A stretch of 64,000 bases of DNA from Actinoallomurus purpureus (lineage in GTDB: Bacteria; Actinomycetota; Actinomycetes; Streptosporangiales; Streptosporangiaceae): positions 186,001 to 250,000 of the forward strand of contig NZ_JAMXMY010000004.1 of assembly GCF_024055795.1 (NCBI RefSeq), read 5' to 3'. Under the pieces are notes generated by a model, which was not told the DNA's origin, did no database searches, and saw only the letters and a program-made list of their open reading frames with translations. Within the stretch, counting starts at the first letter, position 1. Every line of letters starts with the position of its first letter. This document shows, piece by piece, positions 1 to 64,000 of the stretch. A program made the translations under genes and the position numbers.

Positions 1-242
1 GACACGCTGTGACCAGGCGGGCGCCCGGCGAACGGATGGTGTGACGACCTCCGATGGCGCCGGAAATATGCCTTCATGACCCATTCATAACACCGCGCTG
101 TGAGCCCAGACCGACCCGCCCGGCACCGTCCGCCCGGCATCAGCGCCACGGGCGATCAGCCCGGCCTTCCTCAGATCTCCCCGGCGGTAGCCGGAACTCC
201 TCGGCGAGTGGCCGCTGCCGGAACCCCCGGCGGCGCTGCCTC

Positions 243-791
243 TCACGGCGCGAAGCGCAGTCGCCAGTGACCCGCCCGTCCGCTCAGACGGACACCGCCC
301 AGTGGTTCCACGTCGATATGCCGCAGCGAGGCCGGCGGCACTCCGAGGGTGTGAACGACGGTGGCGCGGATCACGGCCGGATGCGTGACGGCGATGATCG
401 AACCGCCGGTGAGGCCGCCGAGCCAGGCAGCGACGCGGTCAACGACGTCAATGACCGACTCGCCGCCGTGAGGTGCGGCGGCCGGATCGCTCAGCCATTC
501 CTGCACAGCGCCGGGCTCGTCGGCCTGTACCTCGGCGAGTGCCCGGCCGCTCCACCTCCCGAAGTCGCAGTCACGCAGAAGCGGCTCGACCTCGGCGATC
601 AGGCCCAGCACCTCGGCCGTCTGGACGCACCGCGATTCCGGCCCGCACAGCACACGAGCCCGGGAGATGTCCCGGTCGATCGCGATGACCCCGTGCCTGC
701 CGCGCTCGTCCAGCGGCTCATCGGCCGGGAACGCCGCACGGGCGACGGCGGCGGTCCGAGCGTGACTGATCAACTGCAGCCTGGTGGTCAC
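243..791 (-). CDS. Histidine phosphatase family protein next to cobalt transporter
   Basis: A 182-residue protein of the histidine phosphatase (phosphoglycerate mutase-like) superfamily. The N-terminus reads LISHARTAA, where most family members have RHG(E/Q)T, so the phosphate-binding Arg is replaced while the catalytic His remains. A second conserved region, ITHP-like (AVTHPAVIRA), lies near residue 135 and supplies the second His. The length fits a minimal single-domain member. It diverges from the cobalamin-riboswitch/cbtB-cbtA unit about 70 bp away, so a role linked to cobalt or corrinoid metabolism (a CobC-like phosphatase) is possible but inferred. It could also be a general phosphatase. 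The family call is firm; the substrate is unknown. Confidence 0.75.
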   Translation of the reverse strand: MTTRLQLISHARTAAVARAAFPADEPLDERGRHGVIAIDRDISRARVLCGPESRCVQTAEVLGLIAEVEPLLRDCDFGRWSGRALAEVQADEPGAVQEWLSDPAAAPHGGESVIDVVDRVAAWLGGLTGGSIIAVTHPAVIRATVVHTLGVPPASLRHIDVEPLGGVRLSGRAGHWRLRFAP

Positions 792-819
792 GGGTGATCA
801 TTGTCGCCTCTCGCTCTCG

Positions 820-848
820 TTGACGTGGCACCTGGGGTGGGTTACCTT
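820..848 (+). promoter_or_regulatory. Promoter of the cobalt-transport leader
   Basis: A TTGACG -35 box (820-825) and a TACCTT -10 box (843-848) are separated by 17 bp, a good match to the actinobacterial housekeeping promoter. It would start transcription just ahead of the cobalamin aptamer. Confidence 0.55.
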
Positions 849-857
849 CCAGACGAC

Positions 858-945
858 ATCGTGACGGTGCAGGGAAGCCAGCGAGACTCTGGCACGGCCG
901 CGCCACTGTGACCGGGCAAGCCCCGGAAGTCAGACCCCGCCTCGT
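858..945 (+). promoter_or_regulatory. Cobalamin (B12) riboswitch
   Basis: The hallmark B12-aptamer strings are present in order: GGTGCAGGGAAGCC, then a GAGACTCTGGCACGG segment, the B12 box GCCACTG at about 902-908, ACCGGGCAAGCCCCGG, and GAAGTCAGAC at about 926-935. It lies about 45 bp before the cbtB start codon, whose ribosome binding site (AAGGAGG) is the likely target of control. High B12 would be expected to shut off cobalt uptake. Confidence 0.92.
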
Positions 946-989
946 CACGGCCCCATCGAACGGGACGCGTGATCCCGAAGGAGGCCACT

Positions 990-1208
990 ATGGCTCAAAC
1001 CGCTAGCCCTCAATCCCACTCCCAGCCCATCCCGGTACGCATCCCGGTTCGGCAGCTGCTGCCCTGGGCGATCTTCGCCGCCGTCCTGGCCCTGCTGTTG
1101 ATCTACTTCGTCGGTGCCGAACAGGGCGCCACCTCGCTCATCGGCGGCCACTACGTCCACGAGTTCGTGCACGACGGCCGTCACCTGCTCGGCTTCCCCT
1201 GCCACTGA
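990..1208 (+). CDS. cbtB: CbtB family cobalt transporter small subunit
   Basis: A 72-residue single-span membrane protein. A hydrophobic helix (LLPWAIFAAVLALLLIYFVG) is followed by a His-rich tail (HYVHEFVHDGRHLLGFPCH) typical of CbtB, where the conserved histidines are thought to bind the metal. The start is the ATG preceded by AAGGAGGCCACT; an in-frame GTG 21 nt upstream lies inside the ribosome binding region and is rejected. It lies directly behind a cobalamin riboswitch and just before cbtA, the standard arrangement for this predicted secondary cobalt importer. Confidence 0.92.
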   Translation: MAQTASPQSHSQPIPVRIPVRQLLPWAIFAAVLALLLIYFVGAEQGATSLIGGHYVHEFVHDGRHLLGFPCH

Positions 1209-1223
1209 GCGGGCACCGAGCAC

Positions 1224-1970
1224 ATGATCAGATCTCTCCTGGTCCGCGGCATGCTCGTCGGGCTTGCCGCGGCCCTCCTCGCCCTCGTCGTCGCATGGAT
1301 CTTCGGCGAGCCCCAAGTCGGACACGCGATCGGATTCGAAGAACACCAGGCCGCCCTCGCCGGCGAGCCACCCGAACCCGAACTCGTCAGCCGCAGCATG
1401 CAAAAGACCCTCGGCCTGGCCACCGGCATCGGCCTGTACGGGGTCGCTCTGGGCGGCCTGTTCGCCCTCGCGTTCGCGTTCGCCTACGGCCGCATCGGCT
1501 CCTTCGGAGCACGAGCGACCTCCGCACTGGTCGCCCTCGCAGGCTTCACCGCCGTCGAACTCGCTCCGTTCATGAAGTACCCGGCCAACCCGCCATCAGT
1601 CGGCAGCCCCGACACCATCGGCAAACGCACCGCCCTGTACTTCGGACTGATCCTCATCAGCGTCCTGTTCGCCATCGCGGCCGTACTGATCGGCCGGCGT
1701 CTGGCTCCACGACTCGGAAACTGGAACGCCGCCCTGACCGCCGTCGGCGTCTTCATCGCCCTGCTCGGCGTCGCCTACCTGACCATGCCGACAGTCCAGG
1801 AAGTCCCCAAGGACTTCCCCGCCGTCGTGCTCTGGCGATTCCGCCTCTCCTCACTCGGCATCCAGGCCACCCTCTGGACCGCCCTGGGACTGCTCTTCGG
1901 CCCGCTGACCGAACGCAGACTCCCCCATCGCTCTCCAGCAACCGCAGCCACCCCCATCACCACCGCTTGA
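1224..1970 (+). CDS. cbtA: CbtA family cobalt transporter
   Basis: A 248-residue integral membrane protein with about five or six hydrophobic segments (first near residues 5-25, others near 70-95, 105-120, 140-160, 170-185 and 215-235). The N-terminal MIRSLLVRGMLVGLAAALLALVV segment and the following GEPQV..AI.FE motif are typical of CbtA. It starts 16 bp after cbtB and is probably translated from the same riboswitch-controlled mRNA. The pair is predicted to import cobalt for corrinoid synthesis. The family assignment is firm; transport itself is inferred from the family and the riboswitch. Confidence 0.9.
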   Translation: MIRSLLVRGMLVGLAAALLALVVAWIFGEPQVGHAIGFEEHQAALAGEPPEPELVSRSMQKTLGLATGIGLYGVALGGLFALAFAFAYGRIGSFGARATSALVALAGFTAVELAPFMKYPANPPSVGSPDTIGKRTALYFGLILISVLFAIAAVLIGRRLAPRLGNWNAALTAVGVFIALLGVAYLTMPTVQEVPKDFPAVVLWRFRLSSLGIQATLWTALGLLFGPLTERRLPHRSPATAATPITTA

Positions 1971-2034
1971 AGACCGCCGCCTCTCTCCGCGCCGAGTCGA
2001 AGGCACGGAGACGTCGGTCTGACGGGGTCATCGC

Positions 2035-2062
2035 TTGACCTTCGAGCCGGGTCAAAGGTTTA
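2035..2062 (+). promoter_or_regulatory. MerR-type operator/promoter
   Basis: A TTGACC -35 element overlaps an interrupted inverted repeat ACCTT (2038-2042) / AAGGT (2055-2059), the arrangement used by MerR-family metal-responsive regulators. It lies immediately upstream of the broken merR-like gene, as an autoregulatory site would. Confidence 0.55.
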
Positions 2063-2073
2063 TCGTCGAGGGC

Positions 2074-2298
2074 GTGACCAGCCCGCGCATCTCTCAGCTC
2101 GCGAAGCGATCCGGTGTCCCGGCCACGACTCTGCGCTTCTATGAGACCGCGGGTCTGCCGCCGGCCGACCGCACGTCGGCCGGCTACCGCCTCTATGGCG
2201 AGGACGCCGTGCGGCTTCGCACTGGAGTACGCCACGCTCGGCTGGAACGTGATCGGCGTCAGACGGGAAGTACCACCGGACCGAACCGGCCGGAATAG
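2074..2298 (+). pseudogene. Truncated MerR family regulator
   Basis: From the GTG at 2074 the product begins with a clear MerR winged helix: ISQLAKRSGVPATTLRFYE, then an ADRTSAGYRLYGEDAVRL stretch. Homology stops at about base 2215, after roughly 48 residues. The expected second helix and dimerisation coiled coil are missing and the frame runs on into unrelated sequence to a stop at 2298. No continuation was found in the other frames, so this looks like a 3' deletion rather than a single frameshift. The upstream MerR-type operator is still recognisable. It is probably non-functional, though a DNA-binding remnant might still be made. Confidence 0.65.
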
Positions 2299-2542
2299 GC
2301 GATACGACCGACACCGCCCGCTGAGATCAGCCGCGTCCGCCGGCCCGGAGAAGGAGATCGGGTAACGCCCGACTCGGCTGCTCGGGGACCTTCGTCTCTG
2401 TCAGGGACCGGAACGCCCGTGGTCCGATGGGCATCGGATGCCGCAGCGAACCGGCCGGAAGGTTTCGTCTCCAGGCCCGAGGGGGTCGCGGGGACGTGCT
2501 GTCGGCCTGGACACGTGCAGGTTCGACCGAGGAGATCACGCC

Positions 2543-4903
2543 ATGACGCTGACGGACGAGGAACTGCGCCGTATCGACGCCTACTGGCGGGCGGCGAACT
2601 ACCTGTCAGTCGGACAGATCTATCTACGGAGCAACCCCCTGCTGCGGGAACCGCTGACCCGCGATCACATCAAGCCCCGGCTGCTGGGCCACTGGGGGAC
2701 GTCGCCGGGTCTGAACCTCTGCTACGTCCACCTGAACCGGGTGATCAAGGAACGCGACCTGAACATGATGTACGTCATCGGGCCGGGCCACGGCGGCCCG
2801 GCGGCGGTCGCCAACGCCTGGCTCGAGGGCACCTACAGTGAGATCTACCCACCGGTGTCCCGCGACGCGCAGGGCATGGCCCGGCTGTTCCGGCAGTTCT
2901 CCTACCCCGGCGGCGTGCCGAGCCACGTCGCGCCCGAGACTCCCGGATCCATCCATGAGGGGGGCGAACTGGGGTACTCGCTGGCGCACGCCTACGGAGC
3001 GGCCCTCGACAACCCCGATCTGATCGTCGCCTGCGTCGTCGGCGACGGTGAGGCGGAGACCGGGCCCCTGGCGGCGAGCTGGCACTCCACCAAGTTCCTC
3101 GATCCGGCGCAGGACGGAGCGGTGCTGCCGATCCTGCATCTGAACGGTTACAAGATCGCCAACCCGACCGTGCTCGCCCGTATCCCCCAGGACGAGCTCG
3201 TGGCGCTGCTGGAGGGGTACGGCCACCGCCCGATCATCGTCAGCGGGGACGACCCGGCGGACGTGCACCGCCGGCTGGCGGACGCCCTGGACGAGGCGCT
3301 GACGCAGATCGCGGACATCCAGGCGGCGGCACGCGGTACGGGAGCGACGGAACGGCCCCGCTGGCCGATGATCGTGCTGCGGACGCCGAAGGGCTGGACC
3401 GGTCCGCGCGAGGTCGACGGGGTTCCCGTCGAGGGCACCTGGCGGGCTCACCAGGTCCCGCTCGGCCGGGTGCGGGAGGACCCCGATCACCTCGCCGCGC
3501 TGGAGGCGTGGCTACGCTCGTACCGTCCCGAGGAGCTGTTCGACGAGGACGGGCACCCGGTCCCGGAGCTGCTGGCGCTGCCGCCCGAGGGCGAACGCCG
3601 GATGAGCGCCAACCCCCGCGCCAACGGCGGCCTGCTGCTGCGCGACCTCTCACTGCGCGACTTTCGCGACTACGCCGTGCCCGTCGACAAGCCGGGCGCG
3701 ACCTTCAGCGAGGCGACACGCGTACTGGGCGGCTTCCTGCGGGACGTCGTCGCGGACAACCCGCGGAGTTTCCGGATCATGGGCCCGGACGAGACCGCGT
3801 CGAACCGGCTCACAGCGGTGTTCGAGACCACCGACCGGGTCTGGCAGGCCGAGCACCTGCCCACCGACGAGCACCTGGCCCCGCACGGCCGCGTGATGGA
3901 GGTGCTCAGCGAGCACCTGTGCCAGGGCTGGTTGGAGGGCTACCTGCTCACCGGGCGCCACGGCCTGTTCAACAGCTACGAGGCGTTCATCCACATCGTC
4001 GACTCGATGTTCAACCAGCACGCCAAGTGGCTGTACGTCACCCGCCGCCTGCCGTGGCGGCGGCCGATCGCCTCGCTGAACTACCTGCTCAGCTCCCACG
4101 TCTGGCGCCAGGACCACAACGGATTCACCCACCAGGACCCGGGCTTCCTCGACGTCGTCGTGAACAAGAAGTCCCAGATCGTCCGGGTCTATCTGCCGCC
4201 GGACGCGAACACGCTGCTGTCCGTGGCCGACCACTGCCTCCGCTCCCGCGACTACGTCAACGTGGTCGTGGCGGGCAAGCAACCCGCCCTCACCTGGCTG
4301 TCCATGGACGAGGCGGTGCTGCACTGCACGCGTGGCATCGGCATCTGGGAGTGGGCGAGCACGGACGCCGGCGCCGACCCCGACGTCGTCCTGGCCTGCG
4401 CCGGCGACATTCCGACCCTGGAGACGCTCGCCGCCGCGGACCTGCTCCGCCAGTACTTCCCGGAGCTGCGGGTCCGGGTCGTCAACGTCGTCGACCTGAT
4501 GCGGCTGGAGCCTGAGACCGAGCACCCGCATGGGCTCTCCGACGCCGAGTACGACGCGCTGTTCACCACCGACAAGCCGGTCATCTTCGCGTTCCACGGC
4601 TACCCGTCCCTCATCCACCGGCTGACCTACCGGCGGCACGGCCACGATCACCTGCACGTCCGCGGCTACAAGGAGGAGGGCACCACCACCACGCCCTTCG
4701 ACATGGTCATGATGAACGACCTCGACCGCTTTCACCTCGTCATGGACGTCATCGACCGGCTGCCACAGCTGGGCGGCCGAGCCGCGCACGTACGCCAGCA
4801 GATGATGGACCGCCGGCTGCGCGCCCGCGCCCACACCCGCGAACACGGCGAGGACCTGCCGGACGTGGCGAACTGGGTGTGGCCGCACGGCCGGGGGATG
4901 TGA
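2543..4903 (+). CDS. xfp: Xylulose-5-phosphate/fructose-6-phosphate phosphoketolase
   Basis: A 786-residue enzyme, full length for the family. It cleaves xylulose-5-P or fructose-6-P with phosphate, using thiamine diphosphate, to give acetyl phosphate plus glyceraldehyde-3-P or erythrose-4-P. Visible motifs are GPGHGGPAA near residue 80, the ThDP/Mg motif [10 protein letters not shown] near 167-176, and [11 protein letters not shown] soon after. The ATG was chosen at [12 protein letters not shown], preceded by GAGGAGATCACGCC; longer upstream frames lack homology. The next gene is acetate kinase with overlapping stop/start codons, so acetyl phosphate made here can be used directly for ATP synthesis. 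The product is cytosolic. Confidence 0.95.
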
Positions 4904-5970
4904 GCGCCGTGACCACCGTGCTCACGGTCAACGCCGGCTCCAGCAGCCTCAAGCTGACGCTGCTCGGTGCGGACGACACGGTGCTGGCCAGGCCAGGAAG
5001 CTTGGAGGACGCACTGAACCTGCCCGTCCCCGACGCGATCGGGCACCGGATCGTCCACGGCGGCCAGGAGTTCACCGGGCCCGTGCTGATCGACGACGAG
5101 GTCGAGCGGCGGCTGCGGGACCTCGTCGCCCTGGCGCCGCTGCACCAGCCCAAATCGATCAACGGCATCGACGCCGTACGGTCGGTGCTGCCCGGCGTGC
5201 CGGAGGTGGCCTGCTTCGACACCGCCTTCCACGCCGGTCTCCCGCCCGCCGCCGCGACGTACGCCGTGCCGGCCGCGTGGCGGGAGAAGTACGCCGTGCG
5301 CCGCTACGGCTTCCACGGCCTTTCCCACGCGTACGCGGTCCGGCGGACCGGCGAGCTGCTCGGCGTCGACCCGGCGACCCTGCGCATCGTCGTCTGCCAC
5401 CTGGGCGCCGGCGCCTCGTTGTGCGCGGTGGCCCGCGGCCGCTCTGTGGACACGACCATGGGGTTCACGCCGTTGGAAGGGCTGGTCATGGCCACCCGGT
5501 CCGGCAGCGTCGACCCGGGCATGCTGCTGTGGCTGCAGCAGAACGAAGGCGTTTCCGCTGACGACCTCGGCCAGGCTCTCGAGCACGAGTCCGGGCTGCT
5601 GGCCCTCGCGGGCACGGCCGACATGCGACGAATCCTTGCCCGCCGGGACACCGATGCGGTTCTCGCGGTGGAGGTCTACCTGCACCGGTTGCGCGCCCAG
5701 ATCGCCGCGATGACGGCCGCCCTCGGTGGCCTGGACGTCCTGGTGTTCACCGGCGGCGTCGGCGAGCGGGCGCCACGGATCCGCCAGGGCGCCGCCGACG
5801 GGCTCGGTTTCCTGGGCGTCGCGCTCGACGGGCCCCGCAATGATGCCGCTCGGTCCGACGCGGACATCGGGGCGGTCGATGCGCCCGTTCGTGTCCTGGT
5901 CGTCGCCGCGCGGGAGGACTTGGAGATAGCGGCCGCCACCCGGCGGGTGCTGCGAGCAGTGGCCCGGTAG
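4900..5970 (+). CDS. ackA: Acetate kinase
   Basis: A 356-residue ASKHA-fold kinase converting acetyl phosphate + ADP to acetate + ATP. Motifs in order: NAGSSSLK near the N-terminus, [22 protein letters not shown] near residue 134, HLGAGAS near 166, [11 protein letters not shown], and FTGGVGER near the C-terminus. It is about 40 residues shorter than the classic enzyme, as is common in actinobacterial copies. The GTG at 4900 overlaps the phosphoketolase stop (GTGA), indicating translational coupling; a GTG at 4909 is an alternative start. Together with xfp it forms the phosphoketolase bypass. Confidence 0.93.
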
Positions 5971-5989
5971 AGGGCCGGGGTCATGGCCG

Positions 5990-6502
5990 TCATACGTCAC
6001 GTCCCGACGGCGCACCGTACAGGTCGAGCAGCCGCATCCGGGTGTTCTGCAGCCGGTCGAGCATGATGGCGGTGAACCGGCGAGTGAGCTCGTACCCCAG
6101 CGCCGGATCCTCGGCGCACATCTCCCGTACCGCCCTCGCGTCCAGCATGATCGCGCGGACCGGCTCGGCCGCGACGGCCCCGAACCGCCATTCGTACGGC
6201 GGGAACAGCCACGACCAGCCCAGCACCGTGCCCCGCCCGAGCGACTCGACGATCACGGTGCCACGGCCCGGGACGCGCAGATCGAGACAGACCCGGCCGG
6301 CCTGGATCAACCAGAACCGGTCCGCGGATTTACCCTCCTCGAAGAAGCGGTGCCCGGCGGGGACGTCCTCGTACCGCGCCACCGCCGCGAGCCTGTCGAC
6401 ATGGCGTTCGGGCATTCCCCGGACGAAGGCATGGCCGACCAGAGCCGATCCCGGCAGTGCGTGCCGCCGCTCACCCATCGGCGTGCAGTCCGGCAAGACC
6501 AT
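5990..6502 (-). CDS. Cyclic nucleotide-binding domain protein without HTH
   Basis: A 170-residue protein made almost entirely of a cNMP-binding beta-barrel. Recognisable are the strand pattern YEDVPAGHRFFEEGKSADRFWLIQAGRV and the ensuing VESLGRGTVLGWSWLFPPYEW region. After the barrel there is one long helix (YELTRRFTAIMLDRLQNTRMRLLDLY) and then the end; no DNA-binding helix-turn-helix is present. It is therefore probably a sensor or partner protein rather than a Crp-type regulator. It converges on the phosphoketolase/acetate kinase operon and is adjacent to a universal stress protein; such proteins often co-occur in actinobacterial stress or dormancy loci. The ATG at 6478 is an alternative start. 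Confidence 0.75.
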   Translation of the reverse strand: MVLPDCTPMGERRHALPGSALVGHAFVRGMPERHVDRLAAVARYEDVPAGHRFFEEGKSADRFWLIQAGRVCLDLRVPGRGTVIVESLGRGTVLGWSWLFPPYEWRFGAVAAEPVRAIMLDARAVREMCAEDPALGYELTRRFTAIMLDRLQNTRMRLLDLYGAPSGRDV

Positions 6503-6726
6503 CGAGCATCCAGGCCATGTTCGTGCCCCCTCGCGGACGCTCCCCCTCCTCTTTCACCATCCCGGAGTGGCCGGCCAGCGTGGAGGGCCATAAGTCCCCT
6601 CTGACCAGGTAACTCGGTCCTGCCGATCCGGCCGGTGGTCAACGGAGACCACCGTGCCCGCCCGGCGCGCTCGTTCTGCCATATTCACAGCTTGACCGGC
6701 CTAATCGTCCGGCCGGCGGTCCGAGG

Positions 6727-7200
6727 TCACCGAGGCGTGGGGTCTTCGGCCCCGGCCGGCCCCCTCTGTCGGCCTCGATGGCGTGACGGGATGACGACGA
6801 CCGGACAGCCGGCGTGGTGAACACATTGGCTGCTCACCGAACCAAGAAGCAGCCGGGCGAACCCGCCATGGCCCCGCGATCCGACGACCAGCATGTCGGC
6901 GTCCACGGACGCGTTCAGGAGCTCCTCAGCCGGAACTCCGGCGATCGCTCGTACATTGATCGGCACCTCATGCCCCACCGCGGCCTTCTCCGCGGCGGCG
7001 CGCGCGGCCTCGCCCATGGCCTGAAGCATCTCTTGATCGACCGGCCCCAGCATCGGTGCGCCCGCACCGATGGTCACCATACGCGGGGCGACAGTGATCG
7101 CGGTCACCGGAACCTTCCACCGTTCGGCCTCCGCGACGGCCCACTCCAGCGCCACGTCCGAATCGGCCGATCCGTCGACGCCAACCACGATTCCCGCCAT
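6727..7200 (-). CDS. Universal stress protein
   Basis: A 157-residue UspA-domain protein. It opens with IVVGVDGSADSDVALEWA and closes with the ATP-binding signature G-x2-G-x9-G-S (GSRGHGGFARLLLGSVS) followed by a CPVVVIP strand, so it belongs to the nucleotide-binding subgroup. The ATG at 7200 is chosen because GGAAGGAGGCCGCC precedes it; the longer frame upstream lacks homology. It lies upstream of the cyclic-nucleotide-binding protein on the same strand with a gap of about 225 bp. The role is probably stress or energy-state sensing in the cytosol. Confidence 0.9.
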   Translation of the reverse strand: MAGIVVGVDGSADSDVALEWAVAEAERWKVPVTAITVAPRMVTIGAGAPMLGPVDQEMLQAMGEAARAAAEKAAVGHEVPINVRAIAGVPAEELLNASVDADMLVVGSRGHGGFARLLLGSVSSQCVHHAGCPVVVIPSRHRGRQRGPAGAEDPTPR

Positions 7201-7394
7201 GGCGGCCTCCTTCCACACTGGCGAGGCGGCCCGTCGGTGGCCGCCAGACCGCCGCTCTGGATTCAGTCCACACAGTCGAGCACCCCGTGCCCAGGGGCCT
7301 TTGGCCGTTTCCCCCAGGACCGACGCCCCTGGTACGGCCGACTCCACGATCAAGGCCCTACAGGTGTGACCTAACGCAGCCCTGAGGATCTAGA

Positions 7395-7426
7395 CGAAAG
7401 AAACGAAACGAGATACGATACTTTCG
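7395..7426 (+). promoter_or_regulatory. Probable toxin-antitoxin promoter/operator
   Basis: Inverted arms CGAAAG (7395-7400) and CTTTCG (7421-7426) flank a TACGAT -10-like box in an AT-rich stretch just before the antitoxin ribosome binding site. Autoregulation by the antitoxin would be typical. The site is inferred from symmetry and position only. Confidence 0.35.
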
Positions 7427-7439
7427 ATAGGAGGCCGCC

Positions 7440-7973
7440 ATGGACGCAGCCACTCTGCGACAAGAGACCTACCTACCCGACGCTCGCGGTCAGGTCGCTG
7501 AAATCTACGACTTCCTCAAGGCACACGAAGAGGCCGGTCGAGGCCGGCCCGAACCACGCTACTTCCTGGCAGGCTCCGCCCCGGGTGATCGAATAGAGCT
7601 TCCCGCAGAGATTTACCGCGCCCTTCGCCACGTGGTCGAGGCGCTTCAGCAGGGCTTCGCCGTCACCGTCGCGCCATTGACCCAGACGCTGACGACCCAG
7701 CAGGCCGCAGACCTTTTGGGCGTAAGCCGTCCGACGCTGGTCAAGCTGCTCGACGAGGGGAGGATTCCCTTCGAACGGGCGGGAACCCACCGCAGGATCC
7801 TCCTCCGTGACGTACTCACATATCGGGAGCAGCGACGTGCCTCCCAGTACGCCGCGCTCGATGCCACGGCTATCGACATCGACGACGAAGAAGACCTCGA
7901 TACGGTGCTGGAACAGCTGCGCGAAGCCCGACACGCTGCCGCAGAACGCCGTCGCCGGAGCTCAGCACCCTGA
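7440..7973 (+). CDS. Antitoxin with excisionase-type helix-turn-helix
   Basis: A 177-residue protein with a MerR/excisionase-type DNA-binding motif near residues 85-125 (TTQQAADLLGVSRPTLVKLLDEGRIPFERAG), preceded by a mixed alpha/beta region and followed by an acidic, probably disordered tail (IDIDDEEDLDTVLEQLREA) that could bind the toxin. The start has a clear GATAGGAGGCCGCC ribosome binding site. The gene stops 12 bp before a PIN-domain gene, the usual antitoxin-first order of a type II module. GC content is visibly lower than in the flanking genes, consistent with horizontal acquisition. It most likely represses its own operon and neutralises the PIN protein. Confidence 0.8.
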   Translation: MDAATLRQETYLPDARGQVAEIYDFLKAHEEAGRGRPEPRYFLAGSAPGDRIELPAEIYRALRHVVEALQQGFAVTVAPLTQTLTTQQAADLLGVSRPTLVKLLDEGRIPFERAGTHRRILLRDVLTYREQRRASQYAALDATAIDIDDEEDLDTVLEQLREARHAAAERRRRSSAP

Positions 7974-7985
7974 CAAAATGGGGCC

Positions 7986-8564
7986 ATGTTCACTGCTCTC
8001 CTGGATACCTGCGTTTTATGGCCCAGCCTGCAACGTAACTTCCTACTCTCTCTCGCGGCCGAGGGGATGTACCGGCCCGCTTGGAGCTCAGCGATTCTCG
8101 AAGAATTGGAATACCACGAAACCGAGAAATTAATCCGCCGAGGCGAGCAAGAGGACAAGGCGGCCGCACGTGCCCTGTTCCTGATTGACCAGATGCGCTC
8201 GGCTTTTGACGACGCCGAGATCCAGGGGTGGGAGGGCCTGGAAGGAACGTATGGCCTTCCCGATCCCGATGACGAACACGTCCTTGCCTCCGCAGTCGTC
8301 GCGGGTGCCGGCGCGATCGTTACTCATAACACTAAAGACTTTCCACAAAGCAAGGTCCCGAACGGGATCGACGTCATATCGCCAGCCAAGTTCGCCGAAA
8401 ACACCGTGGAGCTGGATCCGCTCCAGGCGTTCGATGCAGTCGTAGCCATCGCCGAGCGCTTCGGTCGCAAAGGACCGCCGGTCACCACGGACGACGTGCT
8501 GGACACACTCGTCGAACGTTACGGTATGACCTCTGCGGTCCGGATCATGCGGCAGGCTCGCTGA
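7986..8564 (+). CDS. PIN-domain ribonuclease toxin
   Basis: A 192-residue PIN-domain protein. The first metal-binding Asp is in TALLDTCVLWPS (D7), the second acidic cluster in LPDPDDEHVLASAV, and a further conserved site in VTHNTKDFPQ. These match the Mg-dependent RNase core. About 60 extra residues follow the PIN core (AERFGRKGPPVTTDDVLDTLVERYG). The family is expected to cut RNA when the antitoxin is lost. It sits 12 bp downstream of the antitoxin gene, shares its lower GC, and ends next to an ATPase remnant, suggesting that the island inserted into or beside that gene. Confidence 0.82.
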   Translation: MFTALLDTCVLWPSLQRNFLLSLAAEGMYRPAWSSAILEELEYHETEKLIRRGEQEDKAAARALFLIDQMRSAFDDAEIQGWEGLEGTYGLPDPDDEHVLASAVVAGAGAIVTHNTKDFPQSKVPNGIDVISPAKFAENTVELDPLQAFDAVVAIAERFGRKGPPVTTDDVLDTLVERYGMTSAVRIMRQAR

Positions 8565-8569
8565 CGGAT

Positions 8570-9019
8570 AGGTCCGCCTGGCCCAGGCGCCTCTCGCTGC
8601 GTCATTTCAGCCGCGAGGCGGCAGCCGGGACCCGGCGCACCTACGCCGAACTCCTCGAACGCGCCGCACGCCTGCTCTCGTACGGCGAATCCGTCATCAT
8701 CGACGCCTCCTGGACATCCGCCCAGCATCGCGCCGAGGCAGCCCACACCGCCGAACAGGGACACGCGGACCTGGTCTCCCTACGGTGCGACACCCCGCTT
8801 GCCGCCGCACGCCTGCACACCCGCCCCCGCGGGGTGTCCGACGCCGACCCGGCAATCGCCGCCCACATGGCCCAGTCGGCGGACCCATGGCCAGAAGCCA
8901 TCATGATCGACACTTCCGGCCCGATCGAAACCTCCGCCGAGCAGGCCCTGAGCGCCATCCGGCCCCACGGCCCCGGCCATACCTGGCAACGCCGCCCACA
9001 TGGCCCCCGACTGACCGAT
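8570..9019 (+). pseudogene. C-terminal remnant of an AAA-type ATP-binding protein
   Basis: Reading the frame that contains the GTG at 8834 backwards gives an open stretch with no usable start: TYAELLERAARLLSYGES, then VIIDASWTSAQHRAEAA, then LRCDTPLAAARLHTRPRGVSDA, then DPWPEAIMIDTSG. These match the C-terminal half of P-loop kinase-like proteins often fused to aminoglycoside phosphotransferase-like domains. The P-loop half is absent; the remnant begins directly after the PIN toxin stop codon. It is most simply a gene beheaded by insertion of the toxin-antitoxin island. Homology fades at about base 8990. Confidence 0.6.
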
Positions 9020-9478
9020 GAAGTGTCCGCCGGCTCAGCGCGCCCTCGGTATTCACGAAACACATCGACATGTACAGATCGTCGATTACCTTCGCACCAT
9101 CGGTACGGACATCCTCTTGGGTCGTTGCCACGGATATCGGGCCTTCCAACGGGGATTCGGGAGACGAGGGTGCGAAAAGGCGAATAAGCGTCGCCTTCCG
9201 CGTCGACAGCCCAAACCGTACGAGCCGGGTACGACATTTCGCCCTGGCTCAGGGCCCCGTCAGGTGCGGCCGTCCGCGATGTCCGAGTCGGCGAACGAGA
9301 AGCACTGTGTGTTCTCGCTGGTCCTCCTCCAGCGTGCCCCAAAGCGGCGAAGCACCCGACGATGTCCCGCCTCTTGTCCTCATCTGGGGCCGAGGAGGTG
9401 ATCTTGCCGGCTGATCCGCGTCGGCGGGCTTTTCGAGGTCGGCCGGACGTCCCTCGGCTTTGGCTGAGGGGCGGCAGC
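9020..9478. other. Intergenic stretch without a convincing gene
   Basis: I see no supported gene. Short frames on both strands lack homology, a ribosome binding site or signal sequence. Near 9450-9470 an imperfect hairpin (CCCTCGGC / GCTGAGGG with a G-U pair) could end the leftward transcript of the secreted-protein gene. Confidence 0.5.
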
Positions 9479-10810
9479 TCACAGGGTGCGGCTGGTGGAC
9501 GTCTGGTAGGCGCCCTGGGTCGGGAATACGACCTTGAAGTAGTAGCCGTGGCTCTTGGCCACGGAGAATTGGAAGAATCCGCTTTTGCCGACGGTCACGG
9601 TGCGGTAGGCATGCCAGGTCTTGGAACCCCGGGCCCGGTAGTACAGGTGGACCTTCAGACCGCGCAGGGAGGAGAAGGAGGGCTGCCCGCTGTACCAGTC
9701 GGTGACCCGGCCGCTGATCGTACTTCCCGACGAACGGCGATAAATGCCGGCGGACGCGAAGTGGGTGTGGTCGGTGACGGTGCTGGTCACCGTGCCGGTG
9801 CTGGTCGACGTCAGGGTGTCGGCCGCTGGGCGGACTCGCACTTGCCAGTCGGCGGTGCCCAGGTGAACGCCGACGGGGCTGCTGAAGTGTCCGTCCGCGC
9901 CGGTCTGCGCGCCGTTGTCCTTGTGCCAGGTCTTGGAGCCTTTGGGTAGGTAGTAGAAGTCGACCCAGCCATAGGGCAGGCCGACCCAGGAGCCGCCGTT
10001 CCAGCGCTCCACCGTGCCGGTGGCGTGCATGCCTCCGTCGTAGGCATGGTGCGCCTCGTCGCGTGACGGGAGGGTGAAGCCGACGCGTGTCCTCGACACC
10101 CCGTAGATCCAGCCGTAGCGGGCGCTCGCGTTGTCCGGGAACCACTCTGCCCCGTAGGTGCCGTCCAGGGAGACGTCGATGCTCCAGTCGCTGGTCTCGC
10201 TCACCGGTTCGGTCAGGCTGAACCGGCCGTCGGCGCCGCTGGTCGTCCGGTAGTCGACGTCCGACTGGCTGGAGGTGCCCGGCTCCATCGTGAGAGTCAG
10301 CGGAGCACCCTCGAACGGTTGCCAGGCGCCATCGACCTGCACCTGCAGCGTGCCGGAGAAGGTTGCCGGCGTTCCCGCCGGCACGGAGGCGGGGACCGGG
10401 TCCAGCACGAGCCTGCTCGGCGGGTGCTTGGCATACAGCACCATCTCGTTGGTGCGGCTGGAAGCCAGGTCCGTGTCGCCGCCGAATACCGCCATGACGA
10501 GCCCACCGCTCGGCAACATGGTGGTGACCGCGAAACGCCCGTCGGATCCGGTCGTGCCGACGGCCACGGGCACATAGACGTGGCCGATCGACGCCAACTC
10601 GATCTGTACCGGCTCGTTCGGGACAGGGGTCTTGGCGCGGCCCTCGACGAGCTCACCGGTAAACGTCACCGGCTGCTGATAGGCGACCGTGGTCACCGAG
10701 CTCGCGAAGCCGACGATGACGGTCGGCTGTGTGGTGGAAGCCGCCGAGGGAAGGGCGGACGCCATCAGGGCGGCACTCGAAGTGGCGAGGGCGGCCAGGG
10801 TACGGAACAT
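9479..10810 (-). CDS. Secreted protein with repeated Ig-like/beta-sandwich domains
   Basis: A 443-residue exported protein. A signal peptide (MFRTLAALATSSAALMASAL then PSAAS) is followed by two or more beta-sandwich modules of the type found in actinobacterial surface proteins: a VTFTGELVEGRAKTPVPNEP module, a PATFSGTLQVQ module, and two related C-terminal halves each containing YYLPKGSKTWHK or YYRARGSKTWHA. The recurrent (R/K)GSKTWH string suggests an internal duplication. The start is placed at the ATG at 10810, where the signal peptide begins; a frame 63 nt longer has no signal. The function is unknown; a cell-surface or matrix role is plausible. It lies downstream of another secreted-protein gene with terminator hairpins between them. 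Confidence 0.75.
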   Translation of the reverse strand: MFRTLAALATSSAALMASALPSAASTTQPTVIVGFASSVTTVAYQQPVTFTGELVEGRAKTPVPNEPVQIELASIGHVYVPVAVGTTGSDGRFAVTTMLPSGGLVMAVFGGDTDLASSRTNEMVLYAKHPPSRLVLDPVPASVPAGTPATFSGTLQVQVDGAWQPFEGAPLTLTMEPGTSSQSDVDYRTTSGADGRFSLTEPVSETSDWSIDVSLDGTYGAEWFPDNASARYGWIYGVSRTRVGFTLPSRDEAHHAYDGGMHATGTVERWNGGSWVGLPYGWVDFYYLPKGSKTWHKDNGAQTGADGHFSSPVGVHLGTADWQVRVRPAADTLTSTSTGTVTSTVTDHTHFASAGIYRRSSGSTISGRVTDWYSGQPSFSSLRGLKVHLYYRARGSKTWHAYRTVTVGKSGFFQFSVAKSHGYYFKVVFPTQGAYQTSTSRTL

Positions 10811-10959
10811 GCACGGCCTTCGATTCAGTTGAGAAGAGTGCGAAATTCTACAGCCATGTAGATCATGGCTCATATCCGAAATGCGCCGAATCGGTGACCG
10901 CTAACGGTCTCTCGCAACAACCAGGTCGTACCGGCCGACCCGCCACCTTCAGGGCAAGA

Positions 10960-10991
10960 GGCGCCTCCGCTCGTACCAGAGCGGAGGCGCC
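10960..10991 (-). terminator. Perfect 13-bp hairpin
   Basis: Arms GGCGCCTCCGCTC (10960-10972) and GAGCGGAGGCGCC (10979-10991) enclose a 6-nt loop. A GC-only hairpin without a T-run is typical of actinobacterial terminators. It lies between two leftward secreted-protein genes. Confidence 0.6.
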
Positions 10992-11201
10992 GGTCAGACC
11001 AGGCGAAGAGCGGTCAGGCGTCTTTCCCGGCGACGGGTTTGAGGGCCTGGGCGGCTGGGGCGGCCGAGTCCAGCGCCGGTGCCGCCGATGGCGCAACTGT
11101 TCGAGGCTGCGTTGGCCGCTGGCATCAGGGGGCCGGACGACAGTAGTAGCGCCGCCGCCGCTCCGGCCGTACCGGCCGTTATGGCAAGACGTGCGACTTC
11201 G
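10992..11201 (-). other. Possible small secreted-protein remnant
   Basis: On the minus strand one frame reads like a signal peptide (RLAITAGTAGAAAALLLSSG then PLMPAANAA). A second frame, offset by one, continues as Ala/Pro-rich sequence ending APAAQALKPVAGKDA and a stop just before the hairpin at 10960-10991. No start codon with a ribosome binding site was found. It may be a frameshifted relic of a tiny secreted protein, or chance. Confidence 0.2.
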
Positions 11202-11234
11202 GCGCCCGGTCCGTCGCTCGTTCGGACCGGGCGC
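11202..11234 (-). terminator. Terminator of the large secreted-protein gene
   Basis: Arms GCGCCCGGTCCG (11202-11213) and CGGACCGGGCGC (11223-11234) form a perfect 12-bp stem 15 bp after the stop codon of the leftward gene ending at 11249. Confidence 0.65.
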
Positions 11235-11248
11235 CGTCGACTGAGGTC

Positions 11249-14200
11249 TCAGCCGGATCGGATGGGGTAGACGTGGACGCCGACCTGGTCACTGGCGGTG
11301 GACGTGTGCGACAGACCCTTCGGTGAGGTGTCGAGGAAGGATCCGGGGACGCGGGATCCGGGGACCTCGAGGAAGGTGCCCGGCTCGCCGGAGCCGTTGG
11401 CGTAGCCGACACCGGCCGACGTGCCGCCCAGACCACTGTGGCCACCGCTGAGATCGCCGCTCTCCCAGCGCAACTGCTTGTAGCGGAACACGATGTCGAA
11501 CGCACCGTCGCCGGCATCGCCACGGTCGACGAGGTACAGCTCGAAGGAGTTCAGCGGGTCGACGTGGCTGTCGTAGTAGCCGACCCCGTCGTACAGGACG
11601 CAGAACGCCCGTCGTCCCTGCACCGTGCCCATCCCGTACCGGACCGGCTGCGATCCCGGAGCCCGGGTGTCGACGTCGGCCCACCAGGGCGCGATGATCG
11701 GTTCCGTCATGTCCTTGAAGGGCTCGGGCGTGAAGTCCGAGAACGCCTTCTCGCCGAAACTGACGTTGCCGTTGTTGTTCACCCAGAGCCCGGAGAACCG
11801 CCGTCCCTTGAAGTTCAGCGTGAACGGCAGGCTCACCTTCGGCCCGGACTGGTCGTCGTTCGGCACGACCCGGTTCGCGTCGCAGCTCACGTTGGCCTGG
11901 TCGCCGTCGACCTGGAATTCGTACCGGCCGGTGAAGCCGCCCGAATCGAAGACCCGGACCTGATATCGCCCCGACTCGCGGAGCCCGGTGAAGCCCACCG
12001 TACCGCACCCCGGGCCGCGCGTACGGCCGAGCGGCCGGCCGCTGGGGGCGACCAGTGTGATCGCGAAGGTGCCGGCGCCGGGGCAGGCGCCCGGCGTGGT
12101 GATCCGCACCGACTGCCCGGCCTTCAGATCGACCAGATAGCGGTCGGTGACGTACGGCTTGCCCAGTGATCCCGACACCCGGCGGCCGAGTTGGAGCTGA
12201 GCCGTGTCCTCGATCGGGCCGCCCAGCGCGGTGAGGTCGACGGTGGACCGCATCCGCTGGGCCACGACCGCCGCGTTGTCGGCGAACCGCCGGTCACCAC
12301 TGAGGACGACGTCCAGGACGCACTGCTCCAGCGCGGCACCGGGCGCCACGCCCTTGTCCCGGCAGACCTTCTCCGCCGCAGCGCGGTCGGCCGCCGGCAG
12401 GCCGGCCACCGACGCCCGCTGCGGCGGCTCGATCGGCAGCGCGCCGTCGCGCGGGATCGTGCTGCGGAAGAACGACGCGTTGCCCGTGGCGCGCCAACTC
12501 GCGCCGAACTTCCCGTACAGCTGCTGGAAGTCGAGCGGATCCTTGACCGGCGTGCCGTCCCGCGCGGTGAGGTCGTTGGTCGCATTGCTGTCGGCGTTGC
12601 CGAGCAGGCCGCGGACCTTCCCCCACCGGCTCTTGGCCAGCGTCAGGAACGCGTTGTCGGCGATCCAGCGACCGGCCATCAGCTCGGTCCCGTCCGGCCA
12701 CCGGACCACCGCGCCGCGCACCTTGCCGAATGTGAGTACGGCCCCTCCGGGCAGATTGGTCGTGGTCCCCTCCTTGAGCGGCAGCCTCCTGCCGTCGAGG
12801 GTGGCCACCTGTGGATCCAGCGGCCCTGAGGTGGTGTCGTCGCCGAAGGCGATCACTGAGCGGCCGACCCGCGCGGCCACGCCGCGGTTGACCGACATCG
12901 ATGTCGACCTGCGCGGCAGCCGGGTGTACCGCCCCTGGACCATGAAGTCGTCGGTGGTCGACTCGGCCAGGACATAGTCGCCCGCGCCCTGGAAGTCGAC
13001 CGAACCGCCGTCGAAGGTGATGATGTGCGGGTCGCCGTACGATCCGCCGGTCGCTGGGGGCAGCGGCCCGTCGTCCCGGGTCGTGCCGCCGTCGCTACCG
13101 CCACCGCCGCCGCCCGGCGGCACGCCGCCTGGTGGCAGGTCGCACTTGTCGGGTCCCGAGGCGGCGTCCTTGGCGGTCTTGAGATGGGGATAAGGGCAGA
13201 TGTCGCAGGCGTCGCCGACCCCGTTGCCGTCCTGATCGGTCTGGTCCGGGTTGGCGACGGTGGGGCAGTTGTCGAGTTTGAAAGACCCCCCCGTCCACGG
13301 CTGACTTTCCGGTACGCCGTCCTTGTCCTTGTCGTTGGCATAGAGCCGCGTGATGTCCGACTTGGTCTTCTTGAGCTTTGCCTCGACCCGGAAAAGGTAC
13401 GGTTTTCCGGCCACGTCGCCGGGTTGGCCGCCCGGCTGGGGGGTCGCTTCGAGCTGGCTGAGAAGAATCGTGCCGCCGATCTGAGCGGTGGTCGTACCGG
13501 GGTTGCCGTCGCAGAAGTCGATCGAGTCGAGCACCTCAAGGGTCGGCTCGACCTCGAGATCCACCCGCTTCAACACGCCCCGGTCGTCGGCCGTGGGGAT
13601 GAACCGCATTGGGCCGGAGAAGTTGCGCTGATCGGCGAAGGTCGTCGGCCCGGGGGGCAGGGTGACCTGGCCGACGCCGCCGGCGATGATCCCGGGAACC
13701 CGGCCCGTATCGTCCCACGTGATGTCGACCGACTGCCCGACCCGCCCGAAGTCGGAGAACTTCTTGGTCGTGGGCGTCTGCGGTGCCGCGAGGGGCGGCG
13801 GCGCGGCCTTGATCGCGTCGACCAGATCATCGATCACCTTGTCCGTCGCCTCTTTGGTCTTCGGCTCGTCGCGGAACTGCGCGAGCGCGCCGGCATCGGT
13901 CACCTCGGTCCGGTCGTGCGTGCGTCGTCCACCCTGAATGAACTTCTCGATCATGTCTGCCGAGGTCGTGCTGCCGTCCGGCGGACGGCCGCTGGTGGCG
14001 TACAGGAAAGGGAGCATGCGCAGGCGCAGGTCGCGCCTGACGAGCCAGACGTCGAATCTGCCGGTGAGCGGCTTGCACCAGTCGGACGGGAGCACCGGCA
14101 GCGCCGCCCGCACCTCGAGGCCTCGGAGCTGATCGACCTGGAACACCAGTGTCTTCCCCACGACCTTGGTACGCGGCGTCGTCACGGTCATGTGATCGGG

Positions 14201-15244
14201 ATCGAAACCCTTGATCACTGTCCTGGCCGGTTGGAGCCCGATGGCGCCGGGCTCGACGGCCACGGTGATCGGCTTGGCGAAGCGCAGGCCACCCGGCGAC
14301 AGGTCGAGGATGCCCGTGCCGAAGACCTCCTTCATCCCGGTGACCTTCAGCGGCGTCAGGGTCAGTCCGGTCGGTTTGCGCACCGCGCCCGCCGGAACCG
14401 TCACGCGCCACCCTTTCCCGGCGTACGACCCACCGCGCGGACCGACCTGTACGGGCTTCGCGAGATCCTGCACAGACGTGTCGATGGCCTGGCCACGGCC
14501 GGCGGACACCGTGGCGACCGCCAGACCGCTGAGGCGCCCCGGCACGTGAATCGAGACGGCGACGCCGCCCTCGGGCAGTCCGGCGAGCGTGTACCGGCCG
14601 CCGGCGTCGGTCCTGGCGGTCCGGGCCCCGTAGCTCGCCGTGGCGTCGGCGACCGGCTTGTGCGTGCCGGCGTCCAGCACCCGGCCGGTCACCTGCCCGC
14701 GGGCCTTGCCCGACCGCTGCCGGACCGTTATCCGCCTGGTCAGCCGCCGCTTACCGGAGTACGCCGCGACCGTCAGACGATTACGCCGATCGGGACGCAA
14801 CAGCACCTCTATCGAGAATGTGCCTCCGCGCCCGGTGAAGGCCGCGGCCGGAAGGACGCCTCCGCTCACCTCCACCACGCTCCGAGCGGCGGTGCGTCCG
14901 CGCACCGTGATGCTGCCGGACCTCGTCTTGCGTGGCGCGGACACGGTGAGCCCTTTGTATCCGCCGGCGGCCGCGTGCGCCGCGGGGGGTCGGGCGACCG
15001 ATGCCGCCTCGGCGCCGACCGGCGTCAGGCCGAGCGCCATGGCGATCATCGCGATGATCGCCGTCGCCTGGATGGTCGCCCGCCCGACGATTGATGGCCG
15101 AGTTCCTCGTCCGGCGGCCGGCCGCTGAACCGATTTTCGACACGTCGGCCTGGAAAGCGACGCGGAAAGACAGCGGCGAGGTCGCGGTGAGCCGCACCGT
15201 TCCCGGCGGTATCTTTCCCAGGCGGCGATGAGACGGTTACGCAT
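11249..15244 (-). CDS. Large secreted multidomain protein (TSP3, VWD-like, nidogen-like)
   Basis: A 1331-residue exported protein. After a basic stretch of about 58 residues comes a hydrophobic signal segment (ATIIA..MIAMALGLTPVGAEA, about 60-82). Then: an Ig-like region; a carboxypeptidase-regulatory-like module (GQVTGRVLDAGTHKPVADAT, about 183-255); a long beta-rich part; a thrombospondin type 3 calcium motif (DQTDQDGNGVGDACDICP, about 665-685); a Gly-rich linker; a von Willebrand factor D-like start (GGSYGDPHIITFDG, about 730); and a C-terminal nidogen-like region (from about 1118, with LWVNNNGNVSFGE and PWWADVDTR). The set resembles animal-type extracellular adhesion architecture. The function is unknown; calcium-dependent surface adhesion is inferred. 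The exact start is uncertain because the signal lies unusually deep. Confidence 0.8.
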   Translation of the reverse strand: MRNRLIAAWERYRRERCGSPRPRRCLSASLSRPTCRKSVQRPAAGRGTRPSIVGRATIQATAIIAMIAMALGLTPVGAEAASVARPPAAHAAAGGYKGLTVSAPRKTRSGSITVRGRTAARSVVEVSGGVLPAAAFTGRGGTFSIEVLLRPDRRNRLTVAAYSGKRRLTRRITVRQRSGKARGQVTGRVLDAGTHKPVADATASYGARTARTDAGGRYTLAGLPEGGVAVSIHVPGRLSGLAVATVSAGRGQAIDTSVQDLAKPVQVGPRGGSYAGKGWRVTVPAGAVRKPTGLTLTPLKVTGMKEVFGTGILDLSPGGLRFAKPITVAVEPGAIGLQPARTVIKGFDPDHMTVTTPRTKVVGKTLVFQVDQLRGLEVRAALPVLPSDWCKPLTGRFDVWLVRRDLRLRMLPFLYATSGRPPDGSTTSADMIEKFIQGGRRTHDRTEVTDAGALAQFRDEPKTKEATDKVIDDLVDAIKAAPPPLAAPQTPTTKKFSDFGRVGQSVDITWDDTGRVPGIIAGGVGQVTLPPGPTTFADQRNFSGPMRFIPTADDRGVLKRVDLEVEPTLEVLDSIDFCDGNPGTTTAQIGGTILLSQLEATPQPGGQPGDVAGKPYLFRVEAKLKKTKSDITRLYANDKDKDGVPESQPWTGGSFKLDNCPTVANPDQTDQDGNGVGDACDICPYPHLKTAKDAASGPDKCDLPPGGVPPGGGGGGSDGGTTRDDGPLPPATGGSYGDPHIITFDGGSVDFQGAGDYVLAESTTDDFMVQGRYTRLPRRSTSMSVNRGVAARVGRSVIAFGDDTTSGPLDPQVATLDGRRLPLKEGTTTNLPGGAVLTFGKVRGAVVRWPDGTELMAGRWIADNAFLTLAKSRWGKVRGLLGNADSNATNDLTARDGTPVKDPLDFQQLYGKFGASWRATGNASFFRSTIPRDGALPIEPPQRASVAGLPAADRAAAEKVCRDKGVAPGAALEQCVLDVVLSGDRRFADNAAVVAQRMRSTVDLTALGGPIEDTAQLQLGRRVSGSLGKPYVTDRYLVDLKAGQSVRITTPGACPGAGTFAITLVAPSGRPLGRTRGPGCGTVGFTGLRESGRYQVRVFDSGGFTGRYEFQVDGDQANVSCDANRVVPNDDQSGPKVSLPFTLNFKGRRFSGLWVNNNGNVSFGEKAFSDFTPEPFKDMTEPIIAPWWADVDTRAPGSQPVRYGMGTVQGRRAFCVLYDGVGYYDSHVDPLNSFELYLVDRGDAGDGAFDIVFRYKQLRWESGDLSGGHSGLGGTSAGVGYANGSGEPGTFLEVPGSRVPGSFLDTSPKGLSHTSTASDQVGVHVYPIRSG

Positions 15245-15535
15245 TCAGAAATCTCCCGATTCCAGCCAGAACCGCAATGCCCGATAAAGCAGACATTCAC
15301 GGCAATGCATGTCCATTTAATGAGCCAAGGACACAGAAGAACCGACGCTAGTCGGCGTAGTCGGTTTCCGCGTGGCAAAACACGGCTTATCGCCTGGCAA
15401 AGTTTTTGCGTAACATCGAGATGGGAGATATTGCGGCACTTGTTGACGGTATTCAACCTCGCCGTTCACGTGGCCAGGCGGACGGACCCGGCGAACAGGC
15501 GGGGCGGCGGTCTGCGGGGCTTGGCCCGAGCGTGG
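15245..15535. other. Promoter-bearing gap, no gene seen
   Basis: A relatively AT-rich stretch upstream of the large secreted-protein gene and downstream of the helicase gene. No protein frame is convincing. It probably contains the leftward promoter of the secreted-protein gene, but no box stands out clearly. Confidence 0.4.
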
Positions 15536-17215
15536 TCACCACACGAATGGGTCATCATCGTCGTACCAGTCGAACCTGGCCCGGTGGCAGTCGTCGCATC
15601 GCTGGAACCACGGGGCGCATGGCCGACCGCATGATACGCAGAGCGACGCGTTGGCGAGGGGCTCGCGCCGGGCGACCAATTCGACGATGCGCCTGGACGC
15701 CGCCTCCTCTCCGGCCGAGGATTCTTCGTGATCCACGCCGCCGACGACTCCGAAGGACCGACCGGCCGAACTCAGGTCTCGCATGATCGCGGCATGGCGC
15801 TCCGCCTCGTCGAGACTCATCCGCGAGATCACGGATTCGGGACAAAGCATTCTCCGCAGGGAGCGATCCGTCAGCACCGCGGAGGCGATTTCGGGAAAGG
15901 CGCCGTCCGCGTCCACGGGTAGGGTCATGAGCCGCCACACCGTTGTTCCGTCGCCGGGCCACGGAGCGTCCACTGTCGCGTGGGCGCGGACCGAGGCACG
16001 GGCCACTTGCCACATCGTGAGCAAGGTGTCGATCGGCGCGGGACGCAACCAGGGATGGGCCGAGGCCTCACGGCGGGCTGCTTTCCGCCAACCGTTCAGG
16101 GCATGCGGGATCTCGGCCGGGGTGGGGTCTCCAAGCTCGCCCCAGTCCGGGCGCAGGTGCGCCTTGGTGATCGAGAGGCCGGAGGGCGCGCCGTTCCCCA
16201 CGGCGACGGCGGCACGCACGAGCCCGGCGTCCGGCGAGAACCCGGGGATGCCGCTGGCGTATGCCGCGACCAGGCCCTCCCCGGAGGCGAAGCCTCGTCG
16301 TCCGGCGCGTCCCGATATCTGGGCCGCTTCCCACAATCGCAGCCGACGACGCTCCTTGCCGTCGAACTTGCCGGTCTCGGCGAAGGCCACCGCACGCAGC
16401 GGCAGATTGGCCCCGTGTCCGATGACGTCCGTTGTGACGATCACTTCGACCTCGCCGGTGACCAGTCGCTGGATCTGCTCCCGGCGCGCCCCGGGAGGCA
16501 TGGCTCCGTACAGGACGGTGGCGCTGCGACCGTGATCGATCAGCTCGCGGTGCAGGGCGAGCACCGCCCTGCGGCTGAACGCGACCACGGCCGAGCAGGC
16601 GGGGATTGTTCCAGGGCTCATCGCGGGCGCGTGGGTGAGCTCGGCAAATCGCGAGTGCTGCACGATCTCGAGGTGGCCCGCCTGAGCGAGGGCGGTGCGC
16701 AGTATGGCGCCGGCTTCGGGGGCGGCCGCGACATGGATGTAACGGTGGGAGCCGGACAGCAGGAGCCGGGTCCAGGCATGGCCTCGATCGGGATCGGCGA
16801 GCCAATGCGCCTCATCGATCACGAGCACGTCGCCGCCGGTGCGCGCAGACTCGGCGGTACAGGAGACCACATCGGCCTCCGGGTTGATCCGCTCTTCACC
16901 GGTCACGAGACCGACGCGCTCGCGGGGAAGGCGTGCGCACAGCCGTTCGTAGACCTCCCGGGCGAGCATCCGCAGAGGAGCGGCGTACGTACCCGACAAC
17001 CCCCGCTCGGCCTGTGCGACGAGGAACTCGATCGCGTCGTGGGTCTTGCCGGAGTTGGTGGGTCCCAGGCGTAGGACCACCCGCTCCGGCGGCGTCGTCC
17101 GCGCCGCGACGCGTACCCGGGCGCGCGCCGCCGCCTCACGCTCCAGACTGCGCAGCCGGCGCGTTTCTTCCTGCCTGGCCTGACGTCGCTCGAGAGCGAG
17201 ATCCCGATCCGCCAC
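15536..17215 (-). CDS. SUV3-like superfamily 2 RNA helicase
   Basis: A 559-residue helicase. Walker A is GPTNSGKTH, Walker B with DEAH is VLVIDEAHWLADPDRG, and the RNA-handling first domain includes YAAPLRMLAREVYERL. The second RecA-like domain carries VVAFSRRAVLALHREL, ATVLYGAMPPGARREQ, TTDVIGHGANLPLRAVAF and QISGRAGRRG. GPTNSGKT and the ISGRAGRRG motif VI are hallmarks of the mitochondrial/bacterial SUV3 degradosome helicases. The C-terminus ends in a zinc-ribbon-like C-x2-C...C-x2-C (CVSCGRPCAPWFQRCDDC). The start is the GTG at 17215 because CAGGGAGGAATC precedes it; 117 further open codons upstream lack homology. The expected role is ATP-driven RNA unwinding in RNA turnover. Confidence 0.85.
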   Translation of the reverse strand: MADRDLALERRQARQEETRRLRSLEREAAARARVRVAARTTPPERVVLRLGPTNSGKTHDAIEFLVAQAERGLSGTYAAPLRMLAREVYERLCARLPRERVGLVTGEERINPEADVVSCTAESARTGGDVLVIDEAHWLADPDRGHAWTRLLLSGSHRYIHVAAAPEAGAILRTALAQAGHLEIVQHSRFAELTHAPAMSPGTIPACSAVVAFSRRAVLALHRELIDHGRSATVLYGAMPPGARREQIQRLVTGEVEVIVTTDVIGHGANLPLRAVAFAETGKFDGKERRRLRLWEAAQISGRAGRRGFASGEGLVAAYASGIPGFSPDAGLVRAAVAVGNGAPSGLSITKAHLRPDWGELGDPTPAEIPHALNGWRKAARREASAHPWLRPAPIDTLLTMWQVARASVRAHATVDAPWPGDGTTVWRLMTLPVDADGAFPEIASAVLTDRSLRRMLCPESVISRMSLDEAERHAAIMRDLSSAGRSFGVVGGVDHEESSAGEEAASRRIVELVARREPLANASLCVSCGRPCAPWFQRCDDCHRARFDWYDDDDPFVW

Positions 17216-17704
17216 GATTCCTCCCTGTGGTCGAATGATTACCCAGGGTGGTGAGAATAGTGAGACGGACCGACAAGATGGGCCCTGGGCCAGTGCGGTC
17301 GGAAGCAGTCGCGCGCTGTCCTCACGCGCGATGAACGCGCACGCCGACGACTTCCGTTGACAGTTCCACGAACACCATTCATCGATGGGAACGATCTTGA
17401 TCAAGAAGATCGCGCTGCCGGCCATCGCGGCCGCCGCCGTCAAGTAGGCGACGCCCGCCGGTGAGCCTGCGGAGCCGGCCTGCTGGACTCCGCCCCCGTA
17501 CCTCCACCACGCTCCCGCGGTCACGCGGCGTAGGGTCCAGGCACCAAGATCGTCATGGCGAGGCATCGAGATCCATCAGGCGTGAACCTTTTGACCGAAC
17601 CAGGCATCTTCACAGGCGTACCAGGGTCGTCGGTGAGATCGTTGCGGCCGCCTGCCCGGTCATCCCGTTCCCATGCCTGGTCATGATGTCGAGGAGGTCG
17701 CGCC
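17216..17704. other. Divergent intergenic region, no clear gene
   Basis: About 490 bp between the leftward helicase and the rightward carboxypeptidase. The minus-strand frame remains open but has no family resemblance. A 20-codon plus-strand frame near 17382 lacks a ribosome binding site. Promoters for both neighbours must lie here; a TTGACC box near 17593 is a candidate -35 for the rightward gene. Confidence 0.4.
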
Positions 17705-20167
17705 GTGGACGGTGCGTCACACGAGCTGGACGACGACGCACAGCGTGAGACCTCCGGGACACCGCCGCAGGACGATCCCGAACCCGGCGCGGCCCCCCAG
17801 GTAGAGACGGGCACCCGCGCCGAGGACCCCACGGACGCCGACTCCGACGCGCAGGTCCAGCCCGCCTCTGACCAGGAGGACTCCTCGGGGCCCGATACCG
17901 AGCCTGAGGCCGCGACAGCGGGCGAAGCGGAGGCGGAGCCGGAACGACCGTCCGAGGCGACCGGGTCTGAGGAAGAAGACGAGACGGCTGCGGAGGCCGA
18001 AGACGAGCAGGAGGAGGACGAGGAGCAGCGGCCGGAGACGTCCTCTGAATCCCCCGAAGCCGATGAGGCCGACGGCGACGGCGACGGCGACGGCGACGAG
18101 GGGGTGATCCCTGAGGACGCGGCTCCTGAGGACACCGTGACCTCAGAGGACACCGCGGCTCCTGAAGACGCCGCAGCCTCTGAAGACACCGCAGCCTCTG
18201 AGCATGCGGCGGCCGCTGAGGACACCCACGCGTCTGAGGACACGGCGGATCCTGACGGCGCGCGGCCCGAGCAGGCGGACGAGCCCGAACAACCAGAGCC
18301 CGAACCCGAGCCCGAGGACGAGCCCGGCCCTGGCGAGGAGGTCAAGGGCGGCCAGGAGGATGGGAGGACGGTCACCGCGGAGTTCCGGCTTCCCCCGAGG
18401 CCGCAGCCGTCCGCCGCGTCCGACCACGACACGGTCTCGGACCTGCCTCGCGCGGCGTTTCCCCCGGCCCGTACGGCCGACACGAAATTCACTCCGACCG
18501 CACCCCACCATCCCCCCTCGACGGAAGAGCCGCGGCCTACGCGTTCCGCTCCGGAGCCGGCCCCGTGGCCGGGTACGAGAGGCGCCGACCGTAAGCCGGA
18601 GGCGGACACGATCGCGCCACCGCACAACACGGTCGCGGACCTCCCGATCACCCGTCCCGCTCCGGACCGGGGAGCGTTCGAGCCGGCGACCGACGCTCCC
18701 CGATGGCAGGAACGCACGCCGGGTCCGTCCGCCTATGCGTACCCCACGGCTCCTCCGACGGTCGAAGAGGCGCTCCCCGATCTCCGCTCGTTCACCCGCG
18801 AGGACTTCGCGGGTACGGCGCAGATGGACGGCCTGCTGACGACCGACCCGCCCGCGGCGTACACGGCACCCCCGCCGCAGATGACGCCGCCGCCCTTCTC
18901 CGCGACGCCCCCTCCTGGGGCCGTCCAGCCCCCCGTGACCGAGGCGTCGGCTCCTGCGGAGGAGCCGCGACGCAAGCGGCGGCGCACCGGCCGGGTCATC
19001 GTCGTGGTGGCGCTCGTGCTGCTGGCGGGGCTGGTGACCGGCCAGTTCGTACGACCGACGCCCCGGCCGACGCTGCGTCTCACGCTGCCGACCGCCCAGC
19101 ACACCTTCGACGGCGCCGCCCCCGTCCTCCCGTGGCCGGTACAGGGCCAGGCGACCCTGTACGTCGAGGGGGTCGGGACGATGGGGGCGTCCGGCGGGCA
19201 GGCCCCGACCCCGACCGCCAGCGTGGCGAAGGTGATGACGGCGTACGTCTTCCTGCGGGACCATCCGCTGCAGCCGGGCGCGCAGGGGCCGACGTTCCGG
19301 ATCTCGCCGCAGGAGGCCGCCCGGCTTCCGGCGCGCAAGCAGCGGGGCGAGTCGTTCGTCGAGGTCGTCGCGGGGCAGGCGTTCACCCAGCGTAAGGCGC
19401 TGGAGGCGCTGATGATCGTGTCGGCGAACAACGTCGCGCACGAACTGGCCCGCTGGGACTCGGGCGGCGAGCAGGCGTTCGTCCAGAAGATGAACGCCGC
19501 CGCGCGGTCCCTGGGGATGACCGACACCGTCTACACCGACCCCAGCGGGTTCGACTCGCGCACCGTCAGCACCGCCGCCGACCAGGTCAAGCTGCTGACC
19601 GCGGCGATGAAGATCCCGGCCTTCGCCGAGATCGTGCGCAACCGCACCTACGTGCCCAACGACGGGCGGCCGCCGCGTTCCGGCGGTGACGTCCTGGTCG
19701 GGCGGCACGGGGTGGTCGGCGGCAAGACCGGCTACACCGACGCGGCGGGCGGCAACTTCGTCTTCGCCGCCCACAAGCGGACGGGGGGCGTCACGACGAC
19801 GATCGTCGGCGCAGTGATGGGGCAGCAGTCCGCCAGCGCGATGGGCGCGATCACGGTCGCGCAGCGGCTGGTCATCGCCGCCGAGAAGGCGCTGGCCTCG
19901 GTCACGCTGGCCCAGGCGGGGGCGCGGGTCGCGGTCGTGGACGACGGTCTGGGCGGGCGCACCCCGCTGCGCGCCGCCGCCCCCGTCACGGTGGTCGGCT
20001 GGGGCGGGCTCACCGTGCCGGTCCGCGTCACCGGGGATCCGCGGCGCCACGCCGCCGGCGGCACGCGGCTCGGCGCCGTGACGGCGGGCTCCGCGGTCAC
20101 TCCCCTGACCCTCGACCGCGAGCTGAAGGAACCGTCCATCCTCAGGCGGCTCCTGCGCCGCGCCTAG
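17705..20167 (+). CDS. D-alanyl-D-alanine carboxypeptidase with long acidic N-terminal domain
   Basis: An 820-residue penicillin-binding protein of the PBP5/DacA class (peptidase S11). Residues 1-420 are highly acidic and low complexity, with repeated SEDTAA/PEDAAA-type units and later a Pro-rich stretch. A basic RRKRRRTGR segment and one membrane helix follow (about 422-446). The extracytoplasmic catalytic domain has SxxK in TASVAKVMTA (about 505), SxN in SANNVAHEL (about 572) and KTG in GGKTGYTD (about 673). The family trims the terminal D-Ala of peptidoglycan stem peptides. The start is a GTG with GAGGAGG upstream. The huge cytoplasmic acidic domain is unusual; partner binding or scaffolding is a guess. 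Confidence 0.88.
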   Translation: MDGASHELDDDAQRETSGTPPQDDPEPGAAPQVETGTRAEDPTDADSDAQVQPASDQEDSSGPDTEPEAATAGEAEAEPERPSEATGSEEEDETAAEAEDEQEEDEEQRPETSSESPEADEADGDGDGDGDEGVIPEDAAPEDTVTSEDTAAPEDAAASEDTAASEHAAAAEDTHASEDTADPDGARPEQADEPEQPEPEPEPEDEPGPGEEVKGGQEDGRTVTAEFRLPPRPQPSAASDHDTVSDLPRAAFPPARTADTKFTPTAPHHPPSTEEPRPTRSAPEPAPWPGTRGADRKPEADTIAPPHNTVADLPITRPAPDRGAFEPATDAPRWQERTPGPSAYAYPTAPPTVEEALPDLRSFTREDFAGTAQMDGLLTTDPPAAYTAPPPQMTPPPFSATPPPGAVQPPVTEASAPAEEPRRKRRRTGRVIVVVALVLLAGLVTGQFVRPTPRPTLRLTLPTAQHTFDGAAPVLPWPVQGQATLYVEGVGTMGASGGQAPTPTASVAKVMTAYVFLRDHPLQPGAQGPTFRISPQEAARLPARKQRGESFVEVVAGQAFTQRKALEALMIVSANNVAHELARWDSGGEQAFVQKMNAAARSLGMTDTVYTDPSGFDSRTVSTAADQVKLLTAAMKIPAFAEIVRNRTYVPNDGRPPRSGGDVLVGRHGVVGGKTGYTDAAGGNFVFAAHKRTGGVTTTIVGAVMGQQSASAMGAITVAQRLVIAAEKALASVTLAQAGARVAVVDDGLGGRTPLRAAAPVTVVGWGGLTVPVRVTGDPRRHAAGGTRLGAVTAGSAVTPLTLDRELKEPSILRRLLRRA

Positions 20168-20186
20168 TCCCCGCCGGAGGCGGCTG

Positions 20187-21323
20187 TCAGCAGAAGGCCA
20201 GTGAACCGTCGGGGCGGGTCGGCACGTGGCGTTCCCAGTGCACGTAGTCGTCCTCTGCCAGGGCCGCCTCGTCGATGGTGATCCCCCAGCCGGGCCGGTC
20301 GGGGCGCAGATCGAGGTGCCCGTCGACCGGGACGTACGGATCGGGGCACCAGCTCGTCGTCTCGAGTTTGTACTCGAGGATCGAAAAGTTGCTGCATGCC
20401 GCCGCGAAATGGACGTTGTGGGCGGTGGCCAGCGGGCCCATCGGGTTGTGGGGGGCCAGCATGGTGTTGAAGGTCTCGGCAAGGGTCGCGATGCGCCGCA
20501 TCTGGGAGATGCCGCCCACGACGCAGATGTCGGGCTGGACGATGTCGGCGCCGCCGTGGGTGAGCAGCTGCAGGAACTCATGCGACGAGTACAGGCTCTC
20601 CCCGGTGGCCAGAGGGACCTGGAGCCGGTCGCGCAGCCGGCCCCACGAGGCGAAGTGCTCGGGGCGGATCGGCTCCTCGAGGAACAACGGGTCCATCGGG
20701 GCGAGAGCGTTGCCCAGTTGGACCGCCTGGTAGGGCTCGAAGATCTTGGCGTGGGCGTCGAAGGCGAAGTCGAACTCCTGCGGGCAGCTCCGCCTGACCT
20801 CCTGAGCCCACTCGGCCGCCTCGGCCACGACGAGGCCCCACCGCCGGGCGTGCAGGTCCGTACGGAACGGGCTCAGCTTGAAGGCGGTGAAGCCGTAGCG
20901 CTGCCGCAGCTCGATGGTCTGGCGACGGCAGTCGTCGGGGTCGGGCGCGGAGTAGAGCCCGCAGTAGACGCGTACGCGGTCCCGGACGGCCCCACCGAGC
21001 ACCTGATAGACGGGGACGCCGAGCGCCTTGGCGGTGATGTCCCACAGGGCGTGGTCGATGGCGGCGATCGCCGCCAGCCCGAGCGCTCCCTGCGGGAACC
21101 GCGCGGCGCGGATCAGGAGCTGGGAGAGGTATTCGACGCGCCGGGGGTCCTCGCCTCGGATCTGCCCGCCGAGGTAGTCCAGCAGGGGGACGAGCGCCAG
21201 GTCGGGACCGTGGTCGTACGCCTCGCCCCATCCGCTGATGCCCTCGTCGGTGTCGACGCGGAGCAGGACCCGGGGCCGCTCCCCGACGCGCTGGACGAAC
21301 GAGCGGAGGCCGCTGATCCTCAT
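20187..21323 (-). CDS. Enolase-superfamily sugar-acid dehydratase (mandelate racemase/MLE family)
   Basis: A 378-residue enzyme. The N-terminal capping domain runs from MRISGLRSF to about residue 120, followed by a TIM barrel with the usual acid-base and metal sites: FTAFKLSPFR (Lys, about 170), DFAFDAHAK (Asp ligand), LEEPIRPE (Glu ligand) and ATGESLYS (Glu ligand). This pattern fits acid-sugar dehydratases that remove water from galactonate, gluconate or similar aldonates. It overlaps the DapA-like gene by 4 bp in one operon with the GntR gene, so its keto-deoxy acid product is probably the substrate of that lyase. The exact substrate cannot be read from the sequence. Confidence 0.85.
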   Translation of the reverse strand: MRISGLRSFVQRVGERPRVLLRVDTDEGISGWGEAYDHGPDLALVPLLDYLGGQIRGEDPRRVEYLSQLLIRAARFPQGALGLAAIAAIDHALWDITAKALGVPVYQVLGGAVRDRVRVYCGLYSAPDPDDCRRQTIELRQRYGFTAFKLSPFRTDLHARRWGLVVAEAAEWAQEVRRSCPQEFDFAFDAHAKIFEPYQAVQLGNALAPMDPLFLEEPIRPEHFASWGRLRDRLQVPLATGESLYSSHEFLQLLTHGGADIVQPDICVVGGISQMRRIATLAETFNTMLAPHNPMGPLATAHNVHFAAACSNFSILEYKLETTSWCPDPYVPVDGHLDLRPDRPGWGITIDEAALAEDDYVHWERHVPTRPDGSLAFC

Positions 21324-22267
21324 GAGGCCACCGCGCGGCTCGTCGACGGCAGGAGTCTGAGATCGTCGGCCTGCGTCCAGTCCGCGACGATGCGGGCGAC
21401 CTCCTGGCGTTCGGCGTCGGGGAGCACCGTGCTAGGGGGCCGGACGGAGCGGTCGCACAGGCCGAGCTGGTGCATGGCCTCCTTGACGACGCTGACGTTG
21501 TTGGCGGCGCGATCGACGGCTCGCAGGTGCTCGAAGCGCGCGATCTCCTGGAGCATGCGCGCCGCCTGCGCGTAGCGTTCCTCGCGCAGCGCGTCCCTGA
21601 GCCGGAGCGAGAAGGCGGGGTTGACGTTCACGAGCCCGGACGTGAAGCCCTCGGCCCCGTGGACGGCGTAGGACAACGCGTAGGGCTCGGCCAGACCGGC
21701 GATCCAGACGAACCGGTCGGGTCCCGCCTCCAGGCGCACCTCGGCGAAGCGGTTCACGTCGGCCACCGCGTACTTCAGTGCGATCACGTTGGGGCACAGG
21801 TCGCCCAACTTCGCCAGCAGACCGGCGTCGACCCAGGCGTTTCGCACATAGAGCACCAGACCCATGTCCGGCAGCGCGTCGGCGATCGCCCGGTGGTAGT
21901 CGAGCCAGCCCTGGGCCGAGACGTGAGGGTGGACCGGCTGGTGCACCATGACCATCCGGATTCCGCAGGCCGCCGCGTGGCGGGCCTCCTCGACGGCGGT
22001 GGCGACGTCGTGGCCGATCCCGGCGAGAAGGTGCGCCTGACCGTTCACCGCTTCCGCCGCGGCCGTGAGCAGTTCGCGGCGTTCGTCGGCGCTCAGGGCG
22101 TAGAACTCGCCGGTGTTGCCGTTCGGCGTGAGCACGCCGACGCCGGCCTCGACCAGACGTCGCAGCAAGGCCTTGTACAGCTCGATGTCGGGGGCTCCGT
22201 CGGCGTACGGCGTCACCGGAATGGCGACCACGTCGCGCAGAGCCCGGGAGAGCTCACTGAGCTCCAC
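21320..22267 (-). CDS. DapA-family aldolase/dehydratase
   Basis: A 315-residue class I aldolase-fold protein (dihydrodipicolinate synthase/N-acetylneuraminate lyase family). Key features are GVLTPNGNTGEFYALSADER (carboxylate-binding GNTGE) and the Schiff-base lysine in VIALKYAVADV near residue 165. In this context it more likely acts on a 2-keto-3-deoxy sugar acid than on aspartate semialdehyde: it overlaps the enolase-superfamily dehydratase by 4 bp and follows the GntR gene. Related enzymes are 5-dehydro-4-deoxyglucarate dehydratase and KDG aldolase. Family firm, substrate inferred. Confidence 0.85.
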   Translation of the reverse strand: MELSELSRALRDVVAIPVTPYADGAPDIELYKALLRRLVEAGVGVLTPNGNTGEFYALSADERRELLTAAAEAVNGQAHLLAGIGHDVATAVEEARHAAACGIRMVMVHQPVHPHVSAQGWLDYHRAIADALPDMGLVLYVRNAWVDAGLLAKLGDLCPNVIALKYAVADVNRFAEVRLEAGPDRFVWIAGLAEPYALSYAVHGAEGFTSGLVNVNPAFSLRLRDALREERYAQAARMLQEIARFEHLRAVDRAANNVSVVKEAMHQLGLCDRSVRPPSTVLPDAERQEVARIVADWTQADDLRLLPSTSRAVAS

Positions 22268-22928
22268 GGCTCACCTCCTTGATCTGGCGGAGCGCTCGCT
22301 CCTTGAACGCGCTGATGTGCTGGAGCACGAGTCGAGCCGCCTCGTCCGCGCGGCCGCTCAGGGCCGCCTCGAGAATCTGCCGGTGCTCGTCCGCCTCGTC
22401 CTCCCAGGAGGGACGCCGCGACCAGGCGTTGACCGAGATGAGGGCCGTCTGTTCGCGCAGTTGGTCCAGCACCCCGACCAGCACGTCGTTGTCGCAGTCC
22501 GCGTAGAGGGCGCGGTGGAAGTCGCGATTCGCGAGGCTGCGCGCCACTTCGTCCGCGGCCGTGTCCGCGGCCTCCAGGGCCTGCCTGGCTCGCTGACCAC
22601 CATCCCGCAGTCCCGCCTCGACGCTCCGCTGCACCGCGACCGGCTCGATCAGGCACCGGGCGTCGAACACGCTGCGTGTGAGGCGCTCATCGACCGGGCG
22701 CACCGTCGCGCCGCTGTAGTCGCTCATGGTGACCAGGCCGGCGCCGCTCAGGACCTTGAGCGCCTCGCGCACCGGAGTCTTGGAGACACCGAAGCGGCTG
22801 GCGAGCTCCGCCTCCACCAGCGGCCGGCCGGCCGGCAGTTCGCCGCTCAGGATGCCGCGACGCAGCGCTTCGAGAACCAGGCCCGTTCTCGAAGACGGTT
22901 TGATCGCGCCCAATGCCGTCTCGCTCAC
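22254..22928 (-). CDS. GntR family (FadR subfamily) regulator
   Basis: A 224-residue regulator with an N-terminal winged helix (LEALRRGILSGELPAGRPLVEAELASRFGVSKTPVREALKVL) and an all-helical FCD effector domain containing DFHRALYADCDND and EHRQILEAAL, where conserved His/Asp usually bind a metal and a carboxylic acid ligand. The start is a GTG preceded by GCGGAGGAGTGTGG. It is the first gene of the leftward catabolic operon, overlaps the DapA-like gene by 14 bp, and diverges from the ABC importer, so it most likely controls both directions in response to a sugar acid or its intermediate. Confidence 0.88.
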   Translation of the reverse strand: MSETALGAIKPSSRTGLVLEALRRGILSGELPAGRPLVEAELASRFGVSKTPVREALKVLSGAGLVTMSDYSGATVRPVDERLTRSVFDARCLIEPVAVQRSVEAGLRDGGQRARQALEAADTAADEVARSLANRDFHRALYADCDNDVLVGVLDQLREQTALISVNAWSRRPSWEDEADEHRQILEAALSGRADEAARLVLQHISAFKERALRQIKEVSRGAQ

Positions 22929-23053
22929 CCACACTCCTCCGCTTCTCACTGACACCCGAACGGCGTCTCCGTGGGAGCCCTCGGGTCGTGATCAGAGTGC
23001 CACGGCCCCGACGCGTGATCCCGGCGTCCGAAGATGACCCTATCCAACTATCT

Positions 23054-23095
23054 CATATTTCGTATATGTTGTGCCGCTATATCGTATGTCATACG
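23054..23095. promoter_or_regulatory. Candidate GntR operators
   Basis: Two AT-rich dyads lie in the GntR/importer divergent region: CATAT-N5-ATATG (23054-23068) and the perfect CGTATG-T-CATACG (23083-23095). Their size and position fit FadR-subfamily operators controlling the importer and the catabolic operon. Confidence 0.5.
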
Positions 23096-23161
23096 GTCTG
23101 CAGCACCATCGTCACCAGGAGCGCGGTCCGCGGTCCGCGGTCAACGAGAGGAAGAGCAGCG

Positions 23162-24517
23162 ATGAAGCGTCAGCAGAACCCGGGTGGGGCCGTCAGCGCC
23201 CCCGCCCTGCCCCGGCGCAGGTTCCTCCAAGCGGCTGCGGGCGTCGGTGTCGCCGCGGGTCTGTCATCGACACTGGCCGCGTGCGGCGGCTCGGGGAGCT
23301 CGGGCGGCAACGTCACGCTGCACCTGTGGGACACCGACACCCGCCCGGAGCGCACCGCCAACCTCAAGAAGTTGATCTCGATGTTCGAGGCCAAGAACCC
23401 CGGCATCCGCATCAGCTACCTCGGTCTGCCGACCGACCAGTACATGCAGAAGATCAACACCGCGATCGCCACGCGCTCGACCCCCGACCTGCTCACGCCG
23501 AAGGCGTCCGACATCGCCGCGCTGGTGGCCCAGAAGGCCCTCGCGCCCCTGGACGAGCGCCTGAAGGCGGCCGGCCTCGAGCCGCAGATCTCCGCGCAGA
23601 TGCTCAAGTCCTCCCGGGCCGCGGCTCCCGACGGCAAGCTCTACCTGACGCCGGCCACCAGCCTCGCGGACGTGATCTACTACCGCGCCGACTGGTTCAA
23701 GCAGGCCGGCCTGAAGCCGCCGGCCACGTGGCAGGACTTCGACGCGGCCGCCCGGCGCCTCACCGACGCGTCCAAGGGCCGCTTCGGCTACACGCTGCGC
23801 GGCGGCAACGGCTTCTTCCCCCAGATGGTCGAGATGGTCTATCCCCGCGCCGGCGTGACCACCTTCTTCCGCCAGGACGGAACCTGCACGCTCGACGACC
23901 CGGCGGTCATCAGCGCCTGCGAGGCCTATGTGGCCCTGTTCGGGAAGCAGACCGCGCGCAGCGACCTGACCGCCGACTTCAAGACCTTGGTGGCGCAGTT
24001 CGGCAAGGGCGGCGCGGCCATGCTCAGCCACAGCATCGGGTCCTTTCCCAACCACGTCACCGCCCTGGGGGCCGACAAGGTCGGTGTCGTCGCGCCCTTC
24101 CCCGGCCCGGGCCCCCGGGTGCTGAGTGGCTGGATGACGACCGGATTCGCCATGTTCCGGGCGAGCAAGCACCAGGATGCGGCGTGGAAGTTCCTCGCTT
24201 ACACCATGGAACAGGAGGGCAACAGCTTCTGGGCCCAGAAGTCCGGATATCTCCCGGGCAACAAGGCGGTCGCCCAGGAGAAGTGGGTGACCGAGAACGC
24301 GGCCCTGAAGGCCGCCCTGGACGCCGCCGCCACGCCGGGCGCCGTGACGCTGGAACAGCCGTACTACCTGCCGGAGTTCACCTCCATCACCACCACCGAC
24401 CTGCTCCCGCAGTGGCAGAAGGTCCTGCAGGGCAACCTGTCGTCCCGCGACTTCCTCACCGCCGCCGCGGCCTCGCTGACGAAGGTCAAGAGCAAGTACG
24501 ACAAGGAGCACAGGTGA
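23162..24517 (+). CDS. ABC transporter solute-binding lipoprotein (sugar family)
   Basis: A 451-residue extracellular binding protein. The N-terminus has a twin-arginine-like RRRFLQAAAGVGVAAGLSST followed by a lipobox, TLAACGG, so it is probably exported folded and lipid-anchored at the Cys. The mature part carries the family 1 sugar-binding pattern (VTLHLWDTDTRPERTANLKK and later GWMTTGFAMFRASKHQDAAWKFL). The ATG start follows GAGGAAGAGCAGCG. Two permease genes follow with overlapping codons; no ATPase gene is in this operon, so a shared ATPase encoded elsewhere is expected. The ligand is probably an oligosaccharide or sugar acid, given the divergent catabolic genes. Confidence 0.88.
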   Translation: MKRQQNPGGAVSAPALPRRRFLQAAAGVGVAAGLSSTLAACGGSGSSGGNVTLHLWDTDTRPERTANLKKLISMFEAKNPGIRISYLGLPTDQYMQKINTAIATRSTPDLLTPKASDIAALVAQKALAPLDERLKAAGLEPQISAQMLKSSRAAAPDGKLYLTPATSLADVIYYRADWFKQAGLKPPATWQDFDAAARRLTDASKGRFGYTLRGGNGFFPQMVEMVYPRAGVTTFFRQDGTCTLDDPAVISACEAYVALFGKQTARSDLTADFKTLVAQFGKGGAAMLSHSIGSFPNHVTALGADKVGVVAPFPGPGPRVLSGWMTTGFAMFRASKHQDAAWKFLAYTMEQEGNSFWAQKSGYLPGNKAVAQEKWVTENAALKAALDAAATPGAVTLEQPYYLPEFTSITTTDLLPQWQKVLQGNLSSRDFLTAAAASLTKVKSKYDKEHR

Positions 24518-25449
24518 GCGCCACGACCGCCGAGCCGATTCGCCGGAGGGGCTTCCCGCTCCCCCGGCGGCTCCGCTCCCGCGCCGCCCATCCCTATCTG
24601 CTGATCGCACCGGCGGTCGTGCTGGTCGTGGTCTTCCTGCTCTATCCCGTCCTCAGCGTCTTCTGGGAGAGCTTGCGCCACCACAACCTCACCCGCCCCC
24701 TCGACGACGGCTTCGCCGGCCTGGACAACTACCGGAAGATGCTGTCCGACGGGCTGTTCTGGCGGAGCCTGCGCTTCACGGGGCAGTGGGTGGTCGTCGA
24801 GGTCGGGCTGCAGTTCGTCCTCGGCCTGGCGCTGGCGCTGGTGTTGAACCGCACCTTCGTCGGCCGCGGAATGGCCCGGGCCCTCGCCTTCAGCCCGTGG
24901 GCGGTGTCCGGCATCCTGACCACGACGATCTGGATCCTGCTCTACAACCCCACCGCCGGGATCGGCCACTACCTGGCGTCCGTGGGGGTCGGTGAGTACG
25001 GGACGTCACTGCTCTCGGATCCGGGCACCACCTTCTGGGCGGTGATCCTTGCCGAACTGTGGAAGGGCATCCCCTTCTTCGCCATCCTCATCCTCGCCGA
25101 CCTCCAGTCGGTGCCGACCGAGCTGTACGAGGCGGCGAACGTCGACGGAGCCGGGGCGCTCCGCAAATTCTCGGCGGTGACCTGGCCGCACATCCGCAGG
25201 GCCGTCATCGTCGCCACGCTCCTGCGGGCGGTCTGGGAGTTCAACAACGTCGACCTCCTGTACACGATGACCGCCGGCGGCCCGGCCGACTCGACGACCA
25301 CGCTGCCTCTCTACGTTGCCCGAACGGCCATCCACGACCAGAACTTCGGGTACGGGTCCGCGCTCACCGTCGCGGCGTTCGTGGTGCTGACCTTCGCGTC
25401 CCTGGTCTACCTGCGCATCAGCTCGATGAGCTTCGAGGAGGACAAGTGA
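24514..25449 (+). CDS. ABC sugar permease, MalF type
   Basis: A 311-residue integral membrane protein with about six helices, the first at PYLLIAPAVVLVVVFLLYPVLSVFWE. The cytoplasmic EAA loop that docks the ATPase is visible as LYEAANVDGAGALRKFSAVTWPHIR. The GTG start overlaps the stop of the binding-protein gene (GTGA), and its own stop overlaps the next permease, so the three genes are translationally coupled. It forms the inner-membrane pore with the next gene product. Confidence 0.88.
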   Translation: MSATTAEPIRRRGFPLPRRLRSRAAHPYLLIAPAVVLVVVFLLYPVLSVFWESLRHHNLTRPLDDGFAGLDNYRKMLSDGLFWRSLRFTGQWVVVEVGLQFVLGLALALVLNRTFVGRGMARALAFSPWAVSGILTTTIWILLYNPTAGIGHYLASVGVGEYGTSLLSDPGTTFWAVILAELWKGIPFFAILILADLQSVPTELYEAANVDGAGALRKFSAVTWPHIRRAVIVATLLRAVWEFNNVDLLYTMTAGGPADSTTTLPLYVARTAIHDQNFGYGSALTVAAFVVLTFASLVYLRISSMSFEEDK

Positions 25450-26345
25450 GCCTCGCCACCCGCGACGACGCCGGGCGGACCTCTGTGACATCCCCACCGC
25501 GCCGGCCGACGACCGGCGCCTCCGCGGCGCGGAAGCGGCGGCGGTCCCGTGGTCTCACACTCTGGCTGCCGCTGGCCCTCTTCCTCCTGTTCACGCTCGT
25601 CCCCATGTACTGGATGGTTCTGTTCGCCTTCCGGCCGGCGGGTTCCACGTCTCTCGTACCGTGGCCCATCACCCTGGAGCACTTCCGCACGGTCTGGGAG
25701 GGCTCGGGCTTCGGCATCTACTTCCGCAACAGCATCGCCGTCGCGGTCGCCAGCCTCGTCGTGTCGACGGTGATCGGCCTCCTCGGCGGGTACGCGCTCG
25801 CACGCCTCCGTTTCCGGGGCAAGAACGCCTTCATGATCATCATGCTGTGCACCCAGTTCGTCCCGGGCGCCATGATGCTGATCCCGCTCTTCCAGGTCTT
25901 CAACACGCTGCACCTGACGAACAGCCTGTGGAGCCTCGTCATCGCCGACACCGTCTTCCACCTGCCGCTCTCCCTGGTCCTCATGGCCGGCTTCATCCGT
26001 AATGTGCCGGTCCAGCTGGAAGAGGCGGCGCAGGCCGACGGGTGCGGACGGATCCGGGCGTTCTGCGCGGTCGTGCTGCCGCTGCTGAAGCCCGGGATCG
26101 TCGCCGTCGGGTCGTTCGCGTTCATCAGCGCGTGGAACAACTTCCTGTTCGCCATCATGTTCATGAGCTCGCAGGACAAGTTCACCGTGCCCGTGGGCCT
26201 GAGCTACCTCCTGGGCGACTTCGGAACGGACTTCGGCGCCCTCGCCGCCGGAGGTCTGATCGCGGTCGTTCCCGTCATCGTGCTCTTCGCCTACGTGCAG
26301 CGCTTCCTCATTCAGGGGCTGAGCGCCGGCGCCATCAAGGGCTGA
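25446..26345 (+). CDS. ABC sugar permease, MalG type
   Basis: A 299-residue permease with about six membrane helices, the first at TLWLPLALFLLFTLVPMYWMV. The EAA loop reads LEEAAQADGCGRIRAFCAVVLPLLKPG. The N-terminal 35 residues are basic and Ser/Arg-rich. The GTG start overlaps the previous stop. No ATP-binding subunit follows; the next gene is unrelated and about 170 bp away, so this is the operon end. Confidence 0.88.
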   Translation: MSLATRDDAGRTSVTSPPRRPTTGASAARKRRRSRGLTLWLPLALFLLFTLVPMYWMVLFAFRPAGSTSLVPWPITLEHFRTVWEGSGFGIYFRNSIAVAVASLVVSTVIGLLGGYALARLRFRGKNAFMIIMLCTQFVPGAMMLIPLFQVFNTLHLTNSLWSLVIADTVFHLPLSLVLMAGFIRNVPVQLEEAAQADGCGRIRAFCAVVLPLLKPGIVAVGSFAFISAWNNFLFAIMFMSSQDKFTVPVGLSYLLGDFGTDFGALAAGGLIAVVPVIVLFAYVQRFLIQGLSAGAIKG

Positions 26346-26517
26346 GGACCCGCGCGGGATTGCCGGGGATCGGATCGTGGTCGTACGGTGCTTGGGCGAC
26401 TGTGTGTCCACGGCTCATCCACTGACGGGCGCGAACGGCCGTCGGACGAGGGCCGTTCGGCGACGGAGTGCTCAGGTCGATGGCCGATCACGGTGCCGGC
26501 GAGCAAAGGACTTCGTG

Positions 26518-27336
26518 ATGCCCGACGACGATCTGATCGATTTCGCTCGCGACTCGTTCGCCCATGGCGACCTCACGTTCGACGTCTGGCGATCGGGGGC
26601 CGGCCCGGCGGTGATCGTGCTTGCGGAGATCCCCGGTATCACGCCGAAGGTCGCCGCGTTCGCCCGGCGAGTCCGTGATCTCGGCCTGACCGTCGTGTTG
26701 CCGGATCTGTTCGGGGTCGCCGGCCGCGACCCGAGCCCGGACGCGCACGGCTGGCTGGGCACCGCGCGCACCGCCGCACGCGCGATGCTCCCGCTGTGCG
26801 TACGCCGTGAGTTCACCATCCTCGCGACGGGCAGAACCTCACGGATCATCACCTGGCTCCGGGCCCTGGCCGCGCACGAACACGACCGGTGCGGCGGACC
26901 GGGGGTCGGCGCCGTCGGGATGTGCTTCACCGGAGGATTCGCGCTCGCCATGGCCACCGACGACCGGCTCCTCGCCCCGGTGCTCTCTCAGCCCTCACTG
27001 CCACTGCCGATCACCCGCGGAAAACGCGGCACGATCGACATCTCACCCGCCGATCTCCAGATCGTGAAGGACCGCTGCGCGGCCGGGCTGCAGGTCCTCG
27101 GGCTGCGCTTCCGCGGCGACCGGCTGGTTCCCGGCGAACGCTTCGACTTCCTGCGCCGCCAACTGGGCGACGCCTTCGTCGCCGTCGAACTCGACGACGC
27201 CGATGCGAACCCGGACGGGCTGATCAGACCGCACTCGGTCCTCACGGATCACCTCATCGACGAACCCGGCCAGCCGACCCGGCAGGCACTCGACCAGGTA
27301 CTCGAACTGTTCCGAGCGCGCCTGCTCACCGGCTGA
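26518..27336 (+). CDS. Dienelactone hydrolase family protein
   Basis: A 272-residue alpha/beta-hydrolase of the dienelactone hydrolase family. The Cys nucleophile is in GAVGMCFTGGFAL, about residue 141, and IVLAEIPGITPKVAAFARRV provides the oxyanion-loop region. A C-terminal His (LIRPHSVLTDH) could complete the triad; the Asp is less obvious. The ATG start is preceded by AAAGGACTTCGTG. It follows the sugar importer but with a 170-bp gap, so joint regulation is unproven. The substrate is unknown; many members act on lactones or small esters. Confidence 0.78.
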   Translation: MPDDDLIDFARDSFAHGDLTFDVWRSGAGPAVIVLAEIPGITPKVAAFARRVRDLGLTVVLPDLFGVAGRDPSPDAHGWLGTARTAARAMLPLCVRREFTILATGRTSRIITWLRALAAHEHDRCGGPGVGAVGMCFTGGFALAMATDDRLLAPVLSQPSLPLPITRGKRGTIDISPADLQIVKDRCAAGLQVLGLRFRGDRLVPGERFDFLRRQLGDAFVAVELDDADANPDGLIRPHSVLTDHLIDEPGQPTRQALDQVLELFRARLLTG

Positions 27337-27451
27337 CCGCCGGGTCCGTCCGAACCGGCAGGCGCCGCCGGGGGTGTCTCCCACGCGGGGGCACGGCGGC
27401 TCGCCGACGTGCCCGTGGCCGGCGTCGGGCGGGTCTACGGGCGGCCGGAAT

Positions 27452-28456
27452 TCAGCGGCATGCGGCCCTGGCGCGCAGGTGGGGAAGGACCTCCGCGCCG
27501 AGCCGGGCGATGTTCTCCTGAGTACGGCGCGGGGCCCCGGCGCCCTCCACCATGAGAATCAGATGACGGATCCCGGTGCGCTCCAGCGTCGTCGCCATGG
27601 TCTCCACGCAGTCCTCGGCGGTGCCGACCGGGTGGATGCGGCACAGCAGGTCCGCGTAGGCGTCCGGGTCTCGGCGCGTGGCGGCCCGGCCGTCGACCGG
27701 CATATATCCGGCCAGCCCGGGCCCCAGCCAGCGCGGCAGCTCGGCCCGCAGGGTCCGCTGGGCCTCGGCCCGGGTGTCCGCGACGTACGCCATGACGGCC
27801 GCCACGTGCTCCACCCGCGCGTCCCCGGCCCTGGCCGTGTAGCCGGCGATCATCTCCCGCTTGGCATCGTCGCCGATGTGCATGCCGAGCAGCATGGGCA
27901 GGCGGCGTTCGGCGGCGAGCGCGACGGTCCCGGCCGAGGTACAGGCGACGACGACCGGCGGCCGGCTCCGCGGGCGCGGCACCATCGGCACCTCACGGAA
28001 GGCGAAGGTCGGCCCGTCCGCCGACAGCCGGGGACGGCTCAGCGCGGCCAGCAGCAGATCGAGGCTCTCGGCGAAGCCCGACTCGTACCGCGCGAGACCC
28101 GTGCCGAACACCTCCAGGTCGATCCACGGGCCGCCGCGCCCGACTCCGAGACGGAACCGGCCTCCGGACACCTGGTCCAGGAGCGCGGTCTGCTCGGCGA
28201 GCGCGACCGGATGCGCGGTGGACAGCACGCTCACCGCCGTGCCCACCGCGACGCGTTCGGTACGGCCCAGGACGTACGCCGCCAGCGTCGTCGCCGACGG
28301 GCAGACGCCGTAGGACATGAAGTGGTGCTCGGCGAACCACACGTCGTCGAACCCGGCGCGTTCGGCGGCGACGGCCGCCTCGACCGTGGCGGACAGCACC
28401 TCGCCGTCGCTCTGCCCGGGGAACCGCGCCGCCAGCAAGAACACTCCGACCCGCAT
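27452..28456 (-). CDS. LLM-class flavin-dependent oxidoreductase
   Basis: A 334-residue luciferase-like monooxygenase. The TIM-barrel start MRVGVFLLAARFPGQ, the strand FDDVWFAEHHFMSYG, and GRTERVAVGTAVSVLSTAHPVALAEQ followed by GGRFRLGVGRGG are typical of the bacterial luciferase superfamily. These enzymes use reduced FMN (or F420) to oxidise small organic substrates. The ATG at 28456 starts the conserved strand and is preferred over a frame 104 codons longer that shows no homology. It stands alone, transcribed leftward; substrate unknown. Confidence 0.82.
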   Translation of the reverse strand: MRVGVFLLAARFPGQSDGEVLSATVEAAVAAERAGFDDVWFAEHHFMSYGVCPSATTLAAYVLGRTERVAVGTAVSVLSTAHPVALAEQTALLDQVSGGRFRLGVGRGGPWIDLEVFGTGLARYESGFAESLDLLLAALSRPRLSADGPTFAFREVPMVPRPRSRPPVVVACTSAGTVALAAERRLPMLLGMHIGDDAKREMIAGYTARAGDARVEHVAAVMAYVADTRAEAQRTLRAELPRWLGPGLAGYMPVDGRAATRRDPDAYADLLCRIHPVGTAEDCVETMATTLERTGIRHLILMVEGAGAPRRTQENIARLGAEVLPHLRARAACR

Positions 28457-28844
28457 GGCTCCACTCTGCCGGAGCCATCGCCCCGCGGGGATCATACGGA
28501 TCGTGCGCAGGTGGAGTATGGTCGGTGGTAGCCGAGGAGTCTTCACGCCGACAATCGAGTCGGCGTCACCCCGGCGCCTCACTACTTCGGCCCCCTGACA
28601 CGGGCCAAGACAGGTCGGCGAGTAATGACGCCTCATGTCACCGCAGGTCGTGCCGTAAGGCCACGACGCGCTCTGTCGAGCGGATCGGGCCACGCCCGAT
28701 CCGGCTCCTTCGCCGCCATCTGACCCGATCGGCGCGATCAGCGCCTCGCCTCCGGGCCCGGCTCGCACCCCCGCCGGACCGCCCGGTCATTCACTCTCAG
28801 CACGGCCGAACCTGGGCCGTGTCCTCTCGGATCGGAGATCCGCC
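28457..28844. other. Divergent intergenic region
   Basis: Between the leftward LLM gene and the rightward STAS gene. No gene is supported. A near-perfect hairpin (GAGCGGATCGGG / CCCGATCCGGCTC) lies near 28678-28707. Promoters for both neighbours are expected here. Confidence 0.4.
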
Positions 28845-29225
28845 ATGCATAGCATCACCGTACGCGCCCGGCTGTTCAGCCGCCGGCTGCCCGGCCATAC
28901 CGTCATCGCGGTACGCGGAGAACTCGACATCGCGACCACACCGGCCGTCCGCGACCGGATCCTCACCATCCTGGACGACACGACCACGCCACTGGTCATC
29001 GACCTGTCCGGCGTGTCCTTCTGCGACGCCTCCGGCCTCGCCATGCTCATCGGCACGCAACGTCGGGCGAGATCGAAGGGAGTCACCATCGCCCTCGCCG
29101 CGCCTCGTCCCATCGTGCGCAAGATGCTGCGCATCACCGGTCTCGACCGCGCGTTCGCCATCCACTCCACTCTCGCCTCCGCACAGGCGGGCTACGCACG
29201 CCTCGACCACCTCACCGCGGCGTGA
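28845..29225 (+). CDS. STAS-domain anti-sigma factor antagonist
   Basis: A 126-residue single STAS domain. The strand IAVRGELDIATTPAVRD and the phosphorylation-site region VIDLSGVSFCDASGLAMLIG, with the conserved D-[AS]-S-G serine, are clear. Such proteins bind serine-kinase anti-sigma factors and release sigma when dephosphorylated. A good ribosome binding site (GGATCGGAGATCCGCC) precedes the ATG. No anti-sigma kinase is encoded nearby. Its last codons overlap the next small ORF (ATGA-type), suggesting coupling. Confidence 0.88.
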   Translation: MHSITVRARLFSRRLPGHTVIAVRGELDIATTPAVRDRILTILDDTTTPLVIDLSGVSFCDASGLAMLIGTQRRARSKGVTIALAAPRPIVRKMLRITGLDRAFAIHSTLASAQAGYARLDHLTAA

Positions 29226-29545
29226 TCCGCTCTCCCCGCGACGCCTTCGAGGCGGACGGCCGGTTCGGCCGTCGTGGATCGCTCGCCGCATCCGGCCGCT
29301 CAAGCACGGCCGCCGACGCGCTCCTTCAGGCGGCACTCCGCCCTGGGCGGCCGACTCATCGTCCGGACGTCCGGCCCGTGGATCCCGAGACTCCCTGCGC
29401 GTGCCTGTGCGGCGATCCGGCGGAGTTCGTCGTGGAGACCCACTGGTTCAGTGGGCGTCTCTCCCGCGATCCGGTCTGCGAACGGCACGTGACCGAGGTC
29501 GTCGAGGCCATCAGGAAGAAGCAGGCGGGGCGAGACGGGGGATGA
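29222..29545 (+). CDS. Small cysteine-containing hypothetical protein
   Basis: A 107-residue protein whose start (GTG at 29222) overlaps the STAS stop. The first 55 residues are Arg/Ala/Ser-rich and look disordered. The second half is more protein-like: [18 protein letters not shown], then [20 protein letters not shown], with Cys and His positions that could bind a zinc ion (C-x-C-x20-plus-C-x2-H). The true start may be internal. I do not recognise a family. Coupling to the STAS gene is the best support that it is real. Confidence 0.4.
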
Positions 29546-29630
29546 ACTTTACGATCCGCCGACGACCGAGCGCGGACGTCATGTGGTAGCGTCTGGAGCA
29601 GTTGCGGTTGTGGTTCCCATAGACTTTATG

Positions 29631-29663
29631 TGCGCCTGCGGTTCCAACCTCAGGCGCATTTTT
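29631..29663 (+). promoter_or_regulatory. Terminator-like hairpin in cold-shock leader
   Basis: An 8-bp perfect stem TGCGCCTG (29631-29638) / CAGGCGCA (29651-29658) is followed at once by TTTTTG, the layout of an intrinsic terminator. It lies 94 bp before the cold-shock start codon. It either ends the upstream STAS transcript or acts as a cold-responsive attenuator in a long 5' leader. T-runs are rare in this genome, so it stands out. Confidence 0.5.
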
Positions 29664-29756
29664 GTTGTAACCGGGCTTCTGTCCGGGGGTGGGGCATTCC
29701 GGCGACGCGGGGTCCACGAGGTGTGGGCTCTGTCAGCACCCCAGAAGGAAAAGAAC

Positions 29757-29960
29757 ATGAGCACAGGCACCGTGAAGTGGTTCAACTCGGAAAAGGGCTT
29801 CGGCTTCATCGAGCAGGACGGCGGCGGCCCTGACGTCTTCGCCCACTACTCGAACATCGCCGCCCAGGGCTTCCGTGAGCTCCAGGAGGGCCAGAAGGTC
29901 CAGTTCGACATCACGCAGGGCCAGAAGGGCCTGCAGGCGGAGAACATCATCCCCGTCTGA
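29757..29960 (+). CDS. cspA: Cold-shock protein
   Basis: A 67-residue cold-shock domain protein. RNP1 (KGFGFIEQ) and RNP2 (DVFAHYSNI) are intact, and the opening [15 protein letters not shown] is typical of actinobacterial CspA. It binds single-stranded RNA/DNA and acts as an RNA chaperone. AGAAGGAAAAGAAC precedes the ATG. A terminator-like hairpin lies upstream and a strong terminator follows, making it a single-gene unit, possibly controlled by its leader. Confidence 0.95.
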
Positions 29961-29978
29961 GGTCGCACTAGCCGTCGC

Positions 29979-30006
29979 GAGGCCCGTACCTTCCGGTACG
30001 GGCCTC
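29979..30006 (+). terminator. Terminator after cold-shock gene
   Basis: Arms GAGGCCCGTACC and GGTACGGGCCTC pair perfectly around a TTCC loop, 18 bp after the stop codon. Confidence 0.75.
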
Positions 30007-30059
30007 GTGCCGTTGTGGGCGTACCCCGCTCCACGCGACCCGGCCGTATTGAACGCTGG

Positions 30060-30408
30060 TGCGGCGCGAGGCCTCAGCACGCCCAGTGAGATCGTGCTGG
30101 CCGGCGACTCGTAGCCCGCTTAGCAGCAGGAAACCGATGTTGATCAGAGCGTCGGTGCTCAGCTCCCCGGTGGGCAGGCGCCTGGCGGCCAGCCGTCCCG
30201 TCCGATGAGGCCGTCGTGCGGTCCGCGCTCGGTGCCGCGGATGAGTTCGCGCAGATAGTCGCGAAGGTCCCGCGAGGCCTGGGACGCCCCCGACGATTCG
30301 CTGGATGCGCGGCCGCATGGCGGCCACCGGGCGGGCGCCCAGCCCCGAGATCACCAGCCGCCGGTACCGGCTGTGCTCCGGTGGTCCATGTGGATGAAGA
30401 GGTGACAT
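30060..30408 (-). pseudogene. Decayed cytochrome P450
   Basis: Pieces of a P450 are readable in three minus-strand frames, in the correct order. First a C-helix region ([14 protein letters not shown], then RPRIQRIVG). Next, in another frame, [20 protein letters not shown]. Then [24 protein letters not shown], and finally, after another shift, YESPASTISLG, the I-helix oxygen-binding segment. Roughly 70 residues are deleted between the first two pieces and the whole haem-Cys half is missing. It is clearly non-functional. It is divergent from, and directly upstream of, the encapsulin operon. Confidence 0.7.
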
Positions 30409-30477
30409 CCGCGTACGTCACCGGTAAGGGAAGGCTGCCGTACGAGGGAGTGCCCCGGCAACAGAGCCCGACCATAC

Positions 30478-30507
30478 GATCCGTATCGGATCAATCACAT
30501 AACGTGA
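30478..30507 (+). promoter_or_regulatory. Candidate operators of the encapsulin operon
   Basis: Two dyads stand side by side: GATCCG-TAT-CGGATC (30478-30492) and TCAC-ATAAC-GTGA (30495-30507). They lie 65-95 bp before the shell-protein start in a locally AT-rich stretch, a plausible regulator-binding region. Confidence 0.4.
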
Positions 30508-30572
30508 TGATCTGGAAATGGTCAGGATTCTGTCTCAGCGCACTGTCGCGCGCGGGAAAGGGAGGTCTCGGT

Positions 30573-32009
30573 TTGAGGTCATCCTCATGGCGGGAACCAG
30601 TGTCCGCCGACACAAGCGGGGCCGAGGAAGAGCAGTACCAGCGGAGTCTCAGCACGGCAGCGGCACGGAATCTGACGACGACGACCAAGACCCCGCCGCA
30701 GATGCAGGCCATCAGCTCACGCTGGCTGCTGCGGGTCCTCCCGTGGGTGGAGGTGTCCGGCGGCCACTACCGGGTCAACCGGCGGCTGACCTACAAGGTG
30801 GGCGGCGGCCGGGTCGGCATCACGGGTGCCGAGAGCCGGTGTCAGATCATCCCGCCCAGCCTGCGGGAGATTCCGCTGCTGGCCGGCTTCCAGGACGAGG
30901 AGGTGCTGGCGGAGCTGGCCGGGCGGTTCACACAGCGGGAGGTGTCGGCCGGGGAGACCCTCGTCGAGCGCGGGCAGCCCGGCGACCGGATCTTCGTGGT
31001 CGCCCACGGGAAGGTGGACCGGGTCAGCGCGGGGCCGTTCGACACGGCGGCGTCCCTTCCCCCGGTCGGCGACGGCGGATACCTCTTCCCCAAGGCGCTG
31101 ACGGACCCGGACTTCACCTGGGACCACACCGCCGTCGCCGCCACGACGGGCTCGCTGCTCGTGCTCTCCCGCCAGGACTTCCAGGCCGTCCTCGACCGGT
31201 CCGACGCGCTGGCCGCCCACGTCGAGCGATTCCGGGCGGCGGTGCGGGCGCCGCAGAACAGGCACGGCGAGGCGGAGATCGCACTGTTGTCGGGCCACGC
31301 CGGTGAGAACGACCTGCCGGCGACGTACGCCGACTACGAGCTCGCGCCGCGGGAGTACGAGCTGAGTGTCGCCCAGACCGTGCTGCGGGTGCACACGCGG
31401 GTCACCGACCTGTTCAACGAGCCGATGAACCAGCTGGAGCAGCAGTTGCGGCTGACGATCGAGGCCCTGCGCGAGCGGCAGGAAGACGAGATGGTCAACA
31501 ATCCGGAGTTCGGACTGCTGCACAACGTCGATTACTCCCAGCGGCTGCAGACCCGGTCGGGGCCGCCCACCCCCGACGACATGGACGAGCTGCTGTCACG
31601 CCGCCGCAGCACCCGGTTGTTCCTGGCCCATCCGAAGGCGATCGCGGCGTTCCTGCGCGAGTGCAACCGACGCGGTCTCTACCCGGATCCCGTCGAGCGG
31701 GAGGGCGGCGGCCGGATCCCCGCGTGGCGGGGCATACCGATCTTCCCGTGCAACAAGATCCCGGTCACGGACGGACACACCTCGTCCATTCTCGCCCTCC
31801 GCACCGGAGAGGACGACCAAGGCGTCGTCGGCCTGCAACAGACGGGCATCCCCGACGAGTACGAGCCGGGGCTGAACGTCCGGTTCATGGGCATCGACGA
31901 GAAGGCGATCACGTCGTACCTGGTCAGCACCTACTTCTCGGCCGCGGTCCTGATCCCCGACGCGCTCGGCATGCTGGAGAACGTCGAGGTCGCGGCGCCG
32001 GGCTCCTGA
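30573..32009 (+). CDS. Family 2B encapsulin shell protein with cyclic-nucleotide-binding domain
   Basis: A shell protein of about 478 residues with the HK97 fold. The N-arm [21 protein letters not shown] and [15 protein letters not shown] match family 2 encapsulins. A cNMP-binding-like domain is inserted at about residues 92-200 ([20 protein letters not shown] and [21 protein letters not shown]), which defines subtype 2B. The rest ([29 protein letters not shown] through the C-terminal [15 protein letters not shown]) completes the HK97 part. The TTG at 30573 follows AAAGGGAGG with ideal spacing; the GTG at 30600 is an alternative start. Terpene cyclase and methyltransferase genes follow, so the capsid probably packages 2-MIB synthase. 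Confidence 0.9.
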
Positions 32010-32059
32010 TCGGGACGACCACCGTCAGCCCGTACGGTCGAGATCAGCCAGGAGCACAC

Positions 32060-33385
32060 GTGTCACACGATCCGAGCGGCACCGACCTGCCCGGCCTCGC
32101 GGCAGACCCGCCGGCCGGGCCGCCGGGTGCCGTCGCGGCCACCTCGCGTGGCCTGCCGAATCATCCGGCGCCCGGTCTGCCGATCCGCCCGACCGGGCCG
32201 GGCACGTCAGCGGCCCACCTGGTGGGCGCGCTTCGATCGGCGATCCGCGAGGTCCCGTCCCTCCTTCCGAACGTGACGGAGGGGGCCGCCCGCGCGCCGG
32301 TGCTCGACCGGCTCACCGGATCGCCGTCCGAACCGGTCGAGGCGTCACCGGAGCGCCTCGCGCTCTGCTGCCCGGACGGGGATCCGGAGGACTCCGGTCC
32401 CCGTCCGGGATACGCCGAACGCCCGTGGGGGGACGGCTCGCACCCTCCGCTGTACTGCCCGGAGACGGTCCGCGTCGACGAGGACCTCGGAGACCAGGTC
32501 GACGAGGCCCTCGTGGCCTGGGCCGAGAAGACCGGCATCTACGCCGATCGGCTGGAGACGTTCCGCAGCACCGGATTCGGCCGGCTCGCCATGCTCGCCC
32601 ATCCCGACACCGACGACCCGGACCGGTTGCTCCTCGCCGCCCAGATGAACGCCGCCTGGTGGGCGTGCGACGACTACTACGCCGACGAGAGCGAACTGGG
32701 GGCCACACCGATCGAGCTGCCCCCGCGACTGGCCCTGGTGATGTCGGCCATGGACCCCCCGCCACCCGCCGGGGAGTACACCGGCCCGCTCGAGGAGGCG
32801 CTCCGGGCCGACCCGGTCCTGGTGGCGCTGGCCTCGGCCGCCGCCCACCTCCGCCGCCACGCCGCTCCTTCTCAGGTCATGCGGGTGTGCAACACGACGT
32901 TCCAGATGTACGTGAGCTGGACCGCGTACGCCGCCTGGCGCTACCAGGGCGGGCTCCCGCCGGCGTGGCGCTATCTCGCCGCCCGGCAGCACGACAGCTT
33001 CTACACGTCCATGACGTTGATCGACGTCGTCGGCGGTTACCGGCTTCCGGCCGAGCTCTTCGCCGCGCCGCCGGTGCACCGTGCCCTGATGCAGGCGGGC
33101 ACCGCCGCCGTCATCGTCAACGACCTCCACTCGGTGGCCCGGGAGGCGGCGGACGAGCAGTCGGACAATCTGGTCCTGCTGGTCGCCGCGGAGGAGCACT
33201 GCTCGCTGCGCGAGGCCATCGAGGTCTGTGTCCGCCTGCACAACGGATTCGTCCGGGCCTTCCAGTCCGCCCAGGAACGTCTCGCCGCCGTGCCGTCGGC
33301 GGAGCTGCAACGGTTCCTGCGCGGAGCCCAGGCATGGATGGGAGGAGGTTTCGAGTGGCACAGCACGAGTAGTCGCTACCGCTGA
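32060..33385 (+). CDS. 2-methylisoborneol synthase-type terpene cyclase, encapsulin cargo
   Basis: A 441-residue class I terpene cyclase. The Asp-rich metal motif is DDYYADE near residue 203 and the NSE/DTE motif is NDLHSVAREAADE near 353; WWACDDYY and SFYTSMTLIDVVGGYRL support the 2-MIB synthase branch. The first 120 residues are Pro/Gly/Ala-rich and disordered, and contain LPIRPTGPGTSAAHL, like the N-terminal segments that load terpene cyclases into family 2 encapsulins. The substrate is probably 2-methyl-geranyl diphosphate, made by the next gene product. The GTG start has CAGGAGCACAC upstream. The odorant 2-MIB is the expected product; a close homoterpenoid is possible. Confidence 0.88.
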   Translation: MSHDPSGTDLPGLAADPPAGPPGAVAATSRGLPNHPAPGLPIRPTGPGTSAAHLVGALRSAIREVPSLLPNVTEGAARAPVLDRLTGSPSEPVEASPERLALCCPDGDPEDSGPRPGYAERPWGDGSHPPLYCPETVRVDEDLGDQVDEALVAWAEKTGIYADRLETFRSTGFGRLAMLAHPDTDDPDRLLLAAQMNAAWWACDDYYADESELGATPIELPPRLALVMSAMDPPPPAGEYTGPLEEALRADPVLVALASAAAHLRRHAAPSQVMRVCNTTFQMYVSWTAYAAWRYQGGLPPAWRYLAARQHDSFYTSMTLIDVVGGYRLPAELFAAPPVHRALMQAGTAAVIVNDLHSVAREAADEQSDNLVLLVAAEEHCSLREAIEVCVRLHNGFVRAFQSAQERLAAVPSAELQRFLRGAQAWMGGGFEWHSTSSRYR

Positions 33386-33466
33386 TCCGGGTCGCGCGCC
33401 CCCGCGGCCCACCGGTGACGGCACGCGGATCCGTCACTCCCCCCGACGAGTACGAAGGAGGTCGGC

Positions 33467-34336
33467 ATGACCGCCGTCCACGACTCTTCCGTCCATGACC
33501 CGGCAGTCCTCGCCAGCCCCTACCAGCGTTCGGTCGCCGACTACTGGAACGCCGAGCGGAATCCGGTCAACCTGCGCCTGGGCGAGGTGGACGGGATCTA
33601 CCACCACCACTACGGGGTCGGCGACGTGGACCGATCGGTCCTGCAGAGCCCGCCCGAGGTCCGCGAGGCACAGGTCATCAGGGAACTGCACCGCCTCGAG
33701 TGTGCGCAGACCGATCTCCTCCTCGATCACCTCGGCGTGCTGGGACCCGCGGACCGGGTCATGGACGCCGGTTGCGGGCGGGGCGGCTCCAGCCTCGTGG
33801 CCGCATCCCGGTTCGGATGCCAGGTCGACGGCATCTCGATCTCCCAGGCCCAGGTCGACTTCGCCACCGAGCAGGCACGGCTGCGCGGCGTGAGCGATCA
33901 GGTGCGCTTCCACCTGCGGAACATGCTCGGCACCGGCTTCCCGGCCGGCGCGTTTCAGGGGATCTGGAACAACGAGTCCACCATGTACGTCGAGCTCGGA
34001 GCCTTGTTCGCCGAGCACGCCCGGCTGCTTCGGCGCGGCGGCCGATACGTCTGCATCACCGGCTGCTACAACGACGCGTACGGACTGCCGTCCCGGGCCG
34101 TCAGCCAGATCAACGCCCACTACATCTGCGACATCCACCCGCGCAGCACCTACTTCAAGGAGATGGCCGCGCACCGTCTGGTCCCGGTCGGCGTCGTGGA
34201 TCTCACCGCCGCGACCATCCCGTACTGGCGGCTGCGTGCCGAGTCCAGCCTGGCCACCGGCATCGAGAGCACCTTCCTCGACGCTTACACCGGCGGCAGC
34301 TTCCAGTACCTGCTCATCGCCGCCGACCGCGTCTGA
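33467..34336 (+). CDS. Geranyl diphosphate 2-C-methyltransferase
   Basis: A 289-residue SAM-dependent methyltransferase. The SAM motif is VMDAGCGRGGSSLVAA near residue 97, followed by VDGISISQAQVDFA; the aromatic-rich N-terminus (SVADYWNAERNPVNLRLGEVDGIYHHHYG) is characteristic of GPP methyltransferases. It adds a methyl group to C2 of geranyl diphosphate, supplying the cyclase. It starts 80 bp after the cyclase with GAAGGAGGTCGGC upstream and ends the operon at a strong terminator. Confidence 0.92.
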   Translation: MTAVHDSSVHDPAVLASPYQRSVADYWNAERNPVNLRLGEVDGIYHHHYGVGDVDRSVLQSPPEVREAQVIRELHRLECAQTDLLLDHLGVLGPADRVMDAGCGRGGSSLVAASRFGCQVDGISISQAQVDFATEQARLRGVSDQVRFHLRNMLGTGFPAGAFQGIWNNESTMYVELGALFAEHARLLRRGGRYVCITGCYNDAYGLPSRAVSQINAHYICDIHPRSTYFKEMAAHRLVPVGVVDLTAATIPYWRLRAESSLATGIESTFLDAYTGGSFQYLLIAADRV

Positions 34337-34383
34337 GCCACCCCAGACGAGCGGTCTTCCGCACGCGGCGGACGAAGGACGTG

Positions 34384-34418
34384 CCGCAGGCCCCGGTGAC
34401 GACCACCGGGGCCTGCGG
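34384..34418. terminator. Bidirectional terminator
   Basis: A perfect 15-bp stem: CCGCAGGCCCCGGTG (34384-34398) / CACCGGGGCCTGCGG (34404-34418), loop ACGAC. It separates the 2-MIB operon from the convergent DinB gene and can serve both. Confidence 0.85.
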
Positions 34419-34455
34419 AGGTGGATCGTTCCACCACCCGCCTCGGCCGACACCG

Positions 34456-34989
34456 TCAACGTCGCATGGATGCGCCCGAACTCGACGCCAGAATCCGCTC
34501 GACGTCCATGAGATGGTGACGGCCCTCGTGCACCGCCCGTTTCGCGATCTCCGCGATCGTCCGCCTCTCTCCGGCCCGGACGCCGTACAGCGACCACTGC
34601 TCCGGCCCTACGCCTTCCATCCTCGTCGCGAGCCGGTCGGCACACGCGCCGAGACCGGCGGCGAGGGCCCTGGGGTCGAGCCGGTCGTACCCGCCCCGGG
34701 CGACGACGGCATCGTGATCGATCACCTCCAGTGTGCTTCCGGGCGCCCTGAGCACGGCCTGAACGCGCCGGTCGAAGAGCGCGCAGACGTCCCGCAGGTG
34801 CCCGGCGTACTCCAGTGGTGACCACACTCCGCTACACGGACGTACGCGCAGTTCCCCGCGGCGGACTTCGTCGGCCGCGAAGCCGATGAGCCATTCCCGG
34901 TGCAGGGCCGCGAACCGGCGGATCAGGCCCGGCGTCTCCTCCACCGTGATCGCCGTCGGTTCGAAGCCGCACTCCGTGCAGGTCTCCAT
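34456..34989 (-). CDS. DinB-family protein
   Basis: A 177-residue four-helix-bundle protein of the DinB/YfiT type. The probable metal-binding histidines lie in LEYAGHLRDVCALFDRRV and KRAVHEGRHHLMDVERIL. The N-terminus has a CTECGF pair of cysteines (METCTECGF), a short zinc-like lead-in found in some actinobacterial members. Family members bind divalent metal and often act as thiol-dependent transferases or hydrolases; substrate unknown. The ATG at 34989 is chosen where homology begins. Confidence 0.75.
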   Translation of the reverse strand: METCTECGFEPTAITVEETPGLIRRFAALHREWLIGFAADEVRRGELRVRPCSGVWSPLEYAGHLRDVCALFDRRVQAVLRAPGSTLEVIDHDAVVARGGYDRLDPRALAAGLGACADRLATRMEGVGPEQWSLYGVRAGERRTIAEIAKRAVHEGRHHLMDVERILASSSGASMRR

Positions 34990-35130
34990 GACTAGGAGTG
35001 TTTCACCGGACGCGCGTGTGTAACATCGCCGCCGGACCGGGAGGACGGTTCGCTCGGCCGCGGGTCCCCGCGGCCTCGCGTCGGGATCGGCCGGCCGGCC
35101 GGCTCGCGCCGACGGCCGCACACCGGCACC

Positions 35131-36072
35131 TCACACTCCGATCTGCGCGTAGACGTGCTGGGGGCGTTCGACACCGGCGGTGTCGCGCAGCCAGCCGCGT
35201 TCGCGGGCAAGCTGCAGCGCGCATTCGACCACCGCCCGCACGTGGGACGACTCGTCGTCGCTCCGCCACAGGACCGACCACGGGTACACCGCGTCGGGCT
35301 CGATCAGCCGCCGCCACACGACCTGCGGCGACAGCGGTGCGCCCGAGGCCGGGACGCAGAACACGCAGCGTCTGCGGCTGACCGGGAGGAGAGTGCCGTG
35401 GACATGGTCGCTGCTACCGGGGTACGGCGTGGGCACGACGTCGGCCGAGCGGCACAGCTCGGTGAAGAGCTGGTTGAACTCGGGTGCCTGGTCGTCGTCG
35501 TGCATCATGACGCGTTCGCCGGCGAGCATCTTCACCGGTACGGCCTCGAGCGAGGCGAAGCGGTGGTGGGCCGAGAGCAGCACTCCCAGCCGGTCCAGCC
35601 GGAACACCTTGGACGCGATCTCCGGAGGGGTCAGGAAGGCACGTCCGAAGCCGACGTCGAGTCGCCCGTCGCTGAGCCACTGGTACTGCTGGGAGAGACT
35701 GGCCCTGACCTGCTGGATCTTGAGATCCGGGTAGCGCTCCTGGAGCTCGTTGAGGACCAGGGGCATCGAGTCGTACGAGGGATCGAGGATGCCGACGCGC
35801 AGAGTGGGTCTTTCCCGCTCGCTCCTCGCGAGTGCGACGGCGCGTTCGACCTGAGAAAGGATCTTCCTCGCCTCCGTGAGGAACGCCTTTCCGCAGCAGG
35901 TGAGCTGCACATGATGGGTACTGCGGTCCAGGAGGCGTACGCCGAGCTCTCGCTCCAGCAGCCGCAACTGCTGGCTCAGCGCGGATTGGCCGATGTGGTG
36001 GCGTTGAGCCGCCCTTCCGAAGTGCAGCTCCTCGGCGAGGATCACGAAGTAACGCAGCTGGCGAAGTTCCAC
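35131..36072 (-). CDS. LysR family transcriptional regulator
   Basis: A 313-residue LysR-type regulator. The N-terminal winged helix (MELRQLRYFVILAEELHFGRAAQRHHIGQSALSQQLRLLERELG) is textbook and the remainder is the effector-binding domain (LRVGILDPSYDSMPLVLNEL onward). A GTG start with GGGGAG upstream is used. It diverges from the RraA/DUF2817 genes across a 277-bp AT-rich gap, the classic position for a regulator of the neighbouring operon. It may control the specialised-metabolite region that begins there. Confidence 0.9.
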   Translation of the reverse strand: MELRQLRYFVILAEELHFGRAAQRHHIGQSALSQQLRLLERELGVRLLDRSTHHVQLTCCGKAFLTEARKILSQVERAVALARSERERPTLRVGILDPSYDSMPLVLNELQERYPDLKIQQVRASLSQQYQWLSDGRLDVGFGRAFLTPPEIASKVFRLDRLGVLLSAHHRFASLEAVPVKMLAGERVMMHDDDQAPEFNQLFTELCRSADVVPTPYPGSSDHVHGTLLPVSRRRCVFCVPASGAPLSPQVVWRRLIEPDAVYPWSVLWRSDDESSHVRAVVECALQLARERGWLRDTAGVERPQHVYAQIGV

Positions 36073-36349
36073 GCAAACTCCCCTGCTTCAACGACTGGAC
36101 CAATGGGGTACCGCTGCGATTATGCAACAGGTGGCCCACACACTCTGTGGTACCGAAATATAACGATCGGTCAGCTACCTAGTTGGGATCGAGAAGACCA
36201 CTGATCATTTGTCGTTGGATGCGCACGGAAGATGCCCGTCAGGCTGCGGTTATCGGCAAGGCAGATGAGGCGTTCTGGTATTGTAATTTCCGTTATATAC
36301 CGCCTTGACGTTAACTACTGACCAGCTTGTCTGATGAGGAGGCCAGCGG
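36073..36349. promoter_or_regulatory. AT-rich divergent control region
   Basis: The GC content drops sharply between the LysR gene and the RraA-like gene, with TTATATACCGCC near 36292 and TTGACG near 36305 as promoter-like elements. TTGTCTGATG at 36327-36336 recurs upstream of the asd gene (38408-38417), hinting at shared control. Confidence 0.45.
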
Positions 36350-37042
36350 GTGCCAAGGCGCGGAGCACTGACCGGATCCGGCCAGCGAACGATCACCCGG
36401 GGGCGCGACATGGACGTTGACGATCTTTTTGAAGTAGCGACCGTCTGCGAAATATCGGACTCTTGTGATCAGCTCGGGGTTCCGTGTGTCCGCACGGGCG
36501 AGATCAGGCCTGTCTATTCCGGATGCGCTCCCTTCGCCGGCACGGTCACCACGATCGCGCTCCGGCCCGGCCGGGGCACGCGGCTCGGCTCCCTCATCCA
36601 GATCTTCGAAGACACGGAGGACGACGCGGTCCTCATCGACCTCGGCGGACGGACGGATCTGCAGTGCTGGGGTTCCGTGCTTGCGACGGCCGCCATGCGC
36701 TTCGAGGTGCGCGCGGCGCTGGTCAACGGCTCCGCCCGCGACGCCGACCAGCTCGCCGGGCTCGGGTTCCCGACCTTCGCCCGCGGCACCCATCCGGCGA
36801 GCATGCGGGGACGGCTGGCGTTGACCGATGTGGGGTGCGACGTCGTCGTCGACGGCCGGCCCGTGACCTCCGGATGCGCGGTCGCCGCCGATTCGAATGG
36901 CGTGGTCTTCTTCCCGCGAGAGCACGCCGACAAGGTCTTCGATTTCGCTCGGCAAATCGCCGCGGCGGAGCAACGGCTGTTGGATCGGATCCGCAGTGTC
37001 AGCCGTCCGACCGCCGAAGTGTTGGACACGATACTCCCCTGA
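36350..37042 (+). CDS. RraA-like family protein
   Basis: A 230-residue protein of the RraA/HMG-aldolase family. Recognisable parts are VCEISDSCDQLGVP, LGSLIQIFEDTEDDAVLIDLGGRTDLQCWGSVLA, the loop RAALVNGSARDADQL (usually (V)DG-x-x-RD, with the catalytic Asp here preceded by Arg) and SGCAVAADSNGVVFFP. Members are either regulators of RNase E or 4-hydroxy-4-methyl-2-oxoglutarate aldolase-like lyases; the retained R-D pair fits a metal-dependent lyase. The GTG at 36350 has GATGAGGAGG at good spacing; the ATG at 36410 is an alternative. It leads a two-gene unit with the DUF2817 hydrolase. Confidence 0.8.
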   Translation: MPRRGALTGSGQRTITRGRDMDVDDLFEVATVCEISDSCDQLGVPCVRTGEIRPVYSGCAPFAGTVTTIALRPGRGTRLGSLIQIFEDTEDDAVLIDLGGRTDLQCWGSVLATAAMRFEVRAALVNGSARDADQLAGLGFPTFARGTHPASMRGRLALTDVGCDVVVDGRPVTSGCAVAADSNGVVFFPREHADKVFDFARQIAAAEQRLLDRIRSVSRPTAEVLDTILP

Positions 37043-37062
37043 GATGGAACGGCGGTCGCAGG

Positions 37063-38157
37063 ATGAGCTACACAGCCCAGTTCGCCCAGACCTACACGCA
37101 GGCCCGCGAGATGTTCCTCGAGGCGGCCGACCTGGCCGGCGCGGAGCTCACATCCTTCCTCAACGACTGCGGAAAAGCGCCTGACGGCGGCGAACTGCGC
37201 ACGGATGTCGCTTGGATCGGCTCCCGCGACTCCGATTCCGTGCTCGTTCTGGTCTCCGGCACCCACGGTGTCGAGGGATTCTGCGGGTCCGCCTGTCAGG
37301 TGGGATTTCTTCGCGAATCCATTCTCGATAAGGCCCCGCCCGGAACCTCTGTTCTGCTGGTCCACGCCCTCAATCCGTACGGATTCGCCTATCAGCGACG
37401 GGTCAACGAGGACAACATCGACCTCAACCGGAACTTCGTGGATCACGACGCTCCCCCGCACAACTCCGCGTACGACGAGTTGCACGACGCCTTGGTGCCC
37501 GCCTCGTGGACCGGTCCGGAGAAGAGCGAGGCGAACCGCTTCCTCGCGAAGATCGGTGCGGAGCGCGGGGTGCGTTACCTCCAGGAGTCGATCACCCACG
37601 GGCAGTACCGTCACCCCGACGGCCTCTTCTACGGAGGCACCTCGCCGGCGTGGTCCCACCGGCTGCTCCGCACGATCGTGCGCGACTTCCTGATCGGCAT
37701 CCCGCGCATCGCCTACGTCGATCTGCACACGGGCCTCGGCCCCCGGGGTCACGGAGAGCCGATCTTCCGCGGCGGGCTGGACAGCGGCGCCCTCGACCGG
37801 GCCCGCGCCTGGTACGGCTCCGAACTCACGATGTCCGAGGACGGAACCTCCAGCTCGACGCCGATCATCGGCAACACGGCGAGCCTGGTCGCCCGTGAGC
37901 TGCCGCCCGACCAGGAGCTGACCGCGATCACCCTCGAGTTCGGCACGCTCCCCGGCAACGAGGTGCTCGACGCCCTGCGCGCCGACAACTGGCTTCACCT
38001 GCAGGCCGACCCCGACCCCGAACTCGCGGCGAGCATCAAGCAGCAGATCCGGAACGCCTTCTACCCGGCGGCGTGCGACTGGCGCAGCGCCGTCTGGTCG
38101 CGCGCCAAGGAGGTCTTCGGGCAGGCCTTCTCGGTCGCTCGCCCGGTGGTCGGCTGA
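37063..38157 (+). CDS. DUF2817 (M14-like) metallohydrolase
   Basis: A 364-residue protein of the zinc carboxypeptidase-like DUF2817 family. The likely zinc ligands are in VSGTHGVEGFCGS (H-x2-E) and YVDLHTGLGPRG (His), with substrate-contact residues in NEDNIDLNRNF. This pattern is shared with M14 peptidases and aspartoacylase/succinylglutamate desuccinylase-type deacylases, so it probably cleaves an amide or acyl group from an amino-acid-like substrate. It begins 20 bp after the RraA-like gene and is followed by a terminator hairpin. Its place beside a biosynthetic region suggests precursor release or deprotection, which is inference. Confidence 0.78.
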   Translation: MSYTAQFAQTYTQAREMFLEAADLAGAELTSFLNDCGKAPDGGELRTDVAWIGSRDSDSVLVLVSGTHGVEGFCGSACQVGFLRESILDKAPPGTSVLLVHALNPYGFAYQRRVNEDNIDLNRNFVDHDAPPHNSAYDELHDALVPASWTGPEKSEANRFLAKIGAERGVRYLQESITHGQYRHPDGLFYGGTSPAWSHRLLRTIVRDFLIGIPRIAYVDLHTGLGPRGHGEPIFRGGLDSGALDRARAWYGSELTMSEDGTSSSTPIIGNTASLVARELPPDQELTAITLEFGTLPGNEVLDALRADNWLHLQADPDPELAASIKQQIRNAFYPAACDWRSAVWSRAKEVFGQAFSVARPVVG

Positions 38158-38168
38158 CCCTCCCTCTT

Positions 38169-38203
38169 CACGGCCGGTCGTGCGCGGCGCACGGCCGGCC
38201 GTG
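38169..38203 (+). terminator. Nested hairpin after DUF2817 gene
   Basis: Outer arms CACGGCCG (38169-38176) and CGGCCGTG (38196-38203) enclose an inner GTGCGC/GCGCAC repeat, 12 bp after the stop codon. Confidence 0.6.
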
Positions 38204-38388
38204 TCGTTCCCCTGCCCGATGAGGTCGCGCCACCACCGGCCGATCTGCGTCTTCCCGCGATATTCGCGAACGGCTCGTCCAGGACGCCGTAGCAGCACAA
38301 AAGCGACAAACAACGCCGCGCTGTCGCGCAGGGATGATCTGCCGCTCTCGCTCATGCTTCCTAGCTTCCGCCCCTATATTCCGTCATG

Positions 38389-38417
38389 TAACTAGTTATA
38401 CCGGTTATTGTCTGATG
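38389..38417 (+). promoter_or_regulatory. AT-rich regulatory site before asd
   Basis: The palindrome TAACTAGTTA (38389-38398) is followed by ACCGGT and then TTGTCTGATG (38408-38417), a 10-mer also present upstream of the RraA-like gene. It lies about 100 bp before the asd start in the only AT-rich part of the gap. Confidence 0.4.
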
Positions 38418-38513
38418 GGACATCACCAAGGCCGGGACCGGCCACGTTCCCGGACTCCCTCTCGGTGACGCACGAGCGTCGCCGCTCTCACCACCAGGAA
38501 AGGAAGGTGCGCG

Positions 38514-39557
38514 ATGCTGCGCACAGCCGTCGTGGGAGCGACCGGAGCCGTGGGGCATGAGCTTCTCGCCCTGCTGAGCCGACCCGGTATGCCTCCAGTA
38601 CGCCTGTCGCCGGTCGCGTCCGCACGTTCGGCGGGGGTAGACATAGGCGCCCAACTCGGGCTCGACGCACAGATCGAACCGGTCCGTGCGCTCAATGACG
38701 TGGACTTCACGGCCATGGACCTGGTCTTCTTCGCAGCCGGCGCGGAGGTGAGCCGTCAGGTCGCCGAGAAGGCCGCGGCGGCCGGCTGCCTGGTCATCGA
38801 CAACAGTTCGGCGTTCCGTGCACGCGAGGACGTTCCGCTCGTGGTTCCCCAGGTGAACCCCGAGGCCCTGCGGCAACGCCCCGAGTCCAACATCATCGCC
38901 AATCCGAACTGCTCCACCATCCAGCTGGTCCGGGCGCTGCATCCGATCCACCGGCTGGGCGGGCTCAGCCGCGTGTTCGTCTCGACGTACCAGGCCGCCT
39001 CGGGCGGCGGTCTGCGCGGTCTGGCCGAACTCGCCGACGACAGCCGCTCGGTCCTGGACGGACGGGGTGATCTCCATGCGGGCCGGTTCGGACCGCCTCT
39101 CGCCTTCGACCTCGTCCCTCAGATCGGCCTGCTGGACGACCAGGGCGCCGCGCATGAGGAGCGCAAGCTGCGGTCGGAACCTCGAAAGATCATGAGCCTG
39201 CCCGACCTGAGGGTCGACGCCACCGCGGTCCGGGTTCCGGTGTTCCACTGCCATTCCGAGGCCGTCCACGTCGACCTGGAACGTCCCATCTCGGCGGCCG
39301 AGGCCGAGGAGGCCCTCGCCGGGACGGACGGCATCCGGCTGTACCGGTGCGGCGACGTCCCGGCCATCCCCTCACCGCGATCGGTCGAGGCGTCCGGCGC
39401 GGGTCGCGCCCTGGTCCACGTGGGCCGGGTCCGCGTCGACGCATCGCAGCCCGACTCACTGGCCATGTGGGTGGTCGCCGACAATCTGTGGGTCGGCGCC
39501 GCGTACAACGCGATCGACATCATGCGCACGGCCCTCGACTACGGATGGCTCGGCTGA
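38514..39557 (+). CDS. asd: Aspartate-semialdehyde dehydrogenase
   Basis: A 347-residue dehydrogenase. The NADP-binding start AVVGATGAVGHELLALLSR, the catalytic Cys in NIIANPNCSTIQLVRAL, the QAASGGGLRGL segment, and the His region VRVPVFHCHSEAVHVDLE are all present. It converts beta-aspartyl phosphate to aspartate 4-semialdehyde. The start has AAGGAAGGTGCGCG upstream. It overlaps the aspartokinase gene and the pair ends at a terminator immediately before the peptide operon, so this is probably a dedicated second copy supplying a specialised pathway rather than the housekeeping lysine/threonine pathway. Confidence 0.92.
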   Translation: MLRTAVVGATGAVGHELLALLSRPGMPPVRLSPVASARSAGVDIGAQLGLDAQIEPVRALNDVDFTAMDLVFFAAGAEVSRQVAEKAAAAGCLVIDNSSAFRAREDVPLVVPQVNPEALRQRPESNIIANPNCSTIQLVRALHPIHRLGGLSRVFVSTYQAASGGGLRGLAELADDSRSVLDGRGDLHAGRFGPPLAFDLVPQIGLLDDQGAAHEERKLRSEPRKIMSLPDLRVDATAVRVPVFHCHSEAVHVDLERPISAAEAEEALAGTDGIRLYRCGDVPAIPSPRSVEASGAGRALVHVGRVRVDASQPDSLAMWVVADNLWVGAAYNAIDIMRTALDYGWLG

Positions 39558-40783
39558 TGGGCGGGCCGTCCCCGGAGCGGCCGCTGGTGTTCAAGTTCGG
39601 CGGCGCGTGCTTCCTCGACCTGTCCGACTATCGGACCGTCGCGCGGTACATCGCCGGCCGACTGGACGGATCGCGCCGGATCATCGCGGTGGTGAGTGCC
39701 ATGTCGGGCACCACGGGAGCGCTACAGAACGCCCAGCGAGAGCTGCACTCCGAGCCGCCGCCCGAGCTGGCGGCGGCGCTGATGCTGACCGCCGACACCG
39801 TCAGCTCCGTACTGCTGGCGACCGCCCTGTGCGAGCTCGGGGTGCGCGCCCGGTCGGTCGACGCGCATGAGCAGGGACTCCACGCCACCGGGTCACCGGA
39901 ACGAGCACGGGTCGTCAAGATCGATCCTGCCCCCCTGTGGTCGGCGCTCGCCGGGTACGAGGTGGTCGTGGTGCCCGGAGGCCAGGGGGTGGACGCCAAC
40001 AACCGCCCCGTGATGCTGGGGCGCAACAGCTCGGACCTGTCGGCCGTGGCCGCCGCCGTCGCGCTCGGCGCCGACCACTGCGAGATCTTCTCCGACGTTC
40101 CCGGCGTGTACACGGCGGATCCTTATCTCCTGCCGGAGGCTCGGGTGCTCTCCGCGCTGGGGTACGGGGCCGCGCTGCGGATGACCCGCGCCGGTGCGAA
40201 GGTGCTGCATCCGCTCGCGGTCGAGCTGGCCGAACGGCACGGGCTGCCGATCCTCTGCCGCTCGCGTCCCCCGATCGCCAAGCGCGGCACGCTCATCTCC
40301 GGAGCCACCGCGCCGGTGTCGATCATCGCCGACCAGCGGACCGACGTCTGGGCCTTCCCCGACGTCTCCGAACTCGAGCACGTACAGGAGCGACTGGCGA
40401 AGGAGGAGGACGGCGACCAGGTGAACGAGGCGGTCGTCGTGGACTACGAGGGCACCCGGCATCTGGCGATCCCCGGTGGCGACCCTCGCGGGATCGCCCA
40501 CCGTGTCTGCGTCGCGGCGCCGCACCGTCCGGACCTGCGGCTGATCACAACGGTGCACGGCGACCACGAGCCCGAACGGCACCTGGTGCCCGAGTCACAG
40601 CTCGCGGAGGAGACCCGGCGGCGCCATGCGGTGCACTATCCGGAGGTCAACGACCACCGGGGCGTCAAGCCCCGCTCGCCGATGAGCGGCATCCTCACCG
40701 ACCCCGCGAACGCAGCGGACGCCGGCGGGGCCCTTCTCATCAACGGCCAGCCGCCCGTGGTGGAGGAATCCGAGAAGAACTGA
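39557..40783 (+). CDS. ask: Divergent aspartokinase
   Basis: A kinase of about 408 residues from the amino-acid kinase family. Aspartokinase hallmarks are LGRNSSDLSAVAAAVALGADHCEIFSDVPGVYTADP and the GAKVLHPLAVELAE block. The normally invariant K-[FY]-G-G-T-S start is KFGGACFLD here. The C-terminal part lacks a clear pair of ACT domains: after about residue 265 it turns into low-homology sequence ending INGQPPVVEESEKN. Loss of ACT sites would relieve lysine/threonine feedback, as expected for a pathway-specific enzyme. The ATG overlaps the asd stop (TGATG); an in-frame ATG 12 nt upstream is possible. It could phosphorylate an aspartate analogue instead. Confidence 0.8.
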   Translation: MGGPSPERPLVFKFGGACFLDLSDYRTVARYIAGRLDGSRRIIAVVSAMSGTTGALQNAQRELHSEPPPELAAALMLTADTVSSVLLATALCELGVRARSVDAHEQGLHATGSPERARVVKIDPAPLWSALAGYEVVVVPGGQGVDANNRPVMLGRNSSDLSAVAAAVALGADHCEIFSDVPGVYTADPYLLPEARVLSALGYGAALRMTRAGAKVLHPLAVELAERHGLPILCRSRPPIAKRGTLISGATAPVSIIADQRTDVWAFPDVSELEHVQERLAKEEDGDQVNEAVVVDYEGTRHLAIPGGDPRGIAHRVCVAAPHRPDLRLITTVHGDHEPERHLVPESQLAEETRRRHAVHYPEVNDHRGVKPRSPMSGILTDPANAADAGGALLINGQPPVVEESEKN

Positions 40784-40824
40784 GCGGACGCGGCCGCACA
40801 CGCGGCGACCACGCCCGAACACGA

Positions 40825-40856
40825 AGAGCGCAGTGCCGAATACGGCACTGCGCTCT
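40825..40856 (+). terminator. Strong terminator after aspartokinase
   Basis: A perfect 14-bp stem AGAGCGCAGTGCCG (40825-40838) / CGGCACTGCGCTCT (40843-40856) with an AATA loop, followed by TGTG. It separates the asd-ask unit from the peptide operon. Confidence 0.85.
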
Positions 40857-41031
40857 TGTGCGTCACCGGCCTATATATCGCGGCGAAACACATGTCAACA
40901 GGCGGCCTCTGTTATTGCTTTCCTTGATGGCATTGTGAGTCGGGTTGACTCTCGAATCCCCGGATTGGAGTATCAAGGTACGAAAAACAAACAGAGATCG
41001 CCGCCACTAGGGGTCCAGGAGAGGAACTCTG

Positions 41032-42111
41032 ATGTCTGAAGCGGTAGTCGTTGACCCGGCCAAACTGCGCCAGTTCGGTGATCCGATGGACAGCGTGTTC
41101 TGTCTCGTCACCAACCCCGAGCACATGGACCAGATCTCCATCATCGAGAGCGGCGGCTACCGGGATTACCTGAAGATTCCTTTCAAGACCGGAGAACGCT
41201 TCGAGGAAGTGCTCCCGGAGCGGGTCCCCGAGCCGGCGCACGTGCTCGCGATCTCTCCTGAGGCGTTCTTCGAATCCCCCATGCCGGAGCAGCTGGGCCC
41301 CCGCCGCAAGCTCATGGGCATGGCGTGCAACTCGACGCCGACCTCCATCACGACCATCAAGCATTTCATCGACGTGATGCAGCGGACCTCACCCCAGGAA
41401 CAGGACCGCTTCTCCGACGGATTCTTCGACAAGCTGGAGAGAGCCGATCACCTCGTCTACGTCGACGAACGGCACGGCACCCGCGCGACATTGCAGCATC
41501 TCCAGCCGGGCCTCGTGTGGAACCAGCAGGCCGGCTCGCTCGAATGGGGCGAGCAGCAGATCGTCCCCTCCGGGGAGATCAGCGTGCTGCCCACGCAGAT
41601 CGTCGAATTCCACGAGGACCTGCACCTGCCGATCGAGGGTGAGATCACCTTCCGCGGCTACCCCATCCTGCACAGCGGGACCCCGTCCTTCTCCCGTCGC
41701 GACCAGGCCCGGATCCACAGCCGGCTGTCGTCGATGAACCTGCACGGCGTGGTCGCCACGGTCGAGAGGGGCATCATCACGAGCCTGCGCGCCCACCATT
41801 CCGGTGCGCAGTCCGCGGTCGACATGCTGAACACGATGTTCGAGGTCGACTCCCGATACCGCATCGTCTGGGAAATGGGCCACGCGCTGAACACCAGCCT
41901 GGACATCCTTCCCGGAAACCACGCGATGAACGAGGTGTACGGCGGGACCGACGGCTGCCTTCACTGGGGCCTCGGACTCACCCCGTTCACGCAGTTCCAC
42001 CTGGACATCATCTCGCCGGATACGACGGTCTACACGGACACCGGTGAAGTAGTCCTCGGTAACCCCGGCGGCGGGCCGCCGGACCGTCTGGCCGTCTTCC
42101 CCAATTCCTAG
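41032..42111 (+). CDS. M29/NicX-like metalloprotein A (complete metal site)
   Basis: A 359-residue protein related to aminopeptidase T (M29) and to 2,5-dihydroxypyridine 5,6-dioxygenase (NicX). Conserved blocks: LVWNQQAGSLEWGEQQIVPSGEISVLP (about 161-187), GYPILHSG, WEMGHALNTS (E281), MNEVYGG (E301), CLHWGLG (H311) and QFHLDII (H323, D325). The His plus H-x-D set matches the Fe(II) site described for NicX and the metal ligands of M29, so it may be a peptidase, an oxygenase or another metal enzyme. It starts a new plus-strand unit after a terminator and an AT-rich promoter region. It lies 52 bp before the 22-codon ORF and has a paralogue on the other side. Function not established. Confidence 0.7.
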   Translation: MSEAVVVDPAKLRQFGDPMDSVFCLVTNPEHMDQISIIESGGYRDYLKIPFKTGERFEEVLPERVPEPAHVLAISPEAFFESPMPEQLGPRRKLMGMACNSTPTSITTIKHFIDVMQRTSPQEQDRFSDGFFDKLERADHLVYVDERHGTRATLQHLQPGLVWNQQAGSLEWGEQQIVPSGEISVLPTQIVEFHEDLHLPIEGEITFRGYPILHSGTPSFSRRDQARIHSRLSSMNLHGVVATVERGIITSLRAHHSGAQSAVDMLNTMFEVDSRYRIVWEMGHALNTSLDILPGNHAMNEVYGGTDGCLHWGLGLTPFTQFHLDIISPDTTVYTDTGEVVLGNPGGGPPDRLAVFPNS

Positions 42112-42163
42112 CCACGCGCGCGGCTAGTAAGTGACCCTTCTAACCCCGGGAGGAGGTGCCAAA

Positions 42164-42232
42164 ATGGAGGAGAAGGACACCAAGATCGAGGTCCGTAAGA
42201 ACAGCAACTACCTGGGCACGCTGCTTGGCTGA
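42164..42232 (+). CDS. Candidate 22-residue ribosomal precursor peptide
   Basis: ATG at 42164, stop TGA at 42230-42232. The ribosome binding site GGGAGGAGG with a 7-nt spacer is among the best in the window. The peptide has a charged first half (E2, E3, K4, D5, K7, E9, R11, K12) and a neutral tail NSNYLGTLLG. No in-frame upstream start exists. It lies between two paralogous metalloprotein genes, with a perfect 13-bp hairpin just after its stop. Size and charge split resemble PqqA-type minimal precursors, with a leader-like front and a core-like end, but no radical-SAM enzyme is present. It might instead be a regulatory leader peptide. I do not recognise a family. Confidence 0.6.
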   Translation: MEEKDTKIEVRKNSNYLGTLLG

Positions 42233-42267
42233 GCATGCTGATGACAGCCTCCGGGCTGAGTGGTAGA

Positions 42268-42300
42268 GGCAGGTGGACCGGCGCAAGCGGTCCACCTGCC
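42268..42300 (+). terminator. Perfect 13-bp hairpin after the small peptide ORF
   Basis: Arms GGCAGGTGGACCG (42268-42280) and CGGTCCACCTGCC (42288-42300), loop GCGCAAG, no T-run. Placed between the peptide ORF and the next enzyme, it probably works as a partial terminator or 3' RNA stabiliser that raises peptide mRNA over enzyme mRNA, a common layout around precursor-peptide genes. A GTG frame running through it is therefore not the start of the next gene. Confidence 0.75.
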
Positions 42301-42350
42301 CTCCCATCGTACCCCTCCGGAACGTGCCGGCGAAGAATGGGATTGAATCA

Positions 42351-43466
42351 ATGAACGCGGAAAATGGACCTCAGGTCACCGTGCAGCCGAGCGCGTTCCG
42401 TCAGTTCGGCACGCCGGCGGACACCTTCTGCATCATCGTCGACGAGGAGTTCATCGATGAATTCACCGTCGTCCTCGCCCCTCCGTACACGCAATGCATG
42501 ATCGTCCCGATCGGGCCGGACGGTGATCTCGGAAAGCTGCTGTCGACCGACATCCCGCAGACCGCGGACGTCGTGGCGATCTGCCGGCGCACCTTCCTGT
42601 CCTCGCCCGACGCGTCGGCCATCGGTCCGGGCCGGCGCATCGCCGTACTGCCCTGCGCCTCCACCCCGGTCACCGCGGACCAGATCCGCTACTTCCTCCG
42701 GGTCATCGAGCGCACCGACCCCGCCGCTCAGGAAGCCTTCGCCGACCGCTTCTTCGAGGCCGTGAAGAACGCCTCCCACCTTCGGATCGTCGACGCCGAG
42801 CACGGGACCTCCTGCCGCTTCGACCCCTTCGGCGGCGGCTACGTCTGGAACCAGCAGGCGGGCTTCCTCGGCCCCGGTGAGCAGCAGATAGCGCCGGCCG
42901 GAGAGCTGAGCGTGCTTCCGATGGACATCACGGAGTTCGACGAGGACCGGCGCCTGGCGCTGTCCGGCACGCTCGTCCTGCAGGGCTGGCCGATCGTCCA
43001 CGCCGGATACGACCGGGCACTGGACGCGGAGCAGGCGGACCTCTACGAACGGCTGGTCCCGCTGCGCAGGAACGCGCTGGTGCTGACCGTGGAGGACGGG
43101 AGCATCACCGAGGTCCGCGACACCGGGGGAACCGCGGAGGGCGCGGCCCTCGTCGCGGTCTTCGACGAGCTCTTCACCGAAGAACCCCGTTACCGGTCCA
43201 TCTGGGAGCTCGGGTTCGGCATCAACACCGGCATGGAGGTCAGCCCGGCGAACTGCGGGCTCAATGAGACCTATGGCGCCGCCGGCGGCGTCGTGCACAT
43301 CGGCCTGGGCCTGACGCCCTTCACGAAGTTCGCGCTGACCTTCATCTGCCCGACCGTGTCGCTGCTCGACGACGCCGGGACTCTCGTCCTCGGGAACCGA
43401 GCGGGCGCGGAGCAGGGAAGACCGCGGATCAACCGCATCCGGAGCGCGAGCTGCGGCTGCCACTGA
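42351..43466 (+). CDS. M29/NicX-like protein B (degenerate metal site)
   Basis: A 371-residue paralogue of the protein encoded at 41032. The shared blocks are easily aligned: FRQFG near the start, YVWNQQAGFLGPGEQQIAPAG, GWPIVHAG, WELGFGINTG (E286), LNETYGA (E306), VVHIGLG (H316) and LTPFTKF. The H-x-D pair is replaced by A328-L-T330, so the canonical metal site cannot form. It ends in a basic, Cys-containing tail (INRIRSASCGCH) absent from paralogue A. It may be a non-catalytic partner, for example a peptide-binding subunit of a heterodimer. The ATG at 42351 is used; frames starting earlier pass through the hairpin. A di-iron oxidase gene follows. Confidence 0.7.
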   Translation: MNAENGPQVTVQPSAFRQFGTPADTFCIIVDEEFIDEFTVVLAPPYTQCMIVPIGPDGDLGKLLSTDIPQTADVVAICRRTFLSSPDASAIGPGRRIAVLPCASTPVTADQIRYFLRVIERTDPAAQEAFADRFFEAVKNASHLRIVDAEHGTSCRFDPFGGGYVWNQQAGFLGPGEQQIAPAGELSVLPMDITEFDEDRRLALSGTLVLQGWPIVHAGYDRALDAEQADLYERLVPLRRNALVLTVEDGSITEVRDTGGTAEGAALVAVFDELFTEEPRYRSIWELGFGINTGMEVSPANCGLNETYGAAGGVVHIGLGLTPFTKFALTFICPTVSLLDDAGTLVLGNRAGAEQGRPRINRIRSASCGCH

Positions 43467-43501
43467 GGCATGGAACGACATTTGAACAACAGGAGGAGAC
43501 C

Positions 43502-44239
43502 GTGCAGCTGAAGACCGACCGTCCGGAGTTCCGAACCCGTGTCGACAAGTACCTCGACACGGCCATCGCGGACTTCTACGAGAAGATCCCCTTCGCACGT
43601 CACCAGCTCGAGGGCAAGGACATCCACCTCGACTACTACCGGCGGCACAACATCGAGACGATCCTGCGGCTCCGCCGCAAGCGCACGATCGACGCGCTCG
43701 CCATCCGGTACTTCACCAAGGTCGACCCGGTCGCCGCCAAGGCCTGGGCGCACTACACCGACGACGAGATGCTGCACGACCGGCTGTTCGCCGCGGACCT
43801 GGAGAAGGTCGGCGTGTCGAAGGAGCAGATCTACTCGACCGAGCCGCTGCTCTCGACCAAGCTCCTCACCGGGTACCTGGAGTACGGCATCGAGTACGAG
43901 GGCACCCCGCTCGCCCTGCTCGTGAGCGTCTACTTCGTCGAGTACGTGACGACGCGCACCCAGCCGCACTGGCTGGACAACCTGGAGAAGCGGCTCGGCA
44001 AGGAGAAGATCAAGGGTCAGCGCGCCCATGTCGGGACGGACCTGGACGACCACCACGACGACTTCGTCTGGACCGTTCTCGAGACGATGGTCAAGACCGA
44101 GGCCGACGAGGAGAAGGCGCTGCTGCACCTTCAGGACATCTCTCGTCTCTGGCAGATGTACTTCCTCGAGCTGTACAAGATGACCGTCGACGAGAAGGCG
44201 TCGATCGAGCTGCCGGATCCGGTGATGATCCCCGCGTGA
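43502..44239 (+). CDS. Haem-oxygenase-like di-iron oxidase (HDO superfamily)
   Basis: A 245-residue all-helical protein of the TENA/PqqC/haem-oxygenase fold. Likely iron ligands: E89 and H92 in DDEMLHDRLF (E-x2-H), E147 in VYFVEYVT, and H176, D180 and H184 in AHVGTDLDDHHDDF (H-x3-D-x3-H). This is the signature of haem-oxygenase-like di-iron oxidases such as UndA, SznF, BesC and CADD, which carry out N-oxygenation, desaturation, C-C cleavage or similar chemistry. A GTG start with AGGAGGAGAC upstream. Surrounded by amino-acid and peptide enzymes, it is the best candidate for the key oxidative step. The product chemistry cannot be predicted. Confidence 0.82.
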   Translation: MQLKTDRPEFRTRVDKYLDTAIADFYEKIPFARHQLEGKDIHLDYYRRHNIETILRLRRKRTIDALAIRYFTKVDPVAAKAWAHYTDDEMLHDRLFAADLEKVGVSKEQIYSTEPLLSTKLLTGYLEYGIEYEGTPLALLVSVYFVEYVTTRTQPHWLDNLEKRLGKEKIKGQRAHVGTDLDDHHDDFVWTVLETMVKTEADEEKALLHLQDISRLWQMYFLELYKMTVDEKASIELPDPVMIPA

Positions 44240-44273
44240 CCCCGACCCCCTCGACCGTCAGGAAGTGGACCCC

Positions 44274-45092
44274 ATGGCCGTGGCCGACACCGGCACCCTG
44301 GAGATCAGCAACCTGGCGCCGAGCCACGGCCTGGCACCCGACGTCGAGGAGTGGATCGTCGACGGCCTGACCGAGGCGCTGCCGGCGCTCCGGATGAGGT
44401 CGCTGTTCACCCTTCGGCGCGACATGCTCAGGGACGCCGACCTGATCACGCTCGCGGTCGAGACACCGCGCCGTTCGGTGGTCGGTGCACTGTCGTCACG
44501 ATGGTGCACCACACCGGCCGGTGGAGGGTTCCTGCACATCATGACCCAGTTCGTCGGCGAACGACGCCAGGGCGACGGCATCGCGTTCGCCGGCACGTGG
44601 GGGCGCCACATCGAGGGGATCTACGAGAGCACCTCAGAGTTCCCCGAGCTGTGGGTGCTGAAGACGTTCAACCCGATCGTCTACTGCGCGATGCGCGGCT
44701 TCACCCGAGTCCCCGATGTGGCGTTCTATCCCGACATCTACGCGGAGCGGCAGGACCCGCGCATCGTACGGACGGCCGAGCGGGTGGCCGCGATCGCCGC
44801 CCCGGGCCATACGTTCGTTCCCTCGACGGGCATCATCCGGGGCGCCGGCGAGCCCGCAGACTTGTATCCGTGGCTGCCGGAGTCGAGGGACGAGAAGGTC
44901 AACGACTACTTCGCCGCCACCACCCTGCCCGGCGACCGGATGCTGTGCATGCTCAGCATCCCGACACCGGAGGCGGCCGAGACGATCCTCCGGATGTTCG
45001 GCCTGACGCCGACGACACCGCAGGTCCGCCTGGCACGGTCGATGCTCGGTGACCCCGCACCCGCTCCGGCGGGCCGCAGAGACGGAGAATGA
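44274..45092 (+). CDS. GNAT-like N-acyltransferase
   Basis: A 272-residue protein with a GNAT-like pattern: VVGALSSRWCTT and FLHIMTQFVGERRQGDGIAFAGTWGRHI may form the acyl-CoA-binding strand and loop, and LWVLKTFNPIVYCAMRGFTRVPDV resembles the C-terminal GNAT segment. The match is moderate and no N-myristoyl-like or double-GNAT layout is obvious. It has no neighbour-independent assignment. The stop overlaps the next start (ATGA), so it is coupled to the iron-dependent dehydrogenase and belongs to the peptide operon. It might acylate an amine intermediate; this is inference. Confidence 0.5.
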   Translation: MAVADTGTLEISNLAPSHGLAPDVEEWIVDGLTEALPALRMRSLFTLRRDMLRDADLITLAVETPRRSVVGALSSRWCTTPAGGGFLHIMTQFVGERRQGDGIAFAGTWGRHIEGIYESTSEFPELWVLKTFNPIVYCAMRGFTRVPDVAFYPDIYAERQDPRIVRTAERVAAIAAPGHTFVPSTGIIRGAGEPADLYPWLPESRDEKVNDYFAATTLPGDRMLCMLSIPTPEAAETILRMFGLTPTTPQVRLARSMLGDPAPAPAGRRDGE

Positions 45093-46405
45093 TGGACGGC
45101 TGGGCGACCCATCGGGACGGCACCCTCTACCCGCACGAGACGGTCATCACCTGGCAGGCGCCGCCGATCCGCATCGGCGCGGGCGCGACCGCCGAGATCG
45201 GGTACGAGCTGAGCCGGCTCGGCGTCGGCTCCGTCCTGATCGTCACCGACCCGAACGTCGCCCGCGTCGGGCCCGTACGGCGCGTACGCGAGCTGGTCGA
45301 GCAGGCGGGGATCGAGGCCACCGTTTTCGACGAGGTGCGGGTCGAGCCGTCCGACCAGGGGTGTGAGGAGGCCGCCCGCAAGCTGGCCGACCGGCCGGTG
45401 GACGGCTATGTCGCGGTGGGCGGCGGCAGTTCGATCGACACGGCGAAGGTGCTCAACCTCCTGCACAGCCATCCCGACATCCCGCTGCGCGACTACCTGA
45501 ACAAGCCGATCGGCGCCGGCCGGACGATCCCGGGCGTCCTCAAGCCGCTGGTGGCCATGCCCACCACGGCCGGGAGCGGCAGCGAGTGCACCGCGATGGT
45601 CGCGCTCGGCATCACCGACCTGCGGGTGAAGACCGGGATCAGCGACCTGCGGCTACGCCCGTCGGCCTCCATCATCGACCCGCTGAACACCCTCACCATG
45701 CCGCCCGCGGTGGCGGCCGCCTCCGGGTACGACGTCCTGACGCACGCCTGCGAGTCGTACACCGCCCGCGCGTACGACCAGCGCCCGCCGTACCCGTCCC
45801 CGGCCGGCCGGCCGATCTACATCGGGGCCAATCCGATCAGCGACGTGTGGGCGGAGAAGGCCCTCGCGCTGATCGGGACGTACTTCCGGCGGTCGGTGCT
45901 GAACGCCCTCGACGTGGAGGCGCGCACCGCGATGAGCCAGGCGGCCGCCTACGCGGGGATGGGCTTCGGCAACGCGGGGACCCACATCCCGCACGCCTGC
46001 GCCTACCCCATCGCCGGAATGGTCACCGAGTACCGGCCTCGGGACTACATCGTCGACCACCCGCTCGTGCCGCACGGCGAGTCGGTGATCGCCACCGCGC
46101 CCGCGGCGTTCGAGTTCACCTACCCGGCCTCGCCGGAGCGTCATCTGCGCGCCGCCGAGCTGCTCGGCGCGTCGACGGCGGGCGTGACCGTACGGAACGG
46201 CGCGGACCTGCTCCCGCAGACGATCCTGGACATCATGCGGGACACCGGAGGGCCGAACGGTGTCGGCTCCTTCGGCTACGAGACACGGGACATCCCCCTC
46301 CTGGTCGACGGCGCGGCCAAGCAGCAGCGTCTGCTCGTCGGATGCCCGCGCGACGTCACCGCCGACGACCTGACCCGGATCTTCCACGCGTCGATGAAGT
46401 ATTGA
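45089..46405 (+). CDS. Iron-containing alcohol dehydrogenase, hydroxyacid-oxoacid transhydrogenase type
   Basis: A 438-residue group III alcohol dehydrogenase. NAD-binding GGGSSIDTAK and AMPTTAGSGSECT are typical, the metal-binding histidines are in VLTHACESYTAR, GNAGTHIPHACAYPI and VPHGESV, and the length and insert (YRPRDYIVDHPLVPHGE) fit the ADHFE1-like hydroxyacid-oxoacid transhydrogenases. Those interconvert 4-hydroxybutyrate and 2-oxoglutarate with succinic semialdehyde and 2-hydroxyglutarate. Here it may act on a related C4 hydroxy acid or alcohol, for example one made from aspartate semialdehyde. The start overlaps the previous stop. Confidence 0.85.
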   Translation: MMDGWATHRDGTLYPHETVITWQAPPIRIGAGATAEIGYELSRLGVGSVLIVTDPNVARVGPVRRVRELVEQAGIEATVFDEVRVEPSDQGCEEAARKLADRPVDGYVAVGGGSSIDTAKVLNLLHSHPDIPLRDYLNKPIGAGRTIPGVLKPLVAMPTTAGSGSECTAMVALGITDLRVKTGISDLRLRPSASIIDPLNTLTMPPAVAAASGYDVLTHACESYTARAYDQRPPYPSPAGRPIYIGANPISDVWAEKALALIGTYFRRSVLNALDVEARTAMSQAAAYAGMGFGNAGTHIPHACAYPIAGMVTEYRPRDYIVDHPLVPHGESVIATAPAAFEFTYPASPERHLRAAELLGASTAGVTVRNGADLLPQTILDIMRDTGGPNGVGSFGYETRDIPLLVDGAAKQQRLLVGCPRDVTADDLTRIFHASMKY

Positions 46406-46500
46406 CCTTCGGCCCATAACGAGACCGGGCCTGAGGTTGACACCGGGACCGTTCTCCGGGCTCATGGGAGTACCGAAAGATCGCCCATAGGAGACGGCCC

Positions 46501-47958
46501 ATGTCCGTGGCACCTCAGGTACGGCAAGCGCTCATCGGCGGTAAACCCGTGGAGACCGATGACAGCATCGACGTTCTGAACCCCTCGACCGGTGAAGTGT
46601 GCGCGCGCACGGTCCGAGGTGGTTCGCAGGAGATCGACCTGGCGGTCGCCTCGGCGCGAGACGCCTTCGAGGACGGCTGGCGGCACGTCTCCGCGGCCGA
46701 CCGCGCGACGCTCTGCCGGCGGATCGCCGACGCGATCCGCGACCACCGCACCGAACTCGCCGAGCTGGAGACGCTCGACACCGGCAAGCCGCTGTCCCAG
46801 GCGTTCGTCGACGCGGACGCCGCGGCGCGCTACTTCGACTTCTACGCCGGATGCGTCGAGGCGCTGTTCGGCGACACGCTGTTCTCCCAGCCCGACGTGG
46901 TCGCGTACACGCTGCTGGAGCCGTACGGCGTGTGCGGCCACATCATCCCGTGGAACTACCCGATGCAGGTGGTCGCGCGGACCATCGCCCCCGCGCTGGC
47001 CGCCGGGAACACCTGCGTGCTCAAGCCGGCGGAGGACGCTCCCCTGACGCCGATGCGCATCGCGGAGCTGGCCCTGGAGGCCGGGCTCCCGCCCGGAGTG
47101 TTCAACGTCGTCCCGGGGTACGGCGAGGAAGCCGGGGCGGCGCTGGTGGCCCATCCCGGCGTCGACCATCTGGCCTTCACCGGCTCGCGCGAGGTGGGCA
47201 CCCTGGTGATGGCCGGGGCGGCCGCCAACATCGTCCCGGTGACACTGGAGCTGGGCGGGAAGTCACCGCACCTGGTCTTCCCCGACTTCGATCCGGGCCA
47301 GGCCATCCCGCTGATCGTCTCGTCCATCACCGAGCACGCCGGCCAGAACTGCTCGGCGGGATCCCGTCTGCTCGTGCACGAGACGGTGTACGAAGCGACG
47401 GTCGACGCGCTCGCCGCGGCGTTCGAGCGCATGTCGATCGGGCCCGGCCGGACCGACCCGGACCTCGGCCCTCTCATCTCCGCCAAGCAGCGGGACCGCG
47501 TGCTCGGCTACATCGAGCAGGGCAAGAAGGACGGCCGCGTCGTCACCGGCGGAGGGCCGCCGGACGATCCCGAGCTGGCCGGCGGATTCTTCGTGCGGCC
47601 CACCATCTTCGACGAGATCCCGCACGACTCGCGCACCGTGCAGGAGGAGATCTTCGGACCCGTGCTGTGCGCCATCCCCTTCCGGGACACCGCGCACGCC
47701 GTCGAGCTGGCCAATCGCACGTCGTACGGGCTGAGCGCCGGTGTGTGGACCCGCGATGTCGGCCTGGCACACCATCTGGTGCGGGAACTCCGCGCGGGCC
47801 AGGTCTTCGTCAACAATTACAGTGCCGCGGGCGCGGTGGAACTCCCGTTCGGCGGGTACAAGCGGTCCGGATTCGGCCGGGAGAAGGGTTTTGAAGCGCT
47901 CCGGGAGTACTCCCAGTGCAAGGCCGTCGCGGTACGGGTGGGGTCGCCCGAAGCGTAG
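46501..47958 (+). CDS. Aldehyde dehydrogenase
   Basis: A 485-residue NAD(P)-dependent aldehyde dehydrogenase. Motifs: PWNYPMQVVARTIAPALAAGN, FTGSREVG, the general base in LELGGKSPHLVF, the catalytic Cys in AGQNCSAGSRLLVHE, and EEIFGPVLCAIPF. The sequence is of the betaine-/aminobutyraldehyde-/succinic-semialdehyde dehydrogenase type. ATAGGAGACGGCCC precedes the ATG. A 95-bp gap with a TTGACA box near 46438 separates it from the iron dehydrogenase, so it may have an extra promoter. With the previous gene it could oxidise a C4 alcohol to an acid via the aldehyde. Confidence 0.9.
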   Translation: MSVAPQVRQALIGGKPVETDDSIDVLNPSTGEVCARTVRGGSQEIDLAVASARDAFEDGWRHVSAADRATLCRRIADAIRDHRTELAELETLDTGKPLSQAFVDADAAARYFDFYAGCVEALFGDTLFSQPDVVAYTLLEPYGVCGHIIPWNYPMQVVARTIAPALAAGNTCVLKPAEDAPLTPMRIAELALEAGLPPGVFNVVPGYGEEAGAALVAHPGVDHLAFTGSREVGTLVMAGAAANIVPVTLELGGKSPHLVFPDFDPGQAIPLIVSSITEHAGQNCSAGSRLLVHETVYEATVDALAAAFERMSIGPGRTDPDLGPLISAKQRDRVLGYIEQGKKDGRVVTGGGPPDDPELAGGFFVRPTIFDEIPHDSRTVQEEIFGPVLCAIPFRDTAHAVELANRTSYGLSAGVWTRDVGLAHHLVRELRAGQVFVNNYSAAGAVELPFGGYKRSGFGREKGFEALREYSQCKAVAVRVGSPEA

Positions 47959-47974
47959 GACTTGACAGCGGAAC

Positions 47975-48535
47975 CTAACGCGCGTGCGCCTTCCGATATT
48001 GCCGCACCTTGTGGCGATTGCCGCAGGCCTTCATGTCACACCACTGGCGCTGTCCGGGGCGTGACGTGTCGACGAACATCAGCGAGCAGTCGGAAAAGGC
48101 GCATTCGCGGACCCGTTCGAGCCAGGGGCCGGTCAGCAGATCGATGGCGTCCCGCGCCACGGTCGCCAGGCCGGCCTCCACGGTGCGGGCGGAGCGCAGC
48201 GTGACCGATCGGGCGTCCGGTGACAGCTCGGGGGCGAAGTCGGGGTGCACCGCCCAGGAGTTGAGCAGCTCGACGTCGGAGCGTGCCGGCTTGGCCCTGG
48301 TCGCGGGATGAACGAGGCGGTGGACGGCCTCGCGAAGCGCGCGAGCGTCGTCGAGGCCGCGCGGCTGCGCCGGCAGGTCGGCCGGCAGGGACAGCGCCAG
48401 CCGGAACCAGCGCCCGAGGTCGGCCGGGACCGCGAGGCGCTCAACGGGCTCCCGATAACGCCCACCCAGCGTGGCGGCGAAATCGAGACAGAGCCGACCG
48501 CCACGAAATCTGAAGTCGAACTTGTCCTGCGGCAA
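47975..48535 (-). CDS. CGNR zinc-finger/ABATE-domain regulator
   Basis: A 186-residue protein with an N-terminal ABATE stress-binding-like domain (GGRLCLDFAATLGGR...) and a C-terminal CGNR zinc finger (VRECAFSDCSLMFVDTS..., then RQWCDMKACGNRHKVRQYR: C-x4-C and C-x4-C-GNR). Such proteins are usually autoregulating transcription factors. The TTG start is uncertain. It converges on the aldehyde dehydrogenase and diverges from the methyltransferase, so it could control the latter. The palindrome GTCTAGAC (48557-48564) just upstream is a possible operator. Confidence 0.82.
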   Translation of the reverse strand: MPQDKFDFRFRGGRLCLDFAATLGGRYREPVERLAVPADLGRWFRLALSLPADLPAQPRGLDDARALREAVHRLVHPATRAKPARSDVELLNSWAVHPDFAPELSPDARSVTLRSARTVEAGLATVARDAIDLLTGPWLERVRECAFSDCSLMFVDTSRPGQRQWCDMKACGNRHKVRQYRKAHAR

Positions 48536-48929
48536 TTCTCATCAGCTCCGAACCCAGTCTAGACAACCATCGGCCCCCGCGAGCGTTTATCACTAAGTCT
48601 AATGGCTTCATCGGGTGCCCGAAACAGCGTGACTCTCCGTCGAAAGATCACTTGGCGCCGGCCGACGCCTGCTCGCGATGACTCTCTCGACGCCGCCGCC
48701 CACCGGTATCCCCGCAGGTGATCGGCGCATAAATGGCAGTTACGGCGCCAATTCGGCCATGGTCGGCTCACGGCTCCGAGACGTCGAGAAGCCGCCGCCA
48801 TACCTCAAAAACGGCGGCCGAACAAGACATCTAACCGAGATCAGCTTTACCAAAAACGCGTCTGGTCAACCGGGCTTTCGGTCAATAAAATCCGTAGAGC
48901 ACTCGAAATTATCGGTGACCGGAGGACAA
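48536..48929. other. Divergent regulatory gap
   Basis: About 390 bp, clearly AT-richer than its surroundings toward 48800-48925, between the CGNR regulator and the methyltransferase. A frame continuous with the methyltransferase runs through part of it but has no homology or ribosome binding site. GTCTAGAC (48557-48564) is a possible operator. Confidence 0.45.
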
Positions 48930-49952
48930 ATGTCCGCTGAGAAGAACGGTGTCTTCGTACCCGGCAACGACCTTCGAGCACAGCTGGAACAGCTGCGCCG
49001 CCATTCGCCGGACGTCTTCCGGCGCATCGACCTGGCCCGCGTCGAATCATGGGAGTGGGACCGCACGCAGGGCGACTCCCATCGGGACGACTTCGATGCC
49101 GACGCCGCGGGCGGCAGGGGCTCGAGCTACGTCCGCGCGCAGCTGGCCAATGTGGACGCCCGCGCCCACGGGATCGGCCGGCTGATGGAGCTGATGCGGC
49201 CGACCCCCGTCAAGCGCGGCGCGGCCGGCCGTCGCACGATCGTCGATCTGCTGGGCGGCAACGGCCTGGTGCGGCAGGTCTGCGCGCGCCTCGGCATCGA
49301 CGACGTCGAAGTGGTGACCTGTGACGCCTCCCCGCACATGGTGGAGACCGCGTGGGCCGCGGGCATTCCGGCGCTGCTCCAGCGTGCCGAGCGGCAGCTC
49401 TTCCAGTCGGAGTCCGTCGAGGGAGTGCTGCTGGCCTACGGCAGCCACCACATTCCTCCGGCGGATCGGGGCTCCGTCGTCAACGACGCCTACCGGGTCC
49501 TCCGGCAGGGTGGAACGTTCCTGCTCCACGACTTCCAAACCGGCTCCCCGATGGACACGTGGTTCACGACGATCGTCCATCCCTATTCGCAGACCGGGCA
49601 CGAGTTCGATCACTTCACCGGCGACGAGATCGAGGAATATCTACTCAAAGCAGGATTCGACGCTTACGAGGTGATCGAAATCGACGACCCGTATACCGCG
49701 ACCGCGCCCTCGCCCGAGGTGGCCGAGCGCAACCTCGGTGAATATCTCGTGAACATGTACGGCCTTTGCAAGAAAGAAGCCGAGCTCGGCGTGGAGGGGG
49801 CGTCCCGCTGGGCCGTGGGGGAGGCCAAGCGGATCTTCCACTATGACGACGGCGAGCCGTTGCACAGCACCATGGAATATGTCGACGACCTCGGCGCCTG
49901 GGAGCTGACGATCCCGCGCAAAGCACTGGTCGGGGTCGGCCGGAAGCTCTGA
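48930..49952 (+). CDS. SAM-dependent methyltransferase
   Basis: A 340-residue class I methyltransferase. The SAM-binding strand is TIVDLLGGNGLVRQVCARLG near residues 100-119, followed by VVTCDASPHMVE and, later, GVLLAYGSHHIPPADR and LRQGGTFLLHDFQ. The first 90 residues form a helical lid. The ATG has GGAGGACAA just before it, which decides the start. It is a single-gene unit between the CGNR regulator and a double terminator. The substrate is unknown; GSHHIPP and the C-terminal domain are reminiscent of methyltransferases acting on small molecules. Confidence 0.78.
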   Translation: MSAEKNGVFVPGNDLRAQLEQLRRHSPDVFRRIDLARVESWEWDRTQGDSHRDDFDADAAGGRGSSYVRAQLANVDARAHGIGRLMELMRPTPVKRGAAGRRTIVDLLGGNGLVRQVCARLGIDDVEVVTCDASPHMVETAWAAGIPALLQRAERQLFQSESVEGVLLAYGSHHIPPADRGSVVNDAYRVLRQGGTFLLHDFQTGSPMDTWFTTIVHPYSQTGHEFDHFTGDEIEEYLLKAGFDAYEVIEIDDPYTATAPSPEVAERNLGEYLVNMYGLCKKEAELGVEGASRWAVGEAKRIFHYDDGEPLHSTMEYVDDLGAWELTIPRKALVGVGRKL

Positions 49953-50049
49953 ACCGCGGCGCGCCGGCTCGCCCGGCCGTACGGCAGGCGGCCGCTCCGA
50001 GACCGGCTCGGACGCGGCTTCTCCGACCGCGCGGCGCGTTCCACCCGGC

Positions 50050-50093
50050 GTGGCCGCGCGCGGCCACGGCGTCCCCGTGACCGCGGGGACGCC
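50050..50093 (+). terminator. Tandem terminator hairpins
   Basis: GTGGCCGCG (50050-50058) / CGCGGCCAC (50059-50067) is followed at once by GGCGTCCCCG (50068-50077) / CGGGGACGCC (50084-50093). These close the methyltransferase unit and isolate the ATP-grasp operon. Confidence 0.7.
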
Positions 50094-50271
50094 CGACCGG
50101 TCCGGTGACCGAGGAGGGCGCTGGGTACCGCCTACTTTCGGCATTCGCCCCGCATGCGGGGTGTTGTCCCTCTACCGTGGCATGTAACCTCCCATAGTGG
50201 TTACCGTGGCGGGGGCTCCGATCCGGGGCCTGCCCCTCGCCGAACGCCCAGGCCGGACAACAAGGATCCCG

Positions 50272-51528
50272 ATGGACCGTTACGCCATTATCGTTGACGC
50301 TTATCACATCCCATTCGGAGACTCCCGGGGATTCGCCAGTGCCTTTCGCAAGCAAGGCATCGCACCGGTCGCCGTTATGAGCACTCCAGAGCCCATGGAG
50401 ACGTTTCTCCCGCGGTGGTTCCCCGAGGACTTCGCCGCCATCCACTACTACGATGGCGATTTCGAGAAACTCGTCGCGACGGTGAAGGGTTACGACCCGA
50501 TCTGCATCGTCCCCGGCCTCGAGCCCGGCGTCGAACTCGCCGGCGAACTGGTCGACGCCGTGCTCCCCGGCACCGGGAACCTGCCGGGGTCCTCCCCCGT
50601 CCACCGGGACAAGGCGCTCATGGCCAAGGCCCTCGAGACGGCCGACGTGCCCCGCATCCCGACGATCTGCTCCTCCGACCCGGAGGAGATCGCCACCTGG
50701 CTCAAGAGCAACGGCCTGGAGGACCGCCCGCTCGTCATCAAGCCCCCGAAGAGCAGCGGCGCCGAGGACGTCCGCCTCATCGAGGCGGGCCAGGACTGGC
50801 GGCCGTACTTCGACCGGCTGATCGGTTCCCTCAACCACTACGGCCAGACCAACGACAAGGTCATCATCCAGGAGTTCGCGGAGGGCACCGAGTACATCGT
50901 CGACCTGTACTCCGTGAACGGGCAGCACGGCCTGGTCGACGTCTGCGTCTACCAGAAGCGCACCAGGGACGGCGAGATCGGCATCTACGACGTCGCCGAC
51001 TTCCTGGCGCCGGACGACCCGGTCGTGGCGCCGCTCGCGGAGTACACCGCACAGGCCGCCCACGCGTGCGGCATCCGCAACGGCTCGACGCACGCGGAGG
51101 TCATGCTCACCCCCGACGGCCCGCGGCTGATCGAACTCGCGGCCCGTTACTCGGGGAGCTGCATGATGTTCTCCGGCGCGCTCGCGACCGGCGACAACCA
51201 GATCGACCGTACGGTCCGGCACTACGTCGACGGGGAGTTCCGGCCGTCGTTCGAGCTGGTCCGCGAGGTGCGGACGGTGTGGCTCGCCGCCGAGAGCGAC
51301 GGCGCCCTGCGCAACATGGACATCTTCGAGGAAGTGCGGGCCATGCCGTCGTTCTACGCCATGAGCCTGCCGGAGAACGGCAAGGTCGTCCCGCAGACCA
51401 CGGGGATGAGCACGAGTCTGGGCTGGATCATCCAGGGCGCGTCCGACTGGGACGCCATCGAGGCGGACTACCGCCGCATCCGGGAGCTGGAGCGCGACCT
51501 CGTCATCGAACCGGTGGCGGAGCGCTGA
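50272..51528 (+). CDS. ATP-grasp ligase 1
   Basis: A 418-residue ATP-grasp enzyme of the carboxylate-amine ligase type. The preATP part spans about 1-110. The ATP-grasp lobe carries VHRDKALMAKALETADVPR, the lysine strand PLVIKPPKSSGAEDVRLIE, VIIQEFAEGTEYIVDLYSV, and the metal-binding THAEVMLTPDGPRLIELAARYSG. Such enzymes join a carboxylate (via acyl phosphate) to an amine, forming dipeptides or amino-acid amides. AAGGATCCC precedes the ATG at 50272; a GTG 75 nt upstream is in frame but without homology. It leads an operon with two more ATP-grasp genes and an exporter. Confidence 0.85.
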   Translation: MDRYAIIVDAYHIPFGDSRGFASAFRKQGIAPVAVMSTPEPMETFLPRWFPEDFAAIHYYDGDFEKLVATVKGYDPICIVPGLEPGVELAGELVDAVLPGTGNLPGSSPVHRDKALMAKALETADVPRIPTICSSDPEEIATWLKSNGLEDRPLVIKPPKSSGAEDVRLIEAGQDWRPYFDRLIGSLNHYGQTNDKVIIQEFAEGTEYIVDLYSVNGQHGLVDVCVYQKRTRDGEIGIYDVADFLAPDDPVVAPLAEYTAQAAHACGIRNGSTHAEVMLTPDGPRLIELAARYSGSCMMFSGALATGDNQIDRTVRHYVDGEFRPSFELVREVRTVWLAAESDGALRNMDIFEEVRAMPSFYAMSLPENGKVVPQTTGMSTSLGWIIQGASDWDAIEADYRRIRELERDLVIEPVAER

Positions 51529-51538
51529 GAGGAACTTC

Positions 51539-52783
51539 ATGGCGACGCTCGTAATCGGCTGCGGAGTCAAGCTGATCAGCAGCCTGCAGGAGCAGCTGCC
51601 GGACGAGACCGTGGTGGTCATCGAACACCCGCAGGTGATCGAGCAGCGCGGCCTGCGGGAGAAGGTGAAGAGCCTGCCGACCGTCGAGGCGCTGGTGCCC
51701 GGCGACTACATCGACGAGTTCGATCCGCGCGCTCTCATCGCGTCGCTGCCGCCCGGCACCGTGATCGAGCGGGTGCTGTCGGCCATCGACGAGATGACGA
51801 CCGTCGGCGCGGCCCGCATCGCCGCGGAGCTCGGCCTGCCCGGTTCCGGCGTACGGGCGGCCGAGATCTTCCGCGACAAGCTGCTCCTGCGCGAGGTCAC
51901 CCACGCCGCCGGCATCCCCAACCCCCGCTGGCGCGAGGTGCACGACCTCGCCGAGCTGGAGGAGGCGGCGCGCGAGCTGGACGGCGACGGCCTGGTCCTC
52001 AAGCCGACCGGGCGGTCCGGCAGCCAGGGCGTCGTGCTCCTGGACCCCGGGGACGACCTGACCGAGGCGTGGGCGCACACGACGACGGCCGAGGGCCGCG
52101 TACGGCTCGACCCGCCGCCGTTCACGCGCTACCTCGTCGAGGAGCGGCTGCGCGGCTCGGAGGTCAGCGTCGAGTGCCTCGTGGCCGACGGAAAGGTCGT
52201 GTTCGGCAGCGTCACCGACAAGCGCGTCCTGCACGGCCGCCATCCGGTCGAGATCGGCCACGTGGTGCCCGCCGCGGTGGGCGCAACCGTCCGTAAGGAC
52301 CTGCTCGACGGGATGCAGGGGCTGGTCGACGCGACCGGCTTCGAGTTCGGCATCCTGCACTGCGAATGGATGGTCACCGCGACCGGCCCGGTGCTGATCG
52401 AGTGCGCCGGGCGGCTGGCCGGCGACCGCATCACGGACCTGGTCAAGCTCGCCTACGACCTGCCGCTCCTCGGCGTGTACGCCTCGCTGATGGGCCGTGA
52501 CGGGCCGGTCGGCGAGATCCCGGACACGGCCGGGCGAGCGGCCGCGGTCATGTTCCTCACGGGCACACCGGGGGTGGTGGAGAGCGTCACCGGCGTGGCC
52601 GAGGCGGCCGCCGCGCCCGGCGTCCAGGCCGCCGCGGTCACCGTCGCCGCCGGGGACCACGTCACCGAACCGCGGGCCTCCCGCGACCGGATCGGCCACG
52701 TCATGGCGGTCGGCGACGACGCCGAACAGGCATGGGAGCGCGTCGAAGGCGCCGCCCGCCTGATCCGGGTCACGGTCCGGTGA
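51539..52783 (+). CDS. ATP-grasp ligase 2
   Basis: A 414-residue ATP-grasp enzyme, only distantly similar to the first. Visible motifs: FRDKLLLREVTHAAGIPNPRW, LVLKPTGRSGSQGVVLL, YLVEERLRGSEVSVECLV, and the metal/ATP-binding LHCEWMVTATGPVLIECAGRLAGD. A dedicated N-terminal substrate domain occupies roughly the first 100 residues. It starts 10 bp after ligase 1 with GAGAGGAACTTC before the ATG and overlaps the MFS gene at its 3' end. It probably makes the second amide bond in the pathway. Confidence 0.85.
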   Translation: MATLVIGCGVKLISSLQEQLPDETVVVIEHPQVIEQRGLREKVKSLPTVEALVPGDYIDEFDPRALIASLPPGTVIERVLSAIDEMTTVGAARIAAELGLPGSGVRAAEIFRDKLLLREVTHAAGIPNPRWREVHDLAELEEAARELDGDGLVLKPTGRSGSQGVVLLDPGDDLTEAWAHTTTAEGRVRLDPPPFTRYLVEERLRGSEVSVECLVADGKVVFGSVTDKRVLHGRHPVEIGHVVPAAVGATVRKDLLDGMQGLVDATGFEFGILHCEWMVTATGPVLIECAGRLAGDRITDLVKLAYDLPLLGVYASLMGRDGPVGEIPDTAGRAAAVMFLTGTPGVVESVTGVAEAAAAPGVQAAAVTVAAGDHVTEPRASRDRIGHVMAVGDDAEQAWERVEGAARLIRVTVR

Positions 52784-54054
52784 GGCTGCCGAACCTGCGG
52801 GACGGCGCGTGGGCGTCCCCGAACGGCCGGCGCCTGCTGGTCGTCTCCATCATCGACTCGACCGGCAACGGCGCCTTCACCTCCGCGTCCGTCGTGCTGT
52901 TCAGCGTCGTCCTCCATCTGACGCCGGCCCAGATCGGCCGGGGCCTGACCCTCGGCGCCTTCCTCGGGCTCTTCTCGTCGGTGCTGTGGGGCACGCTGGC
53001 GGACCGGCTCGGCGTGCGCACGATCCTGCTGAGCATTCAGCTGTGGCGGGCGGCGGCCTTCATCGGCTACGCCTTCATCCACGACTTCACCGGGTACGTC
53101 GCGATCGCGGTGTTCCTCGGCCTCGCGGAGCGGGCCAGCCCGCCGATCCTCCTGTCGTTCGTCACCTCCGCGGTCGGGGAGAGCAACCGCGTCAAGACCG
53201 CCGGCGCGCTGCGGAGCATCCGCAACGCGGGGTTCACCCTCGGCGCGCTGCTCGCGTCGCTCGCCCTGCTGTCCCCCGGCCGTACGTCGCTGCTCTGCGT
53301 CGTCCTCGGCAACGCCGCGTCGTTCATCGTCGCCGCCGCGCTGCTGCGCGGCATCGTCCTGCAGGGGCCGCCCAAGCCGGTCCGCAAGCCGAAGGGCGAG
53401 GCGCCCGACCGCGTGCGCAGCCGCCCCGCCTTCCTGATCGCGGCCGTGCTGACCGGCGTGCTCAGCATGCACCGGTTCATCCTGTCGATCGGGCTGCCGC
53501 TGTGGATCGTCTCGCGGCACCTCGTGCCCAAGCCGATGGTCAGCGTGCTGATCGCGATCAACACCGTGCTCGTGGTCTTCCTGCAGGTGCGGATGACGCG
53601 GCAGACCGATGCGGCGGACGGGGCGGCGCGGGCGCTGCGCAACTCCGGGTGGATGCTGCTCTGCTGCGCCCTGCTGCTGGTCGCGGCGTCCGGTCACCTG
53701 CCGATCGCGCCCTGGACCGCCGGCGCCATCCTCGTGGTCGCCATACTCGCCCTGACCTTCGCCGAGATGTGGCAGGCGGCCGGCACCTGGGGGCTGTCCC
53801 TGCGGCTGTCCCCCGAGGCCTCCCGTACGCGTTTCCTGTCGGTCTTCAACCTCGGGACCTCCTTCCTCGACGTGGCCGGGCCGTTCGTCGTCACCGCCCT
53901 GGTGCTGCCCGCCGGGCGGGTCGGCTGGGCGGTGCTCGGCGGCGTCCTCGCGGTGGCCGGTCTGCTCTCCCCCGTGGTGGCCCGGTGGGCCGAACGGGAG
54001 CGCCTCCGGCACGAGGAGCCGGTCGCGGCGGTGGAGACGCACACCACGCTCTGA
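52780..54054 (+). CDS. MFS transporter, probable peptide-product exporter
   Basis: A 424-residue major facilitator with about 12 membrane helices. The loop 2-3 motif A is present as GTLADRLGVRTI. The GTG start overlaps the stop of ligase 2 (GTGA), and the ATP-grasp fusion gene follows after 29 bp. Co-transcription with three ligases suggests export of their product and possibly self-protection; the direction of transport is inferred from context. Confidence 0.85.
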   Translation: MRLPNLRDGAWASPNGRRLLVVSIIDSTGNGAFTSASVVLFSVVLHLTPAQIGRGLTLGAFLGLFSSVLWGTLADRLGVRTILLSIQLWRAAAFIGYAFIHDFTGYVAIAVFLGLAERASPPILLSFVTSAVGESNRVKTAGALRSIRNAGFTLGALLASLALLSPGRTSLLCVVLGNAASFIVAAALLRGIVLQGPPKPVRKPKGEAPDRVRSRPAFLIAAVLTGVLSMHRFILSIGLPLWIVSRHLVPKPMVSVLIAINTVLVVFLQVRMTRQTDAADGAARALRNSGWMLLCCALLLVAASGHLPIAPWTAGAILVVAILALTFAEMWQAAGTWGLSLRLSPEASRTRFLSVFNLGTSFLDVAGPFVVTALVLPAGRVGWAVLGGVLAVAGLLSPVVARWAERERLRHEEPVAAVETHTTL

Positions 54055-54083
54055 CCCCACGACACGATTGGACCGGACCGAAG

Positions 54084-56678
54084 ATGTTCCCTCACCTGGT
54101 GTTCGTCGGGGCTCGCCCCGAGATCATCGGCAAGCTGCTCGGTGTGCCCGTCACGCTGACCGCCATCGTGCGCACCGGCACCGACGAGACGTTCGAGCGC
54201 AAGCTCGCGCTGCGGACGTTCAGCACCGACGTCACCGACACCGACGCACTGCTGGCCTGCGCCCGGGAGATCCACGCGTGGCGCCCGATCGACGCGATGA
54301 TCGCCGCGACCGAGCACGCGCTGCTGCCCACCGCGATCGTGGGTGAGGCGATGGGCGTCCGGGTGAACCCGGTGGAGGCCGTGACGCTCGCCCAGGACAA
54401 GGCGGCGATGCGGCGCCGGCTCGCCGAGCGGGGGGTGGAGACCGTCGCCCACCGGGTGTGCACCGACATTGAGGAGGTCCGGGACTTCTTCGCCACCTGT
54501 CCCGGCGGCGTGCTGCTGAAGCCGGCCGACGGCAACGGCGGGCGGGGCGTCGCCCTCATCCGGCACCCGGACGACATCCCCCGGGCCTGGGCGCACACCG
54601 CGCCGGAGTCCCGTGAGGCCGGCGTGCTCGCCGAGGAGTTCCTCACCGGGCTGGAGACGAGCGTCGAGACGATGAGCGCCGGGGGCGAACACCGCGCGCT
54701 CATGGTCCCCGCCAAGCACACCTCCGGGCCGCCGCACTTCGTCGAGATCGCGCACCAGATGCCCGGCGAGCACCCGCCCACGATCGTCAAGACGGCAACG
54801 GACGCCGTGTTCGCCGCCCTCGACGCCATCGGCTACATGTGGGGGCCCACCAACACCGAGGTCATGATCGAGGGTGACCGGGCCACCGTCGTCGAGATCA
54901 ACCCGCGGTGGGGCGGCGCGCGGTACTGGGAGATGCTCGAGCTCGTCGCCGGCGTCGACATGGCCGAGGCCACCGCGATGGCCTACGCCTACGACCGGCT
55001 GCCGGCCCCCTTCGAGGCGCCGGCCGCGACGTGCGCCGTCCGGCTCCTGACCCCGCCCCCCGGCCGGATCGTCGCACTCACCGGACTCGACAAGGCCACC
55101 GCCGTCGACGGCGTCGTCCGCATCGGCGAGCTGAACCGGATCGGCGACGTCATGCCCTCCCTCACCGACTTCCGGGGACGGGCCGGGTACGTCCTCGCGA
55201 CCGGACCCGACCGGCAGGCCGCGGCCGACATCGCCGAGCGGGCCGCCTCCCTCATCGACATCCGGACGGTCCCGGCAGCATCGAACGCAAAGGACGACGC
55301 CTCCATGCGCGACGACGTTCGGCAGGCTCTGCGAAAGCTCCTCCCCGGCGTACGCTCCGACCTCGACGCTCTGATCCGGATCCCCTCGATCAGCGCCGAC
55401 CCCGCCCACGCGGCGGACGTACGGCGTTCGGCGGAGCTGACGGCCCGGCTGCTGGAGGAGGCCGGCGCGGCCGACGTGCAGGTCCTCGACGACATCGAGG
55501 GCGGCCGGCCGGCGGTCGTCGCCCATTTCCCGGCGCCGCCGGACATGCCCACCGTGCTGCTGTACGCGCACCACGACGTCCAGCCGACCGGTGACCCCGC
55601 CGGCTGGACGAGCCCTCCGTTCGAGCCCGACGAGCGGGACGGGCGCCTGTTCGCCCGAGGGTCGGCCGACGACAAGGCGGGCATCGCCGCCCACCTGGCC
55701 GTGCTCCGGCTCTTCGACGGACACCCGCCGGTCGGCGTCACGGTCTTCGTCGAAGGCGAGGAGGAGATCGGCTCGCCGACGCTCGGCGCCTTCCTCGAAC
55801 GGCACCGCGACAAGCTCACCGCGGACGTCTGCGTCCTGGCCGACTCCACCAACCTCGACGTCGGAACGCCGTCCCTCACGACCACGCTCCGGGGGATGAC
55901 CGACGTTGTCGTGGAGGTACGGGCGCTGGAGCACAGCGTGCACTCCGGCATCTACGGCGGCGCCACGCCGGACGCCCTGACGGCGCTGTGCCGGCTGCTG
56001 GCCACCCTGCACAACGACGAGGGCGAGGTCGCCGTCGAGGGCCTCATCTCGGCACCGGCACCCAAGGTGGACTACCCCGAGGAGCGCTTCCGCACCGAGG
56101 CCGGCGTGCTCGACGGCGTCCGGCTGCTGGGCAATGGAAGCGTCGCCGAACGCATCTGGACCAAGCCGGCGCTGACCGTGCTGGCCATCGACGCGACCCC
56201 GGTGGCCAAGGCGTCCAACACGCTCACCGCGACGGCCCGCGCCAAGATCAGCCTGCGGCTCGCGCCGGGCGAGGACGCCCCGAGCGCGCAGCGGAAGCTG
56301 ATCGAGCACCTGCGCGAGCACGCCCCGTGGGGCGTCGAGGTCGAGGTCAGCGCCGGCAAGGCCGGCCGCCCGTACGCCGTCGACACGACCGGCCCGGCCT
56401 TCGAGACGGCCCGCAGCGCCTACGGCCTGGCGTACGACGGCGACCTCGTGCACATCGGGGTCGGCGGGACGATCCCGTTCATCGCGGAGTTCTCCGACGC
56501 CTTCCCCGACGCCGCGATCCTCGTCACCAGCGCGGGCGCCGACCCGGACTGCCGGGCGCACGGCCTCGACGAGAGCCTCCACCTGGCCGACTTCGAGAAC
56601 GCCTGCCTGGCCGAGTCTCTGCTGCTCATCCAGTTGGCCCGCCAGAACGACAAGAACCAGCCCGCGCGGGCGATCTAA
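54084..56678 (+). CDS. ATP-grasp ligase 3 fused to M20 metallopeptidase
   Basis: An 864-residue two-domain protein. Residues 1 to about 395 are an ATP-grasp ligase (LAQDKAAMRRRLAERG, GVLLKPADGNGGRGVALIRH, VLAEEFLTGLETSVETMS, NTEVMIEGDRATVVEINPRWGGAR). From about 407 an M20/M28-type dipeptidase begins with an intact di-zinc site: YAHHDVQP (His, about 495), RGSADDKAG (bridging Asp), EGEEEIGSP (catalytic Glu pair), VLADSTN (Asp) and DCRAHGLDESL (His). An internal ATG at 55305 has AAAGGA 10 nt upstream, so the peptidase could also be made alone. Bond-making and bond-breaking domains on one chain are unusual. The stop overlaps the convergent hydrolase by 4 bp. Confidence 0.85.
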   Translation: MFPHLVFVGARPEIIGKLLGVPVTLTAIVRTGTDETFERKLALRTFSTDVTDTDALLACAREIHAWRPIDAMIAATEHALLPTAIVGEAMGVRVNPVEAVTLAQDKAAMRRRLAERGVETVAHRVCTDIEEVRDFFATCPGGVLLKPADGNGGRGVALIRHPDDIPRAWAHTAPESREAGVLAEEFLTGLETSVETMSAGGEHRALMVPAKHTSGPPHFVEIAHQMPGEHPPTIVKTATDAVFAALDAIGYMWGPTNTEVMIEGDRATVVEINPRWGGARYWEMLELVAGVDMAEATAMAYAYDRLPAPFEAPAATCAVRLLTPPPGRIVALTGLDKATAVDGVVRIGELNRIGDVMPSLTDFRGRAGYVLATGPDRQAAADIAERAASLIDIRTVPAASNAKDDASMRDDVRQALRKLLPGVRSDLDALIRIPSISADPAHAADVRRSAELTARLLEEAGAADVQVLDDIEGGRPAVVAHFPAPPDMPTVLLYAHHDVQPTGDPAGWTSPPFEPDERDGRLFARGSADDKAGIAAHLAVLRLFDGHPPVGVTVFVEGEEEIGSPTLGAFLERHRDKLTADVCVLADSTNLDVGTPSLTTTLRGMTDVVVEVRALEHSVHSGIYGGATPDALTALCRLLATLHNDEGEVAVEGLISAPAPKVDYPEERFRTEAGVLDGVRLLGNGSVAERIWTKPALTVLAIDATPVAKASNTLTATARAKISLRLAPGEDAPSAQRKLIEHLREHAPWGVEVEVSAGKAGRPYAVDTTGPAFETARSAYGLAYDGDLVHIGVGGTIPFIAEFSDAFPDAAILVTSAGADPDCRAHGLDESLHLADFENACLAESLLLIQLARQNDKNQPARAI

Positions 56679-57553
56679 CGGGTGAGGAGGTCCCGGAGGG
56701 CCTTGGCGATGACCTCCGGGGCCTCCTCGGCCATGAAGTGGCCACAGGTGACGGTCTCGTGGTGCAGGTCGGACGCCCAGGCGCCCCACAGCCCGGCCGC
56801 GTCGAAGCCAAGGGCGGCGCCCCAGTCCTGCTGGAGGACGGTGACCGGCATCGCCAACCGGCGACCGGCGGCGCGGTCGGCCTGGTCGTGCTCGACGTCG
56901 ACGCCGACGGATGCACGGTAGTCGGCCACGATGGAGGGCACCGCGTCGCGGCAGGCCTCCAGGTAGGCCGCGCGGACGTCCGCGGGGATCGCCTGCGGGT
57001 CGCTGGTCCAGATGTCGAGGAAGTGGCCGAAGAACGCGTCCGGGCTCCCGGCGATCAGCTGCTCGGGCAGGCCGGGCGGCTGGGCCATCAGGTACAGGTG
57101 GAAGCCGACGGCGCCGGTAACGCCGTGCATCACGTCCCACATGTCCAGGGTCGGCAGCACGTCGAGGCAGGCCAGGCGGGTGACCGCCTCGGGGTGGTCG
57201 AGGCCGGCGCGGAATGCGACCAGGGCGCCGCGGTCGTGTCCGGCCAGCGCGAACCGCTCGTGCCCCAGCGCGCGGGCCAGGGCGACGACGTCGGCGGCCA
57301 TGGTCCGCTTCGCGTAGGTGGCCCCGTCGGTCTCGGCGGGCTTGTCGCTGGCGCCGTAGCCGCGCAGGTCGGGGCAGATGACGGTGTGGTCGGCGGCGAG
57401 GTCGGCCGCGACGTGCCGCCACATCAGGTGGGTCTGCGGGAAGCCGTGCAGCAGCACGATCGCGGGGCCCGAGCCCCCGACGGCCGCGTTCAGGGACACC
57501 CCGTCGGCGACGGGGACGTGCCGATGGTCGAATCCGGTGATGGCAGGCGCCAT
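56675..57553 (-). CDS. Alpha/beta hydrolase, haloacetate dehalogenase-like
   Basis: A 292-residue alpha/beta-hydrolase. The oxyanion HGFPQTHLMWR motif, the nucleophile strand FALAGHDRGALVA (Asp nucleophile in GHDRG), and the late His in VTCGHFMAEEAPE fit the haloacetate/fluoroacetate dehalogenase and epoxide hydrolase group. The GHDRG Asp nucleophile excludes a simple serine esterase. GAAGGAGACGGAAACC precedes the ATG. It diverges from the BTAD regulator, which may control it. The natural substrate may not be halogenated. Confidence 0.85.
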   Translation of the reverse strand: MAPAITGFDHRHVPVADGVSLNAAVGGSGPAIVLLHGFPQTHLMWRHVAADLAADHTVICPDLRGYGASDKPAETDGATYAKRTMAADVVALARALGHERFALAGHDRGALVAFRAGLDHPEAVTRLACLDVLPTLDMWDVMHGVTGAVGFHLYLMAQPPGLPEQLIAGSPDAFFGHFLDIWTSDPQAIPADVRAAYLEACRDAVPSIVADYRASVGVDVEHDQADRAAGRRLAMPVTVLQQDWGAALGFDAAGLWGAWASDLHHETVTCGHFMAEEAPEVIAKALRDLLTR

Positions 57554-57658
57554 GGTTTCCGTCTCCTTCGGTGGACGACCTGGTGCCCGCAAGGCTGCCG
57601 GGGACGAATGAGCGTCCGATGAGCGCGCTACGGTGACCGGGGGAAGGAGGCTCGGGCG

Positions 57659-59614
57659 GTGCGCGTCACGTTCGGGGTGCTGGGGCCGGTGACGGCCTGG
57701 GACGCCGCCGGTGAGCCCATCGACCTGAAGGGGCCACGCCACCGCGCGGTGCTGGCCCGGCTGATCGTCGCCCGTGGCCGCGTCGTCCCCGTCACCCGTC
57801 TCGCCGACGACCTGTGGGCGGACCCTCCCTCGAACGCCGTCGGCGCGATCCGCACCTTCGTCGCCGCCCTGCGCCGCGCCCTCGAACCTGCGCGGCCCCC
57901 ACGCACCCCCGCCCTGCTGCTGGTCACCGAGGGCCCCGGGTACGCGCTGCGCGCGGCGCCGGACGCGGTCGACGCCTGGCGCTTCGAAGGGGCGCTGGCC
58001 GCCGCCGTGCCCTCCGGCGACGCGCTCGTACGGCTGGAGGAGGCGCTCGGGTGGTGGCGCGGGCCCGCCTACGCGGAGTTCGCCGACGAGCCGTGGGCCC
58101 GCGCCGAACGCTCCCGTCTCGCGGAACTCCGGCTGCACGCGATCGAGCGCCACGCCGAGGCCCGCCTGGACCTGGGCCTGGCCGCCGAGGCGGTGGCGGA
58201 CCTGGACGCGCACGTGGCCGGGCACCCGTGGCGGGAGCACGCCTGGCGGCTGCTGGCCCTGGCGCTGTACCGCACCGGCCGGCAGGCCGACGCGCTCGCG
58301 GTGCTGCGCCGGGCCCGCGCTCTCCTCGTCGAGGAGCTGGGGCTGGACCCCGGCCCAGCCCTGCGCGACCTGGAGGCGGACATCCTCGGCCAGGCCGCGC
58401 GCCTGGACCCGGCGCCGGGCGGCGCGGCGGCGCGGGTCTGGGCGCAGACGGCCGCCGCGTACGACCGCGCCGTGCCGTCCGGAGCACGGGCCCGGCTGGA
58501 GTCGACCGTGGGTCTGCTGCGGGACCTCGCGGTGACCGGGGGCGGCGGCCTGGTGGAGGCCCGCCGGCACCGCGTGGCCGCCATCGAAGCGGCCGAGGAG
58601 CTGGGCGACCCGGAGCTGACCGCACGGGTGATCGGCGCGTACGACGTCCCGGCGATCTGGACGCGCGTCGACGACCCCGACCAGGCCGCACGGGTGGTCG
58701 CGGCGGCCGAGCGCGCCCTCACCGCCATCCCGCCGACCGGATACGACGCGGCCCGCGCCCGGCTGCTGGCCACGATCGCCCTGGAGTCGCGCGGCACCCG
58801 TACGGACCGCGGGCCCCGGGCCGCCCGGCAGGCCGAGGAGATCGCCCGGCGCCTGGACGATCCGACGCTGCTGGTGTTCGCGCTGAACGCGGTGTTCATG
58901 CAGAGCTTCGAGCGCGCCGGCCTGGCGCCCCGCCGCGACGAGATCGGCGCCGAGCTGGTCGCCCTGTCCGCCCGGCACGGCCTGTCCACCTTCGAGATCC
59001 TGGGTCACCTCATCCGTCTCCAGGCACGTAGTGCCCTCGCGGACTTCGCCGGGGCCGACGAGCACGCGGCGGCGGCCGACCGCCTGGCCGAGCGCCACGA
59101 GCGGCCGCTTGTGGAGGTCTTCACCCGGTGGTACGCCGCGCTGCGGACGGCCGTGACCGGTCCGGCGGCCCAGGCCGAGACGGCCTACCGGGACGCCGCC
59201 ACCCACCTGCCCGACGCCGGCATGCCGGGGCTGGAGCGCGGCCTCCTGCCGCTGGCACTGCTGTGCCTGCGCGTACGGCACGGCCTGCCCGTCCAGGTCC
59301 ACGAGCACACCGACTGGGGGCCGTACGGGCCGTGGGTCCGCCCCTTGCTGCTGCAGGCCGAGGGCCGTCGTCCGGCGGCCGTCGCCGCGCTGCGCGAGGT
59401 TCCGGACCCGCCGCGCGACCTGCTGCTGGAGGCCCTGTGGTGCCTGACCGCACGCGCGGCGATCGCGGTCGGCGACCGGGAGACGATGGAGCGGGCGTAC
59501 GCCGAGCTGTCCCCCGCGAGGGCGGAGCTGGCCGGGGCGGGCAGCGGCCTGCTCACCGTGGGCCCGGTCGCCCGGCACCTCGACGACCTCGCCACCGCCC
59601 TCCGCATCCCCTGA
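57659..59614 (+). CDS. BTAD/SARP-type transcriptional regulator
   Basis: A 651-residue regulator. An OmpR-type winged helix (about 1-95, TFGVLGPVTAWDAAG and AVLARLIVARGRVVPVTRLADDLW) is followed by the bacterial transcriptional activation domain (to about 245, with RHAEARLDLGLAAEAVADL and AWRLLALALYRTGRQADALAVLRRAR), and a C-terminal tetratricopeptide-like helical region (from about 250). No NB-ARC P-loop was found between the two, so it differs from full AfsR. The GTG start has GGAAGGAGGCTCGGGCG. It diverges from the hydrolase at 56675 and is the only SARP-like gene in the window. Confidence 0.9.
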   Translation: MRVTFGVLGPVTAWDAAGEPIDLKGPRHRAVLARLIVARGRVVPVTRLADDLWADPPSNAVGAIRTFVAALRRALEPARPPRTPALLLVTEGPGYALRAAPDAVDAWRFEGALAAAVPSGDALVRLEEALGWWRGPAYAEFADEPWARAERSRLAELRLHAIERHAEARLDLGLAAEAVADLDAHVAGHPWREHAWRLLALALYRTGRQADALAVLRRARALLVEELGLDPGPALRDLEADILGQAARLDPAPGGAAARVWAQTAAAYDRAVPSGARARLESTVGLLRDLAVTGGGGLVEARRHRVAAIEAAEELGDPELTARVIGAYDVPAIWTRVDDPDQAARVVAAAERALTAIPPTGYDAARARLLATIALESRGTRTDRGPRAARQAEEIARRLDDPTLLVFALNAVFMQSFERAGLAPRRDEIGAELVALSARHGLSTFEILGHLIRLQARSALADFAGADEHAAAADRLAERHERPLVEVFTRWYAALRTAVTGPAAQAETAYRDAATHLPDAGMPGLERGLLPLALLCLRVRHGLPVQVHEHTDWGPYGPWVRPLLLQAEGRRPAAVAALREVPDPPRDLLLEALWCLTARAAIAVGDRETMERAYAELSPARAELAGAGSGLLTVGPVARHLDDLATALRIP

Positions 59615-59778
59615 CAGCGATCCCCCCTTGCGCGGGCCGCCGGCCACGGGGGGCGAATTCCTATCGATCGAATCGCAGCCCTGGTGGCATGCTGTGGCGA
59701 TGACTGCGACATCCACGTCACTGTTTTGCCGAGGTCGCCCGCAAGAACGCCGTACTGGATCTCAAGCTTAGCGGTAGG

Positions 59779-59784
59779 TATAGT
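59779..59784 (+). promoter_or_regulatory. -10 box for a leaderless transcript
   Basis: TATAGT lies 6 nt before the ATG at 59790 (or 9 before the ATG at 59793) with no ribosome binding site in between, the layout of a leaderless actinobacterial mRNA. Confidence 0.4.
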
Positions 59785-59789
59785 GTTGA

Positions 59790-60143
59790 ATGATGGGATC
59801 TGCGCCTCAGCCTGCGATGGGCATCGGCCGGGACGACCTCGAACGGGCGGCAATCGGGTTCGTGGCCGAGGCCTTCACGCTCCGCGACGATGTCAACCGC
59901 CAACTCGACCTCATCGCCTCCCTCGACCTAGGCGGCGACAGTGGCGTCAAGCAGAGATTCGACGGCGCCCTGTCGGATCTCAAGGACTACGTCCGCGTGC
60001 TCGTCGGCAAGGACGACTCCACGGGCGTGTACAACCACGTGGCGGGCGGCATGAACCACATGGTGGTGAATCTCAACGACGCCGAAGCGTTGATAATCGA
60101 TTCTCTTCCCAAGGTCGACGACGGGCCTGCCAGCTTCGCCTAG
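59790..60143 (+). CDS. Small helical hypothetical protein, WXG100-like partner
   Basis: A protein of 117 (or 116) residues, mostly helical, with IGRDDLERAAIGFVAEAFTLRDDVNRQLDLIASL and SDLKDYVRVLVGKDD; no WXG motif is seen. Size, helix content and its position 17 bp before a larger WXG-like protein fit a T7SS/ESX-type chaperone or partner. The ATG has no ribosome binding site but a TATAGT box just upstream, consistent with a leaderless mRNA. GC is lower than in the flanks. Confidence 0.55.
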   Translation: MMGSAPQPAMGIGRDDLERAAIGFVAEAFTLRDDVNRQLDLIASLDLGGDSGVKQRFDGALSDLKDYVRVLVGKDDSTGVYNHVAGGMNHMVVNLNDAEALIIDSLPKVDDGPASFA

Positions 60144-60160
60144 AGTATGGAGGATCCGTC

Positions 60161-61108
60161 GTGGGGACCGAAGGGCTCTTGGGCTCACTACGCAAGCTTC
60201 TGTTCCTCCCCCTATCGATCGGAGTGGGCGCGTACGTCGAGTACCAGATCCTGGTCAAGTATCCAGAGGGGAACCCAGACCATTGGGACCTGGCCGCCGG
60301 GCATCTTGATCAGATTCGGCTCCGCGTCGAAAAGAGCCGGGACGAAATGAATCTGGCGGTCGTCCAGACGATTCGCCACAATTCTGGTCTCGCAATCGAC
60401 GCGTTCGGTCGATACTGGACCAAGATTTATTCATACCTGTCACAGGTCTGCGAATACTGCGCGCGCCTCGCTCAGGCGTGCCGGGACTACGCCCAGATGC
60501 TCAGGGCGACACAGCACGCACTCCTTGTGCTCGCGGTGGAGAACGCCGTGGCACTGGCTTGGGCGATCGCGTGGGCCTGGACGGGACCAGCGGTCGCCAC
60601 GCCGATCTCCGAGTGGCTGATCCAGCGGATGTACCGGAAAGCGCAAGGGGAGCTTCTGGTGGGGCTCCTCGAGAGGTCGACCTTGCAGATCTTCCTGGAA
60701 CTGCTCGGCGAGAAGGCGGTCAGTTACACCGTTGGAGCAACTATATACACTGTCGGCGACTTTGCTCTGGCCGACGGCGTGAAAATGTCGTTCGGCGACT
60801 CTCCCGGCTCTGCCGGCGACACTCTGACGGGCATGGACAAGGAGTTCAATGCCGCCCTCGTCTTCTGGGCCGCATGGGACGGCGTCTGGGAGACCACCAG
60901 ACTCGGCCCCATGACCAAAGCATTTCCCGCAACCGCCTGGGGCAATGAACTCGCGGAGGTCTTCTCGTGGACCGTGGGCTCGACCGGATGGACGGTCGCG
61001 GGGAACATGCAAGATGGAAAGCATGGATCCGACGTCTGGCCGACCGGCGCCCAGTGGCTCGGGAAATTGGCCATCATTTCCGGGCAGCGGTCCAAGAGCT
61101 CGAATTAG
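60161..61108 (+). CDS. CpnT/WXG-like large helical protein
   Basis: A 315-residue protein. An amphipathic helical N-terminal half (HWDLAAGHLDQIRLRVEKSRDEMNLAV...) is followed by a hydrophobic stretch (LLVLAVENAVALAWAIAWAW, about 128-148) and a Gly/Ala-rich region with repeated small-residue motifs and WAAWDGVWETTRLG. The pattern resembles the N-terminal domain of CpnT-type and other WXG100-related ESX substrates. No toxin domain follows; it ends in a basic tail. GGAGGATCCGTC precedes the GTG. Secretion via a type VII system is inferred; no secretion ATPase is encoded nearby. Confidence 0.55.
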   Translation: MGTEGLLGSLRKLLFLPLSIGVGAYVEYQILVKYPEGNPDHWDLAAGHLDQIRLRVEKSRDEMNLAVVQTIRHNSGLAIDAFGRYWTKIYSYLSQVCEYCARLAQACRDYAQMLRATQHALLVLAVENAVALAWAIAWAWTGPAVATPISEWLIQRMYRKAQGELLVGLLERSTLQIFLELLGEKAVSYTVGATIYTVGDFALADGVKMSFGDSPGSAGDTLTGMDKEFNAALVFWAAWDGVWETTRLGPMTKAFPATAWGNELAEVFSWTVGSTGWTVAGNMQDGKHGSDVWPTGAQWLGKLAIISGQRSKSSN

Positions 61109-61126
61109 GGCGCGCTACCGATCCCC

Positions 61127-61483
61127 TCAGCCGCCGGTGAAGCGTTCGGCCTCACCATAGAACGACGTCATCGCCTCGTTCATCCGGCCGGTCACCTTCT
61201 CGGTCGCGTCCTGACCGGCCTGGTTCACCGCCTCAAGGATCGCGGCGGCCAGCGCTTCCGAGCCGAGCCGCATCGCTCGCGGCTTGATCTCCAGCCGAGC
61301 GAGCGCGCCACCGGGAAGCGCCTCGACCACCACGTTTCCGTCCGCGGATTCGCTTCTACCGCGGATATCACCGAACTCCTGCCGCAGGTCATCCAACTGC
61401 CGGGCACTGTCACTGAACTTCGACAAAAAGCGGCCGAGTTCTTCGTCGCCGATCCGGCCGAAGATGTCATCTGGACGAGCCAC
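61127..61483 (-). CDS. YbaB/EbfC-family DNA-binding protein
   Basis: A 118-residue protein with the YbaB alpha-beta-alpha pattern: a first amphipathic helix (LGRFLSKFSDSARQLDDLRQEF), the strand block NVVVEALPGGALARLEIKPRA, and a second long helix (LAAAILEAVNQAGQDATEKVTGRMNEAM). YbaB proteins bind DNA as dimers and often accompany ESX-type gene sets in actinobacteria. It converges on the WXG-like gene with a gap of under 20 bp. Confidence 0.8.
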   Translation of the reverse strand: MARPDDIFGRIGDEELGRFLSKFSDSARQLDDLRQEFGDIRGRSESADGNVVVEALPGGALARLEIKPRAMRLGSEALAAAILEAVNQAGQDATEKVTGRMNEAMTSFYGEAERFTGG

Positions 61484-61603
61484 TCTTACCCCTCACCGCA
61501 CACAGAACATATTTCCTACATTTTAACCATAGAATCGGCGCCCGACTGGGCAGGGCGGCAGCACCCAGCGGGGCCAACGAACCTATTTCTGAGTGCGGCC
61601 TGA

Positions 61604-62188
61604 TCAGGTGCCGATGGCGGTGGCGATCAGGATCTCCAGTTGGGCGGCGACATCGTCCAGCGGCCGGATGTCACCGTGGGCGCGGCACAACGCGACCGTT
61701 CCCTCCACCGATGCGATGACAAGTGTCGCCAGCTGCGTGGCGGCGGGCTCGGCCACGCCGTGTTCGCCGAGCGAGGCCGCCAGCAGCCGCTGCCAGGCGG
61801 TGAAGACCTCGGCGGCGGCGATGATCGCTTCGGGGTCGCCGTCGGCGGGGGGTTCTTCGACGGCTACGGCCAGCACCGGGCAGCCGGCCCGGTAGCCGCT
61901 GTCGACGACCGTCTGCCGCCACAACGTCAGGAACGCCCGCAACCCGGCGACCGGACCGGCCGCCAGCTCCTGCTCCAGGGTCCGGGACACCAGGTCGCCG
62001 GCGAACCGCACCGCCTCGGCGGCCAGCTGCTGCTTGCCACGGGGGAAGTAGTGGTAGGTCGACCCCAGCGGAGCGCCGGAGTGTCCGGCCAGGTCCCGGA
62101 TGGTGCTGCCGGCCAGGCCTCGGCGCCGAATCAGGTCGGCCGCGCCCACGATGATCCTCTGCCGCGACGCGGACGTGCTGCGGGTCAC
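61604..62188 (-). CDS. TetR family repressor
   Basis: A 194-residue TetR regulator. The N-terminal helix-turn-helix (RQRIIVGAADLIRRRGLAGSTIRDLAGHSGAPLGSTYHYFPRGKQQLAAEA) is clear, with an all-helical ligand-binding C-terminus. Of two in-frame GTG codons, the one at 62188 has AGGAGG at correct spacing; the other, 6 nt upstream, abuts the ribosome binding site. Two operator copies lie between it and the divergent alcohol dehydrogenase gene. Confidence 0.9.
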   Translation of the reverse strand: MTRSTSASRQRIIVGAADLIRRRGLAGSTIRDLAGHSGAPLGSTYHYFPRGKQQLAAEAVRFAGDLVSRTLEQELAAGPVAGLRAFLTLWRQTVVDSGYRAGCPVLAVAVEEPPADGDPEAIIAAAEVFTAWQRLLAASLGEHGVAEPAATQLATLVIASVEGTVALCRAHGDIRPLDDVAAQLEILIATAIGT

Positions 62189-62205
62189 GAGCACCCTCCT
62201 CTGGC

Positions 62206-62256
62206 TATGACGATCGTTATAGCCTATCGTGACGCGTGAATATGACGCTCGTTATA
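62206..62256. promoter_or_regulatory. Two TetR operators
   Basis: Nearly identical dyads TATGACGATCGTTATA (62206-62221) and TATGACGCTCGTTATA (62241-62256), centres 35 bp apart, differ at one base. They lie between divergent tetR and adh starts, so one repressor probably controls both genes. Confidence 0.85.
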
Positions 62257-62297
62257 ACCGCACGTCGGTGACTCATCATGGGGAGAGGAGACCCGTC

Positions 62298-63482
62298 ATG
62301 CCGAAGATCCAGCCTGCCCCGATGAACCCGGTCGGTTCACAGCGCTCGGTGCGGGAGCTTCGGTTGGTGCGCAGCGGCAGGCTCTCCTGGGCGGAACGTG
62401 CCGCGCCGGAGATCATCGACGCGGGGGATGCGATCGTGCGTCCGTTCCTGGCCGGCCGGTGCGACGGCGACACCTTGCCGATCCACCGCCCGGTCTCCCG
62501 CGCCCTGCAGGCGGGCATGGCGCTGGGCCTGGTCGATCCGGTCGTGAAAGGCATCTGCGGGAAGGTCCCCTTCCGCGGGCCGTTCCCGATCGGCCACGAA
62601 TGCGTCGCCCAGGTCACCGCCGTCGGGCCGTACGTCACCAGCCTGAAGGTCGGGCAGACGGTGATCGTCCCGTGGGCGGTCTCCTGCGGCGCGTGCCCGC
62701 CCTGCCGACGCGGCCTGACCTCCAAGTGCGCCACCGCCGGTACCGCCACACCCGGTGGCGTACTCGCGGCGTTCGGTTTCGGTTCGTCCGCCGGCGCCTG
62801 GGGCGGCATGGTCACCGACCTGATCCGCGTCCCGTTCGCCGACCACCTGCTCGTGAAACTTCCCGATGGCGTCCCCCCGGCGCGAGTCGCGGCGGCCGGC
62901 GACAACCTCGCCGACGCCTGGCGCGCCGTCGTACCGCCGCTGGCCGAACGGGAGGGAGGCACGGTCCTGGTGCTGGGCGGCGGCGCCAAGAGCATCGGCC
63001 TGTACGCCGCCGGCCTGGCCGTCGCCCACGGCGCCGCCCGCGTCGATTATTTCGATGTCTCCCCCACACGGCGGCGCATCGCCGAGTCCTTCGGGGCACG
63101 CACCCCCGCCGGTGCCCGCCCGCAGGGCGTCTACGACGTCGTCGTGGAGGCGACCTCACGCTCCGGCGGCCTGCGGACCGCCCTGCGCGCGCTGGCCCCC
63201 GGGGGGATCTGCACGGCGGTCGGCTACTACCTGGCCACCGGCACCCGGCTCCCGTTGATGCACCTGTACGCCACCGACGGCACGCTGCGCGTCGGCGTCT
63301 CGCATGTCCGCGCGAACCTGCCCGCTCTGCTGGAGTTCCTTCAGCGCACCGGATTTCCCGCCGAACACGTCACCACCCTGACCGCCGACTGGAACGACGC
63401 GCCCGTCGCCTATGCGGCCCGCACCACGAAACTGGTCCTGGCCCGCGACCCTCTGCCGTTCCGAGACGAGGCCACCCGGTGA
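62298..63482 (+). CDS. Zinc-dependent alcohol dehydrogenase (MDR family)
   Basis: A 394-residue medium-chain dehydrogenase/reductase. The catalytic-zinc region is IGHECVAQVTAVG (H-E) with the upstream Cys replaced or shifted (AGRCDGDTLPIHRP), the structural-zinc loop is CGACPPCRRGLTSKC, and the NAD(P) site is VLVLGGGAKSIGLYAAGLAV. GGGGAGAGGAGACCCGTC precedes the ATG. The divergent TetR gene and twin operators indicate induction by a small molecule, perhaps the substrate alcohol or aldehyde. Confidence 0.88.
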   Translation: MPKIQPAPMNPVGSQRSVRELRLVRSGRLSWAERAAPEIIDAGDAIVRPFLAGRCDGDTLPIHRPVSRALQAGMALGLVDPVVKGICGKVPFRGPFPIGHECVAQVTAVGPYVTSLKVGQTVIVPWAVSCGACPPCRRGLTSKCATAGTATPGGVLAAFGFGSSAGAWGGMVTDLIRVPFADHLLVKLPDGVPPARVAAAGDNLADAWRAVVPPLAEREGGTVLVLGGGAKSIGLYAAGLAVAHGAARVDYFDVSPTRRRIAESFGARTPAGARPQGVYDVVVEATSRSGGLRTALRALAPGGICTAVGYYLATGTRLPLMHLYATDGTLRVGVSHVRANLPALLEFLQRTGFPAEHVTTLTADWNDAPVAYAARTTKLVLARDPLPFRDEATR

Positions 63483-63603
63483 CCCCCGCCCGTCCGTCCG
63501 CCTCGACGACGTCCGCCGGGCCATGAGGCAAGCGTAGGTGGTGCTCGAAAGCGAAGATCGTACGATGGGCCTGGCATTTCTCCCTGATCGGAAGCGGGCG
63601 CAG

Positions 63604-64000
63604 ATGGTCGATTTCTCGCGGGGTCTCCCTCCGGCATTCCTGAGCAGCGCCAACGCGTCGTTCAGCCGGTTGCTGGCCGAGTGCGCGCCCGAGGCGCTGC
63701 CCACGGGACGGGTCCGGGAATCGGTCGCCGGGCTCCCCATCCCGCACGGCACCACGATCCTGGCACTGACCTTCGAGGGCGGCGTGCTCATGGCCGGTGA
63801 CCGCCGGGCCACGATGGGGAACCTCATCGCGCAACGCGACCTGGAGAAGGTGAACTTCGCCGACGAGTACTCGGCGGTGGCCTTCGCCGGGACCGTCGGC
63901 ACCGCCATGGACATGGTCCGTCTCTTCCAGTTCGAGCTGGAGCACTACGAGAAGATCGAGGAACGGCGGCTGTCACTCGACGGCAAGGCCCGCCGGCTGG
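63604..64000 (+). CDS. prcB: Proteasome beta subunit, 5' part (cut by window end)
   Basis: At least 132 codons, open at the window end. The pattern is that of actinobacterial PrcB: a propeptide ([21 protein letters not shown]) and, after it, the catalytic N-terminal threonine of the mature chain in [11 protein letters not shown], then [33 protein letters not shown] and [14 protein letters not shown]. The mature enzyme is the peptidase ring of the 20S proteasome. The upstream neighbour is an alcohol dehydrogenase, not the usual pup, so this may be an additional copy. A GTG at 63538 is an alternative in-frame start. Confidence 0.9.

What the first reader, a model, noticed from the sequence alone, without database searches (positions are those of the whole stretch)
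41032..47958. Candidate undescribed peptide-modification pathway: 22-residue peptide, M29/NicX-like pair, HDO
Seen: seven plus-strand genes plus an unlisted 22-codon ORF in one unit after a terminator: metalloprotein A, peptide, hairpin, metalloprotein B, HDO, GNAT-like, transhydrogenase-like iron ADH, ALDH. Known: haem-oxygenase-like di-iron enzymes do unusual oxidations in natural-product routes, and PqqC, which shares the fold, acts on a product of the similarly short peptide PqqA. Inference: the peptide is matured by the metalloprotein pair and the oxidase, with the later enzymes tailoring or supplying a C4 unit. I know of no characterised pathway with this gene set.
Basis: partly seen in the sequence, partly recalled or inferred. 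Interest (0 to 1): 0.92.

Follow-up and report, generated by a model that had tools for sequence, protein, structure and literature searches.

The report
Conserved tiny-peptide modification gene cluster
A 22-residue peptide gene overlooked in an actinomycete has relatives in bacteria of several phyla that keep the same tail end and sit beside the same metal-binding protein, which points to a little-known route that turns a tiny ribosomal peptide into a small molecule.

Summary
The 22-codon ORF (42164-42232) ends in KNxxYLGTLLG-stop. Of 52 loci examined, 49 carry such an ORF (68 copies); the three without are two contig ends and one decayed cluster. A DNA search for the C-terminus alone in 394 genomes gave 15 sites, all beside both A and B.

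A and B match no Pfam family. A's predicted fold resembles NicX and crocagin CgnB/CgnE, peptide-binding proteins of a known RiPP pathway. A keeps all six dinuclear-metal ligands (48/48); B lost at least two (43/43). The HDO is nearest to MboA, the mangotoxin acetylenase, with its iron ligands and Tyr base but not its full Arg pocket. HDO and a GNAT-like protein occur together (34 of 52 loci), DUF2817 in 32 of these; AzlC occurs only in HDO-less loci (13 of 18).

The C-terminus is equally invariant where HDO and B are absent, so A, not the oxidase, probably imposes it. Best reading: a crocagin-like but distinct RiPP pathway, with A (plus B) acting on the C-terminus and the HDO as an added oxidation module. 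Product unknown. New variant of a known kind.

The parts
41032..42111 (+). A: M29-fold metalloprotein, CgnB/CgnE-like, all six dinuclear-metal positions kept (E182, E281, E301, H311, H323, D325)
   Evidence: AlphaFold pLDDT 93.9; Foldseek NicX 7cn3 E 5e-13, CgnE 6zsu E 1.6e-11, CgnB 6zsv E 2.5e-11; EEEHHD in 48 of 48 sequences in the A position
42164..42232 (+). precursor/template peptide MEEKDTKIEVRKNSNYLGTLLG
   Evidence: YLGTLLG-stop ORF in 49 of 52 loci, 68 copies; pattern search 15 of 15 sites beside A and B
42268..42300 (+). stem-loop directly after the peptide gene (expression attenuator or 3' stabiliser, inferred)
   Evidence: a stem-loop after the last peptide copy in 46 of 49 loci at z of -2.4 or lower, with unlike sequences
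42351..43466 (+). B: paralogue of A that has lost H323 and D325; probable peptide-binding partner
   Evidence: 38% identity to A; 43 of 43 sequences in the B position lost both residues; tree
43502..44239 (+). HDO: haem-oxygenase-like di-iron oxidase, nearest to MboA
   Evidence: profile hit to MboA 9ypi E 4e-27; ligands E89, H92, E147, H176, D180, H185 and base Y85 invariant in 15 of 15
44274..45092 (+). GNAT-fold acyltransferase, found in every HDO locus and in no other
   Evidence: AlphaFold pLDDT 92.1, Foldseek GNAT structures, best E 5e-6; 34/34 with HDO, 0/18 without
45089..46405 (+). iron-containing alcohol dehydrogenase (optional tailoring or supply)
   Evidence: PF00465; 16 of 34 HDO loci
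46501..47958 (+). aldehyde dehydrogenase (optional)
   Evidence: PF00171; 16 of 34 HDO loci
37063..38157 (+). DUF2817 protein (weakly M14/aspartoacylase-like): candidate releasing peptidase or deacylase
   Evidence: PF10994 E 1e-121, AstE_AspA 7e-4 below cut-off, MpaA 1e-3 below cut-off; 32/34 HDO loci, 0/18 others
36410..37042 (+). RraA-like aldolase family protein
   Evidence: below cut-offs; PF03737 for the L017 homologue; 11 of 52 loci
38514..39557 (+). aspartate-semialdehyde dehydrogenase
   Evidence: NF011456 355 bits, cut-off 223
39581..40783 (+). aspartate-kinase-like protein without recognisable ACT domains
   Evidence: PF00696 only; NCBIfam models shown are below cut-off
40824..40857 (+). 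15-bp hairpin between the AK-like gene and A
   Evidence: z -6.1; not a consensus terminator
47975..48535 (-). CGNR-type regulator, named by eye from its likeness to the scanned L022 gene; not scanned itself
48930..49952 (+). methyltransferase
   Evidence: PF08241; 6 of 34 HDO loci
50272..51528 (+). ATP-grasp amino-acid ligase 1
   Evidence: PF13535, NF005543; 19 of 34 HDO loci
51539..52783 (+). ATP-grasp amino-acid ligase 2 (LAL_C2)
   Evidence: 10 of 34 HDO loci
52780..54054 (+). MFS-like transporter
   Evidence: weak, below cut-offs
54084..56678 (+). ATP-grasp ligase fused to an M20 dipeptidase
   Evidence: 8 of 34 HDO loci

Best explanation
The locus is a RiPP-type pathway that makes a small molecule from a tiny ribosomal peptide. 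The peptide has a variable Lys-rich leader and an invariant C-terminus, KNxxYLGTLLG. A, an M29-fold metalloprotein of the crocagin CgnB/CgnE kind, binds that C-terminus and does, or directly enables, the first metal-dependent step (inferred). B, its copy without the second metal site, helps to bind or present the peptide. In this cluster the MboA-like HDO then oxidises a residue at or near the C-terminus, most likely by desaturation. The GNAT-like protein and DUF2817 act with it, as acyl transfer and release or deacylation. The released amino-acid-like unit is joined by ATP-grasp ligases and exported by MFS; most related clusters without HDO carry AzlC, a branched-chain amino-acid exporter family, instead. 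Shown here: peptide conservation, A-peptide linkage, metal-site conservation and loss, HDO ligand set, module co-occurrence. Inferred: every chemical step, the order and the product.
For: Peptide in 49 of 52 loci (68 copies), 16-29 residues, 23 distinct core DNA sequences. The motif was the search term in that count; the looser pattern turned up no near-variant beside an intact A, only YLGTPLG in the decayed L064 and a few chance hits on other frames. Pattern for the C-terminus alone in 394 genomes: 15 sites, 15 of 15 beside A and B, 0 in the 376 genomes without an A/B-type protein, reversed control 0. Two to four tandem copies in 10 of 52 loci. Stem-loop after the peptide in 46 of 49. Fold of A matches CgnE and CgnB; crocagin precedent in PMC10070186. 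Metal positions intact in 48/48 A, damaged in 43/43 B. HDO profile hit to MboA E 4e-27 with six ligands and Tyr base. HDO+GNAT 34/34 against 0/18; DUF2817 32/34 against 0/18. No HDO at E 0.001 genome-wide in eight genomes that keep the peptide. Where A has decayed (Parafrankia) the peptide has decayed too.
Against: No product, transcript or protein datum exists here. A's sequence profile finds no meaningful PDB chain, so the CgnB/CgnE link rests on predicted fold alone (14-16% identity), and NicX scores a better E-value though a lower TM to target. The HDO substrate is unproven: MboA acts on a tripeptide, two of its three Arg-pocket residues are not kept, and no MboB-like reductase is among the window-cluster genes scanned. 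With a C-terminal Gly there is no side chain to desaturate, so Gly would have to be removed first, or the HDO acts on another molecule. DUF2817 could be a deacylase rather than the releasing peptidase. Three Frankiaceae genomes of the 18 with an A/B-type protein lack the peptide: one has a broken A, in two I saw only a B-type gene (one of these in pieces) in the 3.6-4.1 kb fetched.
Confidence: 0.68

Rival explanations
1. Carrier model: the peptide is a scaffold whose C-terminal Gly is extended with an amino acid that is modified while attached and then cut off, as in PEARL pathways or LysW-type amino-group carriers. Nothing of YLGTLLG ends up in the product.
For: An amino-acid kinase, a semialdehyde dehydrogenase and ATP-grasp ligases lie beside the peptide, the same enzyme kinds as LysZ/LysY/LysX (recalled). 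A strictly invariant C-terminus fits a carrier well.
Against: ATP-grasp ligase 1 is found in 19 of 52 loci and ASD in 18 of 52; in five proteobacterial loci the unit is peptide, A, AzlC and an AzlD-like gene. No LanB-like PEARL domain among the window-cluster genes scanned with Pfam. ASD passes the cut-off of an aspartate-type model.
Confidence: 0.17
2. Regulatory leader: the ORF is an attenuator-type leader peptide whose translation (three Leu codons) controls read-through of the hairpin into the downstream gene.
For: A strong hairpin follows the ORF in 46 of 49 loci.
Against: Leu codons vary (CTG, CTC, CTT, CTA, TTA, TTG) while the C-terminal amino acids do not; 10 of 52 loci carry 2-4 tandem copies; in the actinobacterial loci A lies upstream of the ORF, in the proteobacterial ones downstream; the neighbour has the fold of peptide-binding proteins.
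Confidence: 0.05
3. The peptide is itself the end product (signal or antimicrobial peptide), processed by A as an M29-type peptidase and exported.
For: M29 relatives are peptidases; A keeps the six metal positions.
Against: No peptide exporter in the unit of the minimal clusters; AzlC/AzlD is a branched-chain amino-acid transport family. The crocagin authors saw no aminopeptidase activity for CgnB and CgnE (PMC10070186). HDO, GNAT and ligase modules would be unexplained.
Confidence: 0.08

Closest known systems
Crocagin biosynthesis (CgnA, CgnB, CgnC, CgnD, CgnE; Chondromyces crocatus)
   Same: About 20-residue Lys-rich precursor with a very short C-terminal core, next to a pair of M29-fold paralogues, one with an intact dinuclear metal site and one with a damaged one; an iron oxygenase in the cluster.
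   Different: C-terminus is YLGTLLG, with no Trp; no CgnC-type Fe/2-oxoglutarate dioxygenase among the window-cluster genes scanned; HDO+GNAT+DUF2817 instead, or no HDO at all; the second copy lost other metal residues (H323, D325).
MboA of mangotoxin biosynthesis (PDB 9YPI, 9YPL, 9YPM)
   Same: HDO with the six iron ligands, the Tyr82 base (Y85 here) and Asp90 (D93 here); ATP-grasp ligases in the same cluster.
   Different: Arg-binding residues N57 and D139 are Lys and Val here (D61 is kept); no MboB-like reductase among the window-cluster genes scanned; a ribosomal peptide and the A/B pair are present.
NicX (2,5-dihydroxypyridine dioxygenase) and M29 aminopeptidases
   Same: Same overall fold as A.
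   Different: A keeps all six positions that bind two metals in CgnB, whereas NicX has a mononuclear iron site (recalled); no Pfam M29 match at E 0.01.
PEARL (ammosamide, 3-thiaglutamate) and PqqA/PqqC pathways
   Same: A short ribosomal peptide gives rise to an amino-acid-like or small-molecule product (PEARL: abstracts in the listing; PQQ: recalled).
   Different: No LanB-like ligase and no radical SAM family among the window-cluster genes scanned; the HDO does not match PqqC chains by sequence.

Membership tests
Crocagin-type pathway | Short Lys-rich precursor within 1.5 kb of the CgnB/CgnE-type genes | tested here: met
   16-29 residues, near A in 49 of 52 loci
Crocagin-type pathway | Conserved Tyr-Trp at the C-terminus of the precursor | tested here: not met
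   the window peptide ends YLGTLLG, and no peptide with another ending was seen beside an intact A in the looser search
Crocagin-type pathway | CgnC Fe/2-oxoglutarate dioxygenase homologue | tested here: not met
   no such family in the window-cluster genes scanned; other loci were not scanned gene by gene
Crocagin-type pathway | CgnD-type SGNH/GDSL hydrolase for release | tested here: not met
   DUF2817 in the window, S9 peptidase in nine HDO-less loci; SGNH class of CgnD from a passage in PMC10885120
Crocagin-type pathway | Tetracyclic product | not testable with these tools
   needs chemistry
CgnB/CgnE protein family | Fold of CgnB/CgnE | tested here: met
   four chains, E 1.6e-11 to 2.2e-10, TM to target 0.64-0.69; only A was modelled, not B
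CgnB/CgnE protein family | One copy with intact and one with damaged dinuclear site | tested here: met
   48/48 intact (A), 43/43 damaged (B)
CgnB/CgnE protein family | Detectable sequence relation | tested here: inconclusive
   the profile of 40 sequences finds no PDB chain at a meaningful E-value (one chance hit at 1.2)
HDO, MboA-like | 3-His/3-carboxylate di-iron ligands | tested here: met
   E89, H92, E147, H176, D180, H185 align with the MboA ligands and are invariant in 15 of 15
HDO, MboA-like | Tyr base and Asp90 | tested here: met
   Y85 and D93 invariant in 15 of 15, placed by the alignment
HDO, MboA-like | Arg pocket N57, D61, D139 | tested here: not met
   K, D, V at these positions in the alignment: one of three kept
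HDO, MboA-like | Dedicated MboB reductase | tested here: not met
   none among the window-cluster genes scanned; the rest of the genome was not searched
PEARL pathway | LanB-like peptide aminoacyl-tRNA ligase | tested here: not met
   none among the window-cluster genes scanned with Pfam
PQQ pathway (PqqA/PqqC) | PqqC-like HDO and PqqE-like radical SAM enzyme | tested here: not met
   PDB searches of the HDO give MboA, 3dde and one chance hit, not PqqC; no radical SAM family in the window-cluster scans

The most novel reading that the evidence does not exclude
A-type proteins are a new class of peptide-modifying metalloenzyme. On their own they convert the C-terminus of a 16-residue ribosomal peptide into an amino-acid-like metabolite, which Proteobacteria export with AzlCD. 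The same core reaction is shared by Actinobacteria, Chloroflexota, Cyanobacteria and Proteobacteria, and actinomycetes have added a di-iron HDO module that would bring HDO chemistry into a ribosomal-peptide pathway, a pairing for which my search found no paper.
Probability: 0.38. Interest if true: 0.92.

Novelty: new variant of a known kind. Interest (0 to 1): 0.8.

Why it matters
The peptide's last seven residues are identical from Acinetobacter to Frankia and Nostoc, which is unusual for a RiPP core and implies a single, precise chemical use. The comparison of clusters with and without B and HDO assigns that constraint to one protein of unknown chemistry. The crocagin work left the catalytic role of CgnB-like proteins open; the minimal peptide + A + AzlCD operons make it directly testable with two genes in E. 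coli. The HDO part would extend di-iron desaturase chemistry to ribosomal peptides. The motif YLGTLLG-stop is a specific marker for mining such clusters (15 of 15 sites in 394 genomes beside A and B), which annotation can miss because the ORF is so short.

Tried and rejected
Chance ORF: rejected by the pattern search (15 sites in 394 genomes, reversed control 0, all beside A and B) and by 49 of 52 loci.

HDO as the reason for the conserved C-terminus: unlikely. 18 of 52 loci show no HDO; 16 of these 18 carry the peptide, L016 and L064 do not. Two of the 18 (L016, L048) are cut by their contig, and L024 and L057 are short, so their absence is not firm. A genome-wide search with the HDO profile found nothing at E 0.001 in eight peptide-bearing genomes: the Nostoc, four Proteobacteria and three Streptomyces (the same query had found 14 of 276 genomes). 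But three Streptomyces (S. olivoreticuli, S. griseocarneus 132, UNOC14_S4) hold one HDO-bearing and one HDO-less cluster each (loci L018/L029, L055/L022, L019/L024 by the titles), so HDO could act in trans there.

B as the reason: unlikely, since four proteobacterial genomes have a single match to the A/B profile genome-wide and keep the motif (G604-G607).

Closest HDO as PqqC: rejected. Rfam families in 36000-57500: none at gathering score. Intrinsic terminators and sigma-70 promoters by consensus in 40600-48700: none. Phage records: no match to A. 292 genomes of the phylum of Nostoc gave only the Nostoc already known; 369 genomes of the class of Noviherbaspirillum gave that genome and one distant new member. 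None of the seven same-genus genomes searched has A, so the cluster is patchy.

Single origin of B: the tree allows it (B is one side of a branch, support 68/96, 72% of bootstrap trees) but the base is weak and long branches meet, so I do not claim it.

The hairpin z-scores compare with mononucleotide shuffles scanned at a coarser step, so they are somewhat generous; three of 49 loci (L019, L055, and L048 with Ns) do not pass -2.

antiSMASH 7 has a crocagin rule (passage) that may already flag some of these loci.

Full report
What is there. The window lies in a 9.25-Mb genome of the family that also holds Sphaerisporangium corydalis and a Thermomonosporaceae MAG. Within 41032-47958 the plus strand carries A, a 22-codon ORF, a hairpin, B, an HDO, a GNAT-like protein, an iron ADH and an ALDH. 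The cluster is wider: upstream an RraA-like protein, DUF2817, an aspartate-semialdehyde dehydrogenase and an aspartate-kinase-like protein without recognisable ACT domains; downstream a methyltransferase, two ATP-grasp ligases, an MFS-like transporter and an ATP-grasp/M20 fusion.

The peptide is a real gene. A scan of GTDB contigs with five A homologues gave 50 loci. Together with the window and a Paraburkholderia plasmid this makes 52. Of these, 49 have at least one ORF that ends in YLGTLLG-stop, 68 copies in all; 39 loci have one, two have two, seven have three and one has four. The three without are L016 and L063 (contig ends) and L064, a decayed Parafrankia cluster; the Chloroflexota genome of L063 has the peptide at a second locus. 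The ORFs are 16-29 residues long with a variable, Lys-rich start; K at -4 and N at -3 before the Tyr are the same in all 68 copies. The 23 distinct core DNA sequences differ at synonymous positions, which by itself is forced by the search term; the weight lies in the looser search, which saw no other ending beside an intact A. I also ran a test free of A: a degenerate DNA pattern for the C-terminus over 394 genomes of the class. It hit 15 sites in 15 genomes, the reversed control pattern hit none, and all 15 sites lie within 1.5 kb of both A and B on the same strand. Of the same 394 genomes 18 have an A/B-type protein. The three of these without the peptide are Frankiaceae-like (G507, G521, G569): G507 has a broken A beside B, G569 shows only a B-type gene, and G521 shows a B-type gene in pieces.

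A natural experiment. In Parafrankia (L064 and the matching L083) B is intact, A is in fragments with two metal residues replaced, and the peptide remnant reads ...IRVESYLGTPLG without the KKN part. Peptide and A decay together.

What A and B are. Neither matches Pfam or NCBIfam at E 0.01. The AlphaFold model of A is confident (pLDDT 93.9). Foldseek finds NicX (E 5e-13), crocagin CgnE and CgnB (E 1.6e-11 and 2.5e-11, higher TM to target, 0.68 against 0.54) and M29 aminopeptidases. In crocagin biosynthesis (PMC10070186; I read parts 1-4 of 6 of the main text) CgnB and CgnE bind the 21-residue precursor CgnA and appear to bring it to the dioxygenase CgnC; CgnB has a dinuclear zinc site that is disrupted in CgnE; the authors think CgnB catalytic and CgnE not. 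The six CgnB ligands have counterparts in A: E182, E281, E301, H311, H323, D325 (my alignment by order and spacing). All 48 sequences in the A position that I examined keep them (one of these is the distant Streptomyces protein of L015); all 43 in the B position have lost H323 and D325, many also others. That is the same intact-plus-damaged pairing as in crocagin, with other residues lost.

What the HDO is. Its profile hits MboA, the mangotoxin acetylenase, at E 4e-27. The six iron ligands that the MboA paper names, the Tyr82 base and Asp90 align with residues invariant in all 15 family members aligned (PMC13185094 read in parts 1-3 of 6). Two of three Arg-binding residues are not kept, and no MboB-like reductase is among the window-cluster genes scanned. 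MboA without MboB stops at the alkene, so a single desaturation of a residue other than Arg is the natural guess. In 276 genomes, 12 close orthologues (E below 1e-128) all lie in genomes that have A; five weaker paralogues (E 3e-29 to 1e-55), two of them in genomes without A, were not followed.

Modules. By tblastn over the 52 loci (recount), 34 have the HDO; all 34 also have the GNAT-like protein and 32 DUF2817, while none of the 18 other loci has any of the three. ATP-grasp ligase 1 is in 19, ASD in 17, Fe-ADH and ALDH in 16 each, AK in 15 of the 34; these are lower bounds, since contigs and the 10-kb flanks cut some loci. The 18 others are nine Streptomyces/Streptosporangium loci with an S9 peptidase (AzlC in eight of them), five proteobacterial loci with AzlC where the unit is peptide, A, AzlC and an AzlD-like gene (AzlD there named by likeness, Pfam-scanned only in L022), a Nostoc locus, the decayed L064, and L016 and L048, which are cut by their contigs. 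AzlC is in 13 of the 18 and in none of the 34. For four of the Proteobacteria a whole-genome search found one A-type gene and no second copy, and no HDO. Three Streptomyces genomes hold one cluster with HDO and one without, which suggests two different products. Frankia clusters add a siderophore-type importer and an LLM oxidoreductase.

Reading. YLGTLLG is equally invariant with and without HDO and with and without B. The only other shared element is A, so A is the likeliest reader of the C-terminus. In the minimal proteobacterial units there is no other modifying enzyme, which makes catalysis by A likely, though unproven. AzlC export suggests a product the size of an amino acid. In the window the HDO module would then act on the A-dependent intermediate; MboA and four other HDOs bind their substrate through Fe1, in MboA by its C-terminal carboxylate, which fits a C-terminal substrate. 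DUF2817 could be the releasing carboxypeptidase or a deacylase paired with the GNAT. I hold the general scheme at 0.68, the HDO acting on the peptide-derived residue at about 0.5, and name no product.

The hairpin. A strong stem-loop of changing sequence follows the last peptide copy in 46 of 49 loci at z of -2.4 or lower, whether A lies before or after. It may set a surplus of peptide message over the next gene, as is common for RiPP precursors (recalled).

Novelty. 'YLGTLLG' is in none of the held PMC papers. Searches for M29 with RiPP, for CgnB or CgnE with crocagin, for crocagin alone and for HDO with RiPP listed no paper on such clusters by title; I opened passages in four of the listed papers and did not open the rest. 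The 2023 paper states that its two-copy clusters all have a CgnC homologue, which the window cluster lacks. Its supplementary peptide lists and those of the MboA paper could not be read, so prior listing cannot be excluded. I therefore file this as a new variant of a known kind: it looks like the crocagin system in how the substrate is handled, but fails defining tests of a crocagin cluster (no Tyr-Trp core, no CgnC, no CgnD).

Noticed in passing
L064:9183-11047 and L083: Parafrankia cluster in decay: A in fragments with metal residues replaced, peptide remnant SYLGTPLG, B intact.
   Followed up: partly
L015:9781-9921, L066:3799-3921, L067:3781-3921, L068:3799-3921: Streptomyces plasmids with a distant A homologue (about 28-30% identity) directly after a 40-46-residue ORF ending SSRISKYGKYDRLEG, beside NRPS genes: a second peptide class for this protein family.
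   Followed up: partly
L109:1302-1457: In a genome of the class of Noviherbaspirillum a distant A homologue follows a 51-residue ORF ending RHSWCDTIA, perhaps a third peptide class.
   Followed up: no
L018/L029, L019/L024, L055/L022: Three Streptomyces genomes hold two peptide clusters each, one with the HDO module and one without (titles, content).
   Followed up: no
L044:2186-9135 and other Frankia loci: Frankia versions carry a FecCD/BtuC-type importer, a binding protein, an LLM oxidoreductase and an amidohydrolase-like gene (by eye) next to the cluster, which may point to a metal-binding or re-imported product.
   Followed up: no
L057:2159-2614, L059, L062: A small Cys-rich protein that looks like the GFA/formaldehyde-activating fold (by eye; no Pfam or NCBIfam hit at 0.01) recurs in Nostoc and Noviherbaspirillum loci.
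   Followed up: no
window 54084-56678: Fusion of an ATP-grasp amino-acid ligase with an M20 dipeptidase in one protein; matches in 8 of 34 HDO loci.
   Followed up: no
window 57659-59614: Large regulator-like gene downstream that looks like a SARP/AfsR type (by eye, not scanned).
   Followed up: no
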